A stretch of DNA of 64,000 nucleotides. Source: Nodosilinea sp. E11 (GTDB lineage: Bacteria > Cyanobacteriota > Cyanobacteriia > Phormidesmidales > Phormidesmidaceae). The position numbers were made by a program, and so were the translations under genes. The stretch covers positions 614,001 to 678,000 of the forward strand of contig NZ_CP136520.1 of the NCBI RefSeq assembly GCF_032813545.1, in the 5' to 3' direction. Positions 1 through 64,000 of the stretch are shown here, one piece after another (position 1 is the stretch's first letter; each line of letters opens with the position of its first letter). The notes below the pieces were generated by a model. It was not told where the DNA came from. It searched no databases and saw only the letters and a list, made by a program, of their open reading frames with translations.

Positions 1-681
1 GCGAGGAATATTGAGGGGCGACTGGGTCTTAAACGCCTCAGCGAAGCCGGGGGGCAGCAGCGTAGGGGGAGCCGCCAAATGCACCTCAGCCCCGCAGGCG
101 GTCAGACACCACAGGTTAGAGCGGGCCACCCGCGAGTGCAAAATGTCGCCCACCAAGGCAATTTTCTTGCCCGCCAGCAACGCTGCCGTCGGTTGTTCCG
201 GATTTAGGGTCAGCCCCAGTGTGAATAGATCGAGTAGCGCTTGGGACGGGTGAGCATGGAGGCCATCGCCCCCATTGAGCACCCCTACGCCAGTATTGAG
301 CCGGTCCATCTCGGCGGCGATTACCTGGGGTACTCCGGCCTCCTGGTGGCGAATCACCATCAGGTTGGTACCCATGGCTAGGTAGGTCTTGGCGGTGTCT
401 AGAATGGTCTCACCCTTAGTCAGCGACGACGTGCCGGGGGCAAAATTGAGCACATCTGCCGACAGGCGCTTAGCAGCTAGCTCAAAGCTGCTGCGGGTGC
501 GAGTTGAGGGCTCAAAAAACATGTTGGTGACTACCACCCCCTGGAGAGCGGGCACCTTACGAGTGCGGCGCGATAGCACCTGCCAAAAGCTCACCGCCGT
601 TTCCATCACCGTTTCTAACTCTGCCGCCGTAAAATCGGCCAGCGACAAGATATGTCGTCGATTCCAGGAAGCACTTACCAT
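1..681 (-). CDS. pyrB: Aspartate carbamoyltransferase catalytic chain, 5' part only
   Basis: Cytosolic enzyme joining carbamoyl phosphate and L-aspartate to N-carbamoyl-aspartate, the committed step of pyrimidine synthesis. The 227 visible residues carry the carbamoyl-phosphate loop STRTR (59-63), HPSQ (144-147) and HSRVARSN (182-189), all hallmarks of the family. The family is usually about 310-340 residues, so roughly the last third lies beyond the left edge. The start ATG gives the expected short N-terminus ([14 protein letters not shown]). It overlaps the ATG of the divergent lipoprotein gene inside a shared CATG, so each promoter would lie within or next to the other gene. Identification is secure; only the missing 3' end is unknown. 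Confidence 0.96.
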
Positions 682-1375
682 GACCCGTTGTCTAAGCCCA
701 GTGAAACACCGTCATCACCATACCTGGCCTTGGGCCTCTGGCGTCATTGGCTTCGTTATTCTGGGCCTGATAGGCGGCTGCACTGGCAGCCAAGACACCC
801 TCCTCAGCGACCAACCCCCGGCCACTCCCCCTTCACCGCCGCCAGAACACCTTGCTGTACCCACAGATGCTGCGGCCTCTGCCCCCGAGAATGCCCCCGA
901 AAGCGCCCCCGACAACGCTGGCACGGGTCGGTTTCTCGCCTCGCTCTCCAGCCCAGCCCCTACCCTACTGGCGGCCAGCCACACGGTGCAGGCCCGCGCC
1001 CGGCGGCTGGTAATCCCCACCGACCCGGTGGCGGTCGATCTCTACACCCTCGACTCTACCTGCGATCGCTACCAGATTGAACCCATTCAGGTACCCCGGG
1101 CCCAGAGTATGGAACACACCGTGGCTCTAATTTTGGCAGAGCAAGCCAGTCCCAGTCTCGGCCTTTCGGGCTACCGGGTGAGCTTTGCCCCGGAAACCAA
1201 AACCGTCACCATTGACCTGCGAGTGGCCCGCGACGCAGGGCGGGTGCTGCAATCGCTGTCGATGTGCGAGCAAAGGGCGCTGCTGGGCAGTTTGCGAGAA
1301 ACCCTAATCAACCAGCCCGACTGGCAGATCGAGGCGGTGACCTTTACCAACCGAGGCCATGCCCTACTTCTGTAG
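680..1375 (+). CDS. GerMN-domain lipoprotein
   Basis: A 231-residue exported lipoprotein. A charged His-rich N-terminus is followed by a hydrophobic stretch and a lipobox ending in C34 (LIGGC), then a Pro/Ala-rich linker to about residue 110. The C-terminal 120 residues resemble the GerMN domain ([16 protein letters not shown] near its start, [10 protein letters not shown] near its end), found in bacterial spore-germination lipoproteins and in many cyanobacterial envelope proteins of unknown role. The frame stays open upstream, but that stretch is antisense to pyrB and would bury the signal peptide, so the ATG just before TRCLSPVKH is preferred. It converges on the P-type ATPase gene with a 38-bp gap. 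Confidence 0.8.
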
Positions 1376-1413
1376 GTGAAATCTATCGCTCTGCGGCTAT
1401 TTTTTGCGGTGGG

Positions 1414-4170
1414 CTAGTTTTGCGGGTTGAGTCGGTTGGCAATCAGGGCGACGACAATCATCGGCAGCGATACCCCAAGGCAGATCAGCCATTGGTTGAG
1501 GGTTAGGGGCGCAGTAGAGAACAGGAAGTTCATCAGGCCCACCTGGCTAAAGATGATTTGAAAGATAATCGCCACCACAATGCCGTAGCCGATCGCCGAG
1601 ACATCGCCCAGGGGCACCTTGAGCCCGCGCAGGCGAGCCGCCACCGAGGCCCAAAACTGGCTGATGCTGAGCAAGTAGATAATTCGCCCGGCCACCAGAG
1701 CCTGAATCGCCATAGTGCGAGCCAGGGGAATGTCGCCCGTGGTGCGGCGAATCCACTCAAACATACCGAAGATCAAAATCCAGTTGAATACTGAGATTAA
1801 GACGATGCGCTTGAGCAAGTCTTTGGAGAGCAGCGGCTCGTTGGGGTTGCGCGGCGGACGATTCATTAAATTGTGCGACTTGGGCTCAAAGGCCAAGGGC
1901 ACGGTCATGGCGATGGAGTTGACCATGTTCAGCCACAGCACTTGTAGCGAGAGAATCGGCAGTACGTCGCCGCGCCCGATCAGCACGCTGAGCAGAATGG
2001 TCATTGACTCGCCACCGTTGACCGGCAGAATGAAGGCGATCGCCTTCATCAGGTTGCGAAACACATTGCGCCCCTCTTCCACCGCCGCCTCAATCGAGGC
2101 AAAGTTATCGTCGGTGAGAATCATATCGGCGGCTTCTTTGGCCACCTCGGTACCGGCATTGCCCATGGCGATGCCAATGTCGGCCTGTTTTAGGGCGGGG
2201 GCATCGTTGACGCCGTCGCCGGTCATCGCCACAATGTGGCCCTTCGATTGCAGGGCCTCCACCAGGCGCAGCTTTTGCTCAGGGGCGACGCGGGCAAACA
2301 CGGCCCCATTCTGCACGGCGTTGGTGAGTTCCGACTGTTCTAACTGGGCCAGGTCTCGACCGGTGTAGGCGATTACCTCGTCGAGCATGCTCAGGTTCAT
2401 GCGATCGGCGATCGCTGCGGCTGTCACCTTATGGTCGCCCGTGATCATCTTCACCTCAATGCCTGCGGTCTTGCAGGCCTGCACCGCCTTGATCGCCTCG
2501 GCGCGGGGCGGGTCGATCATGCCCTGGAGGCCCAAGAAGGCCATGCCTTCTTTTAGATCTGCGTGGTCAATGTGGTGGCCGCGAAAGGCCTTGCCCGCAA
2601 AGGCCAGCACCCGCAACCCCCGCGAGGCCATGCGCTCAGCCTGTAGCAAAATGCGATCGCGCCCTGCATCATCGAGGGGGGCAGCGGTACCGTCAGAGCC
2701 CAGCAGGCGATCGCAGCGGCCCACCACCGCCTCCACCGAACCCTTCGCCAGCAGCCACTGGCCCTCGGTATCCTGCTGGTGCAGGGTGGCCATGTACTGA
2801 AACTCAGACTCGAAGGGGATGCTGTCGATGCGCGGGTAGCTGTGGTTGAGCTCTGTGCGGTCAAACTTAGCCTTGCGGGCGGCCACCAGCAGCGCCCCCT
2901 CGGTGGGGTCGCCCACCACGCCCCAGGCGCGATCTTTGTGCTCTAGTTCGGAATCATTGCAGAGCATGCCCACGATCAGGCACTGGCGCAGAGGCGCAGG
3001 CATGGCATCGAGGGGTAACGGGTTATCTTCGCCGTCGCGCAGTTCGCCGTGGGGGTTGTAGCCCTCGCCGGTCAGATCGTAGTGGCGATCGCCCGCGTAG
3101 ATACTCTGTACCGTCATTTGGTTTTCGGTCAGGGTGCCGGTTTTATCAGAGCAGATCACCGTGGCGCTGCCCAGGGTTTCGACCGCAGGCAGCTTGCGCA
3201 CAATGGCGTTGCGGCGGGCCATGCGCGACACCCCAATCGCCAGGGTAATGGTGACCACAGCGGGCAACCCCTCAGGAATGGCGCTCACCGCCAGGGCCAC
3301 GGCAGCCTCAAACATTTGCAGCGGCGAGTTGCCCCAAGCCATCCCCACCGCAAAGGTCAGGGCCGCCACGCCCAAAATGACGTAGAGCAGGGTTTTGCTA
3401 AAGCGGTCAAACTTGCGGGTCAGGGGCGTGACCAGAGTAGTGCTCTCGTTCATCAGCTTCGAGATCCGCCCGGTTTCGGTATTGAGACCGGTTTCGACCA
3501 CAATGCCTTCGCCCTGACCAAAGGTGACAAAGCTGCCCGCGTAGGCCATGTTGTGGCGCTCGGCTAGGGGCGTATCGGCGGCCAGCGATTCTAAATGGGG
3601 CTGCTTTTCCACCGCCACCGACTCGCCGGTCAGGCTCGACTCGTTGATTTGCAGGGTGCGGCCCCGCAGCAGGCGTAGATCGGCGGGCACCTTGTCGCCG
3701 GAGGTCAGCAGCACAATGTCGCCGGGCACCAGATCCCGCGACGACACCTGCATCTGCTGGCCGTCACGGCGCACCATGGCATCGGTGGTGACGGAGGAAG
3801 CCAGGGCTGCGATCGCGTTTTCGGCCTTAGACTCTTGCACAAAGCCGATGATGGCGTTGATCACCGTCACGCCCCAGATCACCCCGGCGTTTACCCAGGA
3901 GCCTAGCAGCGCCTTGATTAGACCGGCAATCAGCAGAATGTAGAGCAGCGGCTGATTAAATTGCAGCAAAAACAAGACGATCGCGGGCTTGCCTGCCTTA
4001 CCCTTTAGCTCGTTGGCCCCGTAGCGCTCTAGCCGAGACTGGGCCTCCTGGGCTGACAGCCCAGTCTCGGGGTCAACCCCTAGCTGCTGGGTAATCTTTT
4101 GGCCTTCAAGCTGGTGCCAGATCAGGGTGGGGCGGTCTTGGGGTTTGGGGGTCGAAAGCTGTTGAGTCAC
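1414..4170 (-). CDS. Type II P-type cation-transporting ATPase (PacL/PMR1-like)
   Basis: An integral membrane pump that moves a cation, probably Ca2+, using ATP. The 918 residues show the whole type II architecture: N-terminal cation-ATPase domain, actuator loop TGES (181-184), PEGLP in the fourth membrane helix (299-303), phosphorylated D342 in DKTGTLTE, hinge motif TGDGVNDAP, and a C-terminal block of membrane helices ending [16 protein letters not shown] is the calcium-site motif of SERCA/PMR1-type pumps, so Ca2+ or Mn2+ is more likely than a heavy metal, but the exact ion cannot be read from sequence. It stands alone, with a 439-bp gap upstream that contains a dispersed repeat. Confidence 0.9.
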
Positions 4171-4609
4171 AGCTAGAGTCTCCGTCGGTGGGCAGGATGC
4201 GCCTAGGCTTCAGGCGACTTCTGGAAAACTTTCTCCCTAATGGTGGGCAGTGCCCACCCTACGGTGGCTACAGTCGTCGGATACAGCGGGGAGCTTCTTT
4301 TCTAGAAATCTCCTTAAGAGCCTGGTCACTCAAATCAGCCAAAAGGAAGGGGCTAATTTATTACCCTAGTCCAATTTCTAAACCTGGGCTTCCATCGACA
4401 GACGTAGCCAAGAGAGATTGGGGGAGAGCGCCAGAATAAGCCCAGGCCAATACCTCTACGGTAAGGGGTAGGGCTTGGCCCAGACCGGGTTCGACACCAG
4501 AATTAACTCTCGCAGCGGCAGGCGAGATACCCTCGACGCCACCCGAGGATTGCCTAAATTGGGCTATCCTAACTACCGTGCCGCAGAGCCATGACACCTA
4601 GGGAAAGCC
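4171..4609. other. Intergenic region between ATPase and mgtE
   Basis: About 440 bases between divergent genes, expected to hold both promoters. The ATPase-proximal part contains the dispersed repeat listed separately. I see no convincing ORF; the open frames here look non-coding, and one encodes only the translated repeat. No clear hairpin terminator or RNA gene was recognised. Confidence 0.5.
4211..4263 (+). repeat. Dispersed repeat containing GGTGGGCAGTGCCCACC palindrome, copy 1
   Basis: It consists of CAGGCGACTTCTGGAAAACT followed by TTCTCCC, a short variable part, and the palindrome TGGTGGGCAGTGCCCACCCT. A near-identical copy lies in the opposite orientation at 55783-55833. The palindromic half alone occurs twice more at 9338-9405. 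Read as protein it gives RRLLENFLP..GG.CPPY, which appears at the start of spurious ORFs here and upstream of the NodS-like gene. Confidence 0.8.
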
Positions 4610-5956
4610 ATGATTAACGAGGCCGCCCAAGCACAACTGCAAACGCTGCTCGAGGCAGGCCGCTTTGACGCAGCCCAGGCCTTGCTGAAGCCGATGCAGT
4701 CTGCTGACGTAGCCGACGCCATTGACGAGCTGCCCGAAACCCTTCAGGCGGTGGCCTTTCGCCTGTTGCCCAAGGATGAGGCGATCGAGGTATACGAGTA
4801 TTTGCCGGGGCGAGTGCAGCAGTCGCTGCTCGAAGACTTTAAAAACCCCGAGCTGCTAGAAATCATCGATCGCATGTCGCCCGACGATCGCGCCCGGCTG
4901 TTCGACGAACTGCCTGCCAAGGTGGTGAAGCGGCTCACTCAGCAGCTCAGCCCCGCCGAGCGTGAGGCCACCGCCCGCCTACTGGGCTACCCCCCCGACA
5001 GCGCCGGGCGGATTATGACCTCAGAGTTTGTGGCCCTGCGCGAAACCTTCACCGTCGAGCAGGCCCTCGATCGCATTCGCCACCTGGCCGAAACCTCCGA
5101 GACCATCTACACCCTCTACGTGCTCGACGATTCTCGCCACCTAATTGGTGCCCTCTCGCTGCGCGATCTGGTGGTAGCCCAGCCCGATCGGACCCTACAA
5201 GACCTGATGCGGCGCGAGATGGTCTACGTGCACACCGACACCGACCAAGAAGAAGCGGCCCGCCTGATTCAGCGCTACGACTTTTTGGCGCTGCCCGTGG
5301 TCGATAGCGAGCAGCGCCTAGTCGGCATTGTCACGATTGATGACCTGATGGACGTGCTCGAAGCCGAGGGCACCGAAGACATCTATACCGCAGGCGGGGT
5401 GCAGAGCGGCGGCGACAGCTACTTTCAAACCAATCTGATCACCGTGGCGCGCAAGCGAGTGGTGTGGCTGTTTATTTTGCTAATTACCAACACCGGCACC
5501 AGCGCCGTGATCAAAGGGCAGGAAGAACTGCTTGAACAGGTGGTGATTTTGGCGGCGTTCATTCCGCTGCTAATTGACGCCGGGGGCAACGTCGGTGCCC
5601 AATCGTCAACAGTGGTGATTCGCGGCTTAAATACTGACGAAGTCAGGTCGTCGCAAATGGTGAATATCGTCTGGCGCGAAACCCTAGCCGGAGCCATGCT
5701 GGGGGTGCTGCTGGGTATCGCCGTCACGGTGTGGGCCTACTTCCTCCAGGGCGACTGGGGTGTGGCCCTGTCGGTGGGCATTAGCCTGATTGCAATTTCG
5801 GTGCTGGCCTCCTTCGCGGGGTCGGCCCTGCCGTTTTTGTTTAAGGCACTCAAATTTGACCCCGCGCTGATGTCGGCCCCTTTCATTACCACGGCGGTAG
5901 ATGTGCTCGGGGTGCTGATCTATCTCAATGTGGCGGGGGCAATTTTGGGGATTTAG
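4610..5956 (+). CDS. mgtE: Magnesium transporter MgtE
   Basis: Mg2+-gated magnesium channel of the inner membrane. The 448 residues match the family length. An N-terminal superhelical MgtE_N domain (about 15-130, including [12 protein letters not shown]) precedes two CBS domains (about 135-255, with TLYVLDD and [18 protein letters not shown]). A connecting helix and five membrane helices follow (about 280-448, including [21 protein letters not shown], the conserved pore-region signature). Cytosolic Mg2+ binding to the N and CBS domains closes the pore in characterised members. It is a single gene followed by an array of short repeats before queC. Confidence 0.95.
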
Positions 5957-5998
5957 GGGGCGGGGGCGGGGGCTAGGTGGCAGGTTGCCAAGTCGGAA

Positions 5999-6176
5999 CC
6001 CGAACAACCCACCCTTGCCCCTCCCAGGAGGGGATACCCGATACCCGAACAACCCACCCCTGCCCCTCCCAGGAGGGGATACCCAATACCCAATACCCGA
6101 TACCCGGAACCCGAACAACCCACCCCTGCCCCTCCCAGGAGGGGATACCCGATACCCAATACCCGAACCCATACCC
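5999..6176 (+). repeat. Three copies of a CCCCTCC-CA-GGAGGGG hairpin unit with ATACCC heptamers
   Basis: Three near-identical units of about 45 bases (CGAACAACCCACCCCTGCCC, then a perfect 7-bp stem CCCCTCC/GGAGGGG with loop CA, then GATACCCGATACC). Units 2 and 3 are separated by extra ATACCCA/ATACCCG heptamers. Short tandem heptamers are common in cyanobacterial intergenic DNA. The array fills the mgtE-queC gap and runs right up to the queC start codon, so it forms the queC leader. Confidence 0.85.
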
Positions 6177-6878
6177 ATGTCCCACCCAACCGCGATTGTG
6201 TTACTTTCTGGTGGCCTCGACTCGGCTACCGCTGCCGCTCAGGCGATCGCCGATGGCTTTGCCCTCACCGCTCTGTCTTTCAACTATGGTCAGCGGCACC
6301 AGCGAGAGCTAGAGGCGGCGAAGGCGGTGGCACAGCATTTTGCGATCGCCGATCACCGCTTTATCGATGTCAACCTGGCCCAGTGGGGCGCGTCATCGCT
6401 CACCGACTTGACCCAGACCCTGCCCCAGGCAGCCCCCCAAGCTGACATTGAGGCGGGCATTCCCTCCACCTATGTGCCGGGGCGCAATACGGTGTTTATC
6501 GCCCTGGCTCTGGCTCTGGCTGAAGCCAAGGGGGCCAAAGCGGTGTACCTGGGTATCAACGCGGTCGATTATTCCGGCTATCCCGACTGTCGGCCTGAGT
6601 ACCTGGCGGCGTTTCAGCAGCTGGCGCAGCTTTCGTCCAAGGCGGGGCTAGAGGGTCATGCGCCCCAGCTCGTGGCCCCCCTGGTGACAGACTCTAAAGT
6701 GGATATTGTGCGGCGGGCTGTGGCGCTGGGGGTACCGATCGCCGCAACCTGGTCATGCTACGAGGGTGGGGCTGTGCCCTGTGGGCGCTGTGACTCGTGC
6801 CGAATTCGCGATCGCGCCTTGATCGAAGCGGGCTATCCCGAGTTGGCCAGCCCCATCGTGAGCCAGGCATGCCCCTAG
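6177..6878 (+). CDS. queC: 7-cyano-7-deazaguanine synthase QueC
   Basis: Converts 7-carboxy-7-deazaguanine to preQ0 with ammonia and ATP, in queuosine and deazaguanine synthesis. The 233 residues contain the PP-loop SGGLDS (11-16), SFNYGQRH, the PGRNTVF segment, and the zinc site C194, C202, C205, C208 ([15 protein letters not shown]). The frame is open for 83 codons upstream, but those encode only mgtE 3' sequence and the translated repeat array, so the ATG before SHPTAIVLL is the start. No Shine-Dalgarno sequence is visible because the repeat reaches the ATG. queD, queE and queF are not in the window. Confidence 0.95.
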
Positions 6879-6987
6879 TTTTTTGACAGTGCCCGTAGGG
6901 GAATGTGGCACAGTGTAATAAGCTGCATGGCAGGCCCTGCCCTCAGATAGTAGACAACGCTTGCACAACCCCTCTGTACCCTCGCCT

Positions 6988-7863
6988 ATGCCCTGGCCTC
7001 GAATAATTAGCGGATTGGTCGCCATTGTGGTTGCCCTGACCATGATTGGGCTGGGGGGTTGGTACTTTACCCTGGGGTTTGGGGTGCTGATCTTTTTGGG
7101 TCAGCTCGAAATTTTTGCGCTAGTCAAGGCAAAGGGCATTTTGCCGGCGACCAAAACTACCCTGGTCGTCAGCCAGCTGTTGCTCATCACCGCCCACCTG
7201 TCACCCAACCTGGCCGATGCGCTGCTGCCCATCAGCGGTACCTTTATCTGTTTTTATTTGCTGTTTCAACCCCAGGTCGCCACGATTGCCGACGTGGCAG
7301 CATCGATTTTGGGCCTGTTCTACGGTGGCTACCTACCCAGCTTTTGGGTGCGCCTAAGAGATCTCGGCGATGCCAGTGCAACCGCTCTGCCCCTAGGCGG
7401 CTATTGGCCCGAGACCTGGCCCCCTGACCTCAATGCGCTTCCCTATGGGCTAGTGATCACCCTGCTGGCCTTTGCCTGTATCTGGGCCTCCGACATTGGG
7501 GCCTACACCGCCGGAAAAATGATTGGCCGCACGCCGCTGTCAAACATCAGCCCGAAGAAAACTGTAGAGGGGGCAGCTTTTGGCATGCTGGGCAGTACGG
7601 TCGTAGCCATTGTCGGCAGCTACTGGCTGCAATGGCCTTTCTGGCTAATGACTGGAGCTGCTCTAGGCCTCATGGTGGGTACCTCTAGCCTACTGGGCGA
7701 CCTAACCGAATCGCTGATGAAAAGAGATGCCGGGGTCAAAGACTCTGGAGCCCTGATCCCCGGCCACGGCGGTATTCTAGACCGCACCGATAGCTATGTG
7801 TTTACGGGCGCACTGGTGTACTTTTTTGTTACCCTGCTGCTGCCCACGCTTTCTCAGGGTTAG
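6988..7863 (+). CDS. cdsA: Phosphatidate cytidylyltransferase (CDP-diacylglycerol synthase)
   Basis: Inner-membrane enzyme making CDP-diacylglycerol from phosphatidate and CTP, the precursor of phosphatidylglycerol. The 291 residues have about eight hydrophobic segments. Near the C-terminus is the family signature S-x-x-K-R-x4-K-D-S-G-x-x-x-P-G-H-G-G-x-x-D-R-x-D (SLMKRDAGVKDSG, then PGHGGILDRTDS). An in-frame TTG nine codons upstream is possible, but the ATG at MPWPRIISG fits the usual family start. The stop codon overlaps the stop of a small convergent gene. Confidence 0.93.
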   Translation: MPWPRIISGLVAIVVALTMIGLGGWYFTLGFGVLIFLGQLEIFALVKAKGILPATKTTLVVSQLLLITAHLSPNLADALLPISGTFICFYLLFQPQVATIADVAASILGLFYGGYLPSFWVRLRDLGDASATALPLGGYWPETWPPDLNALPYGLVITLLAFACIWASDIGAYTAGKMIGRTPLSNISPKKTVEGAAFGMLGSTVVAIVGSYWLQWPFWLMTGAALGLMVGTSSLLGDLTESLMKRDAGVKDSGALIPGHGGILDRTDSYVFTGALVYFFVTLLLPTLSQG

Positions 7864-7994
7864 CGACCCCGCATTTCCCAAAAGTTAAGCTCTTGGCGGA
7901 TGCGATCGCGCTCCTGGGGCGATGCAAACCGCAGCTGGTGGCGCAGTTCGCCAATTACCTGCCGCCGCTCACCCGAATTTTTAGGTTCCATCAT
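7860..7994 (-). CDS. Small basic protein of 44 residues, unknown
   Basis: A short ORF starting MMEPKNSGERRQVIGEL and ending NFWEMRGR. It is strongly charged and predicted helical (RHQLRFASPQERDRIRQEL). A GGAG sits five bases before the first ATG, a good ribosome-binding site, and the gene fills the cdsA-arsJ gap, overlapping the cdsA stop by three bases. A second ATG follows directly. I do not recognise the function. The ribosome-binding site and amphipathic composition argue that it is real. Confidence 0.55.
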   Translation of the reverse strand: MMEPKNSGERRQVIGELRHQLRFASPQERDRIRQELNFWEMRGR

Positions 7995-8073
7995 TTCGAC
8001 TCCAAACTGTAGCGATAGTTACAGTTTAGCCGAGGTAAGCGTGCAGTAAAGGCTCCCTTACAATTCTTTGGAT

Positions 8074-8101
8074 GTAGAGGCGTAGCATGCTACGCCCCTA
8101 C
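8074..8101. terminator. GTAG-GGCGTAGCATGCTACGCC-CTAC palindrome at the arsJ 3' end
   Basis: A near-perfect 28-base palindrome with one mismatch. The arsJ stop codon (TAG on the minus strand) lies inside it. It belongs to the GTAGGGGCG-type palindromes seen several times in this window. It can form a strong hairpin and may terminate or protect arsJ mRNA, but lacks a clear U-run. Confidence 0.5.
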
Positions 8102-9337
8102 GGGGTTCCTGACTTTAGGATCGGGCAGCTTAGTGGTGATCAGCGCCGCCGCCAGCACAAACAGACTCGACACCCATAGGCAGCCCACCAGGCCAAACCA
8201 CTGGTAAAACAGCCCCGAGGTAATCGTGCCCAGCAGCCGCCCGCCCGAGTTGGCCATGTAGTAAAAGCCCACATTCAGGGTCACGTCTTTGTCTTCGGTG
8301 TAGGCCAGTACCAGGTAGGAGTGCACCGCTGAGTTGAAAGCAAACACAATGCCGAACCCAATCAGGCCCACCGTCACCGCGATGTCGCCGCGCACGCCTA
8401 ACCTCAGCATTAGGGCAATAAAGGCGGGAATCGCCGTCAACATTGAGGTCCAAAACAGAATCGTCTTGGCCCTGGGCACCACTTTCCCGGCGCTGTTTTT
8501 TCGTAATAGCTGGGGTGCTAAAAACTGCACCATGCCGTAGCCAATTACCCAAATGGCCATATAGGTGCCCACCTGCATAAACCGCCAGCCCAGCACCTCG
8601 TACAAAAATACCGGCAGTGCCACCACAAACCACACGTCCCGCGAGCCGAACAAAAAGAACCGCGCCGCCGACAGCACGTTGATCTCCTTGCTCTTAGAAA
8701 ACAGCTGGCGAAAGGTCACTTTTTTGCCAATCTTGCCCATGCCCGCAGGCAGCAGCGACCCAGAGATCAAAATTACCCCCAGCACCGCCGCCTGAATCAG
8801 CAGTGCCGGGCGAAAGCCCACCCCCTCCAGCAGGGCCGCCCCCACAAAGAAACCCACCCCCTTCAGCGCATTTTTTGACCCGGTCAGCACCGCCACCCAT
8901 TTAAACAGCCGCGATTCGGCCTCTTTGGGCACCACCAGGCGAATGGCGCTCTTAGAACTCATCTTGGTCAGGTCTTTGGCAACGCCCGAAAATGCCTGGG
9001 TCAGCATCACAAAACCCACCTGCACCGGCACCGCCCAGTCGGCGTTCAAAAAGCTCAGCATCACCAGGGCAAAAATTTGCAGGGCAATGCCGCCGTAGAG
9101 GGTCTGCCGAATGCCCACCTGGGAGCCAATCCAGCCGCCCAGAAAATTGGTCACCACACCAAAAATTTCGTAGAAGAGAAACAGCATGGCGATCTCAAAG
9201 GGCGTGTAGCCCAGCACATGAAAGTGCAGCAGCACCATCATCCGCAGGGCACCGTCGGTGATGGTAAAGCCCCAGTAGGCGGCAGTGATGATCGCGTAGT
9301 TGCGCAGGCTCTCAGGCTTGAAGGTGGAGGGAGTCAT
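8090..9337 (-). CDS. arsJ: ArsJ, 1-arseno-3-phosphoglycerate efflux MFS transporter
   Basis: Inner-membrane major-facilitator protein of 415 residues. In the characterised pathway a partner GAPDH forms 1-arseno-3-phosphoglycerate from arsenate, and ArsJ exports this unstable ester. The N-terminus (RNYAIITAAYWGFTITDGAL) and the internal AKDLTKMSSKSA and SKNALKGVGFF segments are typical of ArsJ rather than generic MFS proteins. The start chosen is the ATG before TPSTFKPES; an upstream in-frame codon would only translate a repeat. It lies downstream of the GAPDH gene on the same strand, 129 bases away, which supports the assignment. No arsR, arsC or arsB is visible nearby. Confidence 0.9.
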   Translation of the reverse strand: MTPSTFKPESLRNYAIITAAYWGFTITDGALRMMVLLHFHVLGYTPFEIAMLFLFYEIFGVVTNFLGGWIGSQVGIRQTLYGGIALQIFALVMLSFLNADWAVPVQVGFVMLTQAFSGVAKDLTKMSSKSAIRLVVPKEAESRLFKWVAVLTGSKNALKGVGFFVGAALLEGVGFRPALLIQAAVLGVILISGSLLPAGMGKIGKKVTFRQLFSKSKEINVLSAARFFLFGSRDVWFVVALPVFLYEVLGWRFMQVGTYMAIWVIGYGMVQFLAPQLLRKNSAGKVVPRAKTILFWTSMLTAIPAFIALMLRLGVRGDIAVTVGLIGFGIVFAFNSAVHSYLVLAYTEDKDVTLNVGFYYMANSGGRLLGTITSGLFYQWFGLVGCLWVSSLFVLAAALITTKLPDPKVRNPVGA

Positions 9338-9405
9338 AGAGGTAGGGTGGGCACTGCCCACCATTCAATAAGAGGTAGAGGTAGGGTGGGCACTGCCCAC
9401 CATTC
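9338..9405. repeat. Two direct copies of GGTAGGGTGGGCACTGCCCACC between gapdh and arsJ
   Basis: Two 29-base copies with a 39-base period, each containing the perfect palindrome GGTGGGCACTGCCCACC. They lie in the gap between the two arsenate genes and just before the arsJ start, so any hairpin would form in a gapdh-arsJ transcript. The same core occurs at 4241-4260 and 55785-55803. Confidence 0.85.
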
Positions 9406-9466
9406 GATAGTGCTGCTGACCAGAACAATAAGGCTGCTGTCCAGAATTCGCACCAGAGCTAGGGGA

Positions 9467-10474
9467 TCAGAGGCTCTGGGCCACCTTGCGGGCCAGCTCG
9501 GCCATGCGGCAGGAGTAGCCCCACTCGTTGTCGTACCAGGCGAGAATTTTCACCTGGGTGTCATCCACTACCAGGGTAGAAAGGGCATCGACAATGGCAG
9601 AACGCGGATCATCTTTGTAGTCCACCGACACCAGGGGCCGGGTTTCGTAGCCAAGAATGCCGTGGAGTGGGCCATCGGCAGCGGCTTTGAGCAGCTGGTT
9701 CACCTCCTCGACGGTGGTGGGGAGCGCCACTTCAAACACGCAGTCGGTCAGCGACGCATTGAGCAAAGGCACCCGCACCGCTAAACCATTTAGTTTGCCG
9801 GCCAGTTCGGGGTAGATCAGGGCGATCGCTGTCGCCGACCCCGTCGTCGTCGGAATCAGCGACAGGCCCGTGGCCCTGGCACGGCGCAGGTCTTTGTGGG
9901 GGGCGTCGACAATGGTTTGGGTGTTGGTGTGGTTATGCACGGTGGTAATCACCCCGTGGCGAATGCCCAGTCCTTCGTGGATGACTTTGACCACCGGGGC
10001 CAGACAATTGGTGGTGCAGGAGGCCGCTGTTAGCAGGTGGTGCTCTACCGGGTTGTACAGGTGGTCGTTAATGCCGTAGACCACGTTGAGCGCCCCCTGT
10101 TTGACCGGAGCGGCAACAATCACTTTTTTGACGCCCTTGTCGTAGTAGGGGGCCAGGGTTTCGGTGGTGCGAAACTTGCCGGAGCACTCTAGCACCAGGT
10201 CTACGCCATAGTCGGCCCAGGGCACGGCTCCGGGGGATGCACCGCTGCTGACGCTGAGGGGCACACCGTCGATGGTGACCTTTTCGCTGCCCACGGCCTC
10301 GACATCGCGAGCCCATCGCCCGTGGACGGAGTCAAACTTGAGCAGGTGCGCCGCCGCCTCAGCCCCCCCCTTGATCTCGTTGATGTGGACAAACTCCAGC
10401 TCGGGGAAGGCCCAGCCCGCCCGCAGCACCAGCCGCCCAATGCGACCAAACCCATTGATAGCCACTCTAACCAT
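9467..10474 (-). CDS. ArsJ-associated glyceraldehyde-3-phosphate dehydrogenase
   Basis: Phosphorylating GAPDH-family enzyme of 335 residues. It has the NAD-binding GFGRIGR (8-14) and the catalytic Cys in SCTTNC (C153), with [20 protein letters not shown] after it. In arsenate-resistance operons this enzyme uses arsenate in place of phosphate, giving the ArsJ substrate. The long [10 protein letters not shown] loop and the position upstream of arsJ fit the ArsJ-associated branch rather than the housekeeping Gap1 or Gap2. Start is the ATG before VRVAINGFG; a 12-residue in-frame extension is less likely. A photosynthetic GAPDH assignment is possible but less likely given the neighbour. Confidence 0.88.
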
Positions 10475-10570
10475 GCGTTTTATTCCCTTAGCGATCGCAT
10501 CAAAACCCAAGCAAACGGTTCAGTGGCCAAAATCCATTCCCCCTGACCAACCTGCCTCATTTCAAAAAAA

Positions 10571-10614
10571 GTTGATGCTTCGATTATTTCAACAAAATTT
10601 GATTTGTCAAGTTG
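10571..10614. promoter_or_regulatory. AT-rich inverted repeats upstream of gapdh-arsJ, candidate operator
   Basis: GTTGA...TCAAC with a 13-base spacer is followed by TTGA-TTTG-TCAA, itself flanked by CAAC...GTTG. It lies in an AT-rich stretch about 100 bases before the gapdh start. ArsR/SmtB repressors bind TCAA/TTGA-type dyads, so this is a plausible arsenic-responsive operator, though no regulator gene is nearby. The rest of the 373-base gap up to the divergent 1215-residue gene shows nothing clear. Confidence 0.35.
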
Positions 10615-10847
10615 TGCAGACTACATCCCCTGGGGTTCGAGCGATCGCCGCTCTGTGCTTACCAGAGCCATCGGTGCCCTGCGGCACGCTAGTGGGCGTA
10701 CGCGCGGCGCATATGGTCGCAGGTGACATGGTTTGTGGTCTCTGGAAGACCGCGATCGCATGCCAAAAACCCTTTATTTAACCTAACAGTGGCAGTTTTG
10801 CCCCGGTCGTTGGAGTAAAATCTCGACACACCGTTGAGGCTGGACCA

Positions 10848-13800
10848 ATGCTAGATCGCTTCTGGGAAGTGCTGGGGTACGTCTTTGCCCTCAACGACGA
10901 AGCCTTTCGCATTGCCACCACGCTACCGGCGGGGAGACGTTTGGCGCTGCTGGTAGTGCTACTGGCGGGCCTCTCCCAGGGCATTGGCCAGAGCATTATT
11001 TTGTTTGTCAATCAGGTGCGACCCGCCCGGTTTGGGCTCAGCCTGGTGATTAATGCGGTGCTGTTTGCCTTTGGCTTTTTGGCCCTGGTACTGAGCACCT
11101 GGCTGGTCACCCTGGCCCCCTGGTCCCAGAGTTTGCCCCTGAGGCCCCTGGTGACGGTGCTGGGGTTGGCCTACGCACCGCTGTTGTTTAGTTTTTTAGG
11201 GGCGCTGCCCTACCTGGGCATGCCCATTCTCAACCTGCTGTCGGTGTGGCACCTGCTGGCGATGGTCGTGGGGTTTGGGGCGATCGCAAATCTTGGCCTC
11301 AGCAACGCCTTCAACTACGTAGTTTTGGGCTGGGTGATGCTGCAAATTTTGCAAACTACCGTGGGGCAACCGCTGGCCAGCCTGGGCAAGCGCATTGCCA
11401 ACCGGGCCGCCGGAGTAGACCTCGTCACGAACCGTCGCGACCTGGCCGATTCGTACCGCGAAAACCTAGCCCAAACCCCCACCCGCTGGCAGGAGGAATT
11501 TACCCAACGCATCAGCGCCTTTAGCCAGGGGAATGTGGTGGCGGCAGTCACGGGAGAACCTACGGCCCTGGCAACAGCAGGCGGCGGTGCTGTGATGTCT
11601 GTAGACCCTGGCCCCAATGGCGAACGACTGTGGCCCCACTTCAAACCCTTCCTGGGGCTGCTGGCCATGGCCGTGCTGACGGTGGTGGTGCTGGCGCTGC
11701 TGCGCCCAATTCGCGAGTGGTGGTTTGGCTGGCTGGGCGGGCTGCCCAACCTGGTACTGCTAGGGCTCAACTTTCTGTGGATTGGCATTGTCGCCTTAGT
11801 GGTAGCTGGGCTGTTGGCCCCCCTCGAAACCCTGGGCTGGTGGGCGGGCTGGTACGACGACGAGGTCAACACCACCGTCAACGCGGGCGAACTGGCAGAG
11901 CCAGTGGCCGACCCCAGCCAGGTCAGCCGCTACGTGGTGTATCTCGACGGCATTGGCATTTCCAGCTTTGAGTACCTACCCGACATCGAAGAATTTCTCG
12001 ACACCCTGGCCCCACACATGCCCCAGGGCGTGGCGCTGATTCGCGGCATCATGCCCTACTCGGTAATGAACGCGCCCCTGGACGAAGACCGCCCCCTGTC
12101 GTTTCTATGGCGCTACGCCGACAAGCTGCGTTTCGCTAACCCCATGAGCGTGCTGGGCCTACTGGTCAACATTCGCAACGTGCTAATTGTGGGGGTGTCT
12201 GCCGACAAGCGCTACGGGCCGCTCTATAACCAGGGCATTGCCCAGGTGGTGTTTAACGGCCTGGTCAAGAATGGCTACCGGGTGGGCAGCGGCATCCCCG
12301 TCACCCTGATGGGCTACAGCGGCGGCGGACAGATGTCTTGCGCCAGCGCCCCCTACCTGAAGCGCGCCCTGGGTGCCCCCATCGACGTGATTTCGTTAGG
12401 CGGGGTGATCAGCGCCAACATCAATCTGCTCCAGCTGGAGCACCTCTACCACCTGTCGGGAGAGAAAGATGTGGTCGAAAAGCTCGGCCCCAAGATTTTT
12501 CCCGGTCGCTGGCCGCTGTTTCCCCTCTCCTTCTGGAACCGGGCGAAGCGGCGGGGCAAAGTTTCCTTCGTTTCGCTGGGGCCGGTGGGGCACCAGGTGC
12601 CGGGGGGCATTCTCGACCCCAACCTGATTCTGCCCGATGGCCGCAGTTCCCTGGCGCAGACCATCGACACCATCAACGCCATTCTGCGCGGCGACATGCT
12701 TGAGGCCGAGCTAGAGCGGGGCGGCAAAGCCAACAACTACGACATTTTTGCCGCTCACCCCCTGGTGCAGTACCAGCACTACCCCCTCGATCAGCGGCCC
12801 GATCCGGCCCTGTACCTACCCCTGGGCGACTGGGTAGGACGGCTGATTTTACCCGCTAAAGCGGAACGGTTTGGCGGGGTCTTCTACGAAATTCACCACA
12901 CGCCGGAGGATCATCGGGGCCTGGTGGGTCAGGTGGTCAAGCTGCGCTGGTCTGACCAGCCCCTCACCCAGCAGATGGTGCAGGCGGTCACCCACGACGT
13001 GCATTTTAGCGCCGATGCTGAGTACGCCAGCCGCGTTGGCGGTGTGATCAACCCCGTGCGGCTGAACCACTGGCTGCGGGTCGACCCGCTAGAATCTCTG
13101 GCCGGGTCGCTGCCGGACGACGACCTGATCGCGGTGGTCGAAAACCCCCAGGTGGTGCTGGATAAAAGCGGGGTGACGCTCTTGATCAACACCCAGCCGA
13201 TGGAGGTGACCGGGCGCTACTACGGTCTGGTGCAGTTTGTGGAGCCGGTGGCAGGTACTGACCAGTGGCGGGTACGCCACTTTAGCCGGACCCGTCGCGC
13301 CTTTGACGGGCCTGAGGACCGGGTCAGCCTCCCCCCCGTCGCCACCATGGATGTCTATGGCAGCGAACCATCGACAACGCGGGATCTAGAAAAATCGCCC
13401 TACAACGAGTCGGGTTGGTACATCTACGGGGCGCAGAACGCCAGTGGCACCTTTGTGGTGCAGGCCCTCGGTCCCCGCGCCCTGTTTCGCCTCCAGCCCG
13501 ATCGCGTTGTGTTTGGTGGGGCAAAACCGGCTTACCGCTACATTCGCAAAGAATCGTGGGCCGATGTGGTGGCCCAGAAGGGCCGGGTTAGCTCGGTGCT
13601 CTGTACGGCGCGGGATAACGGTCGCCCGGAGGCGATCGCAGCGGCGATTGACGAGTGGCAGGTGGGCGATCGCGCCCTCATCCTGCACACCTACGGCGGC
13701 ATTGGCGGCAACCACAAAGAACCCTCCGCCGCCACGCCAATTTTCTTTGGCCACTTTGCCTATGGGCGGGCTGAAGTAGTGCACGACCCCTTAGCCGACG

Positions 13801-14495
13801 AAAAGCGATTTGAGATTCGCTACTACCAGGTCTACGCCCACAACATCGATGGGCTAATTGCGGGCACGATTCATTGGTCGCGGTACCAGGGCGATCGCCA
13901 GCGGGGCTGGCTGGGCACCCGCCCCACCTGCGATATTGTGGTCAAGCTCGACGCCTTTAGCCGCTTCTACTACTTCAATGACGAGCGCCGCTCTCCCCTG
14001 GGCCGCATGGAAGCTCACCTGCAAGCGATGACCGCCCGCTACCGCATTGGCGACGGCACCGGCGGCACCTTCGTTGGTCCGTCCAACAACTGCTCCCAAG
14101 ACTCGAACCAGGCGCTGTTTGCCAGTTTGCAGGGCACCAGCCAAAGCCTCAGCCACCATATCGAAGCCCTGGTCACTCAATACCCCGACCAGGCTGCCCC
14201 CCTGCGCCAGCTTGCCGCCTTTGGCAACGATCTCAAAGACACCCTGCAACCCCTGGGCGGTCTGCGCCCCGCCTGGGAGAAAAACGAATTTAACCTGGGC
14301 AGCTCCATCGAAGACGAGCCCATTCGCAACTTGATCATGGGCCTGGGTAGCTGGCGCACGGTGTTTCCCCGCAAGGCCAGCGATGTGGTGGTGCACAAGT
14401 TTCTCAAGTACGGCGCATCGGCCTGGGTGCTGCGGACTAGCCAGGTGGGCGGCCACGACCCCGACATCGAACCGATCGCACCAATGACGTTTTAG
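10848..14495 (+). CDS. Large multi-domain membrane protein, unknown (hydrolase-like centre)
   Basis: A 1215-residue protein. Residues 1-180 hold about five or six hydrophobic segments resembling a Yip1-like membrane domain, and two to three more occur around 265-330. From about 355 a soluble part starts (RYVVYLDGIGISSFEYLPD) with a nucleophile-elbow-like GYSGGGQ (489-495, S491), suggesting an alpha/beta-hydrolase fold. The C-terminal third contains HTYGGIGGN and GPSNNCSQDSNQAL with C1082, a conserved-looking Asn-Cys-x-Gln motif. I recall similar cyanobacterial proteins labelled as predicted Abi/CAAX-type, but the membrane protease motifs are not evident, so no function is assigned. The stop codon lies in a 98-bp tandem duplication. 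Confidence 0.75.
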   Translation: MLDRFWEVLGYVFALNDEAFRIATTLPAGRRLALLVVLLAGLSQGIGQSIILFVNQVRPARFGLSLVINAVLFAFGFLALVLSTWLVTLAPWSQSLPLRPLVTVLGLAYAPLLFSFLGALPYLGMPILNLLSVWHLLAMVVGFGAIANLGLSNAFNYVVLGWVMLQILQTTVGQPLASLGKRIANRAAGVDLVTNRRDLADSYRENLAQTPTRWQEEFTQRISAFSQGNVVAAVTGEPTALATAGGGAVMSVDPGPNGERLWPHFKPFLGLLAMAVLTVVVLALLRPIREWWFGWLGGLPNLVLLGLNFLWIGIVALVVAGLLAPLETLGWWAGWYDDEVNTTVNAGELAEPVADPSQVSRYVVYLDGIGISSFEYLPDIEEFLDTLAPHMPQGVALIRGIMPYSVMNAPLDEDRPLSFLWRYADKLRFANPMSVLGLLVNIRNVLIVGVSADKRYGPLYNQGIAQVVFNGLVKNGYRVGSGIPVTLMGYSGGGQMSCASAPYLKRALGAPIDVISLGGVISANINLLQLEHLYHLSGEKDVVEKLGPKIFPGRWPLFPLSFWNRAKRRGKVSFVSLGPVGHQVPGGILDPNLILPDGRSSLAQTIDTINAILRGDMLEAELERGGKANNYDIFAAHPLVQYQHYPLDQRPDPALYLPLGDWVGRLILPAKAERFGGVFYEIHHTPEDHRGLVGQVVKLRWSDQPLTQQMVQAVTHDVHFSADAEYASRVGGVINPVRLNHWLRVDPLESLAGSLPDDDLIAVVENPQVVLDKSGVTLLINTQPMEVTGRYYGLVQFVEPVAGTDQWRVRHFSRTRRAFDGPEDRVSLPPVATMDVYGSEPSTTRDLEKSPYNESGWYIYGAQNASGTFVVQALGPRALFRLQPDRVVFGGAKPAYRYIRKESWADVVAQKGRVSSVLCTARDNGRPEAIAAAIDEWQVGDRALILHTYGGIGGNHKEPSAATPIFFGHFAYGRAEVVHDPLADEKRFEIRYYQVYAHNIDGLIAGTIHWSRYQGDRQRGWLGTRPTCDIVVKLDAFSRFYYFNDERRSPLGRMEAHLQAMTARYRIGDGTGGTFVGPSNNCSQDSNQALFASLQGTSQSLSHHIEALVTQYPDQAAPLRQLAAFGNDLKDTLQPLGGLRPAWEKNEFNLGSSIEDEPIRNLIMGLGSWRTVFPRKASDVVVHKFLKYGASAWVLRTSQVGGHDPDIEPIAPMTF

Positions 14496-14688
14496 GCGGT
14501 GACCTAGCATCCCTGCGGTGCATTGCTTCGCGAATGCACCCTACAAGACTTTAAAGATTAGGCTTGACGCTGCACTAGCGGCGAGGAGTGTAGGCGGTGA
14601 CCTAGCATCCCTGCGGTGCATTGCTTCGCGAATGCACCCTACAAGACTTTAAAAATTAGGCTTGACGCTGTACTAGCGGCGAGGAGTG
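14493..14688 (+). repeat. 98-bp perfect-phase tandem duplication
   Basis: Two adjacent 98-base units (TAGGCGGTGACCTAGCATCC ... GCGGCGAGGAGTG) differ at only two positions. Each unit contains the hairpin GGTGCATT/AATGCACC around GCTTCGCG. The stop codon TAG of the preceding gene is the first three bases of unit 1. The near-identity points to a recent duplication. Confidence 0.95.
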
Positions 14689-14695
14689 GTTGACT

Positions 14696-14717
14696 TTAGC
14701 AACTTTTATGTTGTTAA
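14696..14717. promoter_or_regulatory. Inverted repeat TTAGCAAC-N6-GTTGTTAA, candidate LysR operator
   Basis: An 8-base inverted repeat with one mismatch and a six-base spacer, 33 bases before the LysR start codon. It contains the T-N11-A type symmetry bound by LysR family proteins, which often autoregulate. It lies immediately after the 98-bp duplication. Confidence 0.5.
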
Positions 14718-14750
14718 ACTAAATGAGTATTTCTACTGAATAATGCTGCT

Positions 14751-15680
14751 ATGACCCAGCAACTGCCCAGCACCAAGGGAATTACCCTCCATCAAATGGA
14801 GGTGTTTGAAGCGGTTGCGCGCCACGGCAGCTATACCAAAGCCGCTGAGGAGCTGTATTTGAGCCAGCCAACGGTGTCAATACAGGTTAAGCAATTGTCT
14901 AAGACTATTGGGTTGCCCCTGTTTGAGATGATGGGCAAAAAGCTCTATCTGACTCCCGCTGGCGATGCCCTGCTCTCCACCTGTCGTCAAATTTTGGCTC
15001 AGCTGTCGACCCTCGACGATGCCCTACTAGAATTTCAGGGGCTAGAGCGGGGGACCGTCAAAGTGGCCACCGTTGAAAGCGGCAAAACCGCCTTGATCAA
15101 ACAGCTCAAGCCGTTTATGGATAGCTACCCTGGGTTAGAGCTATCGCTGTATATCGGCAACCATCGGCAGTTGCTGTCGCGGCTGCAAAATAATGAGGAT
15201 GATATCTATTTGTTTAGCCTGCCTCCGGCCCTAAACGGGGTTGAGGTGTTTCCCTGTATGGAGGTACCGCTGCACCTGGTCACCCACCGGCAGCATCCCC
15301 TGGCAGAGCAAGCGGTGGTGACACCCCAGCAGTTGGCTCAGGAGTCGTGGATTTTGAGCGAATGGGGGTCGGCCAGCCGCCAGCTATTGGAGGAATTTTT
15401 TGCAGCCCAGTCGATCAAGGTGCGCCGCCGGCTAGAGTTGAGCAGCTATGAGGCGATTAAGGCCAGCATCTATGCGGGGTTAGGTATTGCGGTGCTGCCC
15501 GCATCGAGTTTGTCTCAGGCCGAACTCGACGCTGACCTAGCGATCTTGCCAGTGCCTGAATTCGCCCTGCGAAAGCAATGGCATTTGGCTTATCTCAAGG
15601 GTAAGTACCTCTCGCCGGGGGCCAAGGTCTTTTTAGACCATGTGCTACAACGCTATGCCATTCCTGGTTCGAAAGTTTGA
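14751..15680 (+). CDS. LysR-family transcriptional regulator (CbbR/RbcR-like)
   Basis: A 309-residue DNA-binding regulator with an N-terminal winged helix-turn-helix (about 12-72: ITLHQMEVFEAVARHGSYTK, then AAEELYLSQPTVSIQVKQL) and a periplasmic-binding-like effector domain (about 100-300). The HTH resembles cyanobacterial CbbR, CmpR and RbcR proteins that control carbon assimilation, but no target operon of that type is in the window, so the regulon is unknown. The ATG before TQQLPSTKG is the only reasonable start. The ABC exporter 84 bases downstream is in the same orientation and could be co-transcribed. Confidence 0.88.
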   Translation: MTQQLPSTKGITLHQMEVFEAVARHGSYTKAAEELYLSQPTVSIQVKQLSKTIGLPLFEMMGKKLYLTPAGDALLSTCRQILAQLSTLDDALLEFQGLERGTVKVATVESGKTALIKQLKPFMDSYPGLELSLYIGNHRQLLSRLQNNEDDIYLFSLPPALNGVEVFPCMEVPLHLVTHRQHPLAEQAVVTPQQLAQESWILSEWGSASRQLLEEFFAAQSIKVRRRLELSSYEAIKASIYAGLGIAVLPASSLSQAELDADLAILPVPEFALRKQWHLAYLKGKYLSPGAKVFLDHVLQRYAIPGSKV

Positions 15681-15764
15681 ACGCCTAGGGCCGTGGCTAT
15701 AATCAATCAGCGATGACTCTGGCCTTGATGCTGGAGTTGAGCCGTTCGACCGGAGGCATCAGCG

Positions 15765-17534
15765 ATGAGCATCACCCCAGCCGAGGCTTTTCCGGCCTCC
15801 AAGCCCAAGCTGACGACGGTGGGACGGTTTATGCAGTACTTTGCCCCATATCGCCAAGAGCTGCCGATCGCACTGTTGCTAGTTGCCATTGGGGCTACGA
15901 CCCAGGCGATCGGGCCGCTGCTGATTGGCTGGTCCATCGACAATCTGATTCTGCAAGGCAACCTGCCGGGCCTGCTGTGGATGCTGGTGGCGTTGAGTGT
16001 GACCTATCTGGTGGGCGTCTGGGCCATTCGGGGACAAATTTGGCGCATGGGCGGCATTGTGCAGCGGCGGCTGGGGCAGCTACGGCAGGATATTTTTGAC
16101 AAGATCCAGAGTTTGCCGGTGAGCTTTTTTGATCGCAGCGAAGCGGGCGATCTGATGAGCCGCCTGCTCAACGATGTGAACACGGTGAATCAGGCCTTTG
16201 GTCTAACTATTCCCCAGGTGCTGGGCCAGACCTTTAGTTTGGTAGGCATCATCATCGCCATGCTGTCGATCAATGTGCAGCTGGGGCTACTGAGCAACCT
16301 GGTGGTGCCACTGATGATTTTTACCACGGGGTTTTTCTCGCGCTGGGCCAGAAGCCGTTTTCGCCTCACCCGGCAAACCATCGGCGACCTGTCGGCCAAG
16401 CTGGAAGAAGACATTGGCAGTGTGCGCGAGGCCCAGGCCTTTAACCGCACCCAGCTCAACATTGAAGAATTTGACAGTCTCAATGCCGCCAACCGCAAGG
16501 CCAATGTGCAGGCGGTGGCGGTGACGGCGGCGTTTTTGCCCTCCATCGACTTTCTCAACACCCTGGCCACCGCTGGGGTGATGGCCTACGGCGGCTACCT
16601 GGCGGTAACCGGGGTGATGACGGTGGGCACGGTGACGGCCTTTGTGCTCTACGTACAGCAATTCTTTCGGCCTATCCAGATTCTCAGCCAGTTTTATACC
16701 CAGGCTCAGTCGGCCCTGGCGGGGCTCGATCGCATTTTTCTGCTGCTCGACGAGCCAGCCAATCTGCACGATGCGCCCAACGCCACCGAAATGCCGCCGA
16801 TTGAAGGCGAGGTGCGGTTTGAGGCGGTGGGGTTTGGCTACACCCCCAACCAGCAGGTGCTGAAGGGCATTGACCTCTGCGCCCAGCCGGGGCAAATGGT
16901 GGCACTGGTGGGGCCGACGGGGGCGGGCAAAAGCACGATCATCAACCTGATTATGCGGTTCTACGATGTGTCGGCGGGCGCGGTACGCATTGACGGGGTC
17001 GATGTGCGCCAGGTTACCCAGGCCAGCCTGCGCCGCCAGATTGGCATTGTGCTGCAAGATAACCTGCTGTTTAGCGGCACTGTGGCCGAGAATATTGCCT
17101 TTGGCGTGCCCCAGGCCAGCCAGGCCGACATTGAAGCAGCGGCCCAGGCGGCGAATGTGCACGAGTTTATTACCTCCCTGCCCCAGGGCTACAGCACCCG
17201 CCTGGGGGAGCGGGGCACACCCCTGAGCCAGGGGCAGCGGCAGTTGGTAAGCATTGCCCGAGCCGTGCTCATAGACCCACGAATTTTGCTGCTGGATGAG
17301 GCGACGAGCAGCATTGATACGCGCACCGAAGGGCTGGTGCAGGATGCGATCGCCACCTTACTCCACAACCGCACCAGCTTTGTGATTGCTCACCGCCTCA
17401 GTACGGTGACCCAGGCCGACCAGGTGCTGGTAATTCAGCAGGGCGAGATTGTTGAGCAGGGCACCCACACGGAGCTAATGGCTCTCAATGGCATCTACAG
17501 CAACCTCTACAGTTTGCAGCTAGGGGCTGATTGA
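15765..17534 (+). CDS. ABC exporter, fused membrane and ATPase domains (MsbA/BmrA-like)
   Basis: A 589-residue half-transporter. Six membrane helices lie in residues 25-310 (ABC type-1 exporter fold), followed by the nucleotide-binding domain with Walker A GPTGAGKST (383-391), signature LSQGQRQ (about 487-493), Walker B ILLLDEA (507-513) and switch His in AHRLS. It would work as a homodimer moving lipids, peptides or drugs outward. The substrate cannot be told from sequence. It follows the LysR gene and may be under its control. Confidence 0.92.
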   Translation: MSITPAEAFPASKPKLTTVGRFMQYFAPYRQELPIALLLVAIGATTQAIGPLLIGWSIDNLILQGNLPGLLWMLVALSVTYLVGVWAIRGQIWRMGGIVQRRLGQLRQDIFDKIQSLPVSFFDRSEAGDLMSRLLNDVNTVNQAFGLTIPQVLGQTFSLVGIIIAMLSINVQLGLLSNLVVPLMIFTTGFFSRWARSRFRLTRQTIGDLSAKLEEDIGSVREAQAFNRTQLNIEEFDSLNAANRKANVQAVAVTAAFLPSIDFLNTLATAGVMAYGGYLAVTGVMTVGTVTAFVLYVQQFFRPIQILSQFYTQAQSALAGLDRIFLLLDEPANLHDAPNATEMPPIEGEVRFEAVGFGYTPNQQVLKGIDLCAQPGQMVALVGPTGAGKSTIINLIMRFYDVSAGAVRIDGVDVRQVTQASLRRQIGIVLQDNLLFSGTVAENIAFGVPQASQADIEAAAQAANVHEFITSLPQGYSTRLGERGTPLSQGQRQLVSIARAVLIDPRILLLDEATSSIDTRTEGLVQDAIATLLHNRTSFVIAHRLSTVTQADQVLVIQQGEIVEQGTHTELMALNGIYSNLYSLQLGAD

Positions 17535-17592
17535 GGCGATTGGCGGCTAGGGTAGAGTGCGATCGCCCCAGAGACCTTTAAAGCAAAAAAAT

Positions 17593-17636
17593 CCCCTGGG
17601 GGCAGCTAAGACTAAGATCTTAGCTGTCCCCAGGGG
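17593..17636. terminator. Strong hairpin terminator, 19-bp stem
   Basis: CCCCTGGGGGCAGCTAAGA, a six-base loop, and the complementary arm with one G-T wobble. A run of seven A on the left means a U-run on the minus-strand transcript, so it is a canonical terminator for the leftward gene downstream of it. It probably also stops the ABC transporter transcript. Confidence 0.85.
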
Positions 17637-17690
17637 GTATACCAAATCCGTCGCTGCCCCACGCTTTTACGGGGCAGCGATCGCGTTATC

Positions 17691-18209
17691 TTAGCGCTTG
17701 CCCAGCCACTTGGCGGCGATCGCGCCGACAGCAGCACCCACCAGCGGGTTGCTGAAGAATTTCATAATCGTCGGCTGATCGGCCAGCACATCTTGGAAGA
17801 TATCGGGGTGGCTGTGGTAGGTGAAGGCAGCCAGCTTGGTAACATCGTCTTCGTTCATGCGGCTAGCGTGGTGGGTCGATAGCCCCAGCTGCTTCTCCAG
17901 ATCGCGATCGCTCAGGCCACGTCCTTTGAGGTGCTTGAACAGATCACGGGCCACGTCGTCGCGCTCGTGGGGCTTGATCTGAGAAATTGCCTTACGCAGT
18001 TCGGGCTCCATCTGGCTAGAGGGAATGCGATCGGGGTGAAACCCACGGCCAATCATTTCGCGACGCTCATCGCGAGACGACCGTTTGGCAAAATCGTCAA
18101 AGTTGGCGTACTCTTTCTCAGGCGTGGTGGCCTTTTCGTCAATGCCGTGAACGTTGCCACCGGCCAAGTCATTCATGATTTGGCGTTTGTAGTCTTTGCT
18201 GCTAGTCAT
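17691..18209 (-). CDS. Hydrophilic stress-type protein, unknown
   Basis: A 172-residue, highly charged protein without a signal peptide. It contains EKEYANFDDFAKRSSRDERR, a helical middle (LFKHLKGRGLSDRDLEKQLG), and a short hydrophobic C-terminus (FFSNPLVGAAVGAIAAKWLGKR) that may insert into a membrane. AGGAG six bases before ATG is a good ribosome-binding site. It is the distal member of a leftward run with the lipoprotein and the glycine-zipper protein upstream. I do not recognise a named domain. Confidence 0.7.
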   Translation of the reverse strand: MTSSKDYKRQIMNDLAGGNVHGIDEKATTPEKEYANFDDFAKRSSRDERREMIGRGFHPDRIPSSQMEPELRKAISQIKPHERDDVARDLFKHLKGRGLSDRDLEKQLGLSTHHASRMNEDDVTKLAAFTYHSHPDIFQDVLADQPTIMKFFSNPLVGAAVGAIAAKWLGKR

Positions 18210-18246
18210 GAGAGTCTCCTAATTGGGTTGCGGTTTCGCCAATCGC

Positions 18247-18666
18247 CTATCGGTATTCGACCTGGCGGGTGGTGTCGTCGTAGTTGGCGGTTAAAATCAG
18301 CTCTTTGTCGGGGGCATAGACCAACACACTCAGGTCGCGGTTAGGGAATTTTTTGTGGAACCCCTGCACCAGCGACTGGGCCAAAGGCTTAACTTCCCGA
18401 GGGGCCACATCAGGGGAGATGACGACACCGAGTTTATCGTTGTCGCGCACAAAGGCATCGCTAACGAGCCCACGAGCGGTTTCCATCACCCAGCGGCCAT
18501 AGCTTTCGCCGCTGGCTGTATCGCCACGCTCAAGTTGGCTGTAGGCGGGGGCGAGACTGGGAGCAGTGCTGGTTTGGGTCGCGCTGCCGCAGGCACTGGT
18601 GGTCAACAAAATTACCCCCAGGCATAGGGCAATTACCCCTCGTCGAATCGATTTCAAAATAGTCAC
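18247..18666 (-). CDS. Small lipoprotein, unknown
   Basis: A 139-residue exported lipoprotein starting with GTG (GAGGA seven bases upstream). The signal peptide has a lipobox ending LTTSAC, so Cys26 would be lipidated. The mature part ends with FPNRDLSVLVYAPDKELIL, suggesting an alpha/beta fold. No named family recognised. It sits between two stress-type genes on the same strand and is likely co-expressed with them. Confidence 0.75.
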   Translation of the reverse strand: MTILKSIRRGVIALCLGVILLTTSACGSATQTSTAPSLAPAYSQLERGDTASGESYGRWVMETARGLVSDAFVRDNDKLGVVISPDVAPREVKPLAQSLVQGFHKKFPNRDLSVLVYAPDKELILTANYDDTTRQVEYR

Positions 18667-18750
18667 AGGTTTTTCCTCAACGGGTGCAGTACAGTCAACG
18701 GTCTAGGCAACGGTTGGGCCGCAGGTTGGACGCTACCTAGCGCCTAGGCC

Positions 18751-19446
18751 CTAGCGGCGATCGCCCTGGGGATAGCCCTGATCCATCGGGTGGTCGACCC
18801 GGTTGTAGGGGTTGTCTCGACCAGGGGCAACGCTCAGGTCGTGGTTGGGGTCGCCATTGAAGGTGGCGTTGGGAGACCCGGCGCGAGCAGCGGTGGCGTC
18901 ATCGGCCACAGGATAAACACCCCAGTCTTCGATGCCAGCGGTTCTGAGGGTACGCTCAGCGCGGGCAATCTCAGGTTCGGTGTCTTTGAGCATGATCAGG
19001 TAATCGCCCTGGTGAACCCGGTCGCGGTAGTGCTTAGCCCGGTGTTCAGGAATGCCCATGCCCACTAAGGCTCCGACTAAACCGCCTGCAGCGGCACCCG
19101 CCGCTCCGCCTGCCAGCGCCGCTAGGGCAGTGGCAGCTTCCCCAGCCAGTAATGCCGGGCCGATGCCAGGAATCACTAGGGTACCGAGACCTACCAGCAG
19201 GCCGGTGACACCACCGAGCACACCGCCAGTCACCGCTCCCACTGCGCCACCGGTATCGGCATGGTTGCCTGCTTCGTTGTTGACGCTGACACCTGCGATC
19301 GCGTTTTGGCGTTCGGCGTCTCTGGCAATGACCGAAACATGGCTCATCCTAAAGCCAGAGTCGCTCAGGGCCTGGAGGGCCGATGCTGTGGTGGGGCGAT
19401 CGCGGAAAACGCCCACCGCTCGTCTGTGAATATGTTGCGAAGCCAT
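18751..19446 (-). CDS. General-stress-protein-17M-like protein with glycine-zipper region
   Basis: A 231-residue protein. The N-terminal domain (about 8-60, AVGVFRDRPTTASALQALSD) resembles the GSP17M/YflT heat-shock module. A long Gly/Ala-rich hydrophobic part follows (about 68-140, GGVLGGVTGLLVGLGTLVI), a glycine-zipper of the kind that inserts in membranes. A second alpha/beta segment (YLIMLKDTEPEIARAERTLR) and a polar tail end it. GGAGGA seven bases before ATG supports the start. It is the first gene of the leftward run. Confidence 0.75.
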   Translation of the reverse strand: MASQHIHRRAVGVFRDRPTTASALQALSDSGFRMSHVSVIARDAERQNAIAGVSVNNEAGNHADTGGAVGAVTGGVLGGVTGLLVGLGTLVIPGIGPALLAGEAATALAALAGGAAGAAAGGLVGALVGMGIPEHRAKHYRDRVHQGDYLIMLKDTEPEIARAERTLRTAGIEDWGVYPVADDATAARAGSPNATFNGDPNHDLSVAPGRDNPYNRVDHPMDQGYPQGDRR

Positions 19447-19621
19447 TAATGCTTCCTCCTCTGATGCGAAGCCGACAACCGTTGCGAATCGGGTTGTGAA
19501 TCTAGCAACCGTTGTACTTCTACTGGTTTAACGGGTAAAGCAGCCTGGTTTCATCGTTCCTTAGAAGTATTGAAGATTACAGAAAGGCAGAGATTGACGC
19601 TCTAACCCAACATCGCCGACT

Positions 19622-19930
19622 TCACCCCCTAGTCCCAATGCCATAGAGCACATCAAGCAGCGCATACAAAATCCGCTTTGAACCCACAAAAAAAGGCCAG
19701 GCCGGAAACGGCTGCATCCGCCCATCGGCAAACATCAGGCAGGCGTAGATCATCGGCCAAACCCCCATCAGCCAAAAAATCGCCAGCAGATAGGCATTGA
19801 TTTCACCCCACTGTAAAGTCACTAACCGTTGGGCAAAAGACCAGGTGTAGGGGCGATCGAGCGGGGCCAACCAAAGGGTATAGATGATAAAACTTATCCA
19901 AATTCCGGCTAGGATAACCCGTCTAGCCAC
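19622..19930 (-). CDS. Small membrane protein, possibly truncated
   Basis: A 102-residue protein with a GTG start and three hydrophobic segments (VILAGIWISFIIYTLWLAPL; AYLLAIFWLMGVWPMIYACL; a weaker C-terminal one). From memory it resembles the N-terminal part of a longer cyanobacterial membrane family, where the FPAWPFFVGS motif is followed by further helices. Here the sequence ends soon after (KRILYALLDVLYGIGTRG), so it may be an internally deleted or truncated copy. Moderately sure it is or was a gene. Confidence 0.5.
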   Translation of the reverse strand: MARRVILAGIWISFIIYTLWLAPLDRPYTWSFAQRLVTLQWGEINAYLLAIFWLMGVWPMIYACLMFADGRMQPFPAWPFFVGSKRILYALLDVLYGIGTRG

Positions 19931-20040
19931 GGTGCTTGCTGCTATTTCTTGATCCCACAGACTTGTTAATAAACTTGATTGTGTAGGAGAGAAACGGGCT
20001 TTGTGCTCTATCTCAGTAATGGCCCTAAATCATCAGCGAT

Positions 20041-20148
20041 ACCTAATCGAAATCACATAACCCCGACTCAAAAAAGGCAAAACCATGGGGGCAAAGAGCT
20101 TTTGCCCAGAGGCATTGGGAATAGCTAAGCAGAATTTTTGATCAGTAG
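20041..20148 (+). repeat. Dispersed degenerate repeat (ACATAACCCCGA type), copy 1
   Basis: ACCTAATCGAAATCACATAACCCCGACTC matches ACCCAATCCGAATTACATAACCCCGATTC at 59533 in 24 of 29 positions, and both copies continue with a similar tail about 60-70 bases on (GGGAATAGCTAAGCAGAATT; GGGGGTAGCCAAGCAAGATT). This supports a common, decayed non-coding element about 107 bases long. The remaining gap before the next gene has nothing clear. Confidence 0.6.
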
Positions 20149-20388
20149 GCATGAATGGACAGGCCAAGGGTAAAAAGCCTATACATGTCGTTCTAACCAT
20201 AGACACTCACTGCTTTGTCTATCTTAAGAAGGCTGCTTCTACCTAAGGGTTCTGCCTAGGGAGGGACGTTGCAGGGTGCGTTTTTGCTTAGGCTACTGAG
20301 ACCACGGGGCAATCAAATAAATTCTCAAAAGCTGATTATTTTGGCCCCTTGTTTTTGGCCCCTTGTTTCTGGTAAAGAAAGGACTCAT

Positions 20389-20799
20389 ATGATGAAAAGT
20401 TGGTTTTCTTTTGGTTTAAAGGCTATTGCAAAACCTTTGGCCGCAATGGTTGTGGGTGTCATGGTACTGTTTGGGTTCTCTCAAACGGCTGCCCTTGCTC
20501 AACCCATGCCCACCACCCCAGCACCCACCTCGCTGATTGCGCTGGCAGCTTCGTCTCGCTTTGCAGCCAACAAAGAACTTGAAGGACAAGAGCCGATCAT
20601 TTCAGAATCTCGGTTAGAAGAAATGCGAGAGCAGCGGCGGGAGTGGCAAAGCGAAGCCTCGGCAGCGGCGGCAGCAGCCCTAGACAACACCACCACTGAA
20701 GACACGGTAGGTGGCACGGTTAAAGACAAGCTAAACCTAGAAGAAATCACCGAAGAAAACGAAATTGTCGGCAGAATCAAAAATTCTCAGGACAAATAA
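20389..20799 (+). CDS. Small secreted protein with EWQ motif, unknown
   Basis: A 136-residue protein with a signal peptide (MMKSWFSFGLKAIAKPL..., cleavage likely after AALA) and a charged mature part: RLEEMREQRREWQSEASAAA, then an acidic C-terminus ending NEIVGRIKNSQDK. AAAGGA lies about five to eight bases before the ATG pair. The open frame extends 40 codons upstream, but the ribosome-binding site and signal peptide favour this start. The REWQSEA segment resembles GEWQAEA in the next gene, so they may be related. A perfect hairpin terminator follows. Confidence 0.75.
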   Translation: MMKSWFSFGLKAIAKPLAAMVVGVMVLFGFSQTAALAQPMPTTPAPTSLIALAASSRFAANKELEGQEPIISESRLEEMREQRREWQSEASAAAAAALDNTTTEDTVGGTVKDKLNLEEITEENEIVGRIKNSQDK

Positions 20800-20826
20800 A
20801 TCGGGGTCAATAAGTTAGTTATTCAT

Positions 20827-20868
20827 AGATAACCCCTGCTCTGGGCTTAGCCAGAGCAGGGGTTATCT
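20827..20868. terminator. Hairpin terminator, perfect 18-bp stem
   Basis: AGATAACCCCTGCTCTGG, loop GCTTAG, and the exact complement, ending 69 bases after the preceding stop codon. No long U-run follows, but the stem is very strong and the position fits a terminator. Confidence 0.8.
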
Positions 20869-21056
20869 ATTTCACCCCTGAGTTACGCCTTAAGAAAGAT
20901 TAGCTTGGGGCCTTAGCTCTGTAGCATGAAGCCGTGTCAGCCGTGGCTCTTTCTGGTCACTGCTCCTGGTAATTGGTTTAGGAATCAATCTTTGCCAGGC
21001 TCTACCGGAGTCTGCTGGCACCGAGCTACTGCAATAACAGGACATTGATTTTTGCC

Positions 21057-21422
21057 ATGCTAAACATTTTAACGATACTGATGACTCCAATTCGCTCTCT
21101 GCTAAGGGCTCTCCCCCTGAGCCGTGCTCTAGCGGTGGGTCTAGCCGGGTTGCTCATGGCGCTGGCGATCGCCCCCGCCCCAGCCCTGGCCGCCCGAGAC
21201 AACCCAACCCTGCCCCGCGAGATCAACAAAACCTTGCAAGACGACGACTCTGACCGGCCTAAAACCATGGGCGAGTGGCAGGCCGAAGCTCGTGAGACCG
21301 AGGGCCGGCCCCTAGAGCGGGCCAAGCGAATTGTCGAAGAGTCTGCTGATGCGGTTAAAGACTGGGCTGAGCTTTACCCCGATGTGGCCGAGAGAAGCAT
21401 TCCCGCCCTTCAGGATAACTAG
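21057..21422 (+). CDS. Small secreted protein with EWQ motif, unknown
   Basis: A 121-residue exported protein. The N-terminal signal region is followed by a hydrophobic stretch (ALAVGLAGLLMALAIAPAPA), with cleavage likely after PALA. The mature part is charged: DRPKTMGEWQAEARETEGRP and RAKRIVEESADAVKDWAELY, predicted helical. AGGA lies 14 bases before this ATG, nearer a TTG four codons upstream, so the exact start is uncertain; an internal ATG 24 bases downstream is also possible. Similar in layout to the gene upstream. Confidence 0.7.
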   Translation: MLNILTILMTPIRSLLRALPLSRALAVGLAGLLMALAIAPAPALAARDNPTLPREINKTLQDDDSDRPKTMGEWQAEARETEGRPLERAKRIVEESADAVKDWAELYPDVAERSIPALQDN

Positions 21423-21512
21423 GCCCTTGCTCAGGGCCCTTGCTCAGGACAGACTGATCTGTTTAGGCCGAGTCGCACCGGAATCATTGACGTAATCGAA
21501 GAGGAGGCACCG

Positions 21513-21754
21513 ATGCCAATTCGCACACTTTTTGTGGCGTTATCTCTGTTCGTCTTAGCTGGGTTTTTAGGCTTTCAGCTAGAACTCACGATCCCGACTC
21601 GACCCCCTGATTTGGCGGCCACCTACACGCCGATTACCCAGGCCGCCCCAGCGGCCTGGGTTCCTATGATGTTTTGGGCCACAGGGTCAGCCAGGCCGAC
21701 GCCGCCCAACTGTTGCAGACCGAAGCCGGACAGCAGCAGCTTTCGCCCAACAAT
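21513..21754 (+). pseudogene. Frameshifted and truncated gene for an exported protein
   Basis: AGGAGG seven bases before ATG opens a protein with a signal/anchor helix (MPIRTLFVALSLFVLAGFLG). After AAWVP the first frame turns to low-quality sequence. Adding one base after the CCT at 21663-21665 restores a smooth reading YDVLGHRVSQADAAQLLQTE ending QQLSPNN. A single-base deletion is the simplest explanation. Beyond this the sequence runs into a terminator, so the rest of the gene is gone. From memory it looks like the N-terminus of a cyanobacterial secreted cytochrome-like family; this is a weak identification. Confidence 0.6.
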
Positions 21755-21809
21755 GCCCATCCTACGCGGGTTTTATATTTAATTGAGCCTTCCTACTTAG
21801 CTATAACTC

Positions 21810-21844
21810 AAAAAGTCCACCCATTAAAACGGGTGGACTTTTTT
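21810..21844 (+). terminator. Rho-independent terminator
   Basis: AAAAAGTCCACCC, loop ATTAAAAC, GGGTGGACTTTTT and further T: a 13-bp perfect stem with a U-run. It lies after the pseudogene remnant, perhaps its original terminator. Confidence 0.9.
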
Positions 21845-21886
21845 AAGCGTATTGATGTCTTATAGCAAGATTTATCTATTTGATTG

Positions 21887-21917
21887 CGTAGGAGCATTGT
21901 CGTGCAATGCCCCTACG
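21887..21917. repeat. CGTAGGAGCATTG...CAATGCCCCTACG palindrome
   Basis: 13-bp inverted arms with one mismatch and a short loop. It is of the GTAGGGGCN type seen at 8074, 40002 and 51236. The rest of the DNA between it and the next small gene shows nothing clear. Confidence 0.6.
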
Positions 21918-22024
21918 GATTATCGGTTACAAATCGGGGTTGTATAACTCAGATTTGGCATTGTCCAGGGTGACTATGCACCGATAAAAGTACGACATCA
22001 ATTAGATTGTCACGGCCTCAATAT

Positions 22025-22162
22025 CTATTCATAAACTTCAGCTTCGGCTTCTTTTTTCTTTTGCTCTTTCTTTTTGGCTCCTTTTTCGTTAAGGTTATCG
22101 ACGAATTCTGTGATTCGCTCTTCGTTCTTTTCGGCGTAGGACTTATTCTTTTCGTCAGTCAT
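22025..22162 (-). CDS. Small Lys/Glu-rich protein of 45 residues, unknown
   Basis: Starts MTDEKNKSYAEKNEERITEF and ends KKKEAEAEVYE. It is almost entirely charged and predicted to be a single helix. GAGG eight bases before the ATG is a usable ribosome-binding site. The composition differs from random antisense frames in this GC-rich DNA, and the codons avoid the HIP1-rich pattern of its surroundings. Function unknown; a small stress-type or nucleic-acid-associated protein is possible. Confidence 0.6.
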   Translation of the reverse strand: MTDEKNKSYAEKNEERITEFVDNLNEKGAKKKEQKKKEAEAEVYE

Positions 22163-22533
22163 AGGATTAACCTCAGTGATTGAGCTGGCGTAATCGACAG
22201 ATACAATCTATTCAACATTCTCGGCGTCACCCTCTACTGAATGAGTGATTTGGAAACAAAGCTGAAGCATTGTCAGGATGCTTGACTAGCGATCGCAGTA
22301 GCGTTGTCTATCCTAGGTCAAACGACAACGACTTCTTATCAAAGGTAGCGATCGCGCCCAATACACCGCCCGCATTAGATAGATTTGTTTTGCCCTACCG
22401 CCAGAACTATTGCGTTTGATAGATGGCTAAAAACCAATATCTTGCGATAGTGGGCACGGGCCTAGCCTACAAAAATCCACCCAGAAACCTCTGTAGAAGA
22501 TTTTGAGTAATGCTAATGGTAGGGGCGTGAATT
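22163..22533. other. Intergenic, nothing recognised
   Basis: About 370 bases between divergent genes, presumably holding both promoters. It has a few HIP1 sites and no clear ORF, hairpin or repeat that I can support. Confidence 0.4.
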
Positions 22534-23511
22534 ATGGTGCAGTTCAGTTATCATGCGTCCCACGAGCAGTTTCCTCCTAGTCTGCTGCTAACCTATGCGC
22601 AGCAGGCAGAACAAGCGGGATTTCAAGCCATTACCTGTTCCGACCACTTTCACCCCTGGAGCGAACGTCAGGGTGAAAGCGGCTTTGCTTGGTCGTGGTT
22701 GGGGGCGGCTATGCAGGCCGCGTCGCTGCCTTTTGGGGTGGTCTGTGCGCCAGGACAGCGCTACCACCCGGCCATCATTGCCCAGGCAGCAGCCACCCTG
22801 GGGGAAATGTTTCCCGATCGCTTTTGGGTCGCCCTGGGCAGCGGGCAGGCTATGAACGAAGCCATTACTGGCCCTACCTGGCCGATTAAAGCCCAGCGTA
22901 ATGCCCGGCTTAAAGAATGTGTAGACATCATGCGCGCCCTGTGGGCAGGCGAAACCGTCACCCACCACGGGCTGGTCTGTGTTGAAGAAGCCAAACTCTA
23001 CACTCGAGCGGCCCATCCCCCCCAAATTATGGGCGCGGCCATTACCCCCAAAACCGCTGAGTGGGTGGGCGGCTGGGCCGATGGGTTAATCACCATTTCT
23101 CACCCCCACGACAAACTGCGGCAGGTGGTTGAGGCCTTTCGGCGCGGTGGCGGCGAGGACAAACCGATGTATCTCAAGGTGCAACTCTCCTACGCCGAAG
23201 ATGACGAAACCGCCTTGACCGGGGCCTACGACCAGTGGCGCACCAATATTTTTGACAGCCCGGTGCAGACCGATTTTAGGCACCCCCAGCAGTTTGATGC
23301 CGCTGCCAGTTTTGTAAAGCCGGAGGATATGTATGACCACGTACGCATTGCCGCTGACCCCCAGCAGCATATTGACTGGTTGCAGAAGGATATAGACCTG
23401 GGGTTTGAGACGATTTCGTTGCACAACGTCAATCGAGGTCAGCAACGGTTTATTGATGTCTTTGGCGAGCAGATTTTGCCTGCGCTTCAGTCAGTCAGGC
23501 CACGAGAGTAA
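22534..23511 (+). CDS. LLM-class flavin-dependent oxidoreductase (TIGR03885-like)
   Basis: A 325-residue luciferase-like monooxygenase-fold enzyme. It has the N-terminal FSYHASHEQFPPS, ITCSDHFHPW (the conserved DHF), a central VALGSGQAMNEAITG, and IMGAAITPKTAEW. From memory this matches the TIGR03885 group, thought to use FMN rather than coenzyme F420, with unknown substrate. It is followed by a GH13 enzyme in the same direction, a pairing I believe is seen in other bacteria. A ribosome-binding site is not obvious; the ATG before VQFSYH is the family-like start. Confidence 0.85.
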   Translation: MVQFSYHASHEQFPPSLLLTYAQQAEQAGFQAITCSDHFHPWSERQGESGFAWSWLGAAMQAASLPFGVVCAPGQRYHPAIIAQAAATLGEMFPDRFWVALGSGQAMNEAITGPTWPIKAQRNARLKECVDIMRALWAGETVTHHGLVCVEEAKLYTRAAHPPQIMGAAITPKTAEWVGGWADGLITISHPHDKLRQVVEAFRRGGGEDKPMYLKVQLSYAEDDETALTGAYDQWRTNIFDSPVQTDFRHPQQFDAAASFVKPEDMYDHVRIAADPQQHIDWLQKDIDLGFETISLHNVNRGQQRFIDVFGEQILPALQSVRPRE

Positions 23512-23633
23512 TTGGGATGGGTCTGGGGCTGTTTAGCCGGGCAACGTCAACATTCTTGCCCCTGCCCTCTGATCAATCGTGGATGTGGCTGGGTTGGATT
23601 AGGAAGAAGAATAGGTTGGATTAGGAAATTGCC

Positions 23634-25280
23634 ATGCTAGATCTTTGGTATAAGAATGCGATTATTTATTGTCTCGACATCGAGACCTATAGGGATGGCA
23701 ACGGCGACGGGGTAGGCGACTTTGTGGGGCTGACCCAGCGCCTAGATTATTTATCAGGGTTGGGCATTACCTGTGTTTGGCTAATGCCGTTTTACCCCTC
23801 CCCCAACAAAGACAACGGCTACGACGTAATGGATTACTACAGCGTCGATCCTCGGTTGGGCAGCCTCGGTGATTTTGTGGAATTTTCTCGCCAGGCGGAG
23901 GAGCGGGGTATTCGCGTCATTGTCGATCTAGTGGTCAACCACACGTCCGATCAACATCCTTGGTTTCAAACGGCCCTGCAAGATAAAAACTCTAAATATT
24001 GGGACTATTACCTGTGGTCAAAGGAAGAACCCGAAGACATTGAAGAAGACATTATGTTTCCGGGGCTGCAAGATACTACCTGGACCTATGCGCCTGAGGC
24101 CGAAGCTTACTACGCCCACCGGTTTTACGACCATCAGGCCGATCTAAATATTACCAACCCGGCGGTGAGGGAAGAAATTCAGAAAATTATGGGATTCTGG
24201 CTACAGCTAGGGGTCTCTGGATTTCGTATCGACGCGGCCTCCCACCTAATCGAACTGCGCCAGGCCGACAACCTATTTGAAAAGGTTGACGATCCGTTTA
24301 TTTACATTGACGAAATGCGCGATTTCCTCTCCTGGCGGCGGGGCGATGCGATTTTACTGGCCGAAGCCAACGAACCTGTCGAAGAATTGCACCACTACTT
24401 CGACGGTGGCGATCGCATGCAGATGCTGTTTAACTTCTGGAGTAATCAGCATTTCTTTTTAGCCCTGACGCGCGGGGAGGCCGCCCCTCTAATTCAGTCG
24501 TTTAAAGACCTGCCCTCTGTGCCTAAAATTGGGCAGTGGGCCAACTTCATCCGCAACCACGACGAGTTGACCCTAAACCACCTGTCCGACGATCAGCAAG
24601 ACGAAATTGCGGCGGCAATGGCCCCCGATCGCGACACCATGTGGGTTTTCGATCGCGGTATTCGCCGCCGGTTTGCCCCCATGGTCGATGGCGACCCACA
24701 ACGACTCAAGCTCACCTACAGCCTGCTGCTGACTATGCCGGGGACCCCGGTGCTCAACTACGGCGAGGAGTTGGGGATGGGTGACGATCTCACCCTTGAT
24801 GAGCGCAAGCCCGCGCGCACCCCCATGCATTGGTCTACGGCACCGAACGGCGGGTTTTCGACGGCCCCTGCCGACCAACTGGTGTTGCCGGTCATTGCTG
24901 AGGGTGACTACGGCTACAAACAGATCAATGTCACGACCCAGCAGCAAGATGCTGAGTCCCTCTTGAACTGGATGGAGCGGGCCATTCGACTGCGGAAAGA
25001 ATGCCCTGCCTTTGGCTGGGGTAAATGGCAAATTTTAGAGGTAGATCAGCCGAGCATTTTTGCCCATCGCTGCGAGTGGCAAGGCCATGTGGTGATTGCG
25101 GTCCACAACCTCAGTCAAGCCGATTGTGAGGCGACCTTAACCCTGCCAGAAGACGGGGGCCGCTGCTTGATTGATCTGTTTACCGATCAATCGACCGAGG
25201 TGAGCCAACAGTCTTCCTACACAATGCAATTAGCGGGGTATGGCTACTGTTGGCTGCAAGCCTGTGAGAAAACCGGGTAG
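23634..25280 (+). CDS. GH13 alpha-amylase-family enzyme, trehalose-synthase-like
   Basis: A 548-residue TIM-barrel glycoside hydrolase. It shows WYKNAIIYCLDIETYRDGNG, region I DLVVNHTSDQHPW, the nucleophile D200 in GFRIDAASH, the acid E244 in LLAEANE, and the stabiliser D310 in RNHDE. A C-terminal beta domain follows (about 455-548). The N-terminal DGNGDGVGDF pattern and overall layout resemble trehalose synthase (maltose to trehalose), without the maltokinase domain. Other isomerase or hydrolase activities in GH13 are possible. It could serve osmolyte or glycogen turnover. Confidence 0.85.
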   Translation: MLDLWYKNAIIYCLDIETYRDGNGDGVGDFVGLTQRLDYLSGLGITCVWLMPFYPSPNKDNGYDVMDYYSVDPRLGSLGDFVEFSRQAEERGIRVIVDLVVNHTSDQHPWFQTALQDKNSKYWDYYLWSKEEPEDIEEDIMFPGLQDTTWTYAPEAEAYYAHRFYDHQADLNITNPAVREEIQKIMGFWLQLGVSGFRIDAASHLIELRQADNLFEKVDDPFIYIDEMRDFLSWRRGDAILLAEANEPVEELHHYFDGGDRMQMLFNFWSNQHFFLALTRGEAAPLIQSFKDLPSVPKIGQWANFIRNHDELTLNHLSDDQQDEIAAAMAPDRDTMWVFDRGIRRRFAPMVDGDPQRLKLTYSLLLTMPGTPVLNYGEELGMGDDLTLDERKPARTPMHWSTAPNGGFSTAPADQLVLPVIAEGDYGYKQINVTTQQQDAESLLNWMERAIRLRKECPAFGWGKWQILEVDQPSIFAHRCEWQGHVVIAVHNLSQADCEATLTLPEDGGRCLIDLFTDQSTEVSQQSSYTMQLAGYGYCWLQACEKTG

Positions 25281-25309
25281 CGCCTGGGCTGCCTAGGAGG
25301 TTGTCGCCT

Positions 25310-25900
25310 ATGAACTGTCGTCGGCTAGTTTACTTAACCCTCGGGCTGGTGCTGGCGCTGGCGTTGACCTGGTTCAAAGTGCCCGCCACCATAGTGCCCC
25401 CGATCGCGCCTTCAGACCCGGTGACGGTGTATGTGGTCGAATCGGGCCTCCATGCTCGCCTGGTGGTACCCCTGGGCGATCGCTGGGTGCAGTACGGCTT
25501 TGGCGACTGGGACTACTACGCCCGCCACCGCCAGGATCTCTACCATGCGGTGAGAGCTTTAATCTGGCCCACGCCAGGAGCCCTCGGCTGGGGAAACATT
25601 GAGTCTCTCGATCACTTTCGGGCGATCGCCGAACCGCGAGGATTTCGGTTTTTGACCTTTGCCGCCTCTGCGGCCCACACCAGCCAGCTCATCGCCGATC
25701 TGGGCAACCGTTTTGAGCGACAAACGGCAGCGGGGCACGTGTTTAACCCCAAGACCAATCTCAACCTGGCCCAAGATGAACGCATCTATGCAATTTGGCA
25801 CAACAGCAACCACGAGCTGGCCCAATGGCTAGAGGCATTAGATTGTCGTGTTGAGCATCTATGGCTTTGGAGAGAGTTCCATCTAGCTTCAGCCCATTGA
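25310..25900 (+). CDS. DUF2459 / TIGR02117 family protein
   Basis: A 196-residue protein with one N-terminal membrane helix (VYLTLGLVLALALTWF) and an exported domain with the family segments VESGLHARLVVPL, YGFGDWDYYARHRQDLYHAV and NNSNHELAQWLEALDC (here HNSNHELAQW). The conserved His and Cys suggest an enzyme, but none is characterised to my knowledge. GGAGG lies nine bases before the ATG; an in-frame TTG immediately after the ribosome-binding site is too close. It follows the GH13 gene by 29 bases and may share its transcript. Confidence 0.8.
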   Translation: MNCRRLVYLTLGLVLALALTWFKVPATIVPPIAPSDPVTVYVVESGLHARLVVPLGDRWVQYGFGDWDYYARHRQDLYHAVRALIWPTPGALGWGNIESLDHFRAIAEPRGFRFLTFAASAAHTSQLIADLGNRFERQTAAGHVFNPKTNLNLAQDERIYAIWHNSNHELAQWLEALDCRVEHLWLWREFHLASAH

Positions 25901-26055
25901 TAGGTAACCCTTGGGCGGGCTCTCCCCTAACAAGTAAGAGGCATAGGTATAAGCCACCAGCCAATTTAGCGATGGTTGGTTGACCGTACCGGTCGCAGTT
26001 ATAGATTTGCCCCTGAGCCCTACCCCCCGAGTCTCCACCGTTTAGGACAATACCT

Positions 26056-26778
26056 GTGGTTCCTCTGCACGATAACAACCCAACCAAAATTAAGCCCTGG
26101 GTGAACTATGGCCTGATTGCTATCAATATCTTGGTGTTTATCTACGCTCTGACCCTGTCGCCCGAGCAGTTGCAGGGGTTCTTTCAAACCTTTGCGATCG
26201 TGCCTAGCCAGCTAACCGCTAGCTTTCAGAGTGGTAATGTAGCCGCGATCGCCGGGCAGTCGCTAACCCTAATCACCTCCCAGTTTCTCCATGGGGGGTT
26301 TCTGCATTTGGGCGGCAACATGCTGTTTCTCTGGGTGTTTGGCAACAACATTGAAGAGAAGCTGGGGCGGGTCTCCTTTTTGTTTTTTTACCTGACCTGT
26401 GGAGCCTTGGCGGGGCTGGCTCAGTGGGCACTCTCGATGCAGTCTGACATCCCGATGGTGGGGGCTAGCGGGGCGATCGCGGGGGTTTTGGGAGCCTACA
26501 TTTTGCGCTTTCCCAAGGCCCGCATTCTGACGCTGATTCCCCTAGGTATTTTCATTACTACGTTCCGCATCCCGGCCATATTTTTTCTGGGGTTTTGGTT
26601 TTTTCAGCAGACGCTCTATGGCTTTGCCAGCCTGCAAGCCACCACCAGCATCGACTCGGGCGGCGTTGCCTACTGGGCTCACGCGGGTGGCTTTGTAGTG
26701 GGGCTAGTTCTAGCCCCAGTGCTTGGACTATTTCGATCCTCGTCCCCTGGCCCCGGTCGTGGTCGGCTGAGATCATGA
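26056..26778 (+). CDS. Rhomboid-family intramembrane serine protease
   Basis: A 240-residue membrane protein starting with GTG (VPLHDNNPTKIKPWVNYGLI, the usual start of this subgroup). It has six membrane segments and the catalytic dyad: S138 in GASGAIAG and H209 in AHAGGF. HGGFLHLGGNMLFLWVFG and its Asn form the oxyanion region. It would cleave transmembrane helices of substrate proteins. Substrate unknown. It is a single gene. Confidence 0.92.
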   Translation: MVPLHDNNPTKIKPWVNYGLIAINILVFIYALTLSPEQLQGFFQTFAIVPSQLTASFQSGNVAAIAGQSLTLITSQFLHGGFLHLGGNMLFLWVFGNNIEEKLGRVSFLFFYLTCGALAGLAQWALSMQSDIPMVGASGAIAGVLGAYILRFPKARILTLIPLGIFITTFRIPAIFFLGFWFFQQTLYGFASLQATTSIDSGGVAYWAHAGGFVVGLVLAPVLGLFRSSSPGPGRGRLRS

Positions 26779-26896
26779 CTCAAGGGGTGCGATCGCCCCT
26801 GCCGCCTCACGGCCCCCCAGCTCACAACGGGCCTGAGCCCTGTTTTTTGAACTCTCTAACACTCTGTTTTTTTACGCAAACTTCGAGGTTAACGCG

Positions 26897-27679
26897 ATGA
26901 AACGTTTGACGCGTCCGGTTAAATTTTTGCTCTGTAGCCTGGCGGCCCTGGTGTTGCTGCTGGCCTGCCAGCAAGTGCCCCAGGCCCAAACCGATGCCCC
27001 GGCCCCCAATCAGGCTGAAGCAAGCCCGATCGCCTTCCCCGATCGCCTGCTGGCCACCCCAGCAGAACTGCCGCCCCTACCCTACGACTACGCCGCCCTA
27101 GAAGCCGCCATTGATGCCGAGACCATGCGGCTGCACCACGACAAGCACCACGCGGCCTACGTCAACAACCTCAATGAAGCCTTAGCCGACTACCCCGACC
27201 TGCGCGGACAGAGTGTCGAAGCGCTGCTGAGCGATCTTGATGCCATTCCCGAAGACATTCGCACCACCGTACGCAACAACGGCGGCGGCCACCTCAACCA
27301 CACCATCTTTTGGCAGATCATGAGCCCCGAGGGCGGCGGCGAACCTACCGGCGAGATCGCCCAGGCCATTGAGCAGACCTTTGGCAGCTTTGCCGAATTT
27401 CAGACGCAGTTTAATGAAGCCGGTAGCGATCGCTTTGGCAGCGGCTGGGTCTGGCTGGTGAGCAACGACGACGGCGACCTCGAAATTGTCGATACCGCCA
27501 ACCAAGACAGCCCGATCATAGATGGGCAGTACCCAATCATGGGCAACGACGTGTGGGAGCACGCCTACTACCTGCGCTACCAAAACGAACGCGGCGAGTA
27601 CCTAGAAAACTGGTGGAACGTGGTCAACTGGCCCGAAATCAATCGACGCTACCAGGTGGCTACCCAGCAGACCACCTAA
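26897..27679 (+). CDS. sodA: Superoxide dismutase (Mn/Fe family), lipoprotein form
   Basis: Dismutes superoxide. The 260 residues start with a signal peptide and lipobox (ALVLLLAC), so the enzyme is probably anchored at the outer face of the inner membrane or facing the periplasm. The catalytic part has [39 protein letters not shown] and [19 protein letters not shown], giving the three His and one Asp ligands. [10 protein letters not shown] is typical of the Mn type. GAGG lies eight bases before the ATG. The stop overlaps that of the convergent kinase gene by four bases. Confidence 0.92.
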
Positions 27680-30600
27680 GGGCGGTCGAGCAGGTCGGCG
27701 ATCGCCAACACAACAGTCTCGGGTTCGATGGGTTTGGATAGGTGGCGTTGAAAACCACTGTCGAGGGCTTTTTGAGCATCTTCGTCGCGCACGTAGGCGG
27801 TGAGGGCGATCGCCTTTACCTGCCCCCCTTGCTCGACCGGTAGGGCACGAATCTGGCGCATCAACCCGTAGCCGTCTAGATGGGGCATGCCAATATCGCT
27901 GACGACAACATCGGGTTGGAAGCGAATTAGGGTGCTCAGCGCATCAGCCGCCGATGTCAGACTTGTCACCTCAGCCCCATACTCCTCTAGCAGCAGGGTA
28001 AGCAGGGCTAACGCGTCGGGGTTGTCGTCAATGGCCATCACCCGTACGCCCGTGAGGTCGATCGGCTTGGCTGAGGCACGGGGGGCCAAGTAGCTCGGCC
28101 TAGAGCTGAGCAGCGGCAGCTTCACCGTAAAGGTAGCCCCCTGGCCCTCACCGGGGCTGTCGGCGACGATAGTGCCGCCGTGGGCTTCGACCAAGTAACG
28201 TACGATCGCTAGCCCCAGGCCCAGACCGCCAAATTGGCGAGTAATGGAGGTGTCTTCTTGGCAAAAAGAGTCAAAAATATGGGGCAAAAACTCTGGGCCA
28301 ATACCCCGCCCTGTATCGGTAACCTTCAGCTCAGCCCAGTGGTCGACCTGCCGCAGTTGCAGGTCAATGCGGCCATTTTCGGGGGTAAACTTCACAGCAT
28401 TGGTCAGCAAATTCCAGACAATTTGCTGAAGACGCGCCCCATCCCCCTGGAGAGGGCCAAGATCGTGCAGGTCAGTGGTGATGTGAATCGCCTTCGCATC
28501 GGCAGCCGACTGAACAGTTTCGATCGCCGCTTCGATAATAAAAACCGGATCGACCGGGGCGGGTTCGATCTTGAGTTTGCCGCGCAAAATCTTGGCAATA
28601 TCTAACAAGTCATCAATCAGCTGAGTTTGCAACTTGGCGTTGCGCTCAATGGTGGCCAGGGCGCGGGCGGTTTTATCGGCATCCATTTTTTTGGTTTGCA
28701 GCAGCTTGGCCCAGCCTAAAATGGGGTTGAGAGGCGACCGCAGCTCATGGGATAAAATCGCCAAAAATTCGTCTTTAATGCGGTTGGCGCGCTCGGCGGC
28801 GGTACGGGCCAGGCGCTCTTGCTGGAGCAGGCGTTCGCGTTCGGCTTCGGCTCGTTTTTGCGGGGTGATATCTAAGACCGTACCGAGAAACCGCAGGGGC
28901 GTGCCATCGGCGGCAAAATAGACTTGCCCTTTGGCTTTAACCCACCGTTCTGCCCCCGCTTGAGGCACAAGAATACGATACTCGACGTTGAACTTGCCGC
29001 CACTCGAAACCGTTTGAATGGCTTGCACGATCTGGCGAATGCGATCGCGATCGTCGGGATGCAGACCCTCAAAAAATCGCTCAATGCTGATGTCAGCCTC
29101 GGGCGGCAGGCCAAAAATAGCTTTACAGCCTGCATTCCAGGTAAGCACGTTGGTGGTTAGGTTCCAGTCCCAGGTGCCCATTTGGGCCGACTCGATCGCC
29201 ATTCGCAGGCGGTCTTCGCTTTCTCGCAGATCCGTTATGGCCCTCTGGCGTTCGGCCTCAATCTGCACCCGCTCGCTGATATCTACCGCTGCGCAGGTGA
29301 TACCCACAATCCCCTGCTCACCATCGCGAATAGGGTCGATGGTCAAGTCGTAATAGCCAACTTGGCCATTGGTGACAATCTTGACCTCTTCTCGCACGGT
29401 CACTCCGGTGGCGATTACCTGACGTTTGAGCTGGGTTAGGTGGGCAGCGGTCTCGGGGGCCCCAAGGTCGACATCTCGCTTGCCAATCACATCGTCTACC
29501 GAGAGACCTAGGGTGGGGTTATAGATCCAGGTGTAGCGCAGATCTAGGTCTTGATTAAACAGCGTGATCGGCGCACTTTTAAGGGCCACATTGAGCCGTT
29601 CGGTGGCCTGCTGCAGATTGAGTTCTGCCTGTTTGCGATCGGTAATGTCGATGTCAATGCCCGTCATGTGTGACGGGGTATCTGTGGCACTGTAGAAAAC
29701 TTTGCCCAGACTCATGATCCAACAGACGGTGCCGTCGGGTCTGATCACTCGCAGCTCAACGTTGTATTCTTCGCGTTGATAGACAGCGCGGTGCAGGGCT
29801 TGTTGCACCGATTGCAAATCGTCTGGATGCACTAGGCCTATCACGGTTTCGTAGGTGTTTAAACTGTCGGGAGCCAAGCCAAACAGGGTTTTCAAATTTT
29901 CAGAAAATCGCACTTCACCGGTTTGAATATTCCAGTCAAAACTACCCATTTTGGCAGCAGCCATGGCCAGACTGAGGTGCTCCTGGTTGCGCTTCAAGAT
30001 TTTTGCATTCTGCTTGAGTTCGGTAATATCTCGCCAGGCAATAATGCCGCCAGTAACGTCGCCCGTCTGATTGTAAATAGGCCCAGCGTTACACAAAATT
30101 GTGATGGTTTTTCCCGCTGCGTTTTGCAGCAGCCATTCTTCATTGGTTACCACCTCGCCCTGCTGCACAGCCCGAGTCAAGGGCAATGCCTCAGGGGGGG
30201 CCAAGGTGCCATCGAGGCCAAAAATCTGCCAGGTTTCTGGATGGTCAGAATAGGGAATGTCTCCCAACTCGTCTAGGGTGCGGCCCGTTAGGTATTGGCC
30301 GTAGCGGCTGACTTGGCGAATGCGCACATCGGGGGCATCGGCAATGGTAATGCCCTCAGGAATATATTCCATCAAGGCCTGGAGAGTCTGTTGGCCAGCT
30401 TCTGCCTCCTGAATTTTTTGCTCTAGGGCGGCTTCGATGCGTTTGCGATCGCTGATGTTAGCCAGCGCCCCCGGAAAAGCAACAGCATTGCCCTCGCTGT
30501 CGTACTCGACCTGCCCGCGGGCAATCACCCAGTGGGTTTCGCCGCCGGCATAGCCAATGCGAAACTCAGCAGCACAGCCGTCTCCGGTGGCGATCGCCTG

Positions 30601-31980
30601 TTTAATCGCCGCCGTCACCCGCTCCCGATCGTCGGGGTGAATCAGGCCGATAAATTTCTCTAGGCGCACCCCGGCAGCGACGCGATTGGGGTTGAGGCCA
30701 AACAGCTCGGCAAAGCTGCGGTTGGCCGTCACCCGATTTTTGGGAATATTCCAGCGCCAGGTGTACACCGACCCAGCAGCCAGCGCGGACTCTAACTGAA
30801 TGTGAGCCTCTCGCAACTGGCGCTCGGCCCGGTTGCGATCGCGCAGAACTGCCTTTTGCTTGCTGATGTCAACGGTGGACCCCACCACCCGCACCACCTG
30901 CCCCTGCAGATCGCGCACCAGGCGGCCTCGCTCCCAGACATCGACCCAGTGCCCAAGCTGATGGCGCACCCGATATTCTGACTCGTATAACTGGCTATCA
31001 TCGGCAAACAGCTCGGCCATGTAGGCCTTTAATCGCGCCCGATCGTCGGGATGAATGCGGTCTTCCCACCAGCTGGAGGTGGGCGGGGCCTGCTCGGCGG
31101 CCACCCCAATCAAATTGAAAAGCTGCTCTGAACGATAAACGCGATCGGGAGCCTCTAGGCTGACCTCGCTGACGTCAAACACCATGCCATTGACCGCCTG
31201 AATCACCAGGCGCAGGCGGTCTTCTAGCTGCTTTTGGTCATGGACATCGGTGATAGTGCCAGCCCAACCGGTGATCTGGCCATCACGATTTTGGGTTGGC
31301 CCGCCTCGGGTGACAAACCAGCGGTAGGCACCATCGTGGCGGCGCAGCCGGTGCTCAATTTTAAAGCTTTGACCAGCGGCGATCGCCGTTATCCACTGAG
31401 CGACGGTAGAGTCACAGTCGTCGGGGTATAGGGGGCCAGCCTGGGGCCAGGGAAGGGCCTCATCGGCCCCTTGGCCAGTGTACTCATACCAGCAGGGGTT
31501 CCAGTAGGTGATCGTTCCAGCGGCATCGGCCAGCCAGACAATCTGGGGCAGCACATCGGCCAAGGCGTGAGAGTAGAGCGGGCTGGGACCAGCTGCCGAG
31601 AACTGCGCCGTTTGCAGCGATCGCCGCAGCACCGCCGGAGTGATTTGTGCGCTGACCAAATAATCGGCGGCTCCGGCCTTCAGGGCAGCCACCGCCCTGA
31701 GGAGATCGTCATCCCCAATCAGAATGATCGGCGGGCAGGCCGGTTGAAGCTGGTGCTGCACGCGATGCAGCAAGTCAACGCCATCGACCGAGCTAGGGTG
31801 AGTATCAATCAAAATGCCGCAGAGCGCTGGCTGTTGGGCAAGACTGGCTAGCGGCCCATCGTAGGGGTGTTCAACCAGCCGATAACGCTCTTCCCCTTCC
31901 TTTTGAAGCATAGACCCATAGACCTTACCCTGCCCCTGCTTGTCACTGATCAACAAAACTGTGCGCTCGGGGGTTGTCAT
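27676..31980 (-). CDS. Hybrid histidine kinase with N-terminal receiver and about seven PAS domains
   Basis: A 1434-residue sensor kinase without membrane helices. Order: degenerate receiver (1-120, D59 in ILIDTHPS), about seven PAS/PAC modules (130-1030), HisKA with phosphorylated H1078 in [11 protein letters not shown], HATPase with [10 protein letters not shown], and a C-terminal receiver with D1362 in [11 protein letters not shown]. The PAS segment [20 protein letters not shown] also occurs in the second kinase gene of this window, and all three kinases share the HisKA-to-receiver part, so they are paralogues. Signal unknown. No dedicated response regulator is next to it. Confidence 0.92.
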
Positions 31981-32415
31981 GGGACGGGGTTTAAATATTA
32001 CTTAGGCCTGAAGATGAGGGCTGAGACTAACCGATTGACCTACTGCAAATGTTAACGCTCGTTCTGAGAAGACAAACGGCAGAGAAAAACCTGCTTTGAC
32101 CCAATAATAGGACCAAACAAGAGTTAGGTCCGCCGCTACAAATCACTATAGAGCTTATCGGTTGGTCTAGCCTTAAGAAATATATCTAAAGGTATAACCT
32201 GTTGCCAGGTGGCTGATAGCACATTAGCTCGATCTATAGATCTATAAAAATCTAAAACAGTAGGTTGCCGCGACTCATACCACATTATGAGCCACGGTTT
32301 AGCTAAAGAGGCTACTCTCTAAAATCTACCCCCCGAACTCTACCTGGGGAGTGGTACAGACAAGCCAGTTGACGAAGTAAAAATAAAGAGCAAAAGCTTG
32401 ATTAGGACTACATTT
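31981..32415. other. AT-rich intergenic region, nothing recognised
   Basis: About 435 bases between the divergent kinase gene and the LEA-like gene, lower in GC than its surroundings. It likely holds both promoters. I see no ORF, repeat or hairpin that I can support; ATCTATAGATCTATA is only a weak local palindrome. Confidence 0.4.
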
Positions 32416-32862
32416 ATGAAATTGAATCGTGTTATGCCCCGGCTAGCCGGTCTAGGTCGCTGGGTAGCGACGACGGTATTTTGCCTGGCTGCGATCGCCT
32501 TCACCTGGCAAATGCCGATTTTCTCTAACCTCTCGGCTCTGGCTGCTCCTGGGTCTAGCCTAATTGCCTCTGCCGATGCCGGCGATCAGATCAAAGGGGC
32601 TGCTGAAGACATTAAAGATGGTTCTAAAAGCCTAATTCGTAACACCGAAGACAATGTTAAAGGTGCAGCCAGAAAAAATGCCGCTAAGGTCGACGAAGCT
32701 GACGACCAGGGCAGCTTTGTAGAGCGCAAAGCCAAGAGCGATCGCAATCGCATTGAGCAGCGGGCTGAAGCTGATGCTGACCGCACCGAGCGCGCTGCCG
32801 AAAAGTCTATGAACGCCGTTGAGCGGGCCGTAGACAACATCAAAGACGCGTTCAGCGACTAA
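32416..32862 (+). CDS. LEA-like secreted helical protein
   Basis: A 148-residue protein with a signal peptide (VATTVFCLAAIAFTWQMPIF, then cleavage near ALAAPG). The mature part is charged and amphipathic: GDQIKGAAEDIKDGSKSLIR, AARKNAAKVDEADDQG, AEKSMNAVERAVDNIKDAFS. Such 11-residue-like Lys/Glu/Ala patterns are typical of late-embryogenesis-abundant proteins and CsbD-type stress proteins. AGGA eight bases before the ATG supports this start over an upstream TTG. A similar protein, with a lipobox, is at 59.8-60.2 kb. Function is inferred only. Confidence 0.75.
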   Translation: MKLNRVMPRLAGLGRWVATTVFCLAAIAFTWQMPIFSNLSALAAPGSSLIASADAGDQIKGAAEDIKDGSKSLIRNTEDNVKGAARKNAAKVDEADDQGSFVERKAKSDRNRIEQRAEADADRTERAAEKSMNAVERAVDNIKDAFSD

Positions 32863-32899
32863 GCAAGCGTTTAATTAGCCCTATTTTGTTGGGGCATCA

Positions 32900-32950
32900 G
32901 CTACTGCTTATACCCAGGTTCTCAATCAACTTGTCTGTATAAGCAGTAGC
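32900..32950. terminator. 14-bp inverted repeat, terminator-like
   Basis: GCTACTGCTTATAC and its exact complement, separated by 23 bases, 38 bases after the LEA-like stop codon. The long loop makes it a weaker terminator; it could also be a mobile-repeat remnant. Confidence 0.5.
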
Positions 32951-33065
32951 CTCAACGAGAAACGTAAAAGGGTTGAAATCGCACCTACCGGCTGAATAAA
33001 ATTCCCTTTAAAGTTAACGATTAACATGAAGTCAAATTAACAAACCGGCAGACCATGGCTGGCCT

Positions 33066-33207
33066 GTCATTGCCGCAAAGGCAGGAATTCACCCTGGAGA
33101 ACTTATTCACAATGGATTGCTCCTTCTACCCCCTTTCATTCTCGCATTTATGGGAATGACCCATTAGAACTTTTGAAACGCACCTGAAGCGGACCTGATA
33201 CAACGCA
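33066..33207. repeat. GTCATT...GGGAATGAC inverted-repeat element, copy A
   Basis: Ends are GTCATTGCCGC and GGGAATGAC. It continues with AAACGCACCTGAAGCGGACC then TGATACAACG, closely matching the tail of copy B. It is one of at least four members in the window. The stretch carries no ORF. Confidence 0.6.
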
Positions 33208-33253
33208 GCCGTTAGCAGCCCAAAAAACTAAAAACTATTGTTTCATCATCTCT

Positions 33254-34168
33254 ATGCTCAGCCCCAAACAGGTTTGGCGTTTGTTAAAAGAGGCCTTCAA
33301 AGCCTGGAATCAAGATCAGGCATCGCGGTTGGCCGCCGCCTTGGCTTACTACACCTTATTTTCTCTAGCGCCGCTGCTGCTGCTGACGATCGCGATCGCC
33401 AGCCTATTTTTCGATAACACGGCGGTGCGCGAACAGTTGCTAGGGCAGGTGCAATCGCTAGTGGGTACAGCCAGTGCCGATTTTGTCAGCACGGTGCTCG
33501 ACAATGCCAATCAGCCCGGTAGCAACTCGGGCTGGGTTGCCTCGGGGGTGAGTTTAGTGCTGGTGCTGGTGGGGGCCACTGGGGTGCTGGCCCAGCTGCA
33601 ACAGTCCCTCAATATCATCTGGAATATTTCCGTACGCCCTGACGTCGGTGTGTTCAACATCCTGCGCCAGCGGCTCCTGTCGTTGGGGATGATCATTGTG
33701 ATTGGTTTTTTGCTGCTGGTCTCCCTGGTGATGAGCGCGCTGATCTCTGGATTTTCGGGCTATCTCTACACCTTGCTGCCTGGCCTCGATGCCCTGGTGC
33801 AACTGCTCAATTTTGCGGTGGCCTTTGGCCTCACCACCCTACTGTTTGCCTTAATCTTTAAGTACTTGCCCGATGCGGTGATTAGCTGGGGCGATGTCTG
33901 GTTTGGGGCGGCGGCGACAGCGCTACTGTTTTCAATTGGCAAATATTTGATTGGTCTGTACCTAGGCAACAGCGGCTTTGCTTCTTCCTACGGGGCGGCA
34001 GGGTCGGTGATTGTTTTGCTGGTTTGGGTGTTTTATTCGGCCCAAATTTTGTTTTACGGGGCCGAACTCACCCAAATCTATAGCGGCCGCTTTGGCTCCC
34101 AAATTAGGCCCAATCAATACGCGACCCAGCACGATTCTCTACCTCAAACCCCGTCAGATTCAGCGTAG
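33254..34168 (+). CDS. YihY/BrkB-family membrane protein
   Basis: A 304-residue membrane protein with six predicted helices. It shows WNQDQASRLAAALAYYTLFS at the N-terminus, the conserved GASGVLAQLQQSLNIIWN-type segment (here GATGVLAQL), and SYGAAGSVIVLLVWVFYSAQ near the C-terminus, all typical of YihY/UPF0761. The family's function is unsettled; transporter or envelope roles are proposed. The start ATG before LSPKQVWRL fits. The DoxX gene begins five bases after its stop, so they are probably one operon. Confidence 0.9.
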   Translation: MLSPKQVWRLLKEAFKAWNQDQASRLAAALAYYTLFSLAPLLLLTIAIASLFFDNTAVREQLLGQVQSLVGTASADFVSTVLDNANQPGSNSGWVASGVSLVLVLVGATGVLAQLQQSLNIIWNISVRPDVGVFNILRQRLLSLGMIIVIGFLLLVSLVMSALISGFSGYLYTLLPGLDALVQLLNFAVAFGLTTLLFALIFKYLPDAVISWGDVWFGAAATALLFSIGKYLIGLYLGNSGFASSYGAAGSVIVLLVWVFYSAQILFYGAELTQIYSGRFGSQIRPNQYATQHDSLPQTPSDSA

Positions 34169-34173
34169 CGACT

Positions 34174-34575
34174 ATGACTATTTGGTTCAACAATCACAAA
34201 GATACCCTGAGGGGCATTCTGGCCGTCTGCATGGTGGTGGCTGGGGTACTGCATTTTGTGCAGCCCGATCCCTTTATTCGCATTGTGCCAGGGTTTTTAC
34301 CCGCTCCAGCGACCCTGGTTTATCTCAGTGGTGTAATCGAGATTTTGCTGGGTCTGGGGTTGCTCTGGCCCCCGGTCCGTCAGCTCTCGGCTTGGGGATT
34401 AGTGGTGCTATTTATTGCGGTTTATCCTGCCAACCTCAATATGGCGATTAACCATATCCCCATTGCGGGGGTTCCCGATACCTGGTGGTTTCACGCCATT
34501 CGGTTGCCGTTTCAGTTTGTGCTGATTGCCTGGGCCTACTGGTTTACCCGCCCCGAAGTACCCCAGCTGTCCTAA
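34174..34575 (+). CDS. DoxX-family membrane protein
   Basis: A 133-residue protein with four hydrophobic segments (GILAVCMVVAGVLHFVQPDP, VIEILLGLGLLWPPVRQLSA and two more) and the PxxFIRIVPGFLP pattern of the DoxX/DUF4267-like group. Members are four-helix membrane proteins linked in some bacteria to thiol and oxidative stress. Spacing of five bases from the YihY stop and 18 from the MgtC start suggests a three-gene operon. Confidence 0.8.
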   Translation: MTIWFNNHKDTLRGILAVCMVVAGVLHFVQPDPFIRIVPGFLPAPATLVYLSGVIEILLGLGLLWPPVRQLSAWGLVVLFIAVYPANLNMAINHIPIAGVPDTWWFHAIRLPFQFVLIAWAYWFTRPEVPQLS

Positions 34576-34593
34576 GCCGATGTTCTCAGCCCC

Positions 34594-35022
34594 ATGACGT
34601 CTCTCTCTCCTGTTTCCTGGTTAGCGGTGGCAGGCCATCTGGCCGTAGCCCTGGTTTTAGGCGCTGTGATCGGCCTCGATCGCGAGTACAGCCACAAAGC
34701 TGCTGGCCTGAGAACCAATATGCTGGTATCCCTGGGGTCGGCTTTATTTATTGCGGCCACCATTCAAAGCGGTATGGCCGAGGTGGAAGGCACGGCCCTG
34801 CCGCGCACGCTGCAAGGCATCATCACCGGGGTGGGGTTTGTCGGGGCCGGCTCCATTTTGCGAGAAGACCGGGTGCGGGGGCTGACCTCGGCTACCGCCG
34901 TGTGGGTATCGGCGGGGGCGGGTGTGGCCGCTGGGCTAGGTCTGTGGCAATTAGGCCTTTTAGGCACGGGGTTTGCGTTGATTGTTCTGCGGGTGGTGAA
35001 ATGGGCCGAAGACCAAATTTAA
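34594..35022 (+). CDS. MgtC/SapB-family membrane protein
   Basis: A 142-residue short MgtC-type protein. The N-terminal region has GAVIGLDREYSHKAAGLRTN, the family hallmark, followed by GIITGVGFVGAGSILRED and three more helices. Full MgtC proteins carry an extra C-terminal soluble domain that is absent here. Roles in Mg2+ limitation and control of F-type ATP synthase are known for MgtC in pathogens; the role in cyanobacteria is unknown. Third gene of a likely operon. Confidence 0.87.
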   Translation: MTSLSPVSWLAVAGHLAVALVLGAVIGLDREYSHKAAGLRTNMLVSLGSALFIAATIQSGMAEVEGTALPRTLQGIITGVGFVGAGSILREDRVRGLTSATAVWVSAGAGVAAGLGLWQLGLLGTGFALIVLRVVKWAEDQI

Positions 35023-35280
35023 CCTCCCCATGGCCCTTTCTAGCGCCACGCTGTCAACGAGTAGGGTCTATGCAACGGTTGGGGATCCCTAGCCTTGGCC
35101 ATAGTGCCTCAAGCTTATAGATACGCCCAAAAATCTACCGGTCGAACGATAGGGCTGCGCCCAGGGCATTGCTAAGGTGGTCTAGATGTGGGTGCCAACG
35201 GCCTGTCAACAATCGTTATTGTCGCTGACCAGTCGCTGGATTTTGCCGCTAGACCTTAACGTTTGACCTTAACTCTTGCA

Positions 35281-35724
35281 ATGAACCAGAAAAACATGAG
35301 TCAGAAATCCACGGATGCTGCCGAGATGGCTCAGGCTCACGCCATCGATGAAGCACCTCCCCCGCCCAATGAGCAGGTGATCCATCTTCCCCCGGCTCGG
35401 GCAGCAGCCGAGGCGGCGCGCACGGGTCTAGAGGATGACAGCGCCATGGTTGGGGCTACCGTACCCAACCACGAATCTATGGCTGCGGGCGGCCCCACCA
35501 CAGCTGGTGACCCCGACGCCATGATCGAGCAAGCTAAAGTGGTGGGTGAAGAGGCGATCGGCGGCACTACGCCGACCCCGGACCAAAATAACGTCGATGA
35601 CATTGCTGCGGCTGTGGGAATTGACGTTAAGCCTGAGCATCCCCTAGCCATTAAAGACGAGATGGATCGCCGCGATCGCCAGCGGTTTGAACTCGATCCT
35701 GATTCTAAAGACGCGGCGTTGTAA
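35281..35724 (+). CDS. DUF6335 family protein
   Basis: A 147-residue, acidic, probably partly disordered protein. It carries EEAIGGTTPTPDQNNVDDIA, AAVGIDVKPEHPL and DRRDRQRFELDPDS, which from memory is the DUF6335 pattern in cyanobacteria. Function unknown. Two Met codons lie close together (MNQKNMSQK); the first is chosen. The CHAD gene starts 12 bases after its stop, so they are probably co-transcribed. Confidence 0.8.
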   Translation: MNQKNMSQKSTDAAEMAQAHAIDEAPPPPNEQVIHLPPARAAAEAARTGLEDDSAMVGATVPNHESMAAGGPTTAGDPDAMIEQAKVVGEEAIGGTTPTPDQNNVDDIAAAVGIDVKPEHPLAIKDEMDRRDRQRFELDPDSKDAAL

Positions 35725-35736
35725 TCCTCTACTGCC

Positions 35737-36636
35737 ATGGCCTATCGATTTGTTGCCGACAGCACTGTAGAAGCTAATGTTCAGCGCGTTTTTAGCGAAC
35801 AGCTGGGCAAAGCGGTTGAGCAACTCAGCGAAAATTTTCAGAAGCAGCCTGAGCAAGCCGTTCATAACGCCCGAAAATGTCTAAAAAAGTCGCGATCGCT
35901 GCTGCGCTTAGTGCGCAAGTCGATAGATAAATCGATTTATCAGCAGGAGAGCCAACGCCTGCGAGATGTGGGGCGATCGCTGGCTCCGGCCCGCGACAGC
36001 GCTGTCTACCCAGCCACCCTCAGCACCCTCCTCGACACCTACGGGCTCACCCTCGACGTCAACAGCTTTTCTACTTTAAAAACGGGCTTAGTTGATCTCT
36101 ACAACGTTCAGCTAGACAACCTCAGCGATCGCGAGCAATTCATTGCGGCGGTAATGACCGACCTAGAGGCAAGTCAAACTAACCTCAGCCAGGTAGCGCT
36201 CAAGCAAACTGGGTGGAAAGCGGTTGCCAAAAACCTGCGCCATATCTATTCTCAAGGACAGCAAAACTTCGATCAGGCCTATAACGACGGCGACGATGAC
36301 GACTTCCACAACTGGCGCAAACGAGTCAAAGATTTGTGGTATTGCACCTGTTTGTTGCAGTCGCTGTGGCCCCCGATTATGAAAGCCTTTGAGTCAGAAC
36401 TCCACGAACTGGCCGATCTTCTGGGAGACGACCACGACATTGCTGCCCTAAGGCAGTTTTTAACTCACCATGCCAAAGAGGTCGGGGTTAAAGACGTACA
36501 TATGCAGGTGTTGGTGCCGTTGATGGGGCATCGTCAAACCAAGCTGCACCGACGGGCCAAAACGTTGGGTCAAAAGCTCTATGGCGAAACGCCAAAAGCC
36601 TTCAGCGATCGCATGGCCAGTTACTGGCACGCTTAA
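35737..36636 (+). CDS. CHAD-domain protein
   Basis: A 299-residue all-helical protein. The N-terminal VHNARKCLKKSRSLLRLVRK and the central DDFHNWRKRVKDLWYCTCLL are the two CHAD half-motifs with basic residues. ELADLLGDDHDIAALRQFL is also typical. CHAD domains bind inorganic polyphosphate and localise to polyphosphate granules in characterised cases. It sits between DUF6335 and a PAP2 phosphatase. Confidence 0.9.
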   Translation: MAYRFVADSTVEANVQRVFSEQLGKAVEQLSENFQKQPEQAVHNARKCLKKSRSLLRLVRKSIDKSIYQQESQRLRDVGRSLAPARDSAVYPATLSTLLDTYGLTLDVNSFSTLKTGLVDLYNVQLDNLSDREQFIAAVMTDLEASQTNLSQVALKQTGWKAVAKNLRHIYSQGQQNFDQAYNDGDDDDFHNWRKRVKDLWYCTCLLQSLWPPIMKAFESELHELADLLGDDHDIAALRQFLTHHAKEVGVKDVHMQVLVPLMGHRQTKLHRRAKTLGQKLYGETPKAFSDRMASYWHA

Positions 36637-36696
36637 TGCTCGCTAAATGTGGTAAATCAGTTCAGGAGATGGCCGTAATGACGGGATAAGAGAACA

Positions 36697-37395
36697 TTGC
36701 AACACACCTTGAAACAGTTGGCCCATTTGTGGATGCAGGGGGTGCACCCTCGGTTGATGTCTTTTGTGACCACCGTTGGCGTGCTGTGGTTAGGGTTTTG
36801 CCTGCTGTTGTTGCTGGGCTTGGCTGAACTCGCCGACGAGGTCTTAGAACAAGAGTCTTTTTTGCTCGATGAAGCCACGCTGTTGTGGATCAATCAATTC
36901 ACTCACCCCTGGCTCGATCGAGTGATGCTGGCGGCTACCCGCCTGGGTGACCCCAGCACGGTGGTTCCCTTAGCCTGCATTGGGTTTAGCCTGCTCCTGT
37001 GGCGGCGAGAGTGGCGAGTGGCTACTCTGTTTGCGATTGCCTGTACAGGGGGAGCCGTTCTGAGCATTGGGCTGAAGTTGTTTTTTAGCAAGCCCCGGCC
37101 CCAGCTCTGGCCCCAGCTGATTACCGAACACACCTACAGCTTCCCCAGTGGCCACGCCCTCGGGTCGATGGTTTTGTATGGCTTTTCGTCCTACCTGCTG
37201 GTCCAATATTTTCCCCAGTGGCGGGGGCTGATCTATGGGCTAGCCACCCTGCTGATCGGGGCGATTGGCCTGAGCCGCATTTACCTGGGGGTACACTGGC
37301 CGACCGACGTACTGGCGGGCTACGCCATTGGTTTTCTATGGATTAGCGGCTGCATTGCGCTATTGAAACTCAAACAGGTTCAGCGGGCCAGTTAA
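36697..37395 (+). CDS. PAP2-family phosphatase
   Basis: A 232-residue integral membrane phosphatase with the three family motifs: KLFFSKPRP, PSGHALGS and SRIYLGVHWPTDVLAG, around a lipid-phosphatase-type core. It would act on lipid phosphates or undecaprenyl pyrophosphate on the outer face. The start is TTG (AAGAGA about six bases upstream); an ATG 36 bases downstream is an alternative. Its position after CHAD may be incidental. Confidence 0.9.
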   Translation: MQHTLKQLAHLWMQGVHPRLMSFVTTVGVLWLGFCLLLLLGLAELADEVLEQESFLLDEATLLWINQFTHPWLDRVMLAATRLGDPSTVVPLACIGFSLLLWRREWRVATLFAIACTGGAVLSIGLKLFFSKPRPQLWPQLITEHTYSFPSGHALGSMVLYGFSSYLLVQYFPQWRGLIYGLATLLIGAIGLSRIYLGVHWPTDVLAGYAIGFLWISGCIALLKLKQVQRAS

Positions 37396-37429
37396 GCCGT
37401 TCAGTCTGGAAGCCGGTAAAGTCAACTGT

Positions 37430-37533
37430 TATAGCCATAGTCACTTGGGTTAGGACATCTAGATACCTTAGAAACGTTCGAACGTTCAAGCGTTTCTAAG
37501 GAAAATGTCCTAACCAGACTGGCTACAGCTATA
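37430..37533. mobile_element. MITE-like element, TATAGC-ended, 104 bp, copy 1
   Basis: Terminal inverted repeats of 29 bases match at 23 positions: TATAGCCATAGTCACTTGGG then TTAGGACAT, against TATAGCTGTAGCCAGTCTGG then TTAGGACAT. An inner perfect 11-bp inverted repeat CCTTAGAAACG/CGTTTCTAAGG completes the fold. It has no ORF, so it is non-autonomous. Another copy lies at 42030. TA-type ends suggest mobilisation by an IS630/Tc1-type transposase, which is not in the window. Confidence 0.75.
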
Positions 37534-37560
37534 GGTCTCACCCCCCTTCATCTCTTTCCC

Positions 37561-38175
37561 ATGTTCAACTGGATTGTCACCTGGATTGAATCTCTCGGCT
37601 ATGCCGGCATCTTTGGCTTGATGGTGCTAGAGCATCTTTTTCCGCCCATTCCGTCAGAATTAGTGATGCCTCTAGCGGGTTTTGTTAGCAGCAACAGTAC
37701 CCAGATGAACCTAGCCGGGGTGATTTTAGCCGGAACCTTAGGGTCGCTGGTGGGGGCATCGGCCTGGTATGGGGTTGGTTTATTAATTAGCCACGACCAG
37801 CTCATGGGCTGGGTAAAACGCTATGGCCGGTGGTTGACGATCAAGCCCCAAGATCTTGAAAAAGCGATTGACTTCTTTAAAAATAGTGGCGGCAGCTGGG
37901 TGGTAGGCGTAGGCCGGGTCGTACCAGGAATACGCACCTATGTCTCAGTACCGGCAGGGCTGAGCCACATGCCGCTGTTGCCCTACCTGGGCTATTCGGC
38001 GCTGGGTACGGCGCTGTGGACCGGGGCGCTGGCCGCAGCGGGCTATGGGTTAGGGGATCGGTTTGAGCAAGTGCAGCACTTTATTGGTCCTGTGAGCAAA
38101 GTGGTGCTGATTAGCGGGGCGATCGCCCTAGGAATATGGCTGATTAAGCGCTATCGCCGTCAGCCTAAAGTTTGA
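37561..38175 (+). CDS. DedA-family membrane protein
   Basis: A 204-residue membrane protein with the DedA signature: EHLFPPIPSELVMPLAGF near residue 30, GASAWYGVG, and VGVGRVVPGIRTYVSVPAGL (here GRVVPGIRT). DedA proteins are flippases for undecaprenyl phosphate or phospholipids. Five or six helices are visible. The MITE-like element just upstream may carry part of its promoter. Confidence 0.92.
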   Translation: MFNWIVTWIESLGYAGIFGLMVLEHLFPPIPSELVMPLAGFVSSNSTQMNLAGVILAGTLGSLVGASAWYGVGLLISHDQLMGWVKRYGRWLTIKPQDLEKAIDFFKNSGGSWVVGVGRVVPGIRTYVSVPAGLSHMPLLPYLGYSALGTALWTGALAAAGYGLGDRFEQVQHFIGPVSKVVLISGAIALGIWLIKRYRRQPKV

Positions 38176-38607
38176 TACTAACTAACCGACTGGCTCAGCC
38201 ATAATCTACATTCAGCTATAGGCAAAGGCCCCCCTTAAGCATGAGGTTGAGAGTAGAACTCTGTGGTCTACTGATACTACTAGGTTGAAATCTAGGCTGA
38301 GTTTTAAAGCAGGCTTTTAGTTCCTTGCACCGCAGGATTAACTGTATTAGCGGGTGCGAAACTACCACATGCATTCTCTAGCTATAGATTCAACTTTTGT
38401 ATGGCTGCCTAGGGGATTGAGCCAGCTTTTTTATGGCTAGCTCCGTTCTAAACCATTTCTCCACAGCCCAATTAAATCCGGTTGATTGCGTTCTAGGCTA
38501 ATCGAGCATTGGTCTAGAGTTTGGCGGCTGTATGCTGCGATCGCCCAAAACGCGCCATCGCATTACCGGGCTTTAAAGCACCACTTTGTTAATTTGAGGA
38601 TTGCCTT
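38176..38607. other. Intergenic, nothing recognised
   Basis: About 430 bases, AT-richer than the genes. I see no ORF, named repeat or convincing hairpin. It presumably holds the promoter of the lipoprotein gene. Confidence 0.4.
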
Positions 38608-39471
38608 ATGAAAACCTTACGCAAGCAACGCTCCACCCTAGGCTTTAAAGGCGGCGCAGTGGCTTTAGCCCTGTCGGCCTTTGCCATCACCGCTTGCCAA
38701 ACCCCTAACGACACTGCCGGCACCACCGACACCCAGCCCACCACCCAACAGCCTGCCACTGACCAGCAGGCCACCGATCCCGATGATGCCAATATTCAAG
38801 TAGGCGATCTAGCCGGCAACCTTGAAGACTATCTTGGTCAGAGCGTTTCGGTGCGGGGCGACGTTGTTGAAGCCGTGGGTCAAAATGCCTTAATCCTTCG
38901 TGGCGATGGTCTGTTTGGTGGCGACGATGTCGTTGTGTTTAATGCCACTGGCGAACCCATTGTGCTGACTGAAGCCGGCGCTACCGAGCGACTCCAGGTC
39001 ACTGGCGAAGTACGCCAAGTCGTGATTGGCGAAATCGCCCAGCAGTATGGTTTAACCTTAGACGAAGCCACCTACGGTGACTACGAAAATCAACCGGCCA
39101 TTATTGCTGAGAGCGTGGCCTTGGCTCCCGAACCCGGCGAAATTAGCGATAACCCTGAGGCATTCTACAACCGAGTCATTGCCGTAGAGGGTGAAGTTGG
39201 CGAACAGTACGACAACAATACCTTTACCATTTCTGGGGCAGGCTTGTTTGGTGGCTCTGATGTGCTTGTTGTGGGCGACCAAGCTAACATGGCTAACTTA
39301 GGCGACGACTTTGAAGTGGTTATCTTGGGTACTTTGCGACCCTTCAACGCCGCTGAGCTAGAGCGCGAGTACAACCTAACCTGGGACGACAACCTGCGTC
39401 AGAGCATTGAATCTGACTACGGGGATGAGTCCATTTTGGTAGCTGAACAGGTCTTCCCCCTGGGTCGCTAA
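38608..39471 (+). CDS. Lipoprotein with two repeated beta-type domains
   Basis: A 287-residue exported lipoprotein. The lipobox ALSAFAITAC gives Cys30, followed by a Thr/Gln/Asp-rich linker. Two similar domains follow: the first has VRGDVVEAVGQNALILRGDG then LFGGDDVVV; the second has VEGEVGEQYDNNTFTISGAG then LFGGSDVLVV. The paired pattern suggests OB-like or similar beta barrels that bind a ligand. Unknown function. A stem-loop terminator lies 90 bases after the stop. Confidence 0.8.
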   Translation: MKTLRKQRSTLGFKGGAVALALSAFAITACQTPNDTAGTTDTQPTTQQPATDQQATDPDDANIQVGDLAGNLEDYLGQSVSVRGDVVEAVGQNALILRGDGLFGGDDVVVFNATGEPIVLTEAGATERLQVTGEVRQVVIGEIAQQYGLTLDEATYGDYENQPAIIAESVALAPEPGEISDNPEAFYNRVIAVEGEVGEQYDNNTFTISGAGLFGGSDVLVVGDQANMANLGDDFEVVILGTLRPFNAAELEREYNLTWDDNLRQSIESDYGDESILVAEQVFPLGR

Positions 39472-39560
39472 GTTCAACCAGACCTAGGTACACTATGTAC
39501 CCATTACGGGTAACTCGGTCCTAAGTCTAGAAACAATAGAGCCCCAGTGGCCAATGTCTG

Positions 39561-39604
39561 GGCGCATTCAAGAATTAGAGCGTTAACTAGTTCTTGAATG
39601 CGCC
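39561..39604 (+). terminator. Hairpin terminator
   Basis: GGCGCATTCAAGAA and its exact complement TTCTTGAATGCGCC with a 16-base loop that itself can pair, followed by TATTTTCTTATTTT. It ends the lipoprotein transcript. Confidence 0.75.
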
Positions 39605-39637
39605 TATTTTCTTATTTTAGTGATGCGGAGATCAAAG

Positions 39638-39958
39638 ATGACTAGCTTGCCAGAACAACCAGACCCCCTCCACCCGCCTCAACCGTCTGAGCCCGAGCTA
39701 CCACCCATAGCCCCAGAGGTGCCTGAGCAGCCCGAACAACCTGAAATTCCTCCCTCACCAGAACCACCGGCAGTGCCCCCTTTGCCCCAAGAGCCCGAAA
39801 TTCCTCAGTGGCCTCAAGGCCCAGAAGTGCCGCCGCTGCCTGGGCCACCCGGCGAGCCAGATCTACCCCCAACTCCTGCAGTGCCCAATTCGCCCGAGCC
39901 ACCTGGCATAATCGCGTCGGGCGTTGTTGAGCAAAACCTCGGGGGACGAGGTTTGTGA
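39638..39958 (+). CDS. Proline-rich disordered protein
   Basis: A 106-residue protein, about one third Pro, with Glu and Gln (PEQPEQPEIPPSPEPPAVPP, then PLPQEPEIPQWPQGP). GGAG seven bases before the ATG is a good ribosome-binding site. No membrane helix or signal peptide is visible. Low-complexity sequence makes coding status less certain, but the ribosome-binding site supports it. Function unknown. Confidence 0.55.
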   Translation: MTSLPEQPDPLHPPQPSEPELPPIAPEVPEQPEQPEIPPSPEPPAVPPLPQEPEIPQWPQGPEVPPLPGPPGEPDLPPTPAVPNSPEPPGIIASGVVEQNLGGRGL

Positions 39959-40001
39959 GTTAAACAGGCCAACCCGCTTCAACTATCTCCTCAACTCAAT
40001 C

Positions 40002-40042
40002 AGCGTAGAGGCGTTAGGGCAGTGCCCTAACGCCTCTACGCT
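40002..40042. repeat. Perfect 20-1-20 palindrome (GTAGAGGCGTTAGGGCA type)
   Basis: AGCGTAGAGGCGTTAGGGCA, one G, and the exact complement. It is the strongest palindrome in the window and can form a cruciform or hairpin. It lies between convergent genes, 43 bases after the proline-rich protein's stop, and may terminate both transcripts. Related to the palindromes at 8074, 21887 and 51236. Confidence 0.85.
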
Positions 40043-40114
40043 AGCTAATAGTTCTACACACTTTACCGGCCTGTGCTGAAGGATTAGGTCGGCTTACCCG
40101 ATACCAGACGTGGC

Positions 40115-40273
40115 TTACCGCTTCACAATAATCCAAACGGCGTGGATGATACCAGGAATATAGCCCAGCAGAGTCAACAAAATATTGATCCAGAATTGGG
40201 GACCAATGCCCACTTGAAGAAACACTCCTAGGGGTGGGAGAAAGATGGCTGCCAAAAGCCTAAGTAAATCCAT
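40115..40273 (-). CDS. YqaE/Pmp3-family membrane protein
   Basis: A 52-residue two-helix membrane protein: MDLLRLLAAIFLPPLGVFLQ, then WINILLTLLGYIPGIIHAVW. LPPLGV and LGYIPGIIHA are family hallmarks. Plasma-membrane proteolipid 3 family members are induced by salt, cold and membrane stress. GGAGG nine bases before the ATG supports the start; a 15-residue in-frame extension is unlikely. Confidence 0.92.
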   Translation of the reverse strand: MDLLRLLAAIFLPPLGVFLQVGIGPQFWINILLTLLGYIPGIIHAVWIIVKR

Positions 40274-40590
40274 GATTAGTGAACCTCCAATCCCAATGTA
40301 TTTTTTACCTTCATCCAATCTAAATCAGAGGGCATAGCTTTTTCATCATCCCCAAGAGCAGACTATTCCCTACCAAAAGGTAGTGATTTGCCAAGTTATT
40401 TCGACGGGGAGATGTCATTTGAGACTGGCCATGAAAACCTATAAGAAGGGGCTGTTAGAGATAGAGAAAATAGATTCTCATCGGCCTGGGAACGACGTAG
40501 GCACCTGCAAACGTGGGATGCACTCGGGGTTGAAACTAGTAAACTTCAAAAAATTGCCCAAAAATTATTTTTGTTGCAAGGAACCTTCTA
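40274..40590. other. Intergenic between YqaE and AI-2E genes
   Basis: About 317 bases between divergent genes. An open frame crosses it but overlaps the AI-2E gene and looks random. I see no repeat or hairpin that I can support. Confidence 0.4.
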
Positions 40591-41610
40591 GTGAGATTTG
40601 GCCATTGGTTAAGCTTAGTAATTGTGGGGGTTTGCCTTTACATACTTTGGGTAATCCGCAATGTTCTGCTGCTGGTGCTGGCCGCCGTAGTTTTAGTAGT
40701 TGTGCTAAATCGAGCTGTAGTTGCCCTGCAGAAATACTTACCCAATCGCCGTGCCGCAGTTTTTGTAATTTTTAGTTCCGCGCTACTCTTGCTAGGGCTA
40801 TTTGGTGGTCTTGTGATTCCACCCTTTATTACTCAACTCCAGGCATTAGGCGATCTGACTCCCCTGGTGCTCAACCAAGTCTATACCTGGTTTGTGGACC
40901 TAGCTGATTCAGTACCAGGATTTTCTATTCAAAATTATCAAGACCTTGAGAATATTTTTAGGCAAATCCAGGCGCTCAATCTAGACATAATCTTTGGACG
41001 GTTTTTTAGGTTATTTTCCAATACGCTAGCGATCGCCTTCAACCTGCTACTTTTGCTAATGCTGGTCCTGATGATGCTGCTAAACCCAGTTTCATACCAG
41101 CAGCTTCTACTGCAACTCTTTCCCCATTCCCTGCGCCCCCAGGTGCGTCAGGTTTTAGATAACTGCGAAGCGGCGCTTTCAAGCTGGTTTATCGGTATTT
41201 TTGTCACTATGGTGGCTGTGGCACTGATGAGCCTTGCCGGTCTGTGGATGCTTGACATTCCCTTTGCCTTAGCCAATGGCATTCTGGCCGGGCTGCTGGC
41301 GTTTATTCCTAACCTGGGGCCGTTGATTAGCGTACTGCCGCCGGTTGCCCTGGCCCTGCTCGAATCTCCCTGGAAAGCGATCGCAGTAGTTGTGCTCTAC
41401 CTAGTGATTTATCAGGTCGCAGGTCGTTGGCTGACAGCCCGAGTTATGCCTCGGCGCGTGGCTCTATTACCCGCTGTAACGCTGTTGGCCCAAATCTTCT
41501 TTACGGCATTCTTTGGGTTGCTGGGGCTAGTGCTGGCGCTGCCGCTAACTCTGATTATTCAGCAGTGGCTGAAAGCATTTTGGTTTGAGCGGGTTTTAGA
41601 ACAGCATTGA
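40591..41610 (+). CDS. AI-2E-family transporter
   Basis: A 339-residue membrane protein with about eight helices and the family core: IPNLGPLISVLPPVALALLE, and a C-terminal GLLGLVLALPLTLIIQQWLK. AI-2E (PerM/TqsA) proteins are trimeric transporters, some exporting autoinducer-2, others ions or unknown solutes. Start is GTG with AAGGA nine bases upstream. The gene stands alone, followed by a repeat-dense non-coding region. Confidence 0.9.
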   Translation: MRFGHWLSLVIVGVCLYILWVIRNVLLLVLAAVVLVVVLNRAVVALQKYLPNRRAAVFVIFSSALLLLGLFGGLVIPPFITQLQALGDLTPLVLNQVYTWFVDLADSVPGFSIQNYQDLENIFRQIQALNLDIIFGRFFRLFSNTLAIAFNLLLLLMLVLMMLLNPVSYQQLLLQLFPHSLRPQVRQVLDNCEAALSSWFIGIFVTMVAVALMSLAGLWMLDIPFALANGILAGLLAFIPNLGPLISVLPPVALALLESPWKAIAVVVLYLVIYQVAGRWLTARVMPRRVALLPAVTLLAQIFFTAFFGLLGLVLALPLTLIIQQWLKAFWFERVLEQH

Positions 41611-41629
41611 GCTAGAAAACGGCTGGTTT

Positions 41630-41929
41630 GTCATTCTCGCAGAGGCAAGCATCAGGTGTATCCCAGCTTTGTAAAGGGGCTACGTCATTCCCACGCAGGT
41701 GGGAATTCCTTGTAGAGTAGGCTTATCCGGCGTAGATTCTCGCCCCACACCTTCACGGGGACAGGTTCTGCAGGGGACTGACAGGTCAGCGACCCGTCAG
41801 AGCAATGAATTTGCCAATTCGGGACACCCCCCGAGAGTCCACCTTGGAGTACCTTAGCCACGATAGATTCCCACGGCTGTAGGAATGACAGTTTAAAACC
41901 ACTTAGGCGGACTTGATATAACGAGTAAT
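41630..41929. repeat. GTCATTCCC/GGGAATGAC element, copy B (composite)
   Basis: Starts GTCATTCTCGC, contains an internal GTCATTCCCACGCAGGTGGG AATTCC, and ends GATTCCCACGGCTGTAGGAA TGAC, then a tail TTAGGCGGACTTGATATAAC that matches copy A. The arrangement looks like two nested or tandem elements. No ORF. Confidence 0.6.
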
Positions 41930-42029
41930 ATTGAATCCGATTTGGCTAGCCCCGGTTGGGTTAGGCAAACACCGTTGGCCTCTACCTACTCCGCCGGTTG
42001 GGAATCGGGGGTACAGGACTCGGATTTGC

Positions 42030-42188
42030 TATAGCTTTGGTCATCCAGGTTAGGACAGAGCCGTCATTCCCGTGTCAACGGGAATCCACTAGCTTGTCAT
42101 TGCTCTCGAATGGATTCCCGCCGACGCGGGAATAACAGACAGGGATCGTTACAAGCAAAATGTCCTAGTGATGTTGGCTATGGCTATA
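42030..42188. mobile_element. MITE-like element, TATAGC-ended, 159 bp, copy 2
   Basis: Ends are TATAGCTTTGGTCATCCAGG TTAGGACA and, inverted, TATAGCCATAGCCAACATCA CTAGGACA. The right end closely resembles the left end of copy 1. Inside, from 42063 to 42136, lies a GTCATTCCCGTG...CGCGGGAATAAC element of the other family, so this copy appears to carry an inserted repeat. No transposase frame. Confidence 0.7.
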
Positions 42189-42276
42189 TAAACAAAAAAT
42201 TGGGGTTAAAGGCGATCGCCCCCAATCCACCCTGACGATCGCCAAAGGGCATCACTCGTTTGGCAAAATCTTAAAC

Positions 42277-42308
42277 GGCCACCGAGGGGACAAAACTCTT
42301 CGGTGGCC
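42277..42308 (-). terminator. Hairpin after the small minus-strand gene
   Basis: GGCCACCGA...TCGGTGGCC, a perfect 9-bp stem with a 14-base loop, eight bases beyond the stop codon of the leftward gene. It is a probable terminator though the U-run is weak. Confidence 0.5.
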
Positions 42309-42316
42309 CCAAAAAC

Positions 42317-42565
42317 CTACTTAAGCTGATAATCGGGGTCGATCCAGCATTGGGGCAGGGCTTCACCCGAAGGAAATTGCAGCTGCGACTTAGGAAAGGC
42401 CTGGGGAGGCTGTTCTTCTTCACCAGCTTGCTGCCGACCTAGCACCTGATCATGGACGGGGTTGAACAATTCACTGGGGTCAAGCACCTGAATTAAGGTT
42501 TGGCTTTGAGTATCTTTAACAAACATAGAGGTTTCCGCCGGGTAAGCGGTGCCATCTGTGGGCAT
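42317..42565 (-). CDS. Small cytosolic protein, unknown
   Basis: An 82-residue protein with MFVKDTQSQTLIQVLDPSEL and FPSGEALPQCWIDPDYQ at its ends, a pattern I recall from short cyanobacterial hypothetical proteins sometimes labelled acetyltransferase without evidence. It is polar, without membrane segments. Met14 could also be the start. Function not assigned. Confidence 0.65.
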   Translation of the reverse strand: MPTDGTAYPAETSMFVKDTQSQTLIQVLDPSELFNPVHDQVLGRQQAGEEEQPPQAFPKSQLQFPSGEALPQCWIDPDYQLK

Positions 42566-42941
42566 TAGCGGGGCTAGTTGGTGCTAGCTACTCGTTAATC
42601 ACCAAAAATAGTCACCATTATTACGTTCAAGCTTATCGAGCCGGCAGCCCAGAGGCTTCTGCCGGAGGAGATAAACCGGACCCAAAAAAGGTTGAGAACA
42701 GATAGGTGCTCACTTTAGCCAACTAGGGCTTAACAAGACGTAATTACGGCTTCTACCTAGAAGAGCAACAACATGTATTAATAATTTCTATCTTGAGGTA
42801 GATCATCTTTTCTATAAGAAGACTGATTATGGGTCAGGGCTAGGGGTAGAGTAGGTCACCTAGTGAAATGATCGTTCAGTTCTAACAGTCGTTGACTCAT
42901 TGTAATAGCGGTCACTGCGGACCGGGATAAAACGGGAGTTC
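42566..42941. other. Intergenic, nothing recognised
   Basis: About 375 bases between divergent genes, AT-rich, presumably promoters. No ORF or strong repeat that I can support. Confidence 0.4.
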
Positions 42942-45900
42942 GTGGAGAATAGAATGCATCATCAGCGACTAACCCAGGCTGGTTTTTTGGGTGAGAGCCC
43001 CATGGCGATGCGATTGCGATCGCGCGACTGGTCCAATGCTCCCCTTGGGCAGCCGGCCCATTGGCCTGCCGGGCTAAAAACTAGCCTGAGCCTTTTACTC
43101 AACAGCGACAGGCCGATGGTCTGCGTATGGGGCCGCGATCGCTGGGTCTTCTACAACGATGCCTGTGCAGCGCTGAGCGTACCGGGCCACAGCTGGCCTG
43201 TGGGGGAACCTCTGACCCGCTATGAAGCGAAAGACTGGCAGCCCCTAGCCACGGGCGTTGACCAGGTACTTAGCACCGGGCAACCGCTGTCGCTAGCGGT
43301 AAATCCAGAGGGGAGCCCGCTGATGGCCAACCACGGCTGGGCCTTTAGCGCCATTTGGCAAACTACCGACCAGGTTGAGGGGGTGTTTGCCACCGCCCTC
43401 GCCCCCACCCCAGACCCCCAAGTCTCAAAGCACTTTATCGATCGCCGTCGCCCCACGGCGGCTAGCCTGCGAGAAAGCGAGGCCCGATTTCGCCACCTAG
43501 CCGACAACATTTCTCAGCTGGTATGGATGGCCGACCCCAGCGGCTCAATCTTTTGGTACAACCAGCGCTGGGTCAACTTTACAGGGCTGCCGCTAGATGC
43601 TTTGCAGGGTCAGGGTTGGCAGCAGCTGCATCACCCTGACCACATCGATCGGGTCATGGCAAAGATCGATCACTGCTTTGCCAACGGCGACCTGTGGGAA
43701 GACACCTTTCCCCTACGCAGCAAAGACGGGGAATATCACTGGTTTCTCTCGCGCGGCACCCCGGTGTGCGACGAGCAGGGAAAAGTGCTGCGCTGGGTAG
43801 GCACGAACACCGACATTACTGAATTTAGAGAGACTGAAAGAGCCCTCAAGCAGGCTACCGAACGACTGAATATTGCCCTCAAGAGCGCCCCCATTACGCT
43901 GTTTAGCCAAGACCAGGATCTGCGCTATACCTGGGTCTACAACCCCACCCATGACTACACCGTTGACCAAATGCTTGGGCAGCGCGATCGCGACCTGGTG
44001 TCTGCCGAGGCCGCCGATCGACTCACCGCGCTCAAACGGCAGGTGCTCGACAATGGGGTAGCCCTGCGGGCCGAGGTGCAGGTCGATCAGCTCTACTACG
44101 ACCTCACCATTGACCCCATTCGCGATCAGCAGGGGAACATTGTGGGAGTGACCTGCGCGGCGGTAGACATTAGCGAGCGGGCCAAACTCACCGCCGAGCA
44201 TCTGCAAGCTGAGCAGACCCTGCGCCAGAGCGAAGAACAGTTGCGGATGGCCCAGACCGCCGCTGGTGCCGGTCTTTGGGATTGGGATTTGACGGACAAC
44301 ACCGTAATTTGGTCGGAAGAGTACTATCACCTCTATGGCTTAGACCTGGGCGTCACTCCCTCCTACGAAAATTGGTTGGCCGCTGTGCTGCCCGCCGACC
44401 GGCCCTACATCGAGCGCAAAACCCGTGAGGCCATCGAGCAGGGTAAAAATCTCAAGGTCAGCTTTCGCGTTCAGCACCCGCAAGAGGGACAGCGCTGGCT
44501 GATGGTGCGGGGGCAAACCTTTTACGACGCGGCGGGTAACCCAGTGCGGATAACGGGCATTGCGATGAATGTCACCGAGCAAAAGCGGTTTGAGCAGGCC
44601 CTCGTCGAAAGCGAAGCCCGAGCGAGAACCCAGGCCGAAGAACTGGCGGCCCTGATGGAAGCCACCCCTGCCGCGATCTGGATTGCCCACGATGGCGATT
44701 GCCGTCTGATGACCGCCAACCGCATGGGTCACGATCTGATGCTCACCGAGCCCGGCAAGCCGTTTAGCCTCACTTCTGCCGAGAATGAGTTTTTGCTGTC
44801 GTTTAAGCCCTATAGGCAGGGGCAACTGATGGCACCCCAAGACCTGCCCATGCAAAAGGCGATGCGAATCCGGCAGGAGGTGACTGACGAAATTGAGTTG
44901 GTCTATGCCGACGGCACCGTGCGCCACATCTACGGCAAGGCGGTGCCGCTCTACGACCTGGAGGGGATAGTGCGTGGGGCGATCGGTGGGTTTACCGAGA
45001 TTACGGCGATTAAGCAGAGCGAACAAGAACGCGAACAACTGCTCCAGCGCGAACGCATTGCCCGAGAGGAAGCCGAGCAGGCCAACCGCCTCAAGGATCA
45101 GTTTTTGGCGGTGCTCTCCCACGAGCTTAGATCGCCCCTCAACCCGATCTTGGGCTGGTCAAAGCTGCTGCAAACCCGTCGCTTTGACGAGGCCAAAACC
45201 GCCCAGGCCCTGGCTACAATCGAGCGCAACGCCCTGCTACAAGCCCAGTTAGTCGATGACCTGCTCGATCTAGCGAAGATTTTGCGCGGCAAAATTCAGT
45301 TCACCCCCATCCCAGTCAAGCTGGCGGGGGTGATTGAGTCTGCCCTGGAGACAGTCAAGGGGGCGGCAGCGGCCAAGGCGATCGCCCTGACAATCGACCT
45401 CGACGCCACGGTACAGGCCAGTGGCGACGCGGCCCGTCTGCAACAAATTGTGGGCAATTTGCTCTCTAACGCCATCAAGTTTACGCCCCAGGCGGGCCAG
45501 GTCACCGTTACCCTGCACGCCGTTGACAGCCAGGCCGAAATTACCGTGGCCGATACGGGCATTGGCATCAGTGCCGAGTTCTTGCCCTACCTGTTTGAGT
45601 CATTTCGCCAGGAAGATATCTCGATTACTCGCCAGCACGGTGGGCTGGGGCTAGGGCTGGCGATCGTGCGCCAGCTGGTCGAAATTCACGGTGGCACGAT
45701 TGCGGCCCGCAGCCCAGGCGAGGGCCAGGGGGCAACGTTTACGGTGCGGTTACCCAAGCTGGTGGCCAAAGCCCGGCCTGGCCCGTCGGTCTCTCTCCCC
45801 CTGGCGGCCCCCGACCTGCGGGGTATTTGCGTCTTTTCGGTCGATGACTCCGCCGATACCCGCGAGTTGCTGACGGTGCTGCTGAGTCAGTATGGGGCCG

Positions 45901-46202
45901 AAGTGGTGACCATTGGTTCGGCCGCCGAAGTGCTCGATCGCCTGCAACACCAGCAACCCGATGTGTTGATCAGCGATATTGGCATGCCCGAAATCGACGG
46001 CTACAGCCTAATTCGCCAAATTCGCAGCTTGCCCCCCGACCAGGGCGGCAACATTCCGGCGATCGCGCTCACCGCCTACGCCCGCTACGAAGACCAGCAA
46101 GAGTCGCTGGCCAGTGGCTACCAGCGCCACCTGGCCAAACCCCTCGATATCGAAAAGCTGGTGCAAACGGTGATTGAGCTAACCCAGCGATCTCGCGCCT
46201 AG
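42942..46202 (+). CDS. PAS-rich hybrid histidine kinase
   Basis: A 1086-residue cytosolic kinase. An N-terminal PAS-like region (RDWSNAPLGQPAHWPAGLKT, common in cyanobacterial and proteobacterial hybrid kinases) precedes about four more PAS modules up to about 700, then HisKA with H727 in [11 protein letters not shown], HATPase, and a C-terminal receiver with D1012 in SDIGMPEIDGY. The [23 protein letters not shown] is a near copy of one in the kinase at 27.7-32 kb. GTG start with GGGAG three bases upstream; an ATG four codons on is also possible. The stop overlaps that of the convergent PfpI gene in CTAG. Confidence 0.92.
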   Translation: MENRMHHQRLTQAGFLGESPMAMRLRSRDWSNAPLGQPAHWPAGLKTSLSLLLNSDRPMVCVWGRDRWVFYNDACAALSVPGHSWPVGEPLTRYEAKDWQPLATGVDQVLSTGQPLSLAVNPEGSPLMANHGWAFSAIWQTTDQVEGVFATALAPTPDPQVSKHFIDRRRPTAASLRESEARFRHLADNISQLVWMADPSGSIFWYNQRWVNFTGLPLDALQGQGWQQLHHPDHIDRVMAKIDHCFANGDLWEDTFPLRSKDGEYHWFLSRGTPVCDEQGKVLRWVGTNTDITEFRETERALKQATERLNIALKSAPITLFSQDQDLRYTWVYNPTHDYTVDQMLGQRDRDLVSAEAADRLTALKRQVLDNGVALRAEVQVDQLYYDLTIDPIRDQQGNIVGVTCAAVDISERAKLTAEHLQAEQTLRQSEEQLRMAQTAAGAGLWDWDLTDNTVIWSEEYYHLYGLDLGVTPSYENWLAAVLPADRPYIERKTREAIEQGKNLKVSFRVQHPQEGQRWLMVRGQTFYDAAGNPVRITGIAMNVTEQKRFEQALVESEARARTQAEELAALMEATPAAIWIAHDGDCRLMTANRMGHDLMLTEPGKPFSLTSAENEFLLSFKPYRQGQLMAPQDLPMQKAMRIRQEVTDEIELVYADGTVRHIYGKAVPLYDLEGIVRGAIGGFTEITAIKQSEQEREQLLQRERIAREEAEQANRLKDQFLAVLSHELRSPLNPILGWSKLLQTRRFDEAKTAQALATIERNALLQAQLVDDLLDLAKILRGKIQFTPIPVKLAGVIESALETVKGAAAAKAIALTIDLDATVQASGDAARLQQIVGNLLSNAIKFTPQAGQVTVTLHAVDSQAEITVADTGIGISAEFLPYLFESFRQEDISITRQHGGLGLGLAIVRQLVEIHGGTIAARSPGEGQGATFTVRLPKLVAKARPGPSVSLPLAAPDLRGICVFSVDDSADTRELLTVLLSQYGAEVVTIGSAAEVLDRLQHQQPDVLISDIGMPEIDGYSLIRQIRSLPPDQGGNIPAIALTAYARYEDQQESLASGYQRHLAKPLDIEKLVQTVIELTQRSRA

Positions 46203-46882
46203 GCCACCCTCAGCTGCTGAAGCACCGCCTGAGCCGCCGCCTCGGAGGAGGCCGGATTTTGGCCGGTGATCAAGTTGCGATCGCACAGGACGTAGGGCTG
46301 CCAATCGTCGGTTTTTGAGTAGTTGCCGCCGTTGGCTTTCAGCATATCTTCGACCAAAAAGGGCACCACGTCAGTGAGGCCCACGGCGGCTTCTTCGCTG
46401 TTGGTAAAGCCAGTGACTGAGCAGTTTTTCACCAGGGGCGAGCCATCGGTGGCCTTGGCATGGCGCAGCACGGCGGGGGCATGGCAGACGGCGGCCACGG
46501 GTTTACCGGCGGCAGCGCAGGCTTCGATCAGGGCGATAGAGTGAGGATCGTCGGCCAAATCCCAGAGGGGGCCGTGGCCGCCGGGGTAAAACACGGCATC
46601 GTACCCCTCAGCGGTGATGCTCGACAGCACAGCGGTGTTGGCCAGAGCGGCTTGGGTCTCGGGGTCTTGGCGAAAGCGATCGGTGGCCTTGGTCTGGGCG
46701 TCGGGGGCATCGCTTTTGGGGTCTAAGGGCGGCTGTCCCCCCTGGGGTGAGGCCAAGGTGATGTCGGCTCCGGCATCTTTAAACACGTAATAGGGGGCGG
46801 CAAATTCTTCGAGCCAAAAGCCTGTTTTTTGGCCAGTGGTGCCCAGCTGAGCGTGGGAGGTGAGAATCATTAAAATTTTCAT
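46199..46882 (-). CDS. DJ-1/PfpI-family protein (Hsp31/glyoxalase III-like)
   Basis: A 227-residue class I glutamine-amidotransferase-like protein. It has MILTSHAQLGTTGQKTGFWL, FYPGGHGPLWDLADD, and the nucleophile-elbow AVCHAPAVL with the active-site Cys. Glu in the FWLEEFAAPY segment completes the Hsp31-type site. Members are glyoxalases, deglycases or chaperones in stress; the substrate is unproven here. It lies between two kinase genes, both of which converge on or follow it. Confidence 0.9.
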   Translation of the reverse strand: MKILMILTSHAQLGTTGQKTGFWLEEFAAPYYVFKDAGADITLASPQGGQPPLDPKSDAPDAQTKATDRFRQDPETQAALANTAVLSSITAEGYDAVFYPGGHGPLWDLADDPHSIALIEACAAAGKPVAAVCHAPAVLRHAKATDGSPLVKNCSVTGFTNSEEAAVGLTDVVPFLVEDMLKANGGNYSKTDDWQPYVLCDRNLITGQNPASSEAAAQAVLQQLRVA

Positions 46883-46921
46883 AGCAAGGAGGTCGTAAGG
46901 GTGGGCAAAGGGGCTGAGCAG

Positions 46922-49591
46922 TTAGTCATTGGTGCCAGGGCTGATCAGATCGACCATGACATTACCTAGCTGAGCAATGTCTAGGGGTTTAGAGAGGTGG
47001 CGCTGAAACCCAGCGGCCAGGGCGCGATCGCGATTTTGGTCGCCCACGTAGGCCGTGAGGGCGATCGCCGGAATGTTGCCGCCCTGGTCGGGGGGCTGCT
47101 GCCGCAGGGCTTGAATCAGCATGTAGCCATCCTGGTCGGGCATGCCAATGTCGCTAATCAGCAGGTCGGGGTGGTGCTGTTTGACCATCCGCAGCCCGGC
47201 CTGGGCCGAGCTCGCGGTTAGCACCTCTATATCGTAGTCTTGCAGCGAGAGGGTGAGCATGTGCAGCGAGTCTAGATCGTCATCGACGATTAGAACCTTA
47301 CGCCCAGCCAAGTCAACGGGGCCAGACGACTGCCGCTGCTGGTGGGGCAGAGAACCTGGCGCTTGCAGGGGGAATCGCACTGTAAAGGTCGCCCCCTGAC
47401 CTTCCCCAGGGCTATCGACCAACACATCACCCCCGTGCTGCTCGGTGAGGTAGCGCACAATGGCCAGGCCTAGCCCTAACCCGCCAAAGGCGCGGGTGCT
47501 GCTGCTGTCGGCCTGACGAAAGCGCTCAAACACGTAGGGCAAGAAATCAGCGCTAATGCCCTGGCCGGTATCGTTGACTTCTACCACAGCGTGGTGGTGG
47601 TCTTGGTAGAGCCGAACGGTGACCTCACCACCCTCGGGAGTAAACTTGACGGCGTTAGACAGCAGGTTCCAGACAATCTGCTGGAGGCGGTTGTCGTCGC
47701 CAGCGATCGGCCCCACGGTGGTATCTAGGTCGGTGTGCAGGGCAATGGCCTTAGCTTTAGCCGAGAGCTGCACGGTCTCTAAGGAGGCGTTAATCACACT
47801 GACTAGATCGATCGGCTGAATGTCGAGCCGCAGCTTGCCCCGCAAAATCCGCGATACATCTAGCAGGTCTTCGATCAGCTCGGCCTGAATCTTGGCGTTG
47901 CGCTCAATGGTCTCTAGGGCCTGGGCACGGGTGGCCTCGTCTAGAGGGCGCGATCGCATCAGGGCCAGCCAGCCCAAAATGGGGTTGAGCGGCGTGCGCA
48001 GCTCGTGGGAAAGCATCGCCAAAAACTCATCTTTGATTCGGTTGGCTGCCTCTGCCTCCGAACGGGCCACGCGCTCTTGGGTCAGGGCGCGATCGCGCTC
48101 TGCTAGCGCCATTCTCTGGTCATGAATATCGGTAGACGAGCCAAACCACCGCAACACTTCACCGCCCTCCCCCTCCAGGGGAAAAGCCCGCACCAGGTGC
48201 CAGCGATACTGGCCATCTGCCGCCCGCAGCGGTCGGGCCTCTAGGGTGAGCGGCTGCCCCGTTTGCAGCGACTCAGTCCAGGCCTGCTCACAGAGCTGGC
48301 GCTCGTCGGGGTGCAGCACCGCCAGCCACCCCTGAGCAAAACTCTGGGCCGATGACAGCCCCGTGTAGTCATACCAGCGCTGGTTGCAATATTCGAGCTG
48401 GCCATCGGGTCTGGCCGTCCAAAACATTTGCGGCATCGAGTTAGCCAGGGTGCGAAAGTGTAGCTCACTACGCCGCAGGGCCTTCTCCGCCTGCTTTTGC
48501 TCCGTCACATCAGAGTTGATTTCTAAAATAGTGTCTGGCTGACCCGCCGTGGTCGGCTGTAGCGTCCAGCGACTATGGATTAAAATAGTGCGGCCCTGGC
48601 GGGTCGTTTGCTTCAACTCCCCTATCCAATGCCCGTGGTGCAACACCGCCGCCCGAACCGTTTCTAGCGATTCAGGGAAAACGGTTTTGAGTAGCTCGGG
48701 GGCCGATCGCCCCATCACCTCCTCTGCAGACCAGCCATAGCGCCGCGCCGCGCCCTGGTTCCAGTAGGCAATCTTGCCGCTATCGAGCTCTCGAATAATA
48801 ATGCCGTCATTGGCCAGGTTCAGCATTTGCATCTGCTGAGTCAGCCGACGCTCGTCATTTTTTTGATTGGTCAGGTCGCGAAAATAAATAGCCAGCCCGT
48901 TGGCCATGGGGTTGATGTGCATTTCAAACAGGCGATCAGGATGCACCACCCCTAGGGTTTCAACCACCACTGGGCGCCGGGTAGCCATCGCCTGACGAAA
49001 GGATTTTCCCATGCTGCTGCCCTCTAGGGTAGGCATCACCTCCCAGACAGCATGGCCCAGCAAAGTATCGAGGGGCTGCTGAAGCAAACGTTGGGCTTCG
49101 GGGTTGACGTACACAAAGCGCCACTGCAAATCTAAGGCATAAAACCCTTCGGTGATACTTTCTAAAATAGCCGTTATCCACTGGTTAGTCTCACTCAGTG
49201 AAGTTTCACTTTCTCGCAGCTGCAAGTAGCTTTGATCTAAGTACCGATTTGCCACTCTCAACGAGCCACACAAAATACTAATGACAGTATTTTGAACCAA
49301 AAATACCCCCAGACGGATTAGTGCTGGCAACCCGAGACTAAAGGTATATTGTGGCTCCATAAAGAAGTAGCCACTAATAAACGTAGAAAGCACTGTAGTG
49401 ATGACGCCACACTCAATGCCACCCCACCAAGACGCCACCACCACAGCCCCGTTAAATAGCAAAAATGGCGTCATTATCATATCTGCAATTGGGTCAAGCA
49501 GACCCATGAGCACAAGAGCTGTGGCTGTACTAAGTACTGCTATGCCAAATGCTCTAGCGCTTAAATGAAACAGTGGGGGATTCATCACCAT
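46922..49591 (-). CDS. Membrane hybrid histidine kinase (DUF4118-PAS-HK-REC)
   Basis: An 889-residue kinase. Residues 10-105 hold about four membrane helices of KdpD/DUF4118 type (PADMIMTPFLLFNGAVVVAS-like; GYFFMEPQYTFSLGLP). Three PAS domains follow (about 135-500), then HisKA with H529 in LSHELRTPLNP, HATPase with [10 protein letters not shown], and a receiver with D814 in SDIGMPDQDGY. The start is near MNPPLFHLS; the first or third codon may be used. The kinase part is paralogous to the two cytosolic kinases in the window. Confidence 0.92.
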   Translation of the reverse strand: MVMNPPLFHLSARAFGIAVLSTATALVLMGLLDPIADMIMTPFLLFNGAVVVASWWGGIECGVITTVLSTFISGYFFMEPQYTFSLGLPALIRLGVFLVQNTVISILCGSLRVANRYLDQSYLQLRESETSLSETNQWITAILESITEGFYALDLQWRFVYVNPEAQRLLQQPLDTLLGHAVWEVMPTLEGSSMGKSFRQAMATRRPVVVETLGVVHPDRLFEMHINPMANGLAIYFRDLTNQKNDERRLTQQMQMLNLANDGIIIRELDSGKIAYWNQGAARRYGWSAEEVMGRSAPELLKTVFPESLETVRAAVLHHGHWIGELKQTTRQGRTILIHSRWTLQPTTAGQPDTILEINSDVTEQKQAEKALRRSELHFRTLANSMPQMFWTARPDGQLEYCNQRWYDYTGLSSAQSFAQGWLAVLHPDERQLCEQAWTESLQTGQPLTLEARPLRAADGQYRWHLVRAFPLEGEGGEVLRWFGSSTDIHDQRMALAERDRALTQERVARSEAEAANRIKDEFLAMLSHELRTPLNPILGWLALMRSRPLDEATRAQALETIERNAKIQAELIEDLLDVSRILRGKLRLDIQPIDLVSVINASLETVQLSAKAKAIALHTDLDTTVGPIAGDDNRLQQIVWNLLSNAVKFTPEGGEVTVRLYQDHHHAVVEVNDTGQGISADFLPYVFERFRQADSSSTRAFGGLGLGLAIVRYLTEQHGGDVLVDSPGEGQGATFTVRFPLQAPGSLPHQQRQSSGPVDLAGRKVLIVDDDLDSLHMLTLSLQDYDIEVLTASSAQAGLRMVKQHHPDLLISDIGMPDQDGYMLIQALRQQPPDQGGNIPAIALTAYVGDQNRDRALAAGFQRHLSKPLDIAQLGNVMVDLISPGTND

Positions 49592-50325
49592 TTAACGGTA
49601 TAGATGCTTTAGAAATTAAAGACTGCCTTCACCTGTGCATTGAATAAACTAAGTTGCGTCACAAGCTAAGAAAGCTGGGTAAACCGTAGAGTTAAGCAAC
49701 AGTACCGAATCCAGGAAATAAGTTAAGGAATCTTAATATTTAGCTTCTAACATTATAGGGAGTTCTAGATTTTGTCGTCTACCGCCAGGTAGACATCGCT
49801 TTTAAGTTAGCCTTCCAGGCCGATTAAAGTCCTAGATTGTCGGTTGTCGTCGGTTGCCGAGGGGTATCTATAGCAATGCCCGATGGGTTTGACTGGTGAG
49901 CTAATGCCAGGGACAAAGAGCGAGTAAATGTTGGCTGCATTGCAGCGGCATCGCGATCGCAGACCAAAGACTCTAGAGGCTGCCCTAGATTGATCTGAAC
50001 TCAATCTGACAACAACTATAGGGTACGCCATTTTAGGGCTTAAAGATTACAGAACCTATTACAGAAACAATATTCTCTACAATCGGCGGCGACATTATTT
50101 GTGAGTTAAATTTCGTAAAATTTTATTAGAAAGGGGTTCATCCTAAAGAAAGATAACCTGGCTAAACAGCGTCGATAGAGTGAGGTTGAGTGATAAGCTG
50201 CCGATTCTCTAAACGAGTAGCTAAGCTTTAAAGGCTCTAATCTTTGTCACTACTCGGCCAAGGCTTTAAAGCTACTCAAAAATGATGGTTTGTCGGCCTG
50301 TATGCAGTATGAAGGAGATTAGCCC
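49592..50325. other. Long intergenic region before the SDR gene
   Basis: About 730 bases. It has no convincing ORF; a 74-codon minus-strand frame lacks coding character. An inverted repeat lies close to the SDR gene and is listed separately. Lower GC than the genes, so promoters for both flanking genes are expected. Confidence 0.4.
50224..50273. promoter_or_regulatory. Inverted repeat AGCTTTAAAG...CTTTAAAGCT upstream of SDR
   Basis: Perfect 10-bp arms 30 bases apart, with GAGTAGCT and AGCTACTC just outside giving further pairing. It ends about 50 bases before the SDR start, so it could be an operator, an attenuator-like leader or an upstream terminator. Confidence 0.4.
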
Positions 50326-51186
50326 ATGCCCATTACCCCCGATCAAATTCCGGCTCAAACCCAAAGTCGCACCCCGGCCCTAGAGTCTGAAATGGTGCCT
50401 CGGCCCCAGTACGATGACCCCAACTACAAAGGGAGTGGCAAGCTCAAAGACAAAGTCGCCCTGATTACGGGTGGTGACAGCGGCATTGGTCGCTCGGTGG
50501 CGGTTTATTACGCGAAAGAAGGAGCCGATGTTGCGATCGTCTACCTTGACGAACACGACGACGCCAAAGAAACTCAGCAGGCCGTCGAAGACTACGGGCG
50601 ACGGTGTTTACTGATTCCTGGTGATATTCGCGGGGAAGAGTTTTGCCGTGAGGCGGTGAATAAAACCGTAAAGGAGTTTGGCAAACTCGATATTTTGGTT
50701 AACAATGCCGCCGTTCAATACCAAGAACCTAGCCTTGACGAAATTGACGCGGCCCGGCTCGGCGATGTGTTTGCCACCAATATCTTTTCGATGTTTTACT
50801 TTGCCAAAGCCGCTACTCCCCATATGAAACCAGGTAGCTCAATTATCAACACCACCTCGGTAAATGCTTACAAAGGCAATGCTAGCTTGCTGAGCTACTC
50901 CACCACTAAGGGGGCAATTTTGGCCTTTACCCGTTCCTTAGCCGAGCCGATGCTGGAGAAAGGCATTCGCGTCAATGGTGTGGCTCCTGGCCCGATCTGG
51001 ACCCCGTTTATTCCCGATGCATTTTCGGGTGACGATGTCTCAAATTTCGGCAAACAGGTGCCCATGGGTCGCCCTGGGCAGCCCATGGAAGTAGCCCCGA
51101 GCTTTGTTTTCTTAGCTTCTGAGGATGCATCTTACATCGCGGGTCAAGTGCTGCACCCCAATGGTGGCGTGGTGGTAAACGGCTAA
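50326..51186 (+). CDS. Short-chain dehydrogenase/reductase (GSP39-like)
   Basis: A 286-residue NAD(P)-dependent oxidoreductase. It has an extra N-terminal part (VPRPQYDDPNYKGSGKLKDK), then the coenzyme motif TGGDSGIG, NNAA in LDILVNNAAVQYQ, and the catalytic Tyr and Lys in YSTTKGA with Ser in NTTSVNAY. The N-terminal extension and overall pattern match the general-stress-protein-39/YhdF group induced by stress. Substrate unknown. AAGGAG lies about 10 bases before the ATG. Confidence 0.9.
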   Translation: MPITPDQIPAQTQSRTPALESEMVPRPQYDDPNYKGSGKLKDKVALITGGDSGIGRSVAVYYAKEGADVAIVYLDEHDDAKETQQAVEDYGRRCLLIPGDIRGEEFCREAVNKTVKEFGKLDILVNNAAVQYQEPSLDEIDAARLGDVFATNIFSMFYFAKAATPHMKPGSSIINTTSVNAYKGNASLLSYSTTKGAILAFTRSLAEPMLEKGIRVNGVAPGPIWTPFIPDAFSGDDVSNFGKQVPMGRPGQPMEVAPSFVFLASEDASYIAGQVLHPNGGVVVNG

Positions 51187-51235
51187 TCTAACTCACAAAA
51201 TCCCAATTCCCAACAGGCAAACCGGCAAACCGCAG

Positions 51236-51254
51236 GGGCGCATGCCATGCGCCC
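51236..51254. repeat. GGGCGCATG-C-CATGCGCCC palindrome within a nested inverted repeat
   Basis: A perfect 9-1-9 palindrome, flanked by a wider inverted pair CCCAATTCC (left) and GGAATTGGGG (right). It belongs with the GTAGGGGCG-type elements elsewhere in the window. Confidence 0.6.
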
Positions 51255-51327
51255 AGTGGAATTGGGGGAACCAAGTCAGATTTACGGTTACCCACAGCAT
51301 TGCTGGCCACAACTAGATGCCAACCCA

Positions 51328-51367
51328 AAAACCGGTGCCGATCGCTAAAGTGATCGGCACCGGTTTT
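51328..51367. terminator. Bidirectional terminator, 16-bp perfect stem
   Basis: AAAACCGGTGCCGATC, loop GCTAAAGT, and the exact complement GATCGGCACCGGTTTT. A-run on one side and T-run on the other serve both the SDR transcript and the convergent methyltransferase transcript. Confidence 0.9.
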
Positions 51368-51377
51368 GATCAAGCCA

Positions 51378-52121
51378 TCAAAGAGCGGTCATTACCTTAA
51401 GAAATTCCTCAGATAGACAGGTGGTTGAGGTACTTTTTTGGCGGAAAAGCACTCCAGCCAGAAAATAGATGCGCTCTGAAAAGAATGCCTGACGCTGGCG
51501 CTTCAGCCGAGCGATCGAATCTCTGACCTTGGGTTCACAACTGTAGTAGCCAAACTTGAGCGGAGTGACCATGAAGTCAACCACTTCATAGCCCAGTTGG
51601 ATCGCGTAGTTAACGGTATCAACCGGGTTTGAATAAGCAGAAATCATCACCATGACCTGCTCGCAGCCGTGGGCTAAAAGCTGATTGGTAATCGCGGCCC
51701 CATCGTTGCCGCCGTGAAGCGACGGCATATAGAGTTGGTTGTCGGGGGCTGGCAAATAGGGAGGGTTGGCAATCAAGTAGCGAGCGGTGGCTGGGGTATG
51801 GTCAAAAAAGCAGGCGTTTTTGACCTGATAGTAAGGGGTAAGACCATACTGCTCAATTCTGCGCTGGGCGAGTTGGTGAGCGTCTGGGTTGAGTTCATAG
51901 CCTTGCACTAGGCCCTGAAAAGAACTGCTGAGCAAAGCCTGAATGACCGGGCTACCGTCTCCGGCACCAAACTCAATAATGGGTTCGGGGGTAGGCCCTT
52001 GGGAGAACACCATTTTCTCTAGGCACTGAGCATAGAACTGTGACTCTTCAGGACAAAAGAACACCTGATTGGGAGACTTGACCTCAACTGTAGCGTCGGC
52101 GATCAGCAAACTTTTGTTCAT
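51378..52121 (-). CDS. Class I SAM-dependent methyltransferase (NPPY type)
   Basis: A 247-residue enzyme. The SAM-binding segment is IIEFGAGDGSPVIQAL, and ANPPYLPAPDN gives the NPPY motif of N-methyltransferases acting on amines or Gln. The N-terminal part contains FFCPEESQFYAQCLEKM. The target is unknown. It is 48 bases downstream of the haem-oxygenase-like gene on the same strand, which suggests one operon and a common pathway. Confidence 0.82.
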   Translation of the reverse strand: MNKSLLIADATVEVKSPNQVFFCPEESQFYAQCLEKMVFSQGPTPEPIIEFGAGDGSPVIQALLSSSFQGLVQGYELNPDAHQLAQRRIEQYGLTPYYQVKNACFFDHTPATARYLIANPPYLPAPDNQLYMPSLHGGNDGAAITNQLLAHGCEQVMVMISAYSNPVDTVNYAIQLGYEVVDFMVTPLKFGYYSCEPKVRDSIARLKRQRQAFFSERIYFLAGVLFRQKSTSTTCLSEEFLKVMTAL

Positions 52122-52169
52122 AGCAAGGGTTGGGTAAAAGAGGGATGGGTAGGTTGGCCAATTATCACG

Positions 52170-53321
52170 TTATCGGGTGGTTGCCTCAGGCAGGCTCGGT
52201 GAAACGATGGCGGGCAGGGGCTCAGTGGCCTGTCTAATTTGCTGAATAATGGCGTTGCCAGCGCGATCGCCAATCAGTTTCTCCTGGGCGTAACCCAGCA
52301 AAAGTTCCCAGGCCTGGTCGGGGTATTGTTCGGCTAGGGGCAGCGCCACATCCTCTAGCATCCACAGGCCGTGGCGCTCGTCTTCTTTGATGTGCAAAGC
52401 CCAGTAGCCCGACGAATCTTCGCTGAGGTTTAAGCGCTGAGCGGCGATTAAATAATCGGTGTAGATCGACGGACCAGCGATTTCAAAGTAAGTGAGTCCA
52501 CCGTTGTAGCGCAGAAAGTAACGCTTGCATTCAGTCAGCAAAAAGTTGTGGTTAATGCTGGCGAGCAGCTGCCAAGGGGCCAGATCAAAATACCCTTCGG
52601 CCTGGGTATTGAGGTGCATGTCGGCCATCATTTTGGCAAAGAAGGTAGAGTGCTTGCGGGCTAGGCGACCGTTGCCATATTCCTCTAGCAGCACCCGAAT
52701 CAAGGTTGCCTGTACTTCGTTACTCGCGCCTCCCAAAATGCGAGACATGCGGCTGGCTTCTACTAACCCATCGAGGGAGGCGATCGCCAACAGTCGCCGG
52801 TAGCCCTCTCGATCTAGCTCGTCGCGCAGAAACCGCTTATTGTCAGTAATTTCGGGGTCAAGGTCGGTTTCGTACCAAGCTCTGAGGGTTTGCTGCACCG
52901 GTTGCTGCTGCAACTGCTCAATATCTAGCTGCTTTAGCTCCCAGGTTTGCCAAACTGACTCAATGCGATCGCGCAGCCACTGCAAGTAAAACGAACGCTC
53001 GTTTTTGTAGTGGTTAAGGCTGTCGTACCAAAACAGATTGAGGCGGTTAATGCGATATAAAATGCGCTGCAAGAACCGATGGGCCGTGTCGTCACCCGGT
53101 TGAGCGGGGTCACCATATGCGAGGGAAAGGGCCGCTGCGATCGCCGCTTCTAGGCTCTCCACTCGTTGGGGTGACTGGTTCACCTGCTGGTCTAAATTGT
53201 CAAGGTTTAGCAGATCGACAAACTGATTTTCAGCAGTCAAAAAATCAATATTTTCAGCGATTGATGAGCCAAAATTTGCATTGTGCTCCTTCAAGTTTCG
53301 ATTAGCTACGGCGGTAAACAT
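52170..53321 (-). CDS. Iron-containing redox enzyme (haem-oxygenase-like fold)
   Basis: A 383-residue, all-helical protein. The segments LLEEYGNGRLARKHSTFFAK and HIKEDERHGLWMLEDVALPL fit the Glu/His ligand pattern of the PF14518 / HDO superfamily of di-iron oxidases (relatives include UndA and BesC). The reaction in this member is unknown: it could oxidise, cleave or desaturate a small molecule. Start is the ATG before FTAVANRNLKE. Likely co-transcribed with the methyltransferase downstream. Confidence 0.8.
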   Translation of the reverse strand: MFTAVANRNLKEHNANFGSSIAENIDFLTAENQFVDLLNLDNLDQQVNQSPQRVESLEAAIAAALSLAYGDPAQPGDDTAHRFLQRILYRINRLNLFWYDSLNHYKNERSFYLQWLRDRIESVWQTWELKQLDIEQLQQQPVQQTLRAWYETDLDPEITDNKRFLRDELDREGYRRLLAIASLDGLVEASRMSRILGGASNEVQATLIRVLLEEYGNGRLARKHSTFFAKMMADMHLNTQAEGYFDLAPWQLLASINHNFLLTECKRYFLRYNGGLTYFEIAGPSIYTDYLIAAQRLNLSEDSSGYWALHIKEDERHGLWMLEDVALPLAEQYPDQAWELLLGYAQEKLIGDRAGNAIIQQIRQATEPLPAIVSPSLPEATTR

Positions 53322-53838
53322 GGAGGCATCCTAAGAAATATCTATTTTGCTTGGCCAGGAGCTGATCTGCGTCGTCCAGTCATCGCTAACCAGAGCTAAG
53401 CACGTTTTTCTATGGTAGCCAGTCGATAATTTTATTCTATCCGCCTAGGGATATAACCCTTGCCCTCTATAGTTTGAAGGTCGTTGCTCTATAACAGCCC
53501 TGCGCGAATTAGGCTGACATAGCGACTCATCCTACGCACCATTAAGACGCTTTACTTAACCATCCCTGGCCTCAACCTTTACATCCCGTTGATGAGACTT
53601 ATCAGAACAAAGGTTTTGGATTCTGCATTTTAGTCATCAAGTTTTTAGGTATCAGGAATATTTAGCTGGCTGAGGCCAGGTATCGAAGAAAGCGCGTGTT
53701 TATCTATCTCAAGACGCCTGTAGCTCCGTCATCGGAGTGATTCTTCCTCCATTCCAGGAGTTTATGATGGGTGATGCGGCAACCACTGCGGCTGTCTATC
53801 CCACTTTTTAACTAGATTTTCTGTTTTAAAGGATCACT
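53322..53838. other. Intergenic, nothing recognised
   Basis: About 515 bases between divergent genes, no convincing ORF or repeat. Presumably contains promoters for the iron enzyme and the glycosyltransferase. Confidence 0.4.
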
Positions 53839-55143
53839 ATGCAAGGTAATTGCTTGGCAGCAATTCCCAGTTTTTCTGCTGCAAAACTGGATCACACTGT
53901 AACCCAGCCGCCCCCTGTACTGCTTGCTAAACCGCCGCTGGCCCAAACCCGAGTTTCTGTAATTGTGCCTGTGCGCAACGAAGCCGCCACCCTACAAAAA
54001 ACGTTGCTAGCCCTGGCTAACCAAGTTGATTTCAACGGTGATCCGTTAGATAGCCGCACCTACGAAGTGATTGTCTTTGCCAACAACTGTACCGATCGAT
54101 CGGCGGCGATCGCCCGTCGTTTTGGGCGGCAACATAGTGAGTTCCAACTGCATATTTTGGAGCAAACCCTGCCAGCCAGTGAGGCCAATATTGGGCGAGT
54201 GCGCCAGCTACTCATGGATGAAGCCTACCGTCGATTCATTGGGCTGGGACGACCCCAGGGAATTATTGCCTCTACCGACGGCGACAGCGAGGTCGATTGC
54301 TGCTGGGTGGCTGCCATTTTGCACGAAATAGCCGGCGGGGCCGATGCCGTGGGTGGCCGGACGGTGATTCACCAGGCAGAGCGAGCGGCTTTAGATCGAG
54401 CGACCAAGGCCTCTTATCTACGCTTTGTGGGATACCGATATTTGATTAAGCAGCTTGAAGACTGTCTTGACCCCGACCCCTTTGATCCGGCCCCCCGGCA
54501 CTATCAATTTTTTGGGGCTAACTTTGCCGTCACCCACACTATGTATGCTTTGGCGGGGGGGATGCCCCCGGTGCACACCTCTGAGGATGTGGCCTTTCAC
54601 AACGCGGCGGTTGCCGCCGGGGCTAAGGTGCGCCACAGCCTGTTAATGCGGGTGACAACGTCGGCTCGCCACGAGGGCCGTGCTACTCAGGGCCTAGCCG
54701 ATCGCCTCAGCCAGTTTCAAACATTAGGGCAGCGGCGGCAGTCGTTTTTAGTCGAGCCAGCGGCGGCCATCGAGGCCAAACTGCTGGCCCGTCGCGATCT
54801 ACGCCGCTATTGGATGCAGATAACTAACGACCAGCCGGAGTCTGATCTGACAGCCCAGCGGCTAGTCCGGTTGGCTAACCAATTAGCGGTGCCCAAGCTG
54901 GAGTTGCACCAAGCCCTTGAGCAGTCGTTGACCCTGGGCGAACTGTTTCAGCGGGTCGAGCATTGTCAGCAGCGGTCGGGGCTTTGGCAGCAACGGTGGA
55001 CAGCAGTACCGATTGAAGGAGCGATCGCCGATCTGCGTCTGTGCTTAAACCGGTGGCGGCAGCCGGTCGATCGCCCGCCCTTAGGGCAAATGGCGGCGTT
55101 GAGGGCTAAAGCGGGCCTGGTTGACGTAGCGCTAGCCGACTAA
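53839..55143 (+). CDS. Family 2 glycosyltransferase
   Basis: A 434-residue GT-A enzyme without clear membrane helices. Residues 37-260 form the catalytic domain: VSVIVPVRNEAATLQKTLLA, the VIVFANNCTD loop, and the DxD-type STDGDSEVDCCW motif. The acceptor-side segment GGMPPVHTSEDVAFHNAAVA contains the likely catalytic ED. The C-terminal third is helical. Sugar donor and acceptor are unknown. It converges with the three-gene leftward set, ending seven bases before the NodS-like stop, and belongs to that set by content. Confidence 0.87.
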   Translation: MQGNCLAAIPSFSAAKLDHTVTQPPPVLLAKPPLAQTRVSVIVPVRNEAATLQKTLLALANQVDFNGDPLDSRTYEVIVFANNCTDRSAAIARRFGRQHSEFQLHILEQTLPASEANIGRVRQLLMDEAYRRFIGLGRPQGIIASTDGDSEVDCCWVAAILHEIAGGADAVGGRTVIHQAERAALDRATKASYLRFVGYRYLIKQLEDCLDPDPFDPAPRHYQFFGANFAVTHTMYALAGGMPPVHTSEDVAFHNAAVAAGAKVRHSLLMRVTTSARHEGRATQGLADRLSQFQTLGQRRQSFLVEPAAAIEAKLLARRDLRRYWMQITNDQPESDLTAQRLVRLANQLAVPKLELHQALEQSLTLGELFQRVEHCQQRSGLWQQRWTAVPIEGAIADLRLCLNRWRQPVDRPPLGQMAALRAKAGLVDVALAD

Positions 55144-55150
55144 AGGAGCG

Positions 55151-55744
55151 CTAGGGGCGTTCGTAGAGGTCTAGGCGGTAGTCGGCAGTGCGATCGCCCG
55201 CCAGGTGAGTCAACCGTGACTTGGCAAACGCTTGAAACGCATTGTGCACATCGTCGCCCCGCAGAGGATAGCTGGGGGCCTCGTGCAGCCAATGCACCAG
55301 CAGCAGATGCCCACCGGGGCGTAGCGATTGGTAGATCTGCTGTTGAGCCCGGTGCAAATCGGCGCGACACCAGTAATAGCCAACCTCAGACAGCACCACC
55401 AGATCAAAGCGCTGATCGGGGTATTCCTCGGGCACATTCATCAGCGCTAAGCGCACCTGGGGCAAGTGCCGGCAGCGTTCTTGGGCTCGCTGTTGGGCCA
55501 GGGCCGAAATATCAACCGATAGCAGGGCATCGCAGCGGTGGGCCAACTGCTCGGTGAGTACGCCGATCGATCCGCCAATCTCAAAGGCTGAGGCGTAGCG
55601 CGGTTTGGGCAGGGCAGCCAGGGTGGCGGCATACTTAGCGGCTTCGTAATCGCTGGTTTCAAACCGCCAGGGATCGGGGTCGGCCTGGTAGAGGCGATCA
55701 AAAAAGTCGGCGGCTAGGGACTGTTCACGAACGGGGTCAGTCAT
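55151..55744 (-). CDS. NodS-like SAM-dependent methyltransferase
   Basis: A 197-residue methyltransferase. The N-terminal DPWRFETSDYEAAKYAATLA and the SAM motif AFEIGGSIGVLTEQLA match the NodS / nodulation N-methyltransferase family (PF05401), which N-methylates a deacetylated glucosamine in Nod factors. The substrate here is unknown. The start is ATG before TDPVREQS; the 40-codon upstream extension encodes only the dispersed repeat RRLLENFLP. The PIG-L gene lies upstream on the same strand. Confidence 0.85.
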   Translation of the reverse strand: MTDPVREQSLAADFFDRLYQADPDPWRFETSDYEAAKYAATLAALPKPRYASAFEIGGSIGVLTEQLAHRCDALLSVDISALAQQRAQERCRHLPQVRLALMNVPEEYPDQRFDLVVLSEVGYYWCRADLHRAQQQIYQSLRPGGHLLLVHWLHEAPSYPLRGDDVHNAFQAFAKSRLTHLAGDRTADYRLDLYERP

Positions 55745-55782
55745 GGGGTGTGCTTTAAGGAACTGTGCTCTAAGTAGCTCTA

Positions 55783-55833
55783 CGTAGGGTGGGCACCGCC
55801 CACCAGTCGGGAGAAAGTTTTCCAGAAGTCGCC
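55783..55833 (-). repeat. Dispersed repeat containing TGGGCACCGCCCA palindrome, copy 2
   Basis: The inverse of the repeat at 4211-4263: CGTAGGGTGGGCACCGCCCACC, a short variable part, then GAGAAAGTTTTCCAGAAGTC GCC. It sits exactly between the PIG-L stop and the NodS-like start, so it forms their 90-base gap. Confidence 0.8.
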
Positions 55834-56613
55834 TTAAGGAATGTGCTCCAGGTAAATTTCCCAAGGGTGGAGAAAGTTAGCAATCAACTCCGGGGTGAGG
55901 CGAAAGCCGGTGGGGTCGTCGTCAATCAGGTCGGTAGTTTGGGAACGGTAGCAGTAAATCGCCTGCTGCTTGAGAGCAAGGTGGGGGGCGATGTCGAGCC
56001 GCCAGGCGCGATAGCGATCGCCCAGGGGCTGGCGCTGGCGCGGGTCCCAATCCCAAATCGGGTATTCGATCAGGCGGGGTGGCTGGGGCAAACCGGCGAT
56101 CGCCCCCTGCACAAGCTGCCAACTGGCGCGGTGGTCGCGGTGGGGGTCAAACTGGTAGGGCACAAAAATAGTGCGGGGAGCCACCCGATGTAGGTAGGCC
56201 CGGCATTGCTCTAGGGCCGTTTGGGCCAGCGGCGAGGCCTGGGCCAGCCCCGCCGCCAAGTCGATGGGCGGCACTGAGCCATCGGGCAGGCCCAAAAAAG
56301 TAACGGCCTCGGCCTTAACCCGAAGCAAGGCCAGAGCCTGGCAGGTTTCGGCCTGGCGCACCTGCCGCAGCCGGGGAGCGGGGTAGCGCTGCGATCGCGG
56401 ATGGGAGTTAGCCCCATCGCTGACCACCAGCACCTGAACCGGGTAACCTCGCGATCGCAGCTGGGCAATCGCTCCCCCACAGCCCAGGGTTTCGTCGTCG
56501 GGGTGAGGGGCCACCACCACCACCGGGGCGAGGGGCAGATCGTCGAGGGAGCCCAGGGGCAGCTGAGCGATCGCCTCGAAGGGGGCCAGGGGCGTCATCT
56601 CTAGCGGTGCCAT
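55834..56613 (-). CDS. PIG-L / LmbE-family deacetylase
   Basis: A 259-residue zinc-dependent deacetylase. It has VVVVAPHPDDETLGCGGAIA with the His-Pro-Asp-Asp-Glu zinc site, RQVRQAETCQALALL, VTFLGLPDGSVP, and FVPYQFDPHRDHRASWQL, whose DPHRDH contributes the second His. The family removes N-acetyl groups from GlcNAc-type lipids or thiols. Two starts are possible: the one used here (MAPLEM) overlaps the flavoprotein stop by 13 bases, or an ATG five codons on that would leave no overlap. Both indicate translational coupling. Confidence 0.87.
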   Translation of the reverse strand: MAPLEMTPLAPFEAIAQLPLGSLDDLPLAPVVVVAPHPDDETLGCGGAIAQLRSRGYPVQVLVVSDGANSHPRSQRYPAPRLRQVRQAETCQALALLRVKAEAVTFLGLPDGSVPPIDLAAGLAQASPLAQTALEQCRAYLHRVAPRTIFVPYQFDPHRDHRASWQLVQGAIAGLPQPPRLIEYPIWDWDPRQRQPLGDRYRAWRLDIAPHLALKQQAIYCYRSQTTDLIDDDPTGFRLTPELIANFLHPWEIYLEHIP

Positions 56614-57875
56614 AGGCGATCGGCGGGGGTGGTCTGGGTGAGCACGTAGGCCCCGGCTCCGGCTATGGCGGCGTCGTAGGCGGGCTGCCGCAGGTAGAGG
56701 GTGAGATCGCGTGTCACCCGCTCTAGGGCATGGGGCGACATCAGCCCCCGCGTGCCCACAGAGCGCTGGCACAGTTGCATAGTGTCTATGCAGATCTGCT
56801 CGATGGCGGTGCGCATCATATTGGCGTAGGCCACCAGTTGGTCAGGGCAGGCCTCGCCATCCCGTGGGCTGCCGCCAAACTGCGGATCGTAGGCGACGAG
56901 ACGATCTGCCGCTCCGCGCAGCCAGAGGTTGCCACTCTCGATCGCGATCGCCATTTGCCCCAGCCGCTCCTGCTGGTAGGGGTGCTCAGTGCGCTGTTCG
57001 CCTTGCAGGTATTGGCGGGTGAGGTCAAACAGGGCTTCGGCTCCGCCCAACTGCACGGCGGCAAAGCGCACGACGCCAGCGGTCAGCCAGGGCTGACGCA
57101 GGTAGTCGCCGGGCTGACCAATCAACGCGGTGGCCCCCAGCTCAACGCCACTAAAGTCAATTTTGTAGCTGGCGGTGGCCCGCATACCTAATGGCTGCCA
57201 CCAACTGCGATCGCAGCTAGTCTGCACCTGATCCATCGGCACGATACACATCTGCCAGGTGCCGTCGGGCAGCTTGCCGTTGACGAAGGGCCGTTCTACA
57301 TAGCCCCCTCCGGAGCAAAAGGTTTTTGCCCCCTCTAGACGGTAGCGGCCCCCACCTAGAGGCAAAATTCGCAGTCCTTCGGCATCTTCAGCATTCCAAA
57401 CGCCAAATAGCTTGTGCTGATCGCGGGCCTCACGACCGTAGCGATCGATTTGCTCAGCGGTGCCAAAGGTCTGAATCAGCTGAAGGGCATTCACATGGCC
57501 CTCGTACACCCGACCAATGGCCAAATTGCCCCGGCCAACGTGCTTGAGCAGCCGCAGTAGGTCGTAGGTGGTCGCCGCGTCAGTGCCTAAGCCACAGCCA
57601 CCCAGTCCTCGGACTAAGGGAGCTGCCAAAAAGCCAGCCGCCGCCAGTTGCTCAAACTCCGCTGCCGGAAACGCCCCAGAACAATCGACCGCCGCCGCCC
57701 GTGCTGCAAAGTCGTCGGCCAACTGACTGGCTAACTGCAACAGTTCGGCGATCGCCGGTTCAGGCGCTAGCCCAGGCGCTACTGTAGTCGTTAAAAGTTC
57801 AGCAGTAATAGCAAAACCTCCTACAAAACCGGTTGTCAATGCCCAGCCAAAACCCACACCGTACCCATGGTGCAA
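56601..57875 (-). CDS. Acyl-CoA-dehydrogenase-like flavoprotein
   Basis: A 424-residue protein. It resembles acyl-CoA dehydrogenases: an N-terminal helical domain (FEQLAAAGFLAAPLVRGLGG CGLG), a beta domain with LEGAKTFCSGGGYVERPFVN, and a C-terminal helical domain (LYLRQPAYDAAIAGAGAYVL). The usual catalytic Glu position is unclear. No ATG lies near the N-terminus. The TTG at MHHGYG is used here, but TAGGAGG followed seven bases later by in-frame ATT (ITAELLTTT) is an alternative start. It is the first gene of the leftward set with PIG-L and the NodS-like enzyme. Confidence 0.78.
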   Translation of the reverse strand: MHHGYGVGFGWALTTGFVGGFAITAELLTTTVAPGLAPEPAIAELLQLASQLADDFAARAAAVDCSGAFPAAEFEQLAAAGFLAAPLVRGLGGCGLGTDAATTYDLLRLLKHVGRGNLAIGRVYEGHVNALQLIQTFGTAEQIDRYGREARDQHKLFGVWNAEDAEGLRILPLGGGRYRLEGAKTFCSGGGYVERPFVNGKLPDGTWQMCIVPMDQVQTSCDRSWWQPLGMRATASYKIDFSGVELGATALIGQPGDYLRQPWLTAGVVRFAAVQLGGAEALFDLTRQYLQGEQRTEHPYQQERLGQMAIAIESGNLWLRGAADRLVAYDPQFGGSPRDGEACPDQLVAYANMMRTAIEQICIDTMQLCQRSVGTRGLMSPHALERVTRDLTLYLRQPAYDAAIAGAGAYVLTQTTPADRLWHR

Positions 57876-58009
57876 GCTAGTAATTGCCCCACAATCATGG
57901 CAGAGTCCTGCTCCACCCTCCTCTATCGGGAGAAATATTTAGAGGCTGTTTAAACCTAGCTGAAAGACCTTGGGTCAAATTGCTTGGAGCCGTTTACGCC
58001 ACGTTCTTT

Positions 58010-58738
58010 CTAGGGCTTGGTCAAGGTCCAGGAAATAGACTTACGGGGAGCCTCGCCTAAGGCTTTTCGCAACTCATCGTTAGACTCAAACTGAAGTTTT
58101 TTCAGATCGCAGGCATCGACCATAACGGTAAATTTATCACAGGAAAAGGGCCAGGGTGTCACCCCCAGATCGCCCGATTCTAGCTGATGAATGGTGTAGC
58201 GCTTGTTGTCAGGGCCATTGGTAATTTCTAACTGGCGGCCCCCAACCGGAATCTGGCGCTGGGACAAAATCAACGAGAGGCGATCGCACCAACGCATAAA
58301 CGTATAGGCCGATTCTGCGTCCTTAGGGCTCACCTTTAGCTCCTTTTGCCATTGGGCCTGGCGCTGGCGTTGCTCGTCGAGAAAGTCAGCCATCTTAGCA
58401 TCTTTCTCAGCCAAACCCTGGTTTAAAAAACACAGGTGCATAGAAATTAGCATAGCCACCCAACGCCCATGATAGAGCGCGTCATCGGCATGTTTGCTTA
58501 ATTTTTCTAAGGGAGATTCTTTTTCTAGGGTGAAGTCGAGCGGTGCACCCGCTTCGGTGAGTTGGTCTTCTTCCCACTCTTTTTCGAGGTTATCGTGGTA
58601 AGCGATCGCCGCAATGGTTTCGTAGAGCCGATAGGTCTGTTTACTAAAGTCCCAATGGCCAGCAATTTGAGCGGCCAAAAGAGCATGGGCACGGTGGTAA
58701 ATAATTTCCCAACCGTCGGATTGAAGATTGACGATCAT
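58010..58738 (-). CDS. DUF3891 family protein
   Basis: A 242-residue cytosolic helical protein. IYHRAHALLAAQIAGHWDFS, AIAYHDNLEKEWEEDQLTEA and DDALYHGRWVAMLISMHLCF are the conserved segments with His and Asp residues suggesting an HD-like metal site. Function is unknown. It is a single gene. Confidence 0.85.
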   Translation of the reverse strand: MIVNLQSDGWEIIYHRAHALLAAQIAGHWDFSKQTYRLYETIAAIAYHDNLEKEWEEDQLTEAGAPLDFTLEKESPLEKLSKHADDALYHGRWVAMLISMHLCFLNQGLAEKDAKMADFLDEQRQRQAQWQKELKVSPKDAESAYTFMRWCDRLSLILSQRQIPVGGRQLEITNGPDNKRYTIHQLESGDLGVTPWPFSCDKFTVMVDACDLKKLQFESNDELRKALGEAPRKSISWTLTKP

Positions 58739-58811
58739 AGTGCTTAAAGTTCAAATGTATGTAGAAAACAACGCCAAGGTGGGGGTACATCCCCCTTTTA
58801 CAGGTGCCTAA

Positions 58812-58882
58812 GTCATTCCCACACCAGGGGGAATCCAGCCAGCAACATGGCCGCTATGGATTCCCATCTGCACGGGACTAAC
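58812..58882. repeat. GTCATTCCC/GGGACTAAC element, copy D
   Basis: GTCATTCCCACACCAGGGGG AATCCA on the left and TGGATTCCCATCTGCACGGG ACTAAC on the right. It is the most regular member of the family seen at 33066, 41630 and 42063. Intergenic, no ORF. Confidence 0.7.
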
Positions 58883-58973
58883 AAACTAGCTCAATGATGA
58901 ATTTTCAAACTCGGGATGCAGTTAAGGTGCGTCACCCTGGGCAATGACGTACTTTACTCAATAAAACACTGGA

Positions 58974-59495
58974 TTATAAACCCCACACATCAGACAGGGC
59001 TGAGGGTTCAACCTCGCTATCGTTCTGCATGATCACGCTGAAGGTACCATCGGTTTCTAACACAATGGCCGCCACCTGCTCTAGGGCAGCGCCTCCCTGA
59101 GAACGGACTGCAGCGCGTACTTCACCTTCGGTGACCCGTTCCCGCTGCAGGGCCTCTTTTCTGAGTTCGCCCTGCCAGAGCAACAGCGTCGGGTGTCCTT
59201 TGATCCACTGCTGAAAAGGCCGCGATCGCACCGAGAGCCAGGTAAACACAAACTGCCAACCAATCAATAGCCCTAAACCCAACGCTCCCTGGGCCAGCGG
59301 TATATCGGTTGAGAGCAGCACCGTAGCCAAAATTGACCCTAGGGCCACCGTCACGACAAAGTCAAAGGCATTCCACTTTGACAGCGTTCGCTTGCCCGAC
59401 AGTCGCAGCAATACAATCAGGGCTAAGTAGGCCAGACTGCCGATTATTAGGGTGTGAATCAGCGGGTTATTGGAAGCTGCAAACTCGCAAATCAT
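58974..59495 (-). CDS. DUF421 / YetF-family membrane protein
   Basis: A 173-residue protein with three N-terminal helices (LIIGSLAYLALIVLLRLSGK RTLS), the family segment KWNAFDFVVTVALGSILATV, and a soluble C-terminal domain (WQGELRKEALQRERVTEGEV; VAAIVLETDGTFSVI). The family's role is not established; some are stress or spore-related. It stands alone. Confidence 0.87.
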   Translation of the reverse strand: MICEFAASNNPLIHTLIIGSLAYLALIVLLRLSGKRTLSKWNAFDFVVTVALGSILATVLLSTDIPLAQGALGLGLLIGWQFVFTWLSVRSRPFQQWIKGHPTLLLWQGELRKEALQRERVTEGEVRAAVRSQGGAALEQVAAIVLETDGTFSVIMQNDSEVEPSALSDVWGL

Positions 59496-59532
59496 AGAGC
59501 TTTAGGATTAGTTGGACACAAATTAATTCTCA

Positions 59533-59639
59533 TACCCAATCCGAATTACATAACCCCGATTCCCAAAAGACCAACCTTTAGGGGCGAACCGCTGTTCGCT
59601 CAGGGGTATCGGGGGTAGCCAAGCAAGATTGGGTAGTAG
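59533..59639. repeat. Dispersed degenerate repeat, copy 2
   Basis: Second copy of the element at 20041, with the palindrome-like GGGGCGAACCGCTGTTCGCT C in its centre. The rest of this gap shows nothing clear. Confidence 0.6.
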
Positions 59640-59753
59640 AGGGCGCATACAACGGTTGACAGATCCCCAGCGGTGCCCAGTCAAGCGCTATCCAGACAAA
59701 AGCCATCTGCTTCTGTCTGGATAGTCGTTTTAGGATCTGGCCTTTGGGCCGTA

Positions 59754-60197
59754 TTAGCTGCGGGGAGCAGCGCGATCGACGGCATTGGCTGCGCCGTTAA
59801 CTACGCCTCGGGCATTGTCAGCAGCATTTTCGGCGGCGCGCTGGGTCGATGCACCAATGTTTTCGGCAGCTTGCTTAGCCGATTGGCCGACATCTTCAAC
59901 TCGCTCTCCGACAGACTTATCGATATTCTGCTGAATGCGTTGATTAGCCTCGCGGATCATGCGATCGGCTTTGGCATCGGCGGCGCTAGTATCCATGTCG
60001 GTATCTTTGTGGGGATACATGCCCTCGGTCTTGGCCGAGTTAGCCGCTGGATTGAGATCGCGAGCAGAACTATTGCCGGGGGCCGCTGCTTGGGTGGTAC
60101 CACAGGCGGTGGTCATAAACACCACTACACCGGCTAGAAAAACGATCATCCACTGCCGCCAGACGGTAGGGTTAAACAGGTTTTTTAGAGTTTGCAT
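59754..60197 (-). CDS. LEA-like lipoprotein
   Basis: A 147-residue exported lipoprotein (lipobox VFMTTAC). The mature half is a long Ala/Gln/Glu/Asn-rich amphipathic helix: QRIQQNIDKSVGERVEDVGQ, then SAKQAAENIGASTQRAAENA. It resembles LEA-type stress proteins and the secreted helical protein at 32.4 kb. AAGGAG six bases before the ATG. A longer frame on the other strand across this gene is a shadow. Confidence 0.75.
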   Translation of the reverse strand: MQTLKNLFNPTVWRQWMIVFLAGVVVFMTTACGTTQAAAPGNSSARDLNPAANSAKTEGMYPHKDTDMDTSAADAKADRMIREANQRIQQNIDKSVGERVEDVGQSAKQAAENIGASTQRAAENAADNARGVVNGAANAVDRAAPRS

Positions 60198-60300
60198 AAC
60201 ATGCTCCTTTTAGAAGCTTAACAACAGGGGGGTCAGTGGTTTAGGCATCAGAAAAGAGTGACTAAAAACCAGTGACAAAAGGCGATAACTAGCCTATGGG

Positions 60301-61329
60301 CTACATTTGGCTTTGTAGGCTCTGCTTGCTCTCCTTGAAGCGCCGACCTAGCTGCTGGCGATCGCTGTCAGATAGGTTTTTGCGCATAGAGGCAAACATG
60401 GTGCTCTCTTCCTGACGAGTGTGATCGCCCACCATAGCCTTGAGCTGTTTAACTTTGGCCATGAACGGTTCGCCGGTAGAGGGCATGGCTTTCATCTCGT
60501 TCAGCAGGGTTTCCATTTCGGCCTGCTCGCTGTATAGCTCTTGGGTATCGTCATTGCCGTAGAACGACTGCACCGCCGGATAAACGACGTCTTCTTCGGC
60601 TTTGGCATGCACCAGCAGGTCTTTGTAGAGTTGACCAAACAAAACCTTGATCTGCTCAGCGTTATCGGCGTTGCGAATTTCGCTCATCAGAGTCTTGGCC
60701 TTCTGGTGATCCATAAAGATCAGATCGAGCACGTCAGCAGAGGTGGCATCGGACGATTGGGTGGCAACGCTACCCACAACGCCCGTTGCTGCAGCAACCG
60801 CATCCTGCACCCGAGCCCACAGGCCCTGTTGGGGTTCTTGCCCAGTGAGCTCTAGGGTGCCGAGGTATTCGAGCATGCCCTTGAGCTGCTCTTGGTGGGC
60901 GCGGTTCTCAAAGTTGACAGTATTGAGGGGGGCCAGGGCGGCTTCTACATCTTGCCCCACGACCTGAGCGGCTTTGTGCACTACCAGACCCGAGACTACC
61001 TGACCATGCTTGAGCAATTCGTGCTGAGCCATTTTTTCGTAGAGGGTAAGCTCAGAACGGGAGAGAGTATCTTTGGCCTGGCTGACAAACTCCTGCACAG
61101 TGGCCTTGGGCTCAGCCTGAATGCCGTATTGAGTAATAGCAGTTTCGACTATATCTAAGTTTTTTTGGTCATCTTCAAGCATATCTTCCAGACGCTTGCG
61201 CAGATGGCCATCGCTGCACTGGCTGAGAAATTGCTCTTCATTTTCAATGATTAGGCCTTGGATCACCTTAATGTCGGCTAGTTTTTCGGCGATCGCAGTG
61301 CGTTTTTGATCGGTCAATGTAGCAGGCAT
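60301..61329 (-). CDS. Hemerythrin-domain protein
   Basis: A 342-residue helical protein. The C-terminal half carries the HHE hemerythrin motif: FMDHQKAKTLMSEIRN, LLVHAKAEEDVVYPAVQ, and VGDHTRQEESTMFASM, whose His and Glu/Asp residues bind a di-iron centre. The N-terminal half (TLTDQKRTAIAEKLADIKVI to EYLGTLELTG) is of unknown type and predicted helical. Roles may be O2, nitric oxide or iron sensing or storage. No operon partner is evident. Confidence 0.88.
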   Translation of the reverse strand: MPATLTDQKRTAIAEKLADIKVIQGLIIENEEQFLSQCSDGHLRKRLEDMLEDDQKNLDIVETAITQYGIQAEPKATVQEFVSQAKDTLSRSELTLYEKMAQHELLKHGQVVSGLVVHKAAQVVGQDVEAALAPLNTVNFENRAHQEQLKGMLEYLGTLELTGQEPQQGLWARVQDAVAAATGVVGSVATQSSDATSADVLDLIFMDHQKAKTLMSEIRNADNAEQIKVLFGQLYKDLLVHAKAEEDVVYPAVQSFYGNDDTQELYSEQAEMETLLNEMKAMPSTGEPFMAKVKQLKAMVGDHTRQEESTMFASMRKNLSDSDRQQLGRRFKESKQSLQSQM

Positions 61330-61694
61330 AGAAATAAGGACTCCATTGGGGGTTCTTTCACAGTCTAGGGACTTTAGATTAGGTGGGTATCTGTCGCTAG
61401 GGCTGACTTAGCCGTTCGAGCAAATCGCTTAGCCTATTTCTTTGGAGCGAGACTAGATTGGATTTAAAACCTAGGCATTTTGCCTACCCAGGTGAGCGGC
61501 CCGCTCCAGAAAATTTAGATAATTCACCCAGACAGGCCATAGCCCTCTCCAAGGCCTAGGTAACGTCGCCCCAGCAACCATTGAATCTGATCCCCAAGCG
61601 GCTTAAAAAATCATTCATCTGGGCGATGAGGTCGGTCAATCAACCCGTTTAGCGTCATTAGCAACGGTCTACAAAAATATAGAGAACATCAAGC
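61330..61694. other. Intergenic, nothing recognised
   Basis: About 365 bases between divergent genes; no ORF or repeat that I can support. Confidence 0.4.
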
Positions 61695-63116
61695 ATGAGT
61701 CTTGTCTTAGAGCAAATAAAAACCCCAGGGTTAGCCCAGCTATCTTATATAGTTGGCGACGATGCGGCGGGGGTTGCTGCCGTTATTGATCCACGCCGAG
61801 ACATCGAGATCTATTTAGAGCGATCGCGCCAGCTAGGCCTGCGCTTAACCCATGCGATCGAAACCCACATTCACGCCGATTTTGTCTCCGGCTCCAGGGA
61901 ACTGCAAGCGCGTTTGGGCATTCCCATTTTGGCGGGGCAGAGTGACGATTACCAGTTTGATTACCAACCGCTGCTTCCCGAGACCAGCCTAGACCTTGGC
62001 CAGATTACTCTGACAGCCATCCATACCCCTGGGCACACTCCCGAGCACATTAGCCTGCTGCTGGCCGATGCCCAGCAGGGAGATGAGCCCTTTGCGATTT
62101 TTACCGGCGATTTTGTCTTTAACCTCGATGTCGGTCGCCCTGACTTGCTAGGCAGTGACACCAGCCGCACCCTGGCTAAACAGCTCTACCATTCACTGTT
62201 TGATCGGCTGATGCCCCTGGGCGATCGCCTCGAGATCTACCCCTGCCACGGAGCGGGGTCGGCCTGCGGCACCTCCATTGGCGATCGCACCCAAACCACC
62301 ATTGGCAACGAGCGACGGTTTAGCCCCGCCTTTCAATCGCGTAGCGAAGCAGAGTTTGTCGACTGGTTACTGGGCGATCTGCCCGAGCCACCCCGCCACT
62401 ATGCCCGCCTCAAAAAAGTTAACGCCGCTGGACCGCCCCTTCAGGGTTGCTTTCAGACCCCCCAGGCAATGTCGGTGGAGCTGTTTCAACAACAGATGGA
62501 ACATCCCGACACCCTAATCATCGATACCCGGTCGATGCTGGGCTTTGGCGGGGGCCATATTCCTGGAGCGATCAACATTGGGTTAGGGCCTGCGTTTCCC
62601 ACCTGGGTGGGCTGGCTCATCGAGCCAGATACCTCAATTCTGCTCATTACCGAAGGGCCAGAGCAGCTTCAGCAAGCTAGCGAACATCTCTTTCGCCTAG
62701 GCTATGACCGGGTAAGTGGCTATCTCCATGGGGGCATGACGGCCTGGCTAAACCAGGGATTGCCCCTACAACGCATTACCCAAATGCCGGTATGTGAGCT
62801 CTATGACCAACTCGACCGCGACGATCTGCTCATTCTCGATGTGCGTAGTGACCAGGAGTTCTTAAAGGGCGCAGTGCCCCATGCCCAGCACCTCTATTTG
62901 CCCTATTTAGAAAAAGAGCTGTCTCGGCTAGATCACACTAAGGCTGTGGCTACCTACTGCGGCAGCGGCTATCGGGCCTCAATCGCCGCCAGCCTGCTGC
63001 AAAAGTACGGCTTTGCCTCGGTGATCAATATTCCGGGGTCTTGGAGCGCTTGGCGATCGGCCAATCTGCCGGTCGAGCAACCCAAGACAACCGCGATGCC
63101 CAAGGTTGCCCTATAG
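61695..63116 (+). CDS. MBL-fold hydrolase fused to two rhodanese domains
   Basis: A 473-residue protein. Residues 1-245 form the metallo-beta-lactamase domain with the zinc motif THIHADFVSGSREL, then HTPGHTPEHIS, TGDFVF and CHGAGSACG. This is the persulfide-dioxygenase-like type, where the usual HADH is HADF here. Two rhodanese modules follow: about 265-355 (IIDTRSMLGFGGGHIPGAIN) lacks the active Cys, and about 365-460 has CGSGYRAS, so it is probably active. It would act in sulfur or persulfide metabolism. Single gene, no SD obvious. Confidence 0.9.
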   Translation: MSLVLEQIKTPGLAQLSYIVGDDAAGVAAVIDPRRDIEIYLERSRQLGLRLTHAIETHIHADFVSGSRELQARLGIPILAGQSDDYQFDYQPLLPETSLDLGQITLTAIHTPGHTPEHISLLLADAQQGDEPFAIFTGDFVFNLDVGRPDLLGSDTSRTLAKQLYHSLFDRLMPLGDRLEIYPCHGAGSACGTSIGDRTQTTIGNERRFSPAFQSRSEAEFVDWLLGDLPEPPRHYARLKKVNAAGPPLQGCFQTPQAMSVELFQQQMEHPDTLIIDTRSMLGFGGGHIPGAINIGLGPAFPTWVGWLIEPDTSILLITEGPEQLQQASEHLFRLGYDRVSGYLHGGMTAWLNQGLPLQRITQMPVCELYDQLDRDDLLILDVRSDQEFLKGAVPHAQHLYLPYLEKELSRLDHTKAVATYCGSGYRASIAASLLQKYGFASVINIPGSWSAWRSANLPVEQPKTTAMPKVAL

Positions 63117-63219
63117 CGGTCGGGGGGTGATCTACAATCACCTCCCGCCAAGCTGGGTCATAGCTATCGTTATGGCCCTAGCAAAAACTAAAAACGTATT
63201 CAACCAACGACCGCTACCG

Positions 63220-63612
63220 TTAGTTACCCACCGTGATGTGGGTGCTATCGACGGCGCGAGTGCCATCGACGGCGCTGGCTATAGCAACAACGCGCTCTAA
63301 AAGAGTGCGATCGCTCACCTGCCCTGCCAGCGCAACGGTGCTCCCGTGTTGACTTAGAGTCACAGTATCTACAGCCTTAAGGGTTGGATCGTGGTCTAGA
63401 GCCTCAGCCACCCGCCGCACCAGGCCATAGTCGTCATACTCTCCCTCTAGGCCCATGCACTCCGGCGGCGGTGGCGGCGTGTGCATCCCCGCTTTTTCGC
63501 GCAACTCACTGTCGTAGGTATTGGTGAGGCCCGGGGTCATCGCCTGGTGCTGTGCCCCCGTGGTAACGGCCAAATCACACTGATCAAAATCGATCTGGTT
63601 GTGCCAAGTCAT
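63220..63612 (-). CDS. BON-domain protein
   Basis: A 130-residue protein with a C-terminal BON domain (VRRVAEALDHDPTLKAVDTV, TLSQHGSTVALAGQVSDRTL, ASAVDGTRAVDS). BON modules bind membranes, and are often found in osmotic-stress proteins such as OsmY. No signal peptide is visible in the polar N-terminus, so it may be cytosolic. Confidence 0.87.
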   Translation of the reverse strand: MTWHNQIDFDQCDLAVTTGAQHQAMTPGLTNTYDSELREKAGMHTPPPPPECMGLEGEYDDYGLVRRVAEALDHDPTLKAVDTVTLSQHGSTVALAGQVSDRTLLERVVAIASAVDGTRAVDSTHITVGN

Positions 63613-63803
63613 AATTAAAAGTGGTTTACTAATGGACTGTTAAAAGAGCATTTCTGGATAGCGGTATAAAGTAAAATTTCAACGTCTCAGGTAGGGGCAA
63701 ACCACCGTTTACCCCTACCCAAAATTCAGGCTTCAGTTCAGCAACACCGTTAAAAGAGGCTTCAACGGGCTAATCCTAGGCAGGGCTTCGCCTGCCGCGA
63801 TGT

Positions 63804-64000
63804 CTATCGCTCTAGAGTTTCTCCAGGGCCAACAATACCGACTTTGTGGCGAAAGGTTAGCTCGCCACCAAACCAACCGCTGGCCAACAACAGCACTGCC
63901 ACCGTGCAAGACAAAATCAGCCCTAGGGGAACAATTGGAGCGGCTGGGTCGCCCAACCGCAGCAGAACGTTGATGAGGCTGAGCACCATGGCCCCAATGT
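63804..64000 (-). CDS. DUF2231-like membrane protein, C-terminal end
   Basis: The visible 65 codons contain a hydrophobic helix (LGLILSCTVAVLLLASGWFG) followed by GELTFRHKVGIV, which resembles the C-terminus of DUF2231 membrane proteins. The frame continues past the right edge, so the start lies outside the window. The stop is followed by a 191-base gap to the BON gene with the palindrome GTAGGGGCAAACCACCGTTT ACCCCTAC. Confidence 0.7.
   Translation of the reverse strand, partial: IGAMVLSLINVLLRLGDPAAPIVPLGLILSCTVAVLLLASGWFGGELTFRHKVGIVGPGETLER

Follow-up and report, generated by a model that had tools for sequence, protein, structure and literature searches.

A four-gene set encoding a glycosyltransferase, a NodS-like methyltransferase, a PIG-L deacetylase and an ACAD-fold flavoprotein in Nodosilinea sp. 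E11 probably forms one functional unit shared across five phyla

In the window, the whole 64,000-nucleotide stretch of Nodosilinea sp. E11 DNA analysed here, open reading frame calls and Pfam matches confirm a set of four genes at 53839–57875:

53839..55143, plus strand: GT2 glycosyltransferase with a GT-A fold, soluble; 434 aa; PF00535 (1.4e-09); convergent with the other three genes
55151..55744, minus strand: NodS-like class I SAM-dependent methyltransferase (MT); 197 aa from ATG; PF05401, NodS (1.9e-17)
55834..56613, minus strand: PIG-L/LmbE-family de-N-acetylase; 259 aa from ATG; PF02585 (2.6e-25)
56601..57875, minus strand: ACAD-fold flavoprotein without the dehydrogenase glutamate; 424 aa from TTG; PF08028 (7.3e-12) and PF02771 (9.3e-08)

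The layout measured on the sequence is the one given in the preliminary description: four adjacent genes, a gap of 7 bases between the MT gene and the convergent GT2 gene, and one overlap, which spans 13 bases of ACAD and PIG-L. The coupled starts also described there apply to the ACAD/PIG-L junction and not to the MT gene, whose ATG sits 89 bases past the PIG-L stop; an alternative, longer MT frame has a TTG start at 55864. The TTG start of the flavoprotein is doubtful because similarity to its relatives begins only near residue 11–45.

Close homologs of all four genes are found in the same 25 of 96 related genomes, and the full set in none of the other 71; for independent genomes the chance of this identical pattern would be 1/C(96,25), or ~10^-23, but these genomes are not independent. 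Two of these carriers have GT2 displaced, in one case (G012) to another large contig and in the other (G071) to the opposite side of ACAD. Across the 80 loci compared, the order ACAD>PIG-L>MT is kept in 77, and GT2 lies inside the examined stretch in 56, all of them among those 77. Twenty-three genomes were searched for the 24 loci without GT2 in the stretch; 17 of them encode it elsewhere (at least 577 bits), so that 73 of the 77 order-keeping loci have a GT2 either within the locus or at another place in the genome. No GT2 was found in the other six genomes searched, mostly MAGs, four of which keep the remaining three genes (L074, L093, L094, and L099). Incomplete loci include L165 (MT and GT only), L157 (MT alone), and L111 (ACAD alone); additionally, L158 has no ACAD in its short stretch, and L112, L113, and L167 have no GT2-family match in theirs.

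The set is distributed among Cyanobacteriota, Bacteroidota, Pseudomonadota, Deinococcota, and Actinomycetota, the last also with a variant containing a CE4 deacetylase. ACAD and PIG-L adjoin MT in all six strong matches from Bacteroidota, and within one genus the set is present in 15 of 26 genomes. It is also carried by plasmids from Pseudomonadota, Deinococcus, and Kitasatospora; among 24 hand-picked plasmid loci, 19 contain ACAD, PIG-L, and MT, and 16 of those 19 contain the GT2 family too. The co-occurrence that the preliminary description proposed as a check, and whose absence it named as a refutation, is therefore borne out across both genomes and phyla, by the identical presence and by the conserved order. 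Because the four genes are inherited as a unit, disappear together, and turn up again as a block in unrelated bacteria, they probably belong to one pathway, as one functional unit.

The TDxD and EDxA motif residues of GT2 are invariant in an alignment of 20 members. The window protein lacks QxxRW, a string present anywhere in only one of the 20 aligned members, and contains no membrane segment by hydropathy (peak 19-residue value 1.21). Its predicted model (pLDDT 80) has WrtF as its top PDB fold match (Z 21.4); the fold search returned generic GT-A matches only, indicating no specific donor or acceptor, and a sequence search of the PDB found no match. The deacetylase belongs to the PIG-L family by its PF02585 match with HPDD and HxDH motifs; residues of the APHPDDE and DxHxDH motifs (H37, D39, D40, H158, and H161) are invariant in 13 aligned members, and chitobiose deacetylases are among its PDB matches. 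At the Rubrobacter locus L163, a CE4 (NodB-fold) deacetylase takes the position of PIG-L and is accompanied by the usual MT and flavoprotein. CE4 was otherwise seen only at L166, where a single Gloeothece protein joins GT, NodS-type MT, and CE4 domains. Both arrangements agree with a deacetylated, methylated amino sugar.

Outside the four families and an HAD–MT fusion, every gene family from our own ORF clustering is limited to at most 9 of the 80 neighborhoods, and no exporter, flippase, polymerase, acyltransferase, carrier protein, thioesterase, or ligase family recurs among them. With exporters, polymerases, and acyltransferases not recurring alongside the four genes, what they make is probably a small glycoconjugate that stays inside the cell, and not a polymer or lipid. 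The same enzymes could instead edit an exported polysaccharide or lipid-linked repeat, with GT2 adding GlcNAc, PIG-L deacetylating it, MT methylating it, and the flavoprotein tailoring the result. Glycans are often the substrates of PIG-L and CE4 enzymes, and extra glycosyltransferases precede ACAD in Novosphingobium and Sphingobium loci; however, the scarcity of flippase, polymerase, and export families and the predicted solubility of the window GT2 make such a role unlikely.

Profile searches of the PDB with MT recovered 4isc (3.6e-39), NodS 3ofj (1e-21), and phosphoethanolamine N-methyltransferases (from 3.6e-10). MT scores 64.2 bits against the Pfam NodS model (cut-off 24) and 70.4 bits against the NodS equivalog (cut-off 300), and NodS likeness alone is no proof of N-methylation. 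MT is joined to an HAD phosphatase domain in 14 of the 80 loci, and fusions of PIG-L with MT (L144) and of GT2 with ACAD (L168) also occur. We rejected HAD as a general fifth partner: though fused to MT in those 14 loci, it has no detected homolog in 24 of the 25 related carriers. The HAD–MT proteins encoded next to PIG-L would suit a low-molecular-weight thiol or compatible-solute-like pathway following the logic of mycothiol and bacillithiol (glycosyl transfer, phosphatase, PIG-L), in which methylation replaces amino-acid ligation. GT2 accompanies 13 of the 14 HAD–MT loci (3 in the stretch, 10 elsewhere in the genome), and the window PIG-L shares Pfam family and motifs with MshB and BshB. 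Its similarity to the BshB1 equivalog is nevertheless weak (48.4 bits against a cut-off of 182.5), it falls under the curated cut-offs for these enzymes, and neither a thiol-pathway partner beside the set nor a recurrent ligase family was found; together with the near absence of HAD homologs from related carriers, this leaves a thiol-like product rather improbable.

The modeled flavoprotein has the ACAD fold. Its nearest relatives by both structure and sequence profile are DszC, TdsC, and MsuC (Z 39.5–40.6, the highest to DszC), and monooxygenases occupy ranks 1–11 and 13 of the fold search (Z 38.4–40.6). The lead over the best dehydrogenase, 4iv6 at rank 12 (Z 38.5), is only ~2 Z, and the weakest monooxygenases (8cda, 5z8t) tie with it. 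Differences from the DszC group are nonetheless considerable: identity is 22–23%, the DszC equivalog score is 69.6 bits against a cut-off of 850, the flavoprotein here is placed among sugar enzymes, and active-site positions differ. By a hand count on the alignment, Arg122 and Arg396, each present in 24 of 25 members, stand at the positions of two DszC histidines that we take to be catalytic; a literature search on DszC residues returned no paper. The nitrososynthases KijD3, ORF36, and DnmZ share the fold, and their chemistry, the N-oxidation of an amino sugar, would suit the neighbors of this flavoprotein; by Z, however, they are no closer to it than ordinary dehydrogenases (KijD3 37.4, DnmZ 37.0).

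Pro398 of the flavoprotein, as counted without the aligner's gap, occupies the position of the Glu in the HEGT of a classical relative, and Glu is found there in none of 25 members. Residues 258–275, which presumably correspond to the alternative catalytic-base region of ACADs, include no Glu or Asp in the window protein, and a Glu at 261 occurs in 4 of 25 members. ETF alpha (PF00766) was not detected in 23 of the 25 carriers, the window's genome included; it is present in carriers G069 and G088 and in 10 of 14 control genomes. An ETF-linked acyl-CoA dehydrogenase role is thus unlikely in most hosts. A lipid or acyl pathway, in which the flavoprotein works as a genuine dehydrogenase of acyl-CoA or acyl-ACP and an acylated product is decorated by the sugar enzymes, could draw on the Pfam name (acyl-CoA dehydrogenase), the well-fitting dehydrogenase folds, and the two carriers with ETF alpha; given the missing catalytic Glu, the 23 carriers, and the lack of any recurrent acyltransferase, carrier protein, or thioesterase family beside the flavoprotein, we consider this improbable. 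The suggestion in the preliminary description that the flavoprotein acts on an acyl part gains no support from these data, in which its closest folds are also monooxygenases.

Though GT2 lies outside the examined stretch in 24 of 80 loci, the notion of chance neighbors sharing no pathway has almost no standing left: the shared presence of all four genes in 25 of 96 genomes refutes it for practical purposes, unlinked GT2 genes persist in 17 of 23 genomes, gene order is conserved across phyla, and gene fusions occur.

The reading we favor, with a probability of about 0.5, is one small cytoplasmic pathway of sugar transfer, deacetylation, N-methylation, and flavin-dependent oxidation that yields a small intracellular product. 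GT2 would load a small acceptor with an N-acetylated amino sugar, for which GlcNAc is the likeliest identity and UDP-GlcNAc the likeliest donor; PIG-L would take the acetyl group off the transferred sugar; the NodS-like MT would place a methyl on the freed amine; and the ACAD-fold flavoprotein, using reduced flavin and O2, would oxygenate or oxidize the product, possibly at nitrogen. The glycoconjugate with a deacetylated, N-methylated amino sugar envisaged in the preliminary description gains support from the co-occurrence, the CE4 substitution at L163, and the GT–NodS–CE4 fusion at L166, with the methyl's location on nitrogen only probable. In Nod factor synthesis, NodC, NodB, and NodS likewise combine a GT2, an amino-sugar deacetylase, and a NodS-type MT on one glucosamine-containing product, a likeness that the Gloeothece protein extends. 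In contrast to that system, the GT2 here is soluble and lacks QxxRW, rather than being of the processive membrane NodC type; the deacetylase has the PIG-L fold rather than that of CE4 NodB; the MT falls well below the NodS equivalog cut-off; and the set includes an extra flavoprotein.

The product possibly has a role in stress (drying, oxidation). GGAAC-N-[CG]GTT, which we take to be a general-stress promoter motif, lies upstream of 3 of 12 alphaproteobacterial loci (L116, L171, and L173; 19 upstream windows tested), as compared with a background of 32 in 1854 windows (0.33 expected, Poisson P ~0.005). All three loci are from Rhodobacterales, and the other nine lack the motif; the result is no more than suggestive of a general-stress promoter. 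Similar motifs are printed in PMC6599016, which in its treatment of the EcfG regulon mentions glycosyltransferases, Ku, and a glycogen-debranching enzyme. Within the main text of that paper, the terms "acyl-CoA," "PIG-L," "deacetylase," and "NodS" are absent, which is evidence against the set belonging to the regulon list as printed there. DUF421 and Haem_oxygenas_2 neighbors (Pfam) are common to the window and the Acinetobacter plasmid locus L161; the haem-oxygenase-like proteins have no BLAST similarity, and a shared stress island is not claimed. An anti-phage defense role was rejected, the sole match being a weak methyltransferase-domain similarity to mad2.

More speculatively, and with considerable doubt, these genes may constitute a mobile four-gene module (GT2, PIG-L or CE4, NodS-like MT, and an ACAD-fold N-oxygenase) for an N-methylated, N-oxygenated amino-sugar glycoside—a hydroxylamine, nitrone, or N-oxide—shared across phyla among bacteria exposed to dry stress, where it might scavenge radicals or protect against drying.

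No description of the four-gene set was found among the matches listed in searches of open-licence PMC papers, in keeping with the preliminary description, which knew of no described pathway for it in cyanobacteria; a five-phylum pathway without a description in that literature points to a widespread small molecule. The presence of the set in 15 of 26 genomes of one genus provides a clean presence/absence contrast for metabolomics, with four clear enzymes. Should the flavoprotein turn out to oxygenate amino sugars, the name "acyl-CoA dehydrogenase" would have to be changed for many of the proteins that bear it today.

The four genes lie in the window as follows.

53839-55143, forward strand, GT2
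55151-55744, reverse strand, NodS-like methyltransferase
55834-56613, reverse strand, PIG-L
56601-57875, reverse strand, acyl-CoA-dehydrogenase-like (ACAD-like) flavoprotein

Each family assignment is backed by Pfam; no NCBIfam model scored above its cut-off against any of the four proteins.

The preliminary description proposed that these genes may form one glycoconjugate pathway, to be checked by their co-occurrence across genomes, and this co-occurrence was recovered: when 96 related cyanobacterial genomes were searched with each family, close homologues of PIG-L, flavoprotein, methyltransferase, and GT2 were found in the identical 25. Close homologues were delimited at E values up to 1.5e-61 (PIG-L), 1.1e-174 (flavoprotein), and 2.2e-95 (methyltransferase), while every GT2 match up to 1e-20 was counted; weaker matches to the first three families in other genomes, such as a flavoprotein match at 2.2e-60 in genome G051, were treated as paralogues and left out. 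Coincidence would have a probability of ~10^-23 per gene pair if genomes were independent, a figure far too optimistic given their relatedness. The set is present in 15 of 26 genomes of the window's genus, and its distribution is thus patchy. Flavoprotein fragments of the set persist in two of the 71 non-carriers (G008 and G053), one with an internal stop, and look like decay following loss of the set. GT2 is on a different large contig in genome G012, and beyond the flavoprotein gene, on its far side, in G071.

Gene order was compared across 80 loci from named genomes (the best 80 of 112), three of them Bacteroidota (L108-L110). The flavoprotein, PIG-L, and methyltransferase genes (hereafter the trio) occur on one strand in this order in 77 of the 80. 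The other three show the flavoprotein gene without PIG-L and methyltransferase: in one the contig ends 119 bases past the match, and in two ~2.3 kb downstream lacks the partners, the match itself being truncated in one of these. GT2 falls inside the retrieved stretch in 56 loci, with the convergent layout of the window in 51. Whole genomes were searched for 23 of the 24 remaining loci; a full-length GT2 of the family was found elsewhere in 17 (at least 577 bits) and was not found in six (L069, L072, L074, L093, L094, and L099), five of which are titled MAG. Combining stretch and whole-genome matches, 73 of the 77 trio loci have GT2, a result that strengthens the link between GT2 and the trio and has no bearing on chemistry. 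The four genes belong together.

The set extends beyond the close relatives. In a sample of 296 Bacteroidota genomes (centre genome included), the methyltransferase profile matched nine: the six strong matches (238-290 bits) all adjoin flavoprotein and PIG-L genes, with GT2 within 1.5 kb in four, and none of the three weak ones (75-105 bits) has partner genes beside it. A 386-genome sample of the phylum of genome G100, taken as Cyanobacteria from its members, gave 11 matches (centre counted, and some of them also among the 96 relatives), nine with flavoprotein and PIG-L genes in the short stretch; of the others, L158 has PIG-L and GT2 without the flavoprotein there, and L157 has no partner. 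G100 itself contains a MAG contig (L074) titled Tatlockia, a gammaproteobacterial name, whose copy of the set is cyanobacterial in type (65% identity); since G100 groups in one phylum with the Gloeocapsopsis genome G099, the title is probably wrong.

Plasmid records yielded 25 stretches hand-picked from match lists, 24 of which were profile-scanned. The trio occurs together in 19 of the 24, with the GT2 family in 16 of these; sources are Roseomonas, Novosphingobium, Bradyrhizobium, Sulfitobacter, Komagataeibacter, Methylobacterium, Sphingobium, Roseivivax, Jiella, Paracoccus, Sphingomonas, Deinococcus, Acinetobacter, Legionella, and Kitasatospora. Two Deinococcus records have an extra gene interrupting the row. 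The Deinococcus flavoproteins (L112:5684-8023 and L167:2445-4817) carry ~420 additional N-terminal residues; this extension has no Pfam match in L112, and the GT2 profile matches in neither. The other five stretches comprise a flavoprotein without the set (L111 and L117), a CE4 (NodB-fold) deacetylase instead of PIG-L (L163), methyltransferase and GT alone (L165), and a trifunctional protein (L166). In the 25th stretch, L183, read by annotation alone, the methyltransferase match falls in a long protein named glycosyltransferase.

Two loci join members of the set in a single frame: PIG-L with methyltransferase (502 aa; L144, a Bacteroidota genome) and GT2 with flavoprotein (803 aa; L168, Methylobacterium aquaticum). 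A HAD-type phosphatase domain is joined to the methyltransferase in 14 of the 80 loci, most from heterocystous genera. The Gloeothece protein L166:6955-10431 combines GT, NodS, and CE4 deacetylase domains, and in Rubrobacter (L163) a CE4 polysaccharide deacetylase occupies the PIG-L position. Two unrelated deacetylase folds in one slot, as seen in this one locus and one fusion protein, suggest acetyl removal as the needed step. L163 also encodes a pyridine-nucleotide-disulphide type oxidoreductase between methyltransferase and GT (7582-8784), which could be an electron donor for the flavoprotein. Long cyanobacterial frames (~900-1200 residues) with a NodS-like stretch outside the set occur in L166, G008, G009, G044, and G071; domain make-up was examined for L166 alone.

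In the window, PIG-L retains its HPDD and HxDH motifs. The methyltransferase is near solved structure 4isc (3.6e-39), named only 'methyltransferase', and its likeness to NodS and phosphoethanolamine N-methyltransferases favours N-methylation, short of proof. GT2 is modelled as a simple GT-A domain followed by a helical C-terminal part (top match WrtF, Z 21.4); hydropathy shows no membrane segment in the protein, and QxxRW is absent. In its mode of action the set appears to resemble the NodC/NodB/NodS steps that build Nod factors, yet it is no member of that pathway, as NodC and NodB features are absent and the NodS score is too low. By score, the set is neither a bacillithiol nor a mycothiol pathway.

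The flavoprotein AlphaFold model (pLDDT 80.6) is closest to DszC (Z 40.6, rmsd 2.4, 364 aligned), TdsC, MsuC, and MAB_4123, as compared with a best Z of 38.5 for dehydrogenases (most others 36.5-37.8) and 37 for the nitrososynthases KijD3 and DnmZ; sequence profiles agree. The HEGT glutamate of a Kitasatospora acyl-CoA dehydrogenase corresponds to Pro398 in a conserved LRQP motif (the alignment program opened a gap at this site; the position was counted from a shared RD). None of 25 family members has glutamate in this column. ETF alpha, of the acceptor partner of such dehydrogenases, was not detected in the window's genome or 22 other carriers and is present in 10 of 14 control genomes. Together, these observations make an ETF-linked acyl-CoA dehydrogenase unlikely; the protein is better read as a predicted flavin-dependent oxygenase or oxidase. 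The positions of the catalytic histidines of DszC are taken by Arg122 and Arg396, both conserved as arginine in 24 of 25 members, so that the substrate probably differs from that of DszC and is perhaps anionic.

Next after the set in window coordinates (58010-63612) lie DUF3891, DUF421, hemerythrin-domain, and rhodanese/beta-lactamase-fold genes; DUF421 (26% identity) is likewise near the set on Acinetobacter plasmid L161. On the other side, judging by the translations, a DJ-1-like gene (46199-46882) separates two nearby genes for long hybrid sensor histidine kinases (46922-49591 and 42942-46202), both of which contain PAS repeats and end in a response regulator.

Among 17 annotated trio-bearing plasmid stretches, six contain a catalase gene (L114, L116, L161, L169, L171, and L174) and ten at least one of catalase, trehalose synthesis, Ku/LigD, spore photoproduct lyase, or universal/general stress protein, as counted by eye over 5-9 kb flanks without a chance level for comparison. 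A strict EcfG-like motif is upstream in three of 12 alphaproteobacterial loci, and many carriers, going by name, live on land, in lichens, or in deserts. The set may plausibly serve in stress. We regard it as a putative system that makes an amino-sugar glycoconjugate and includes an unusual oxidative step.
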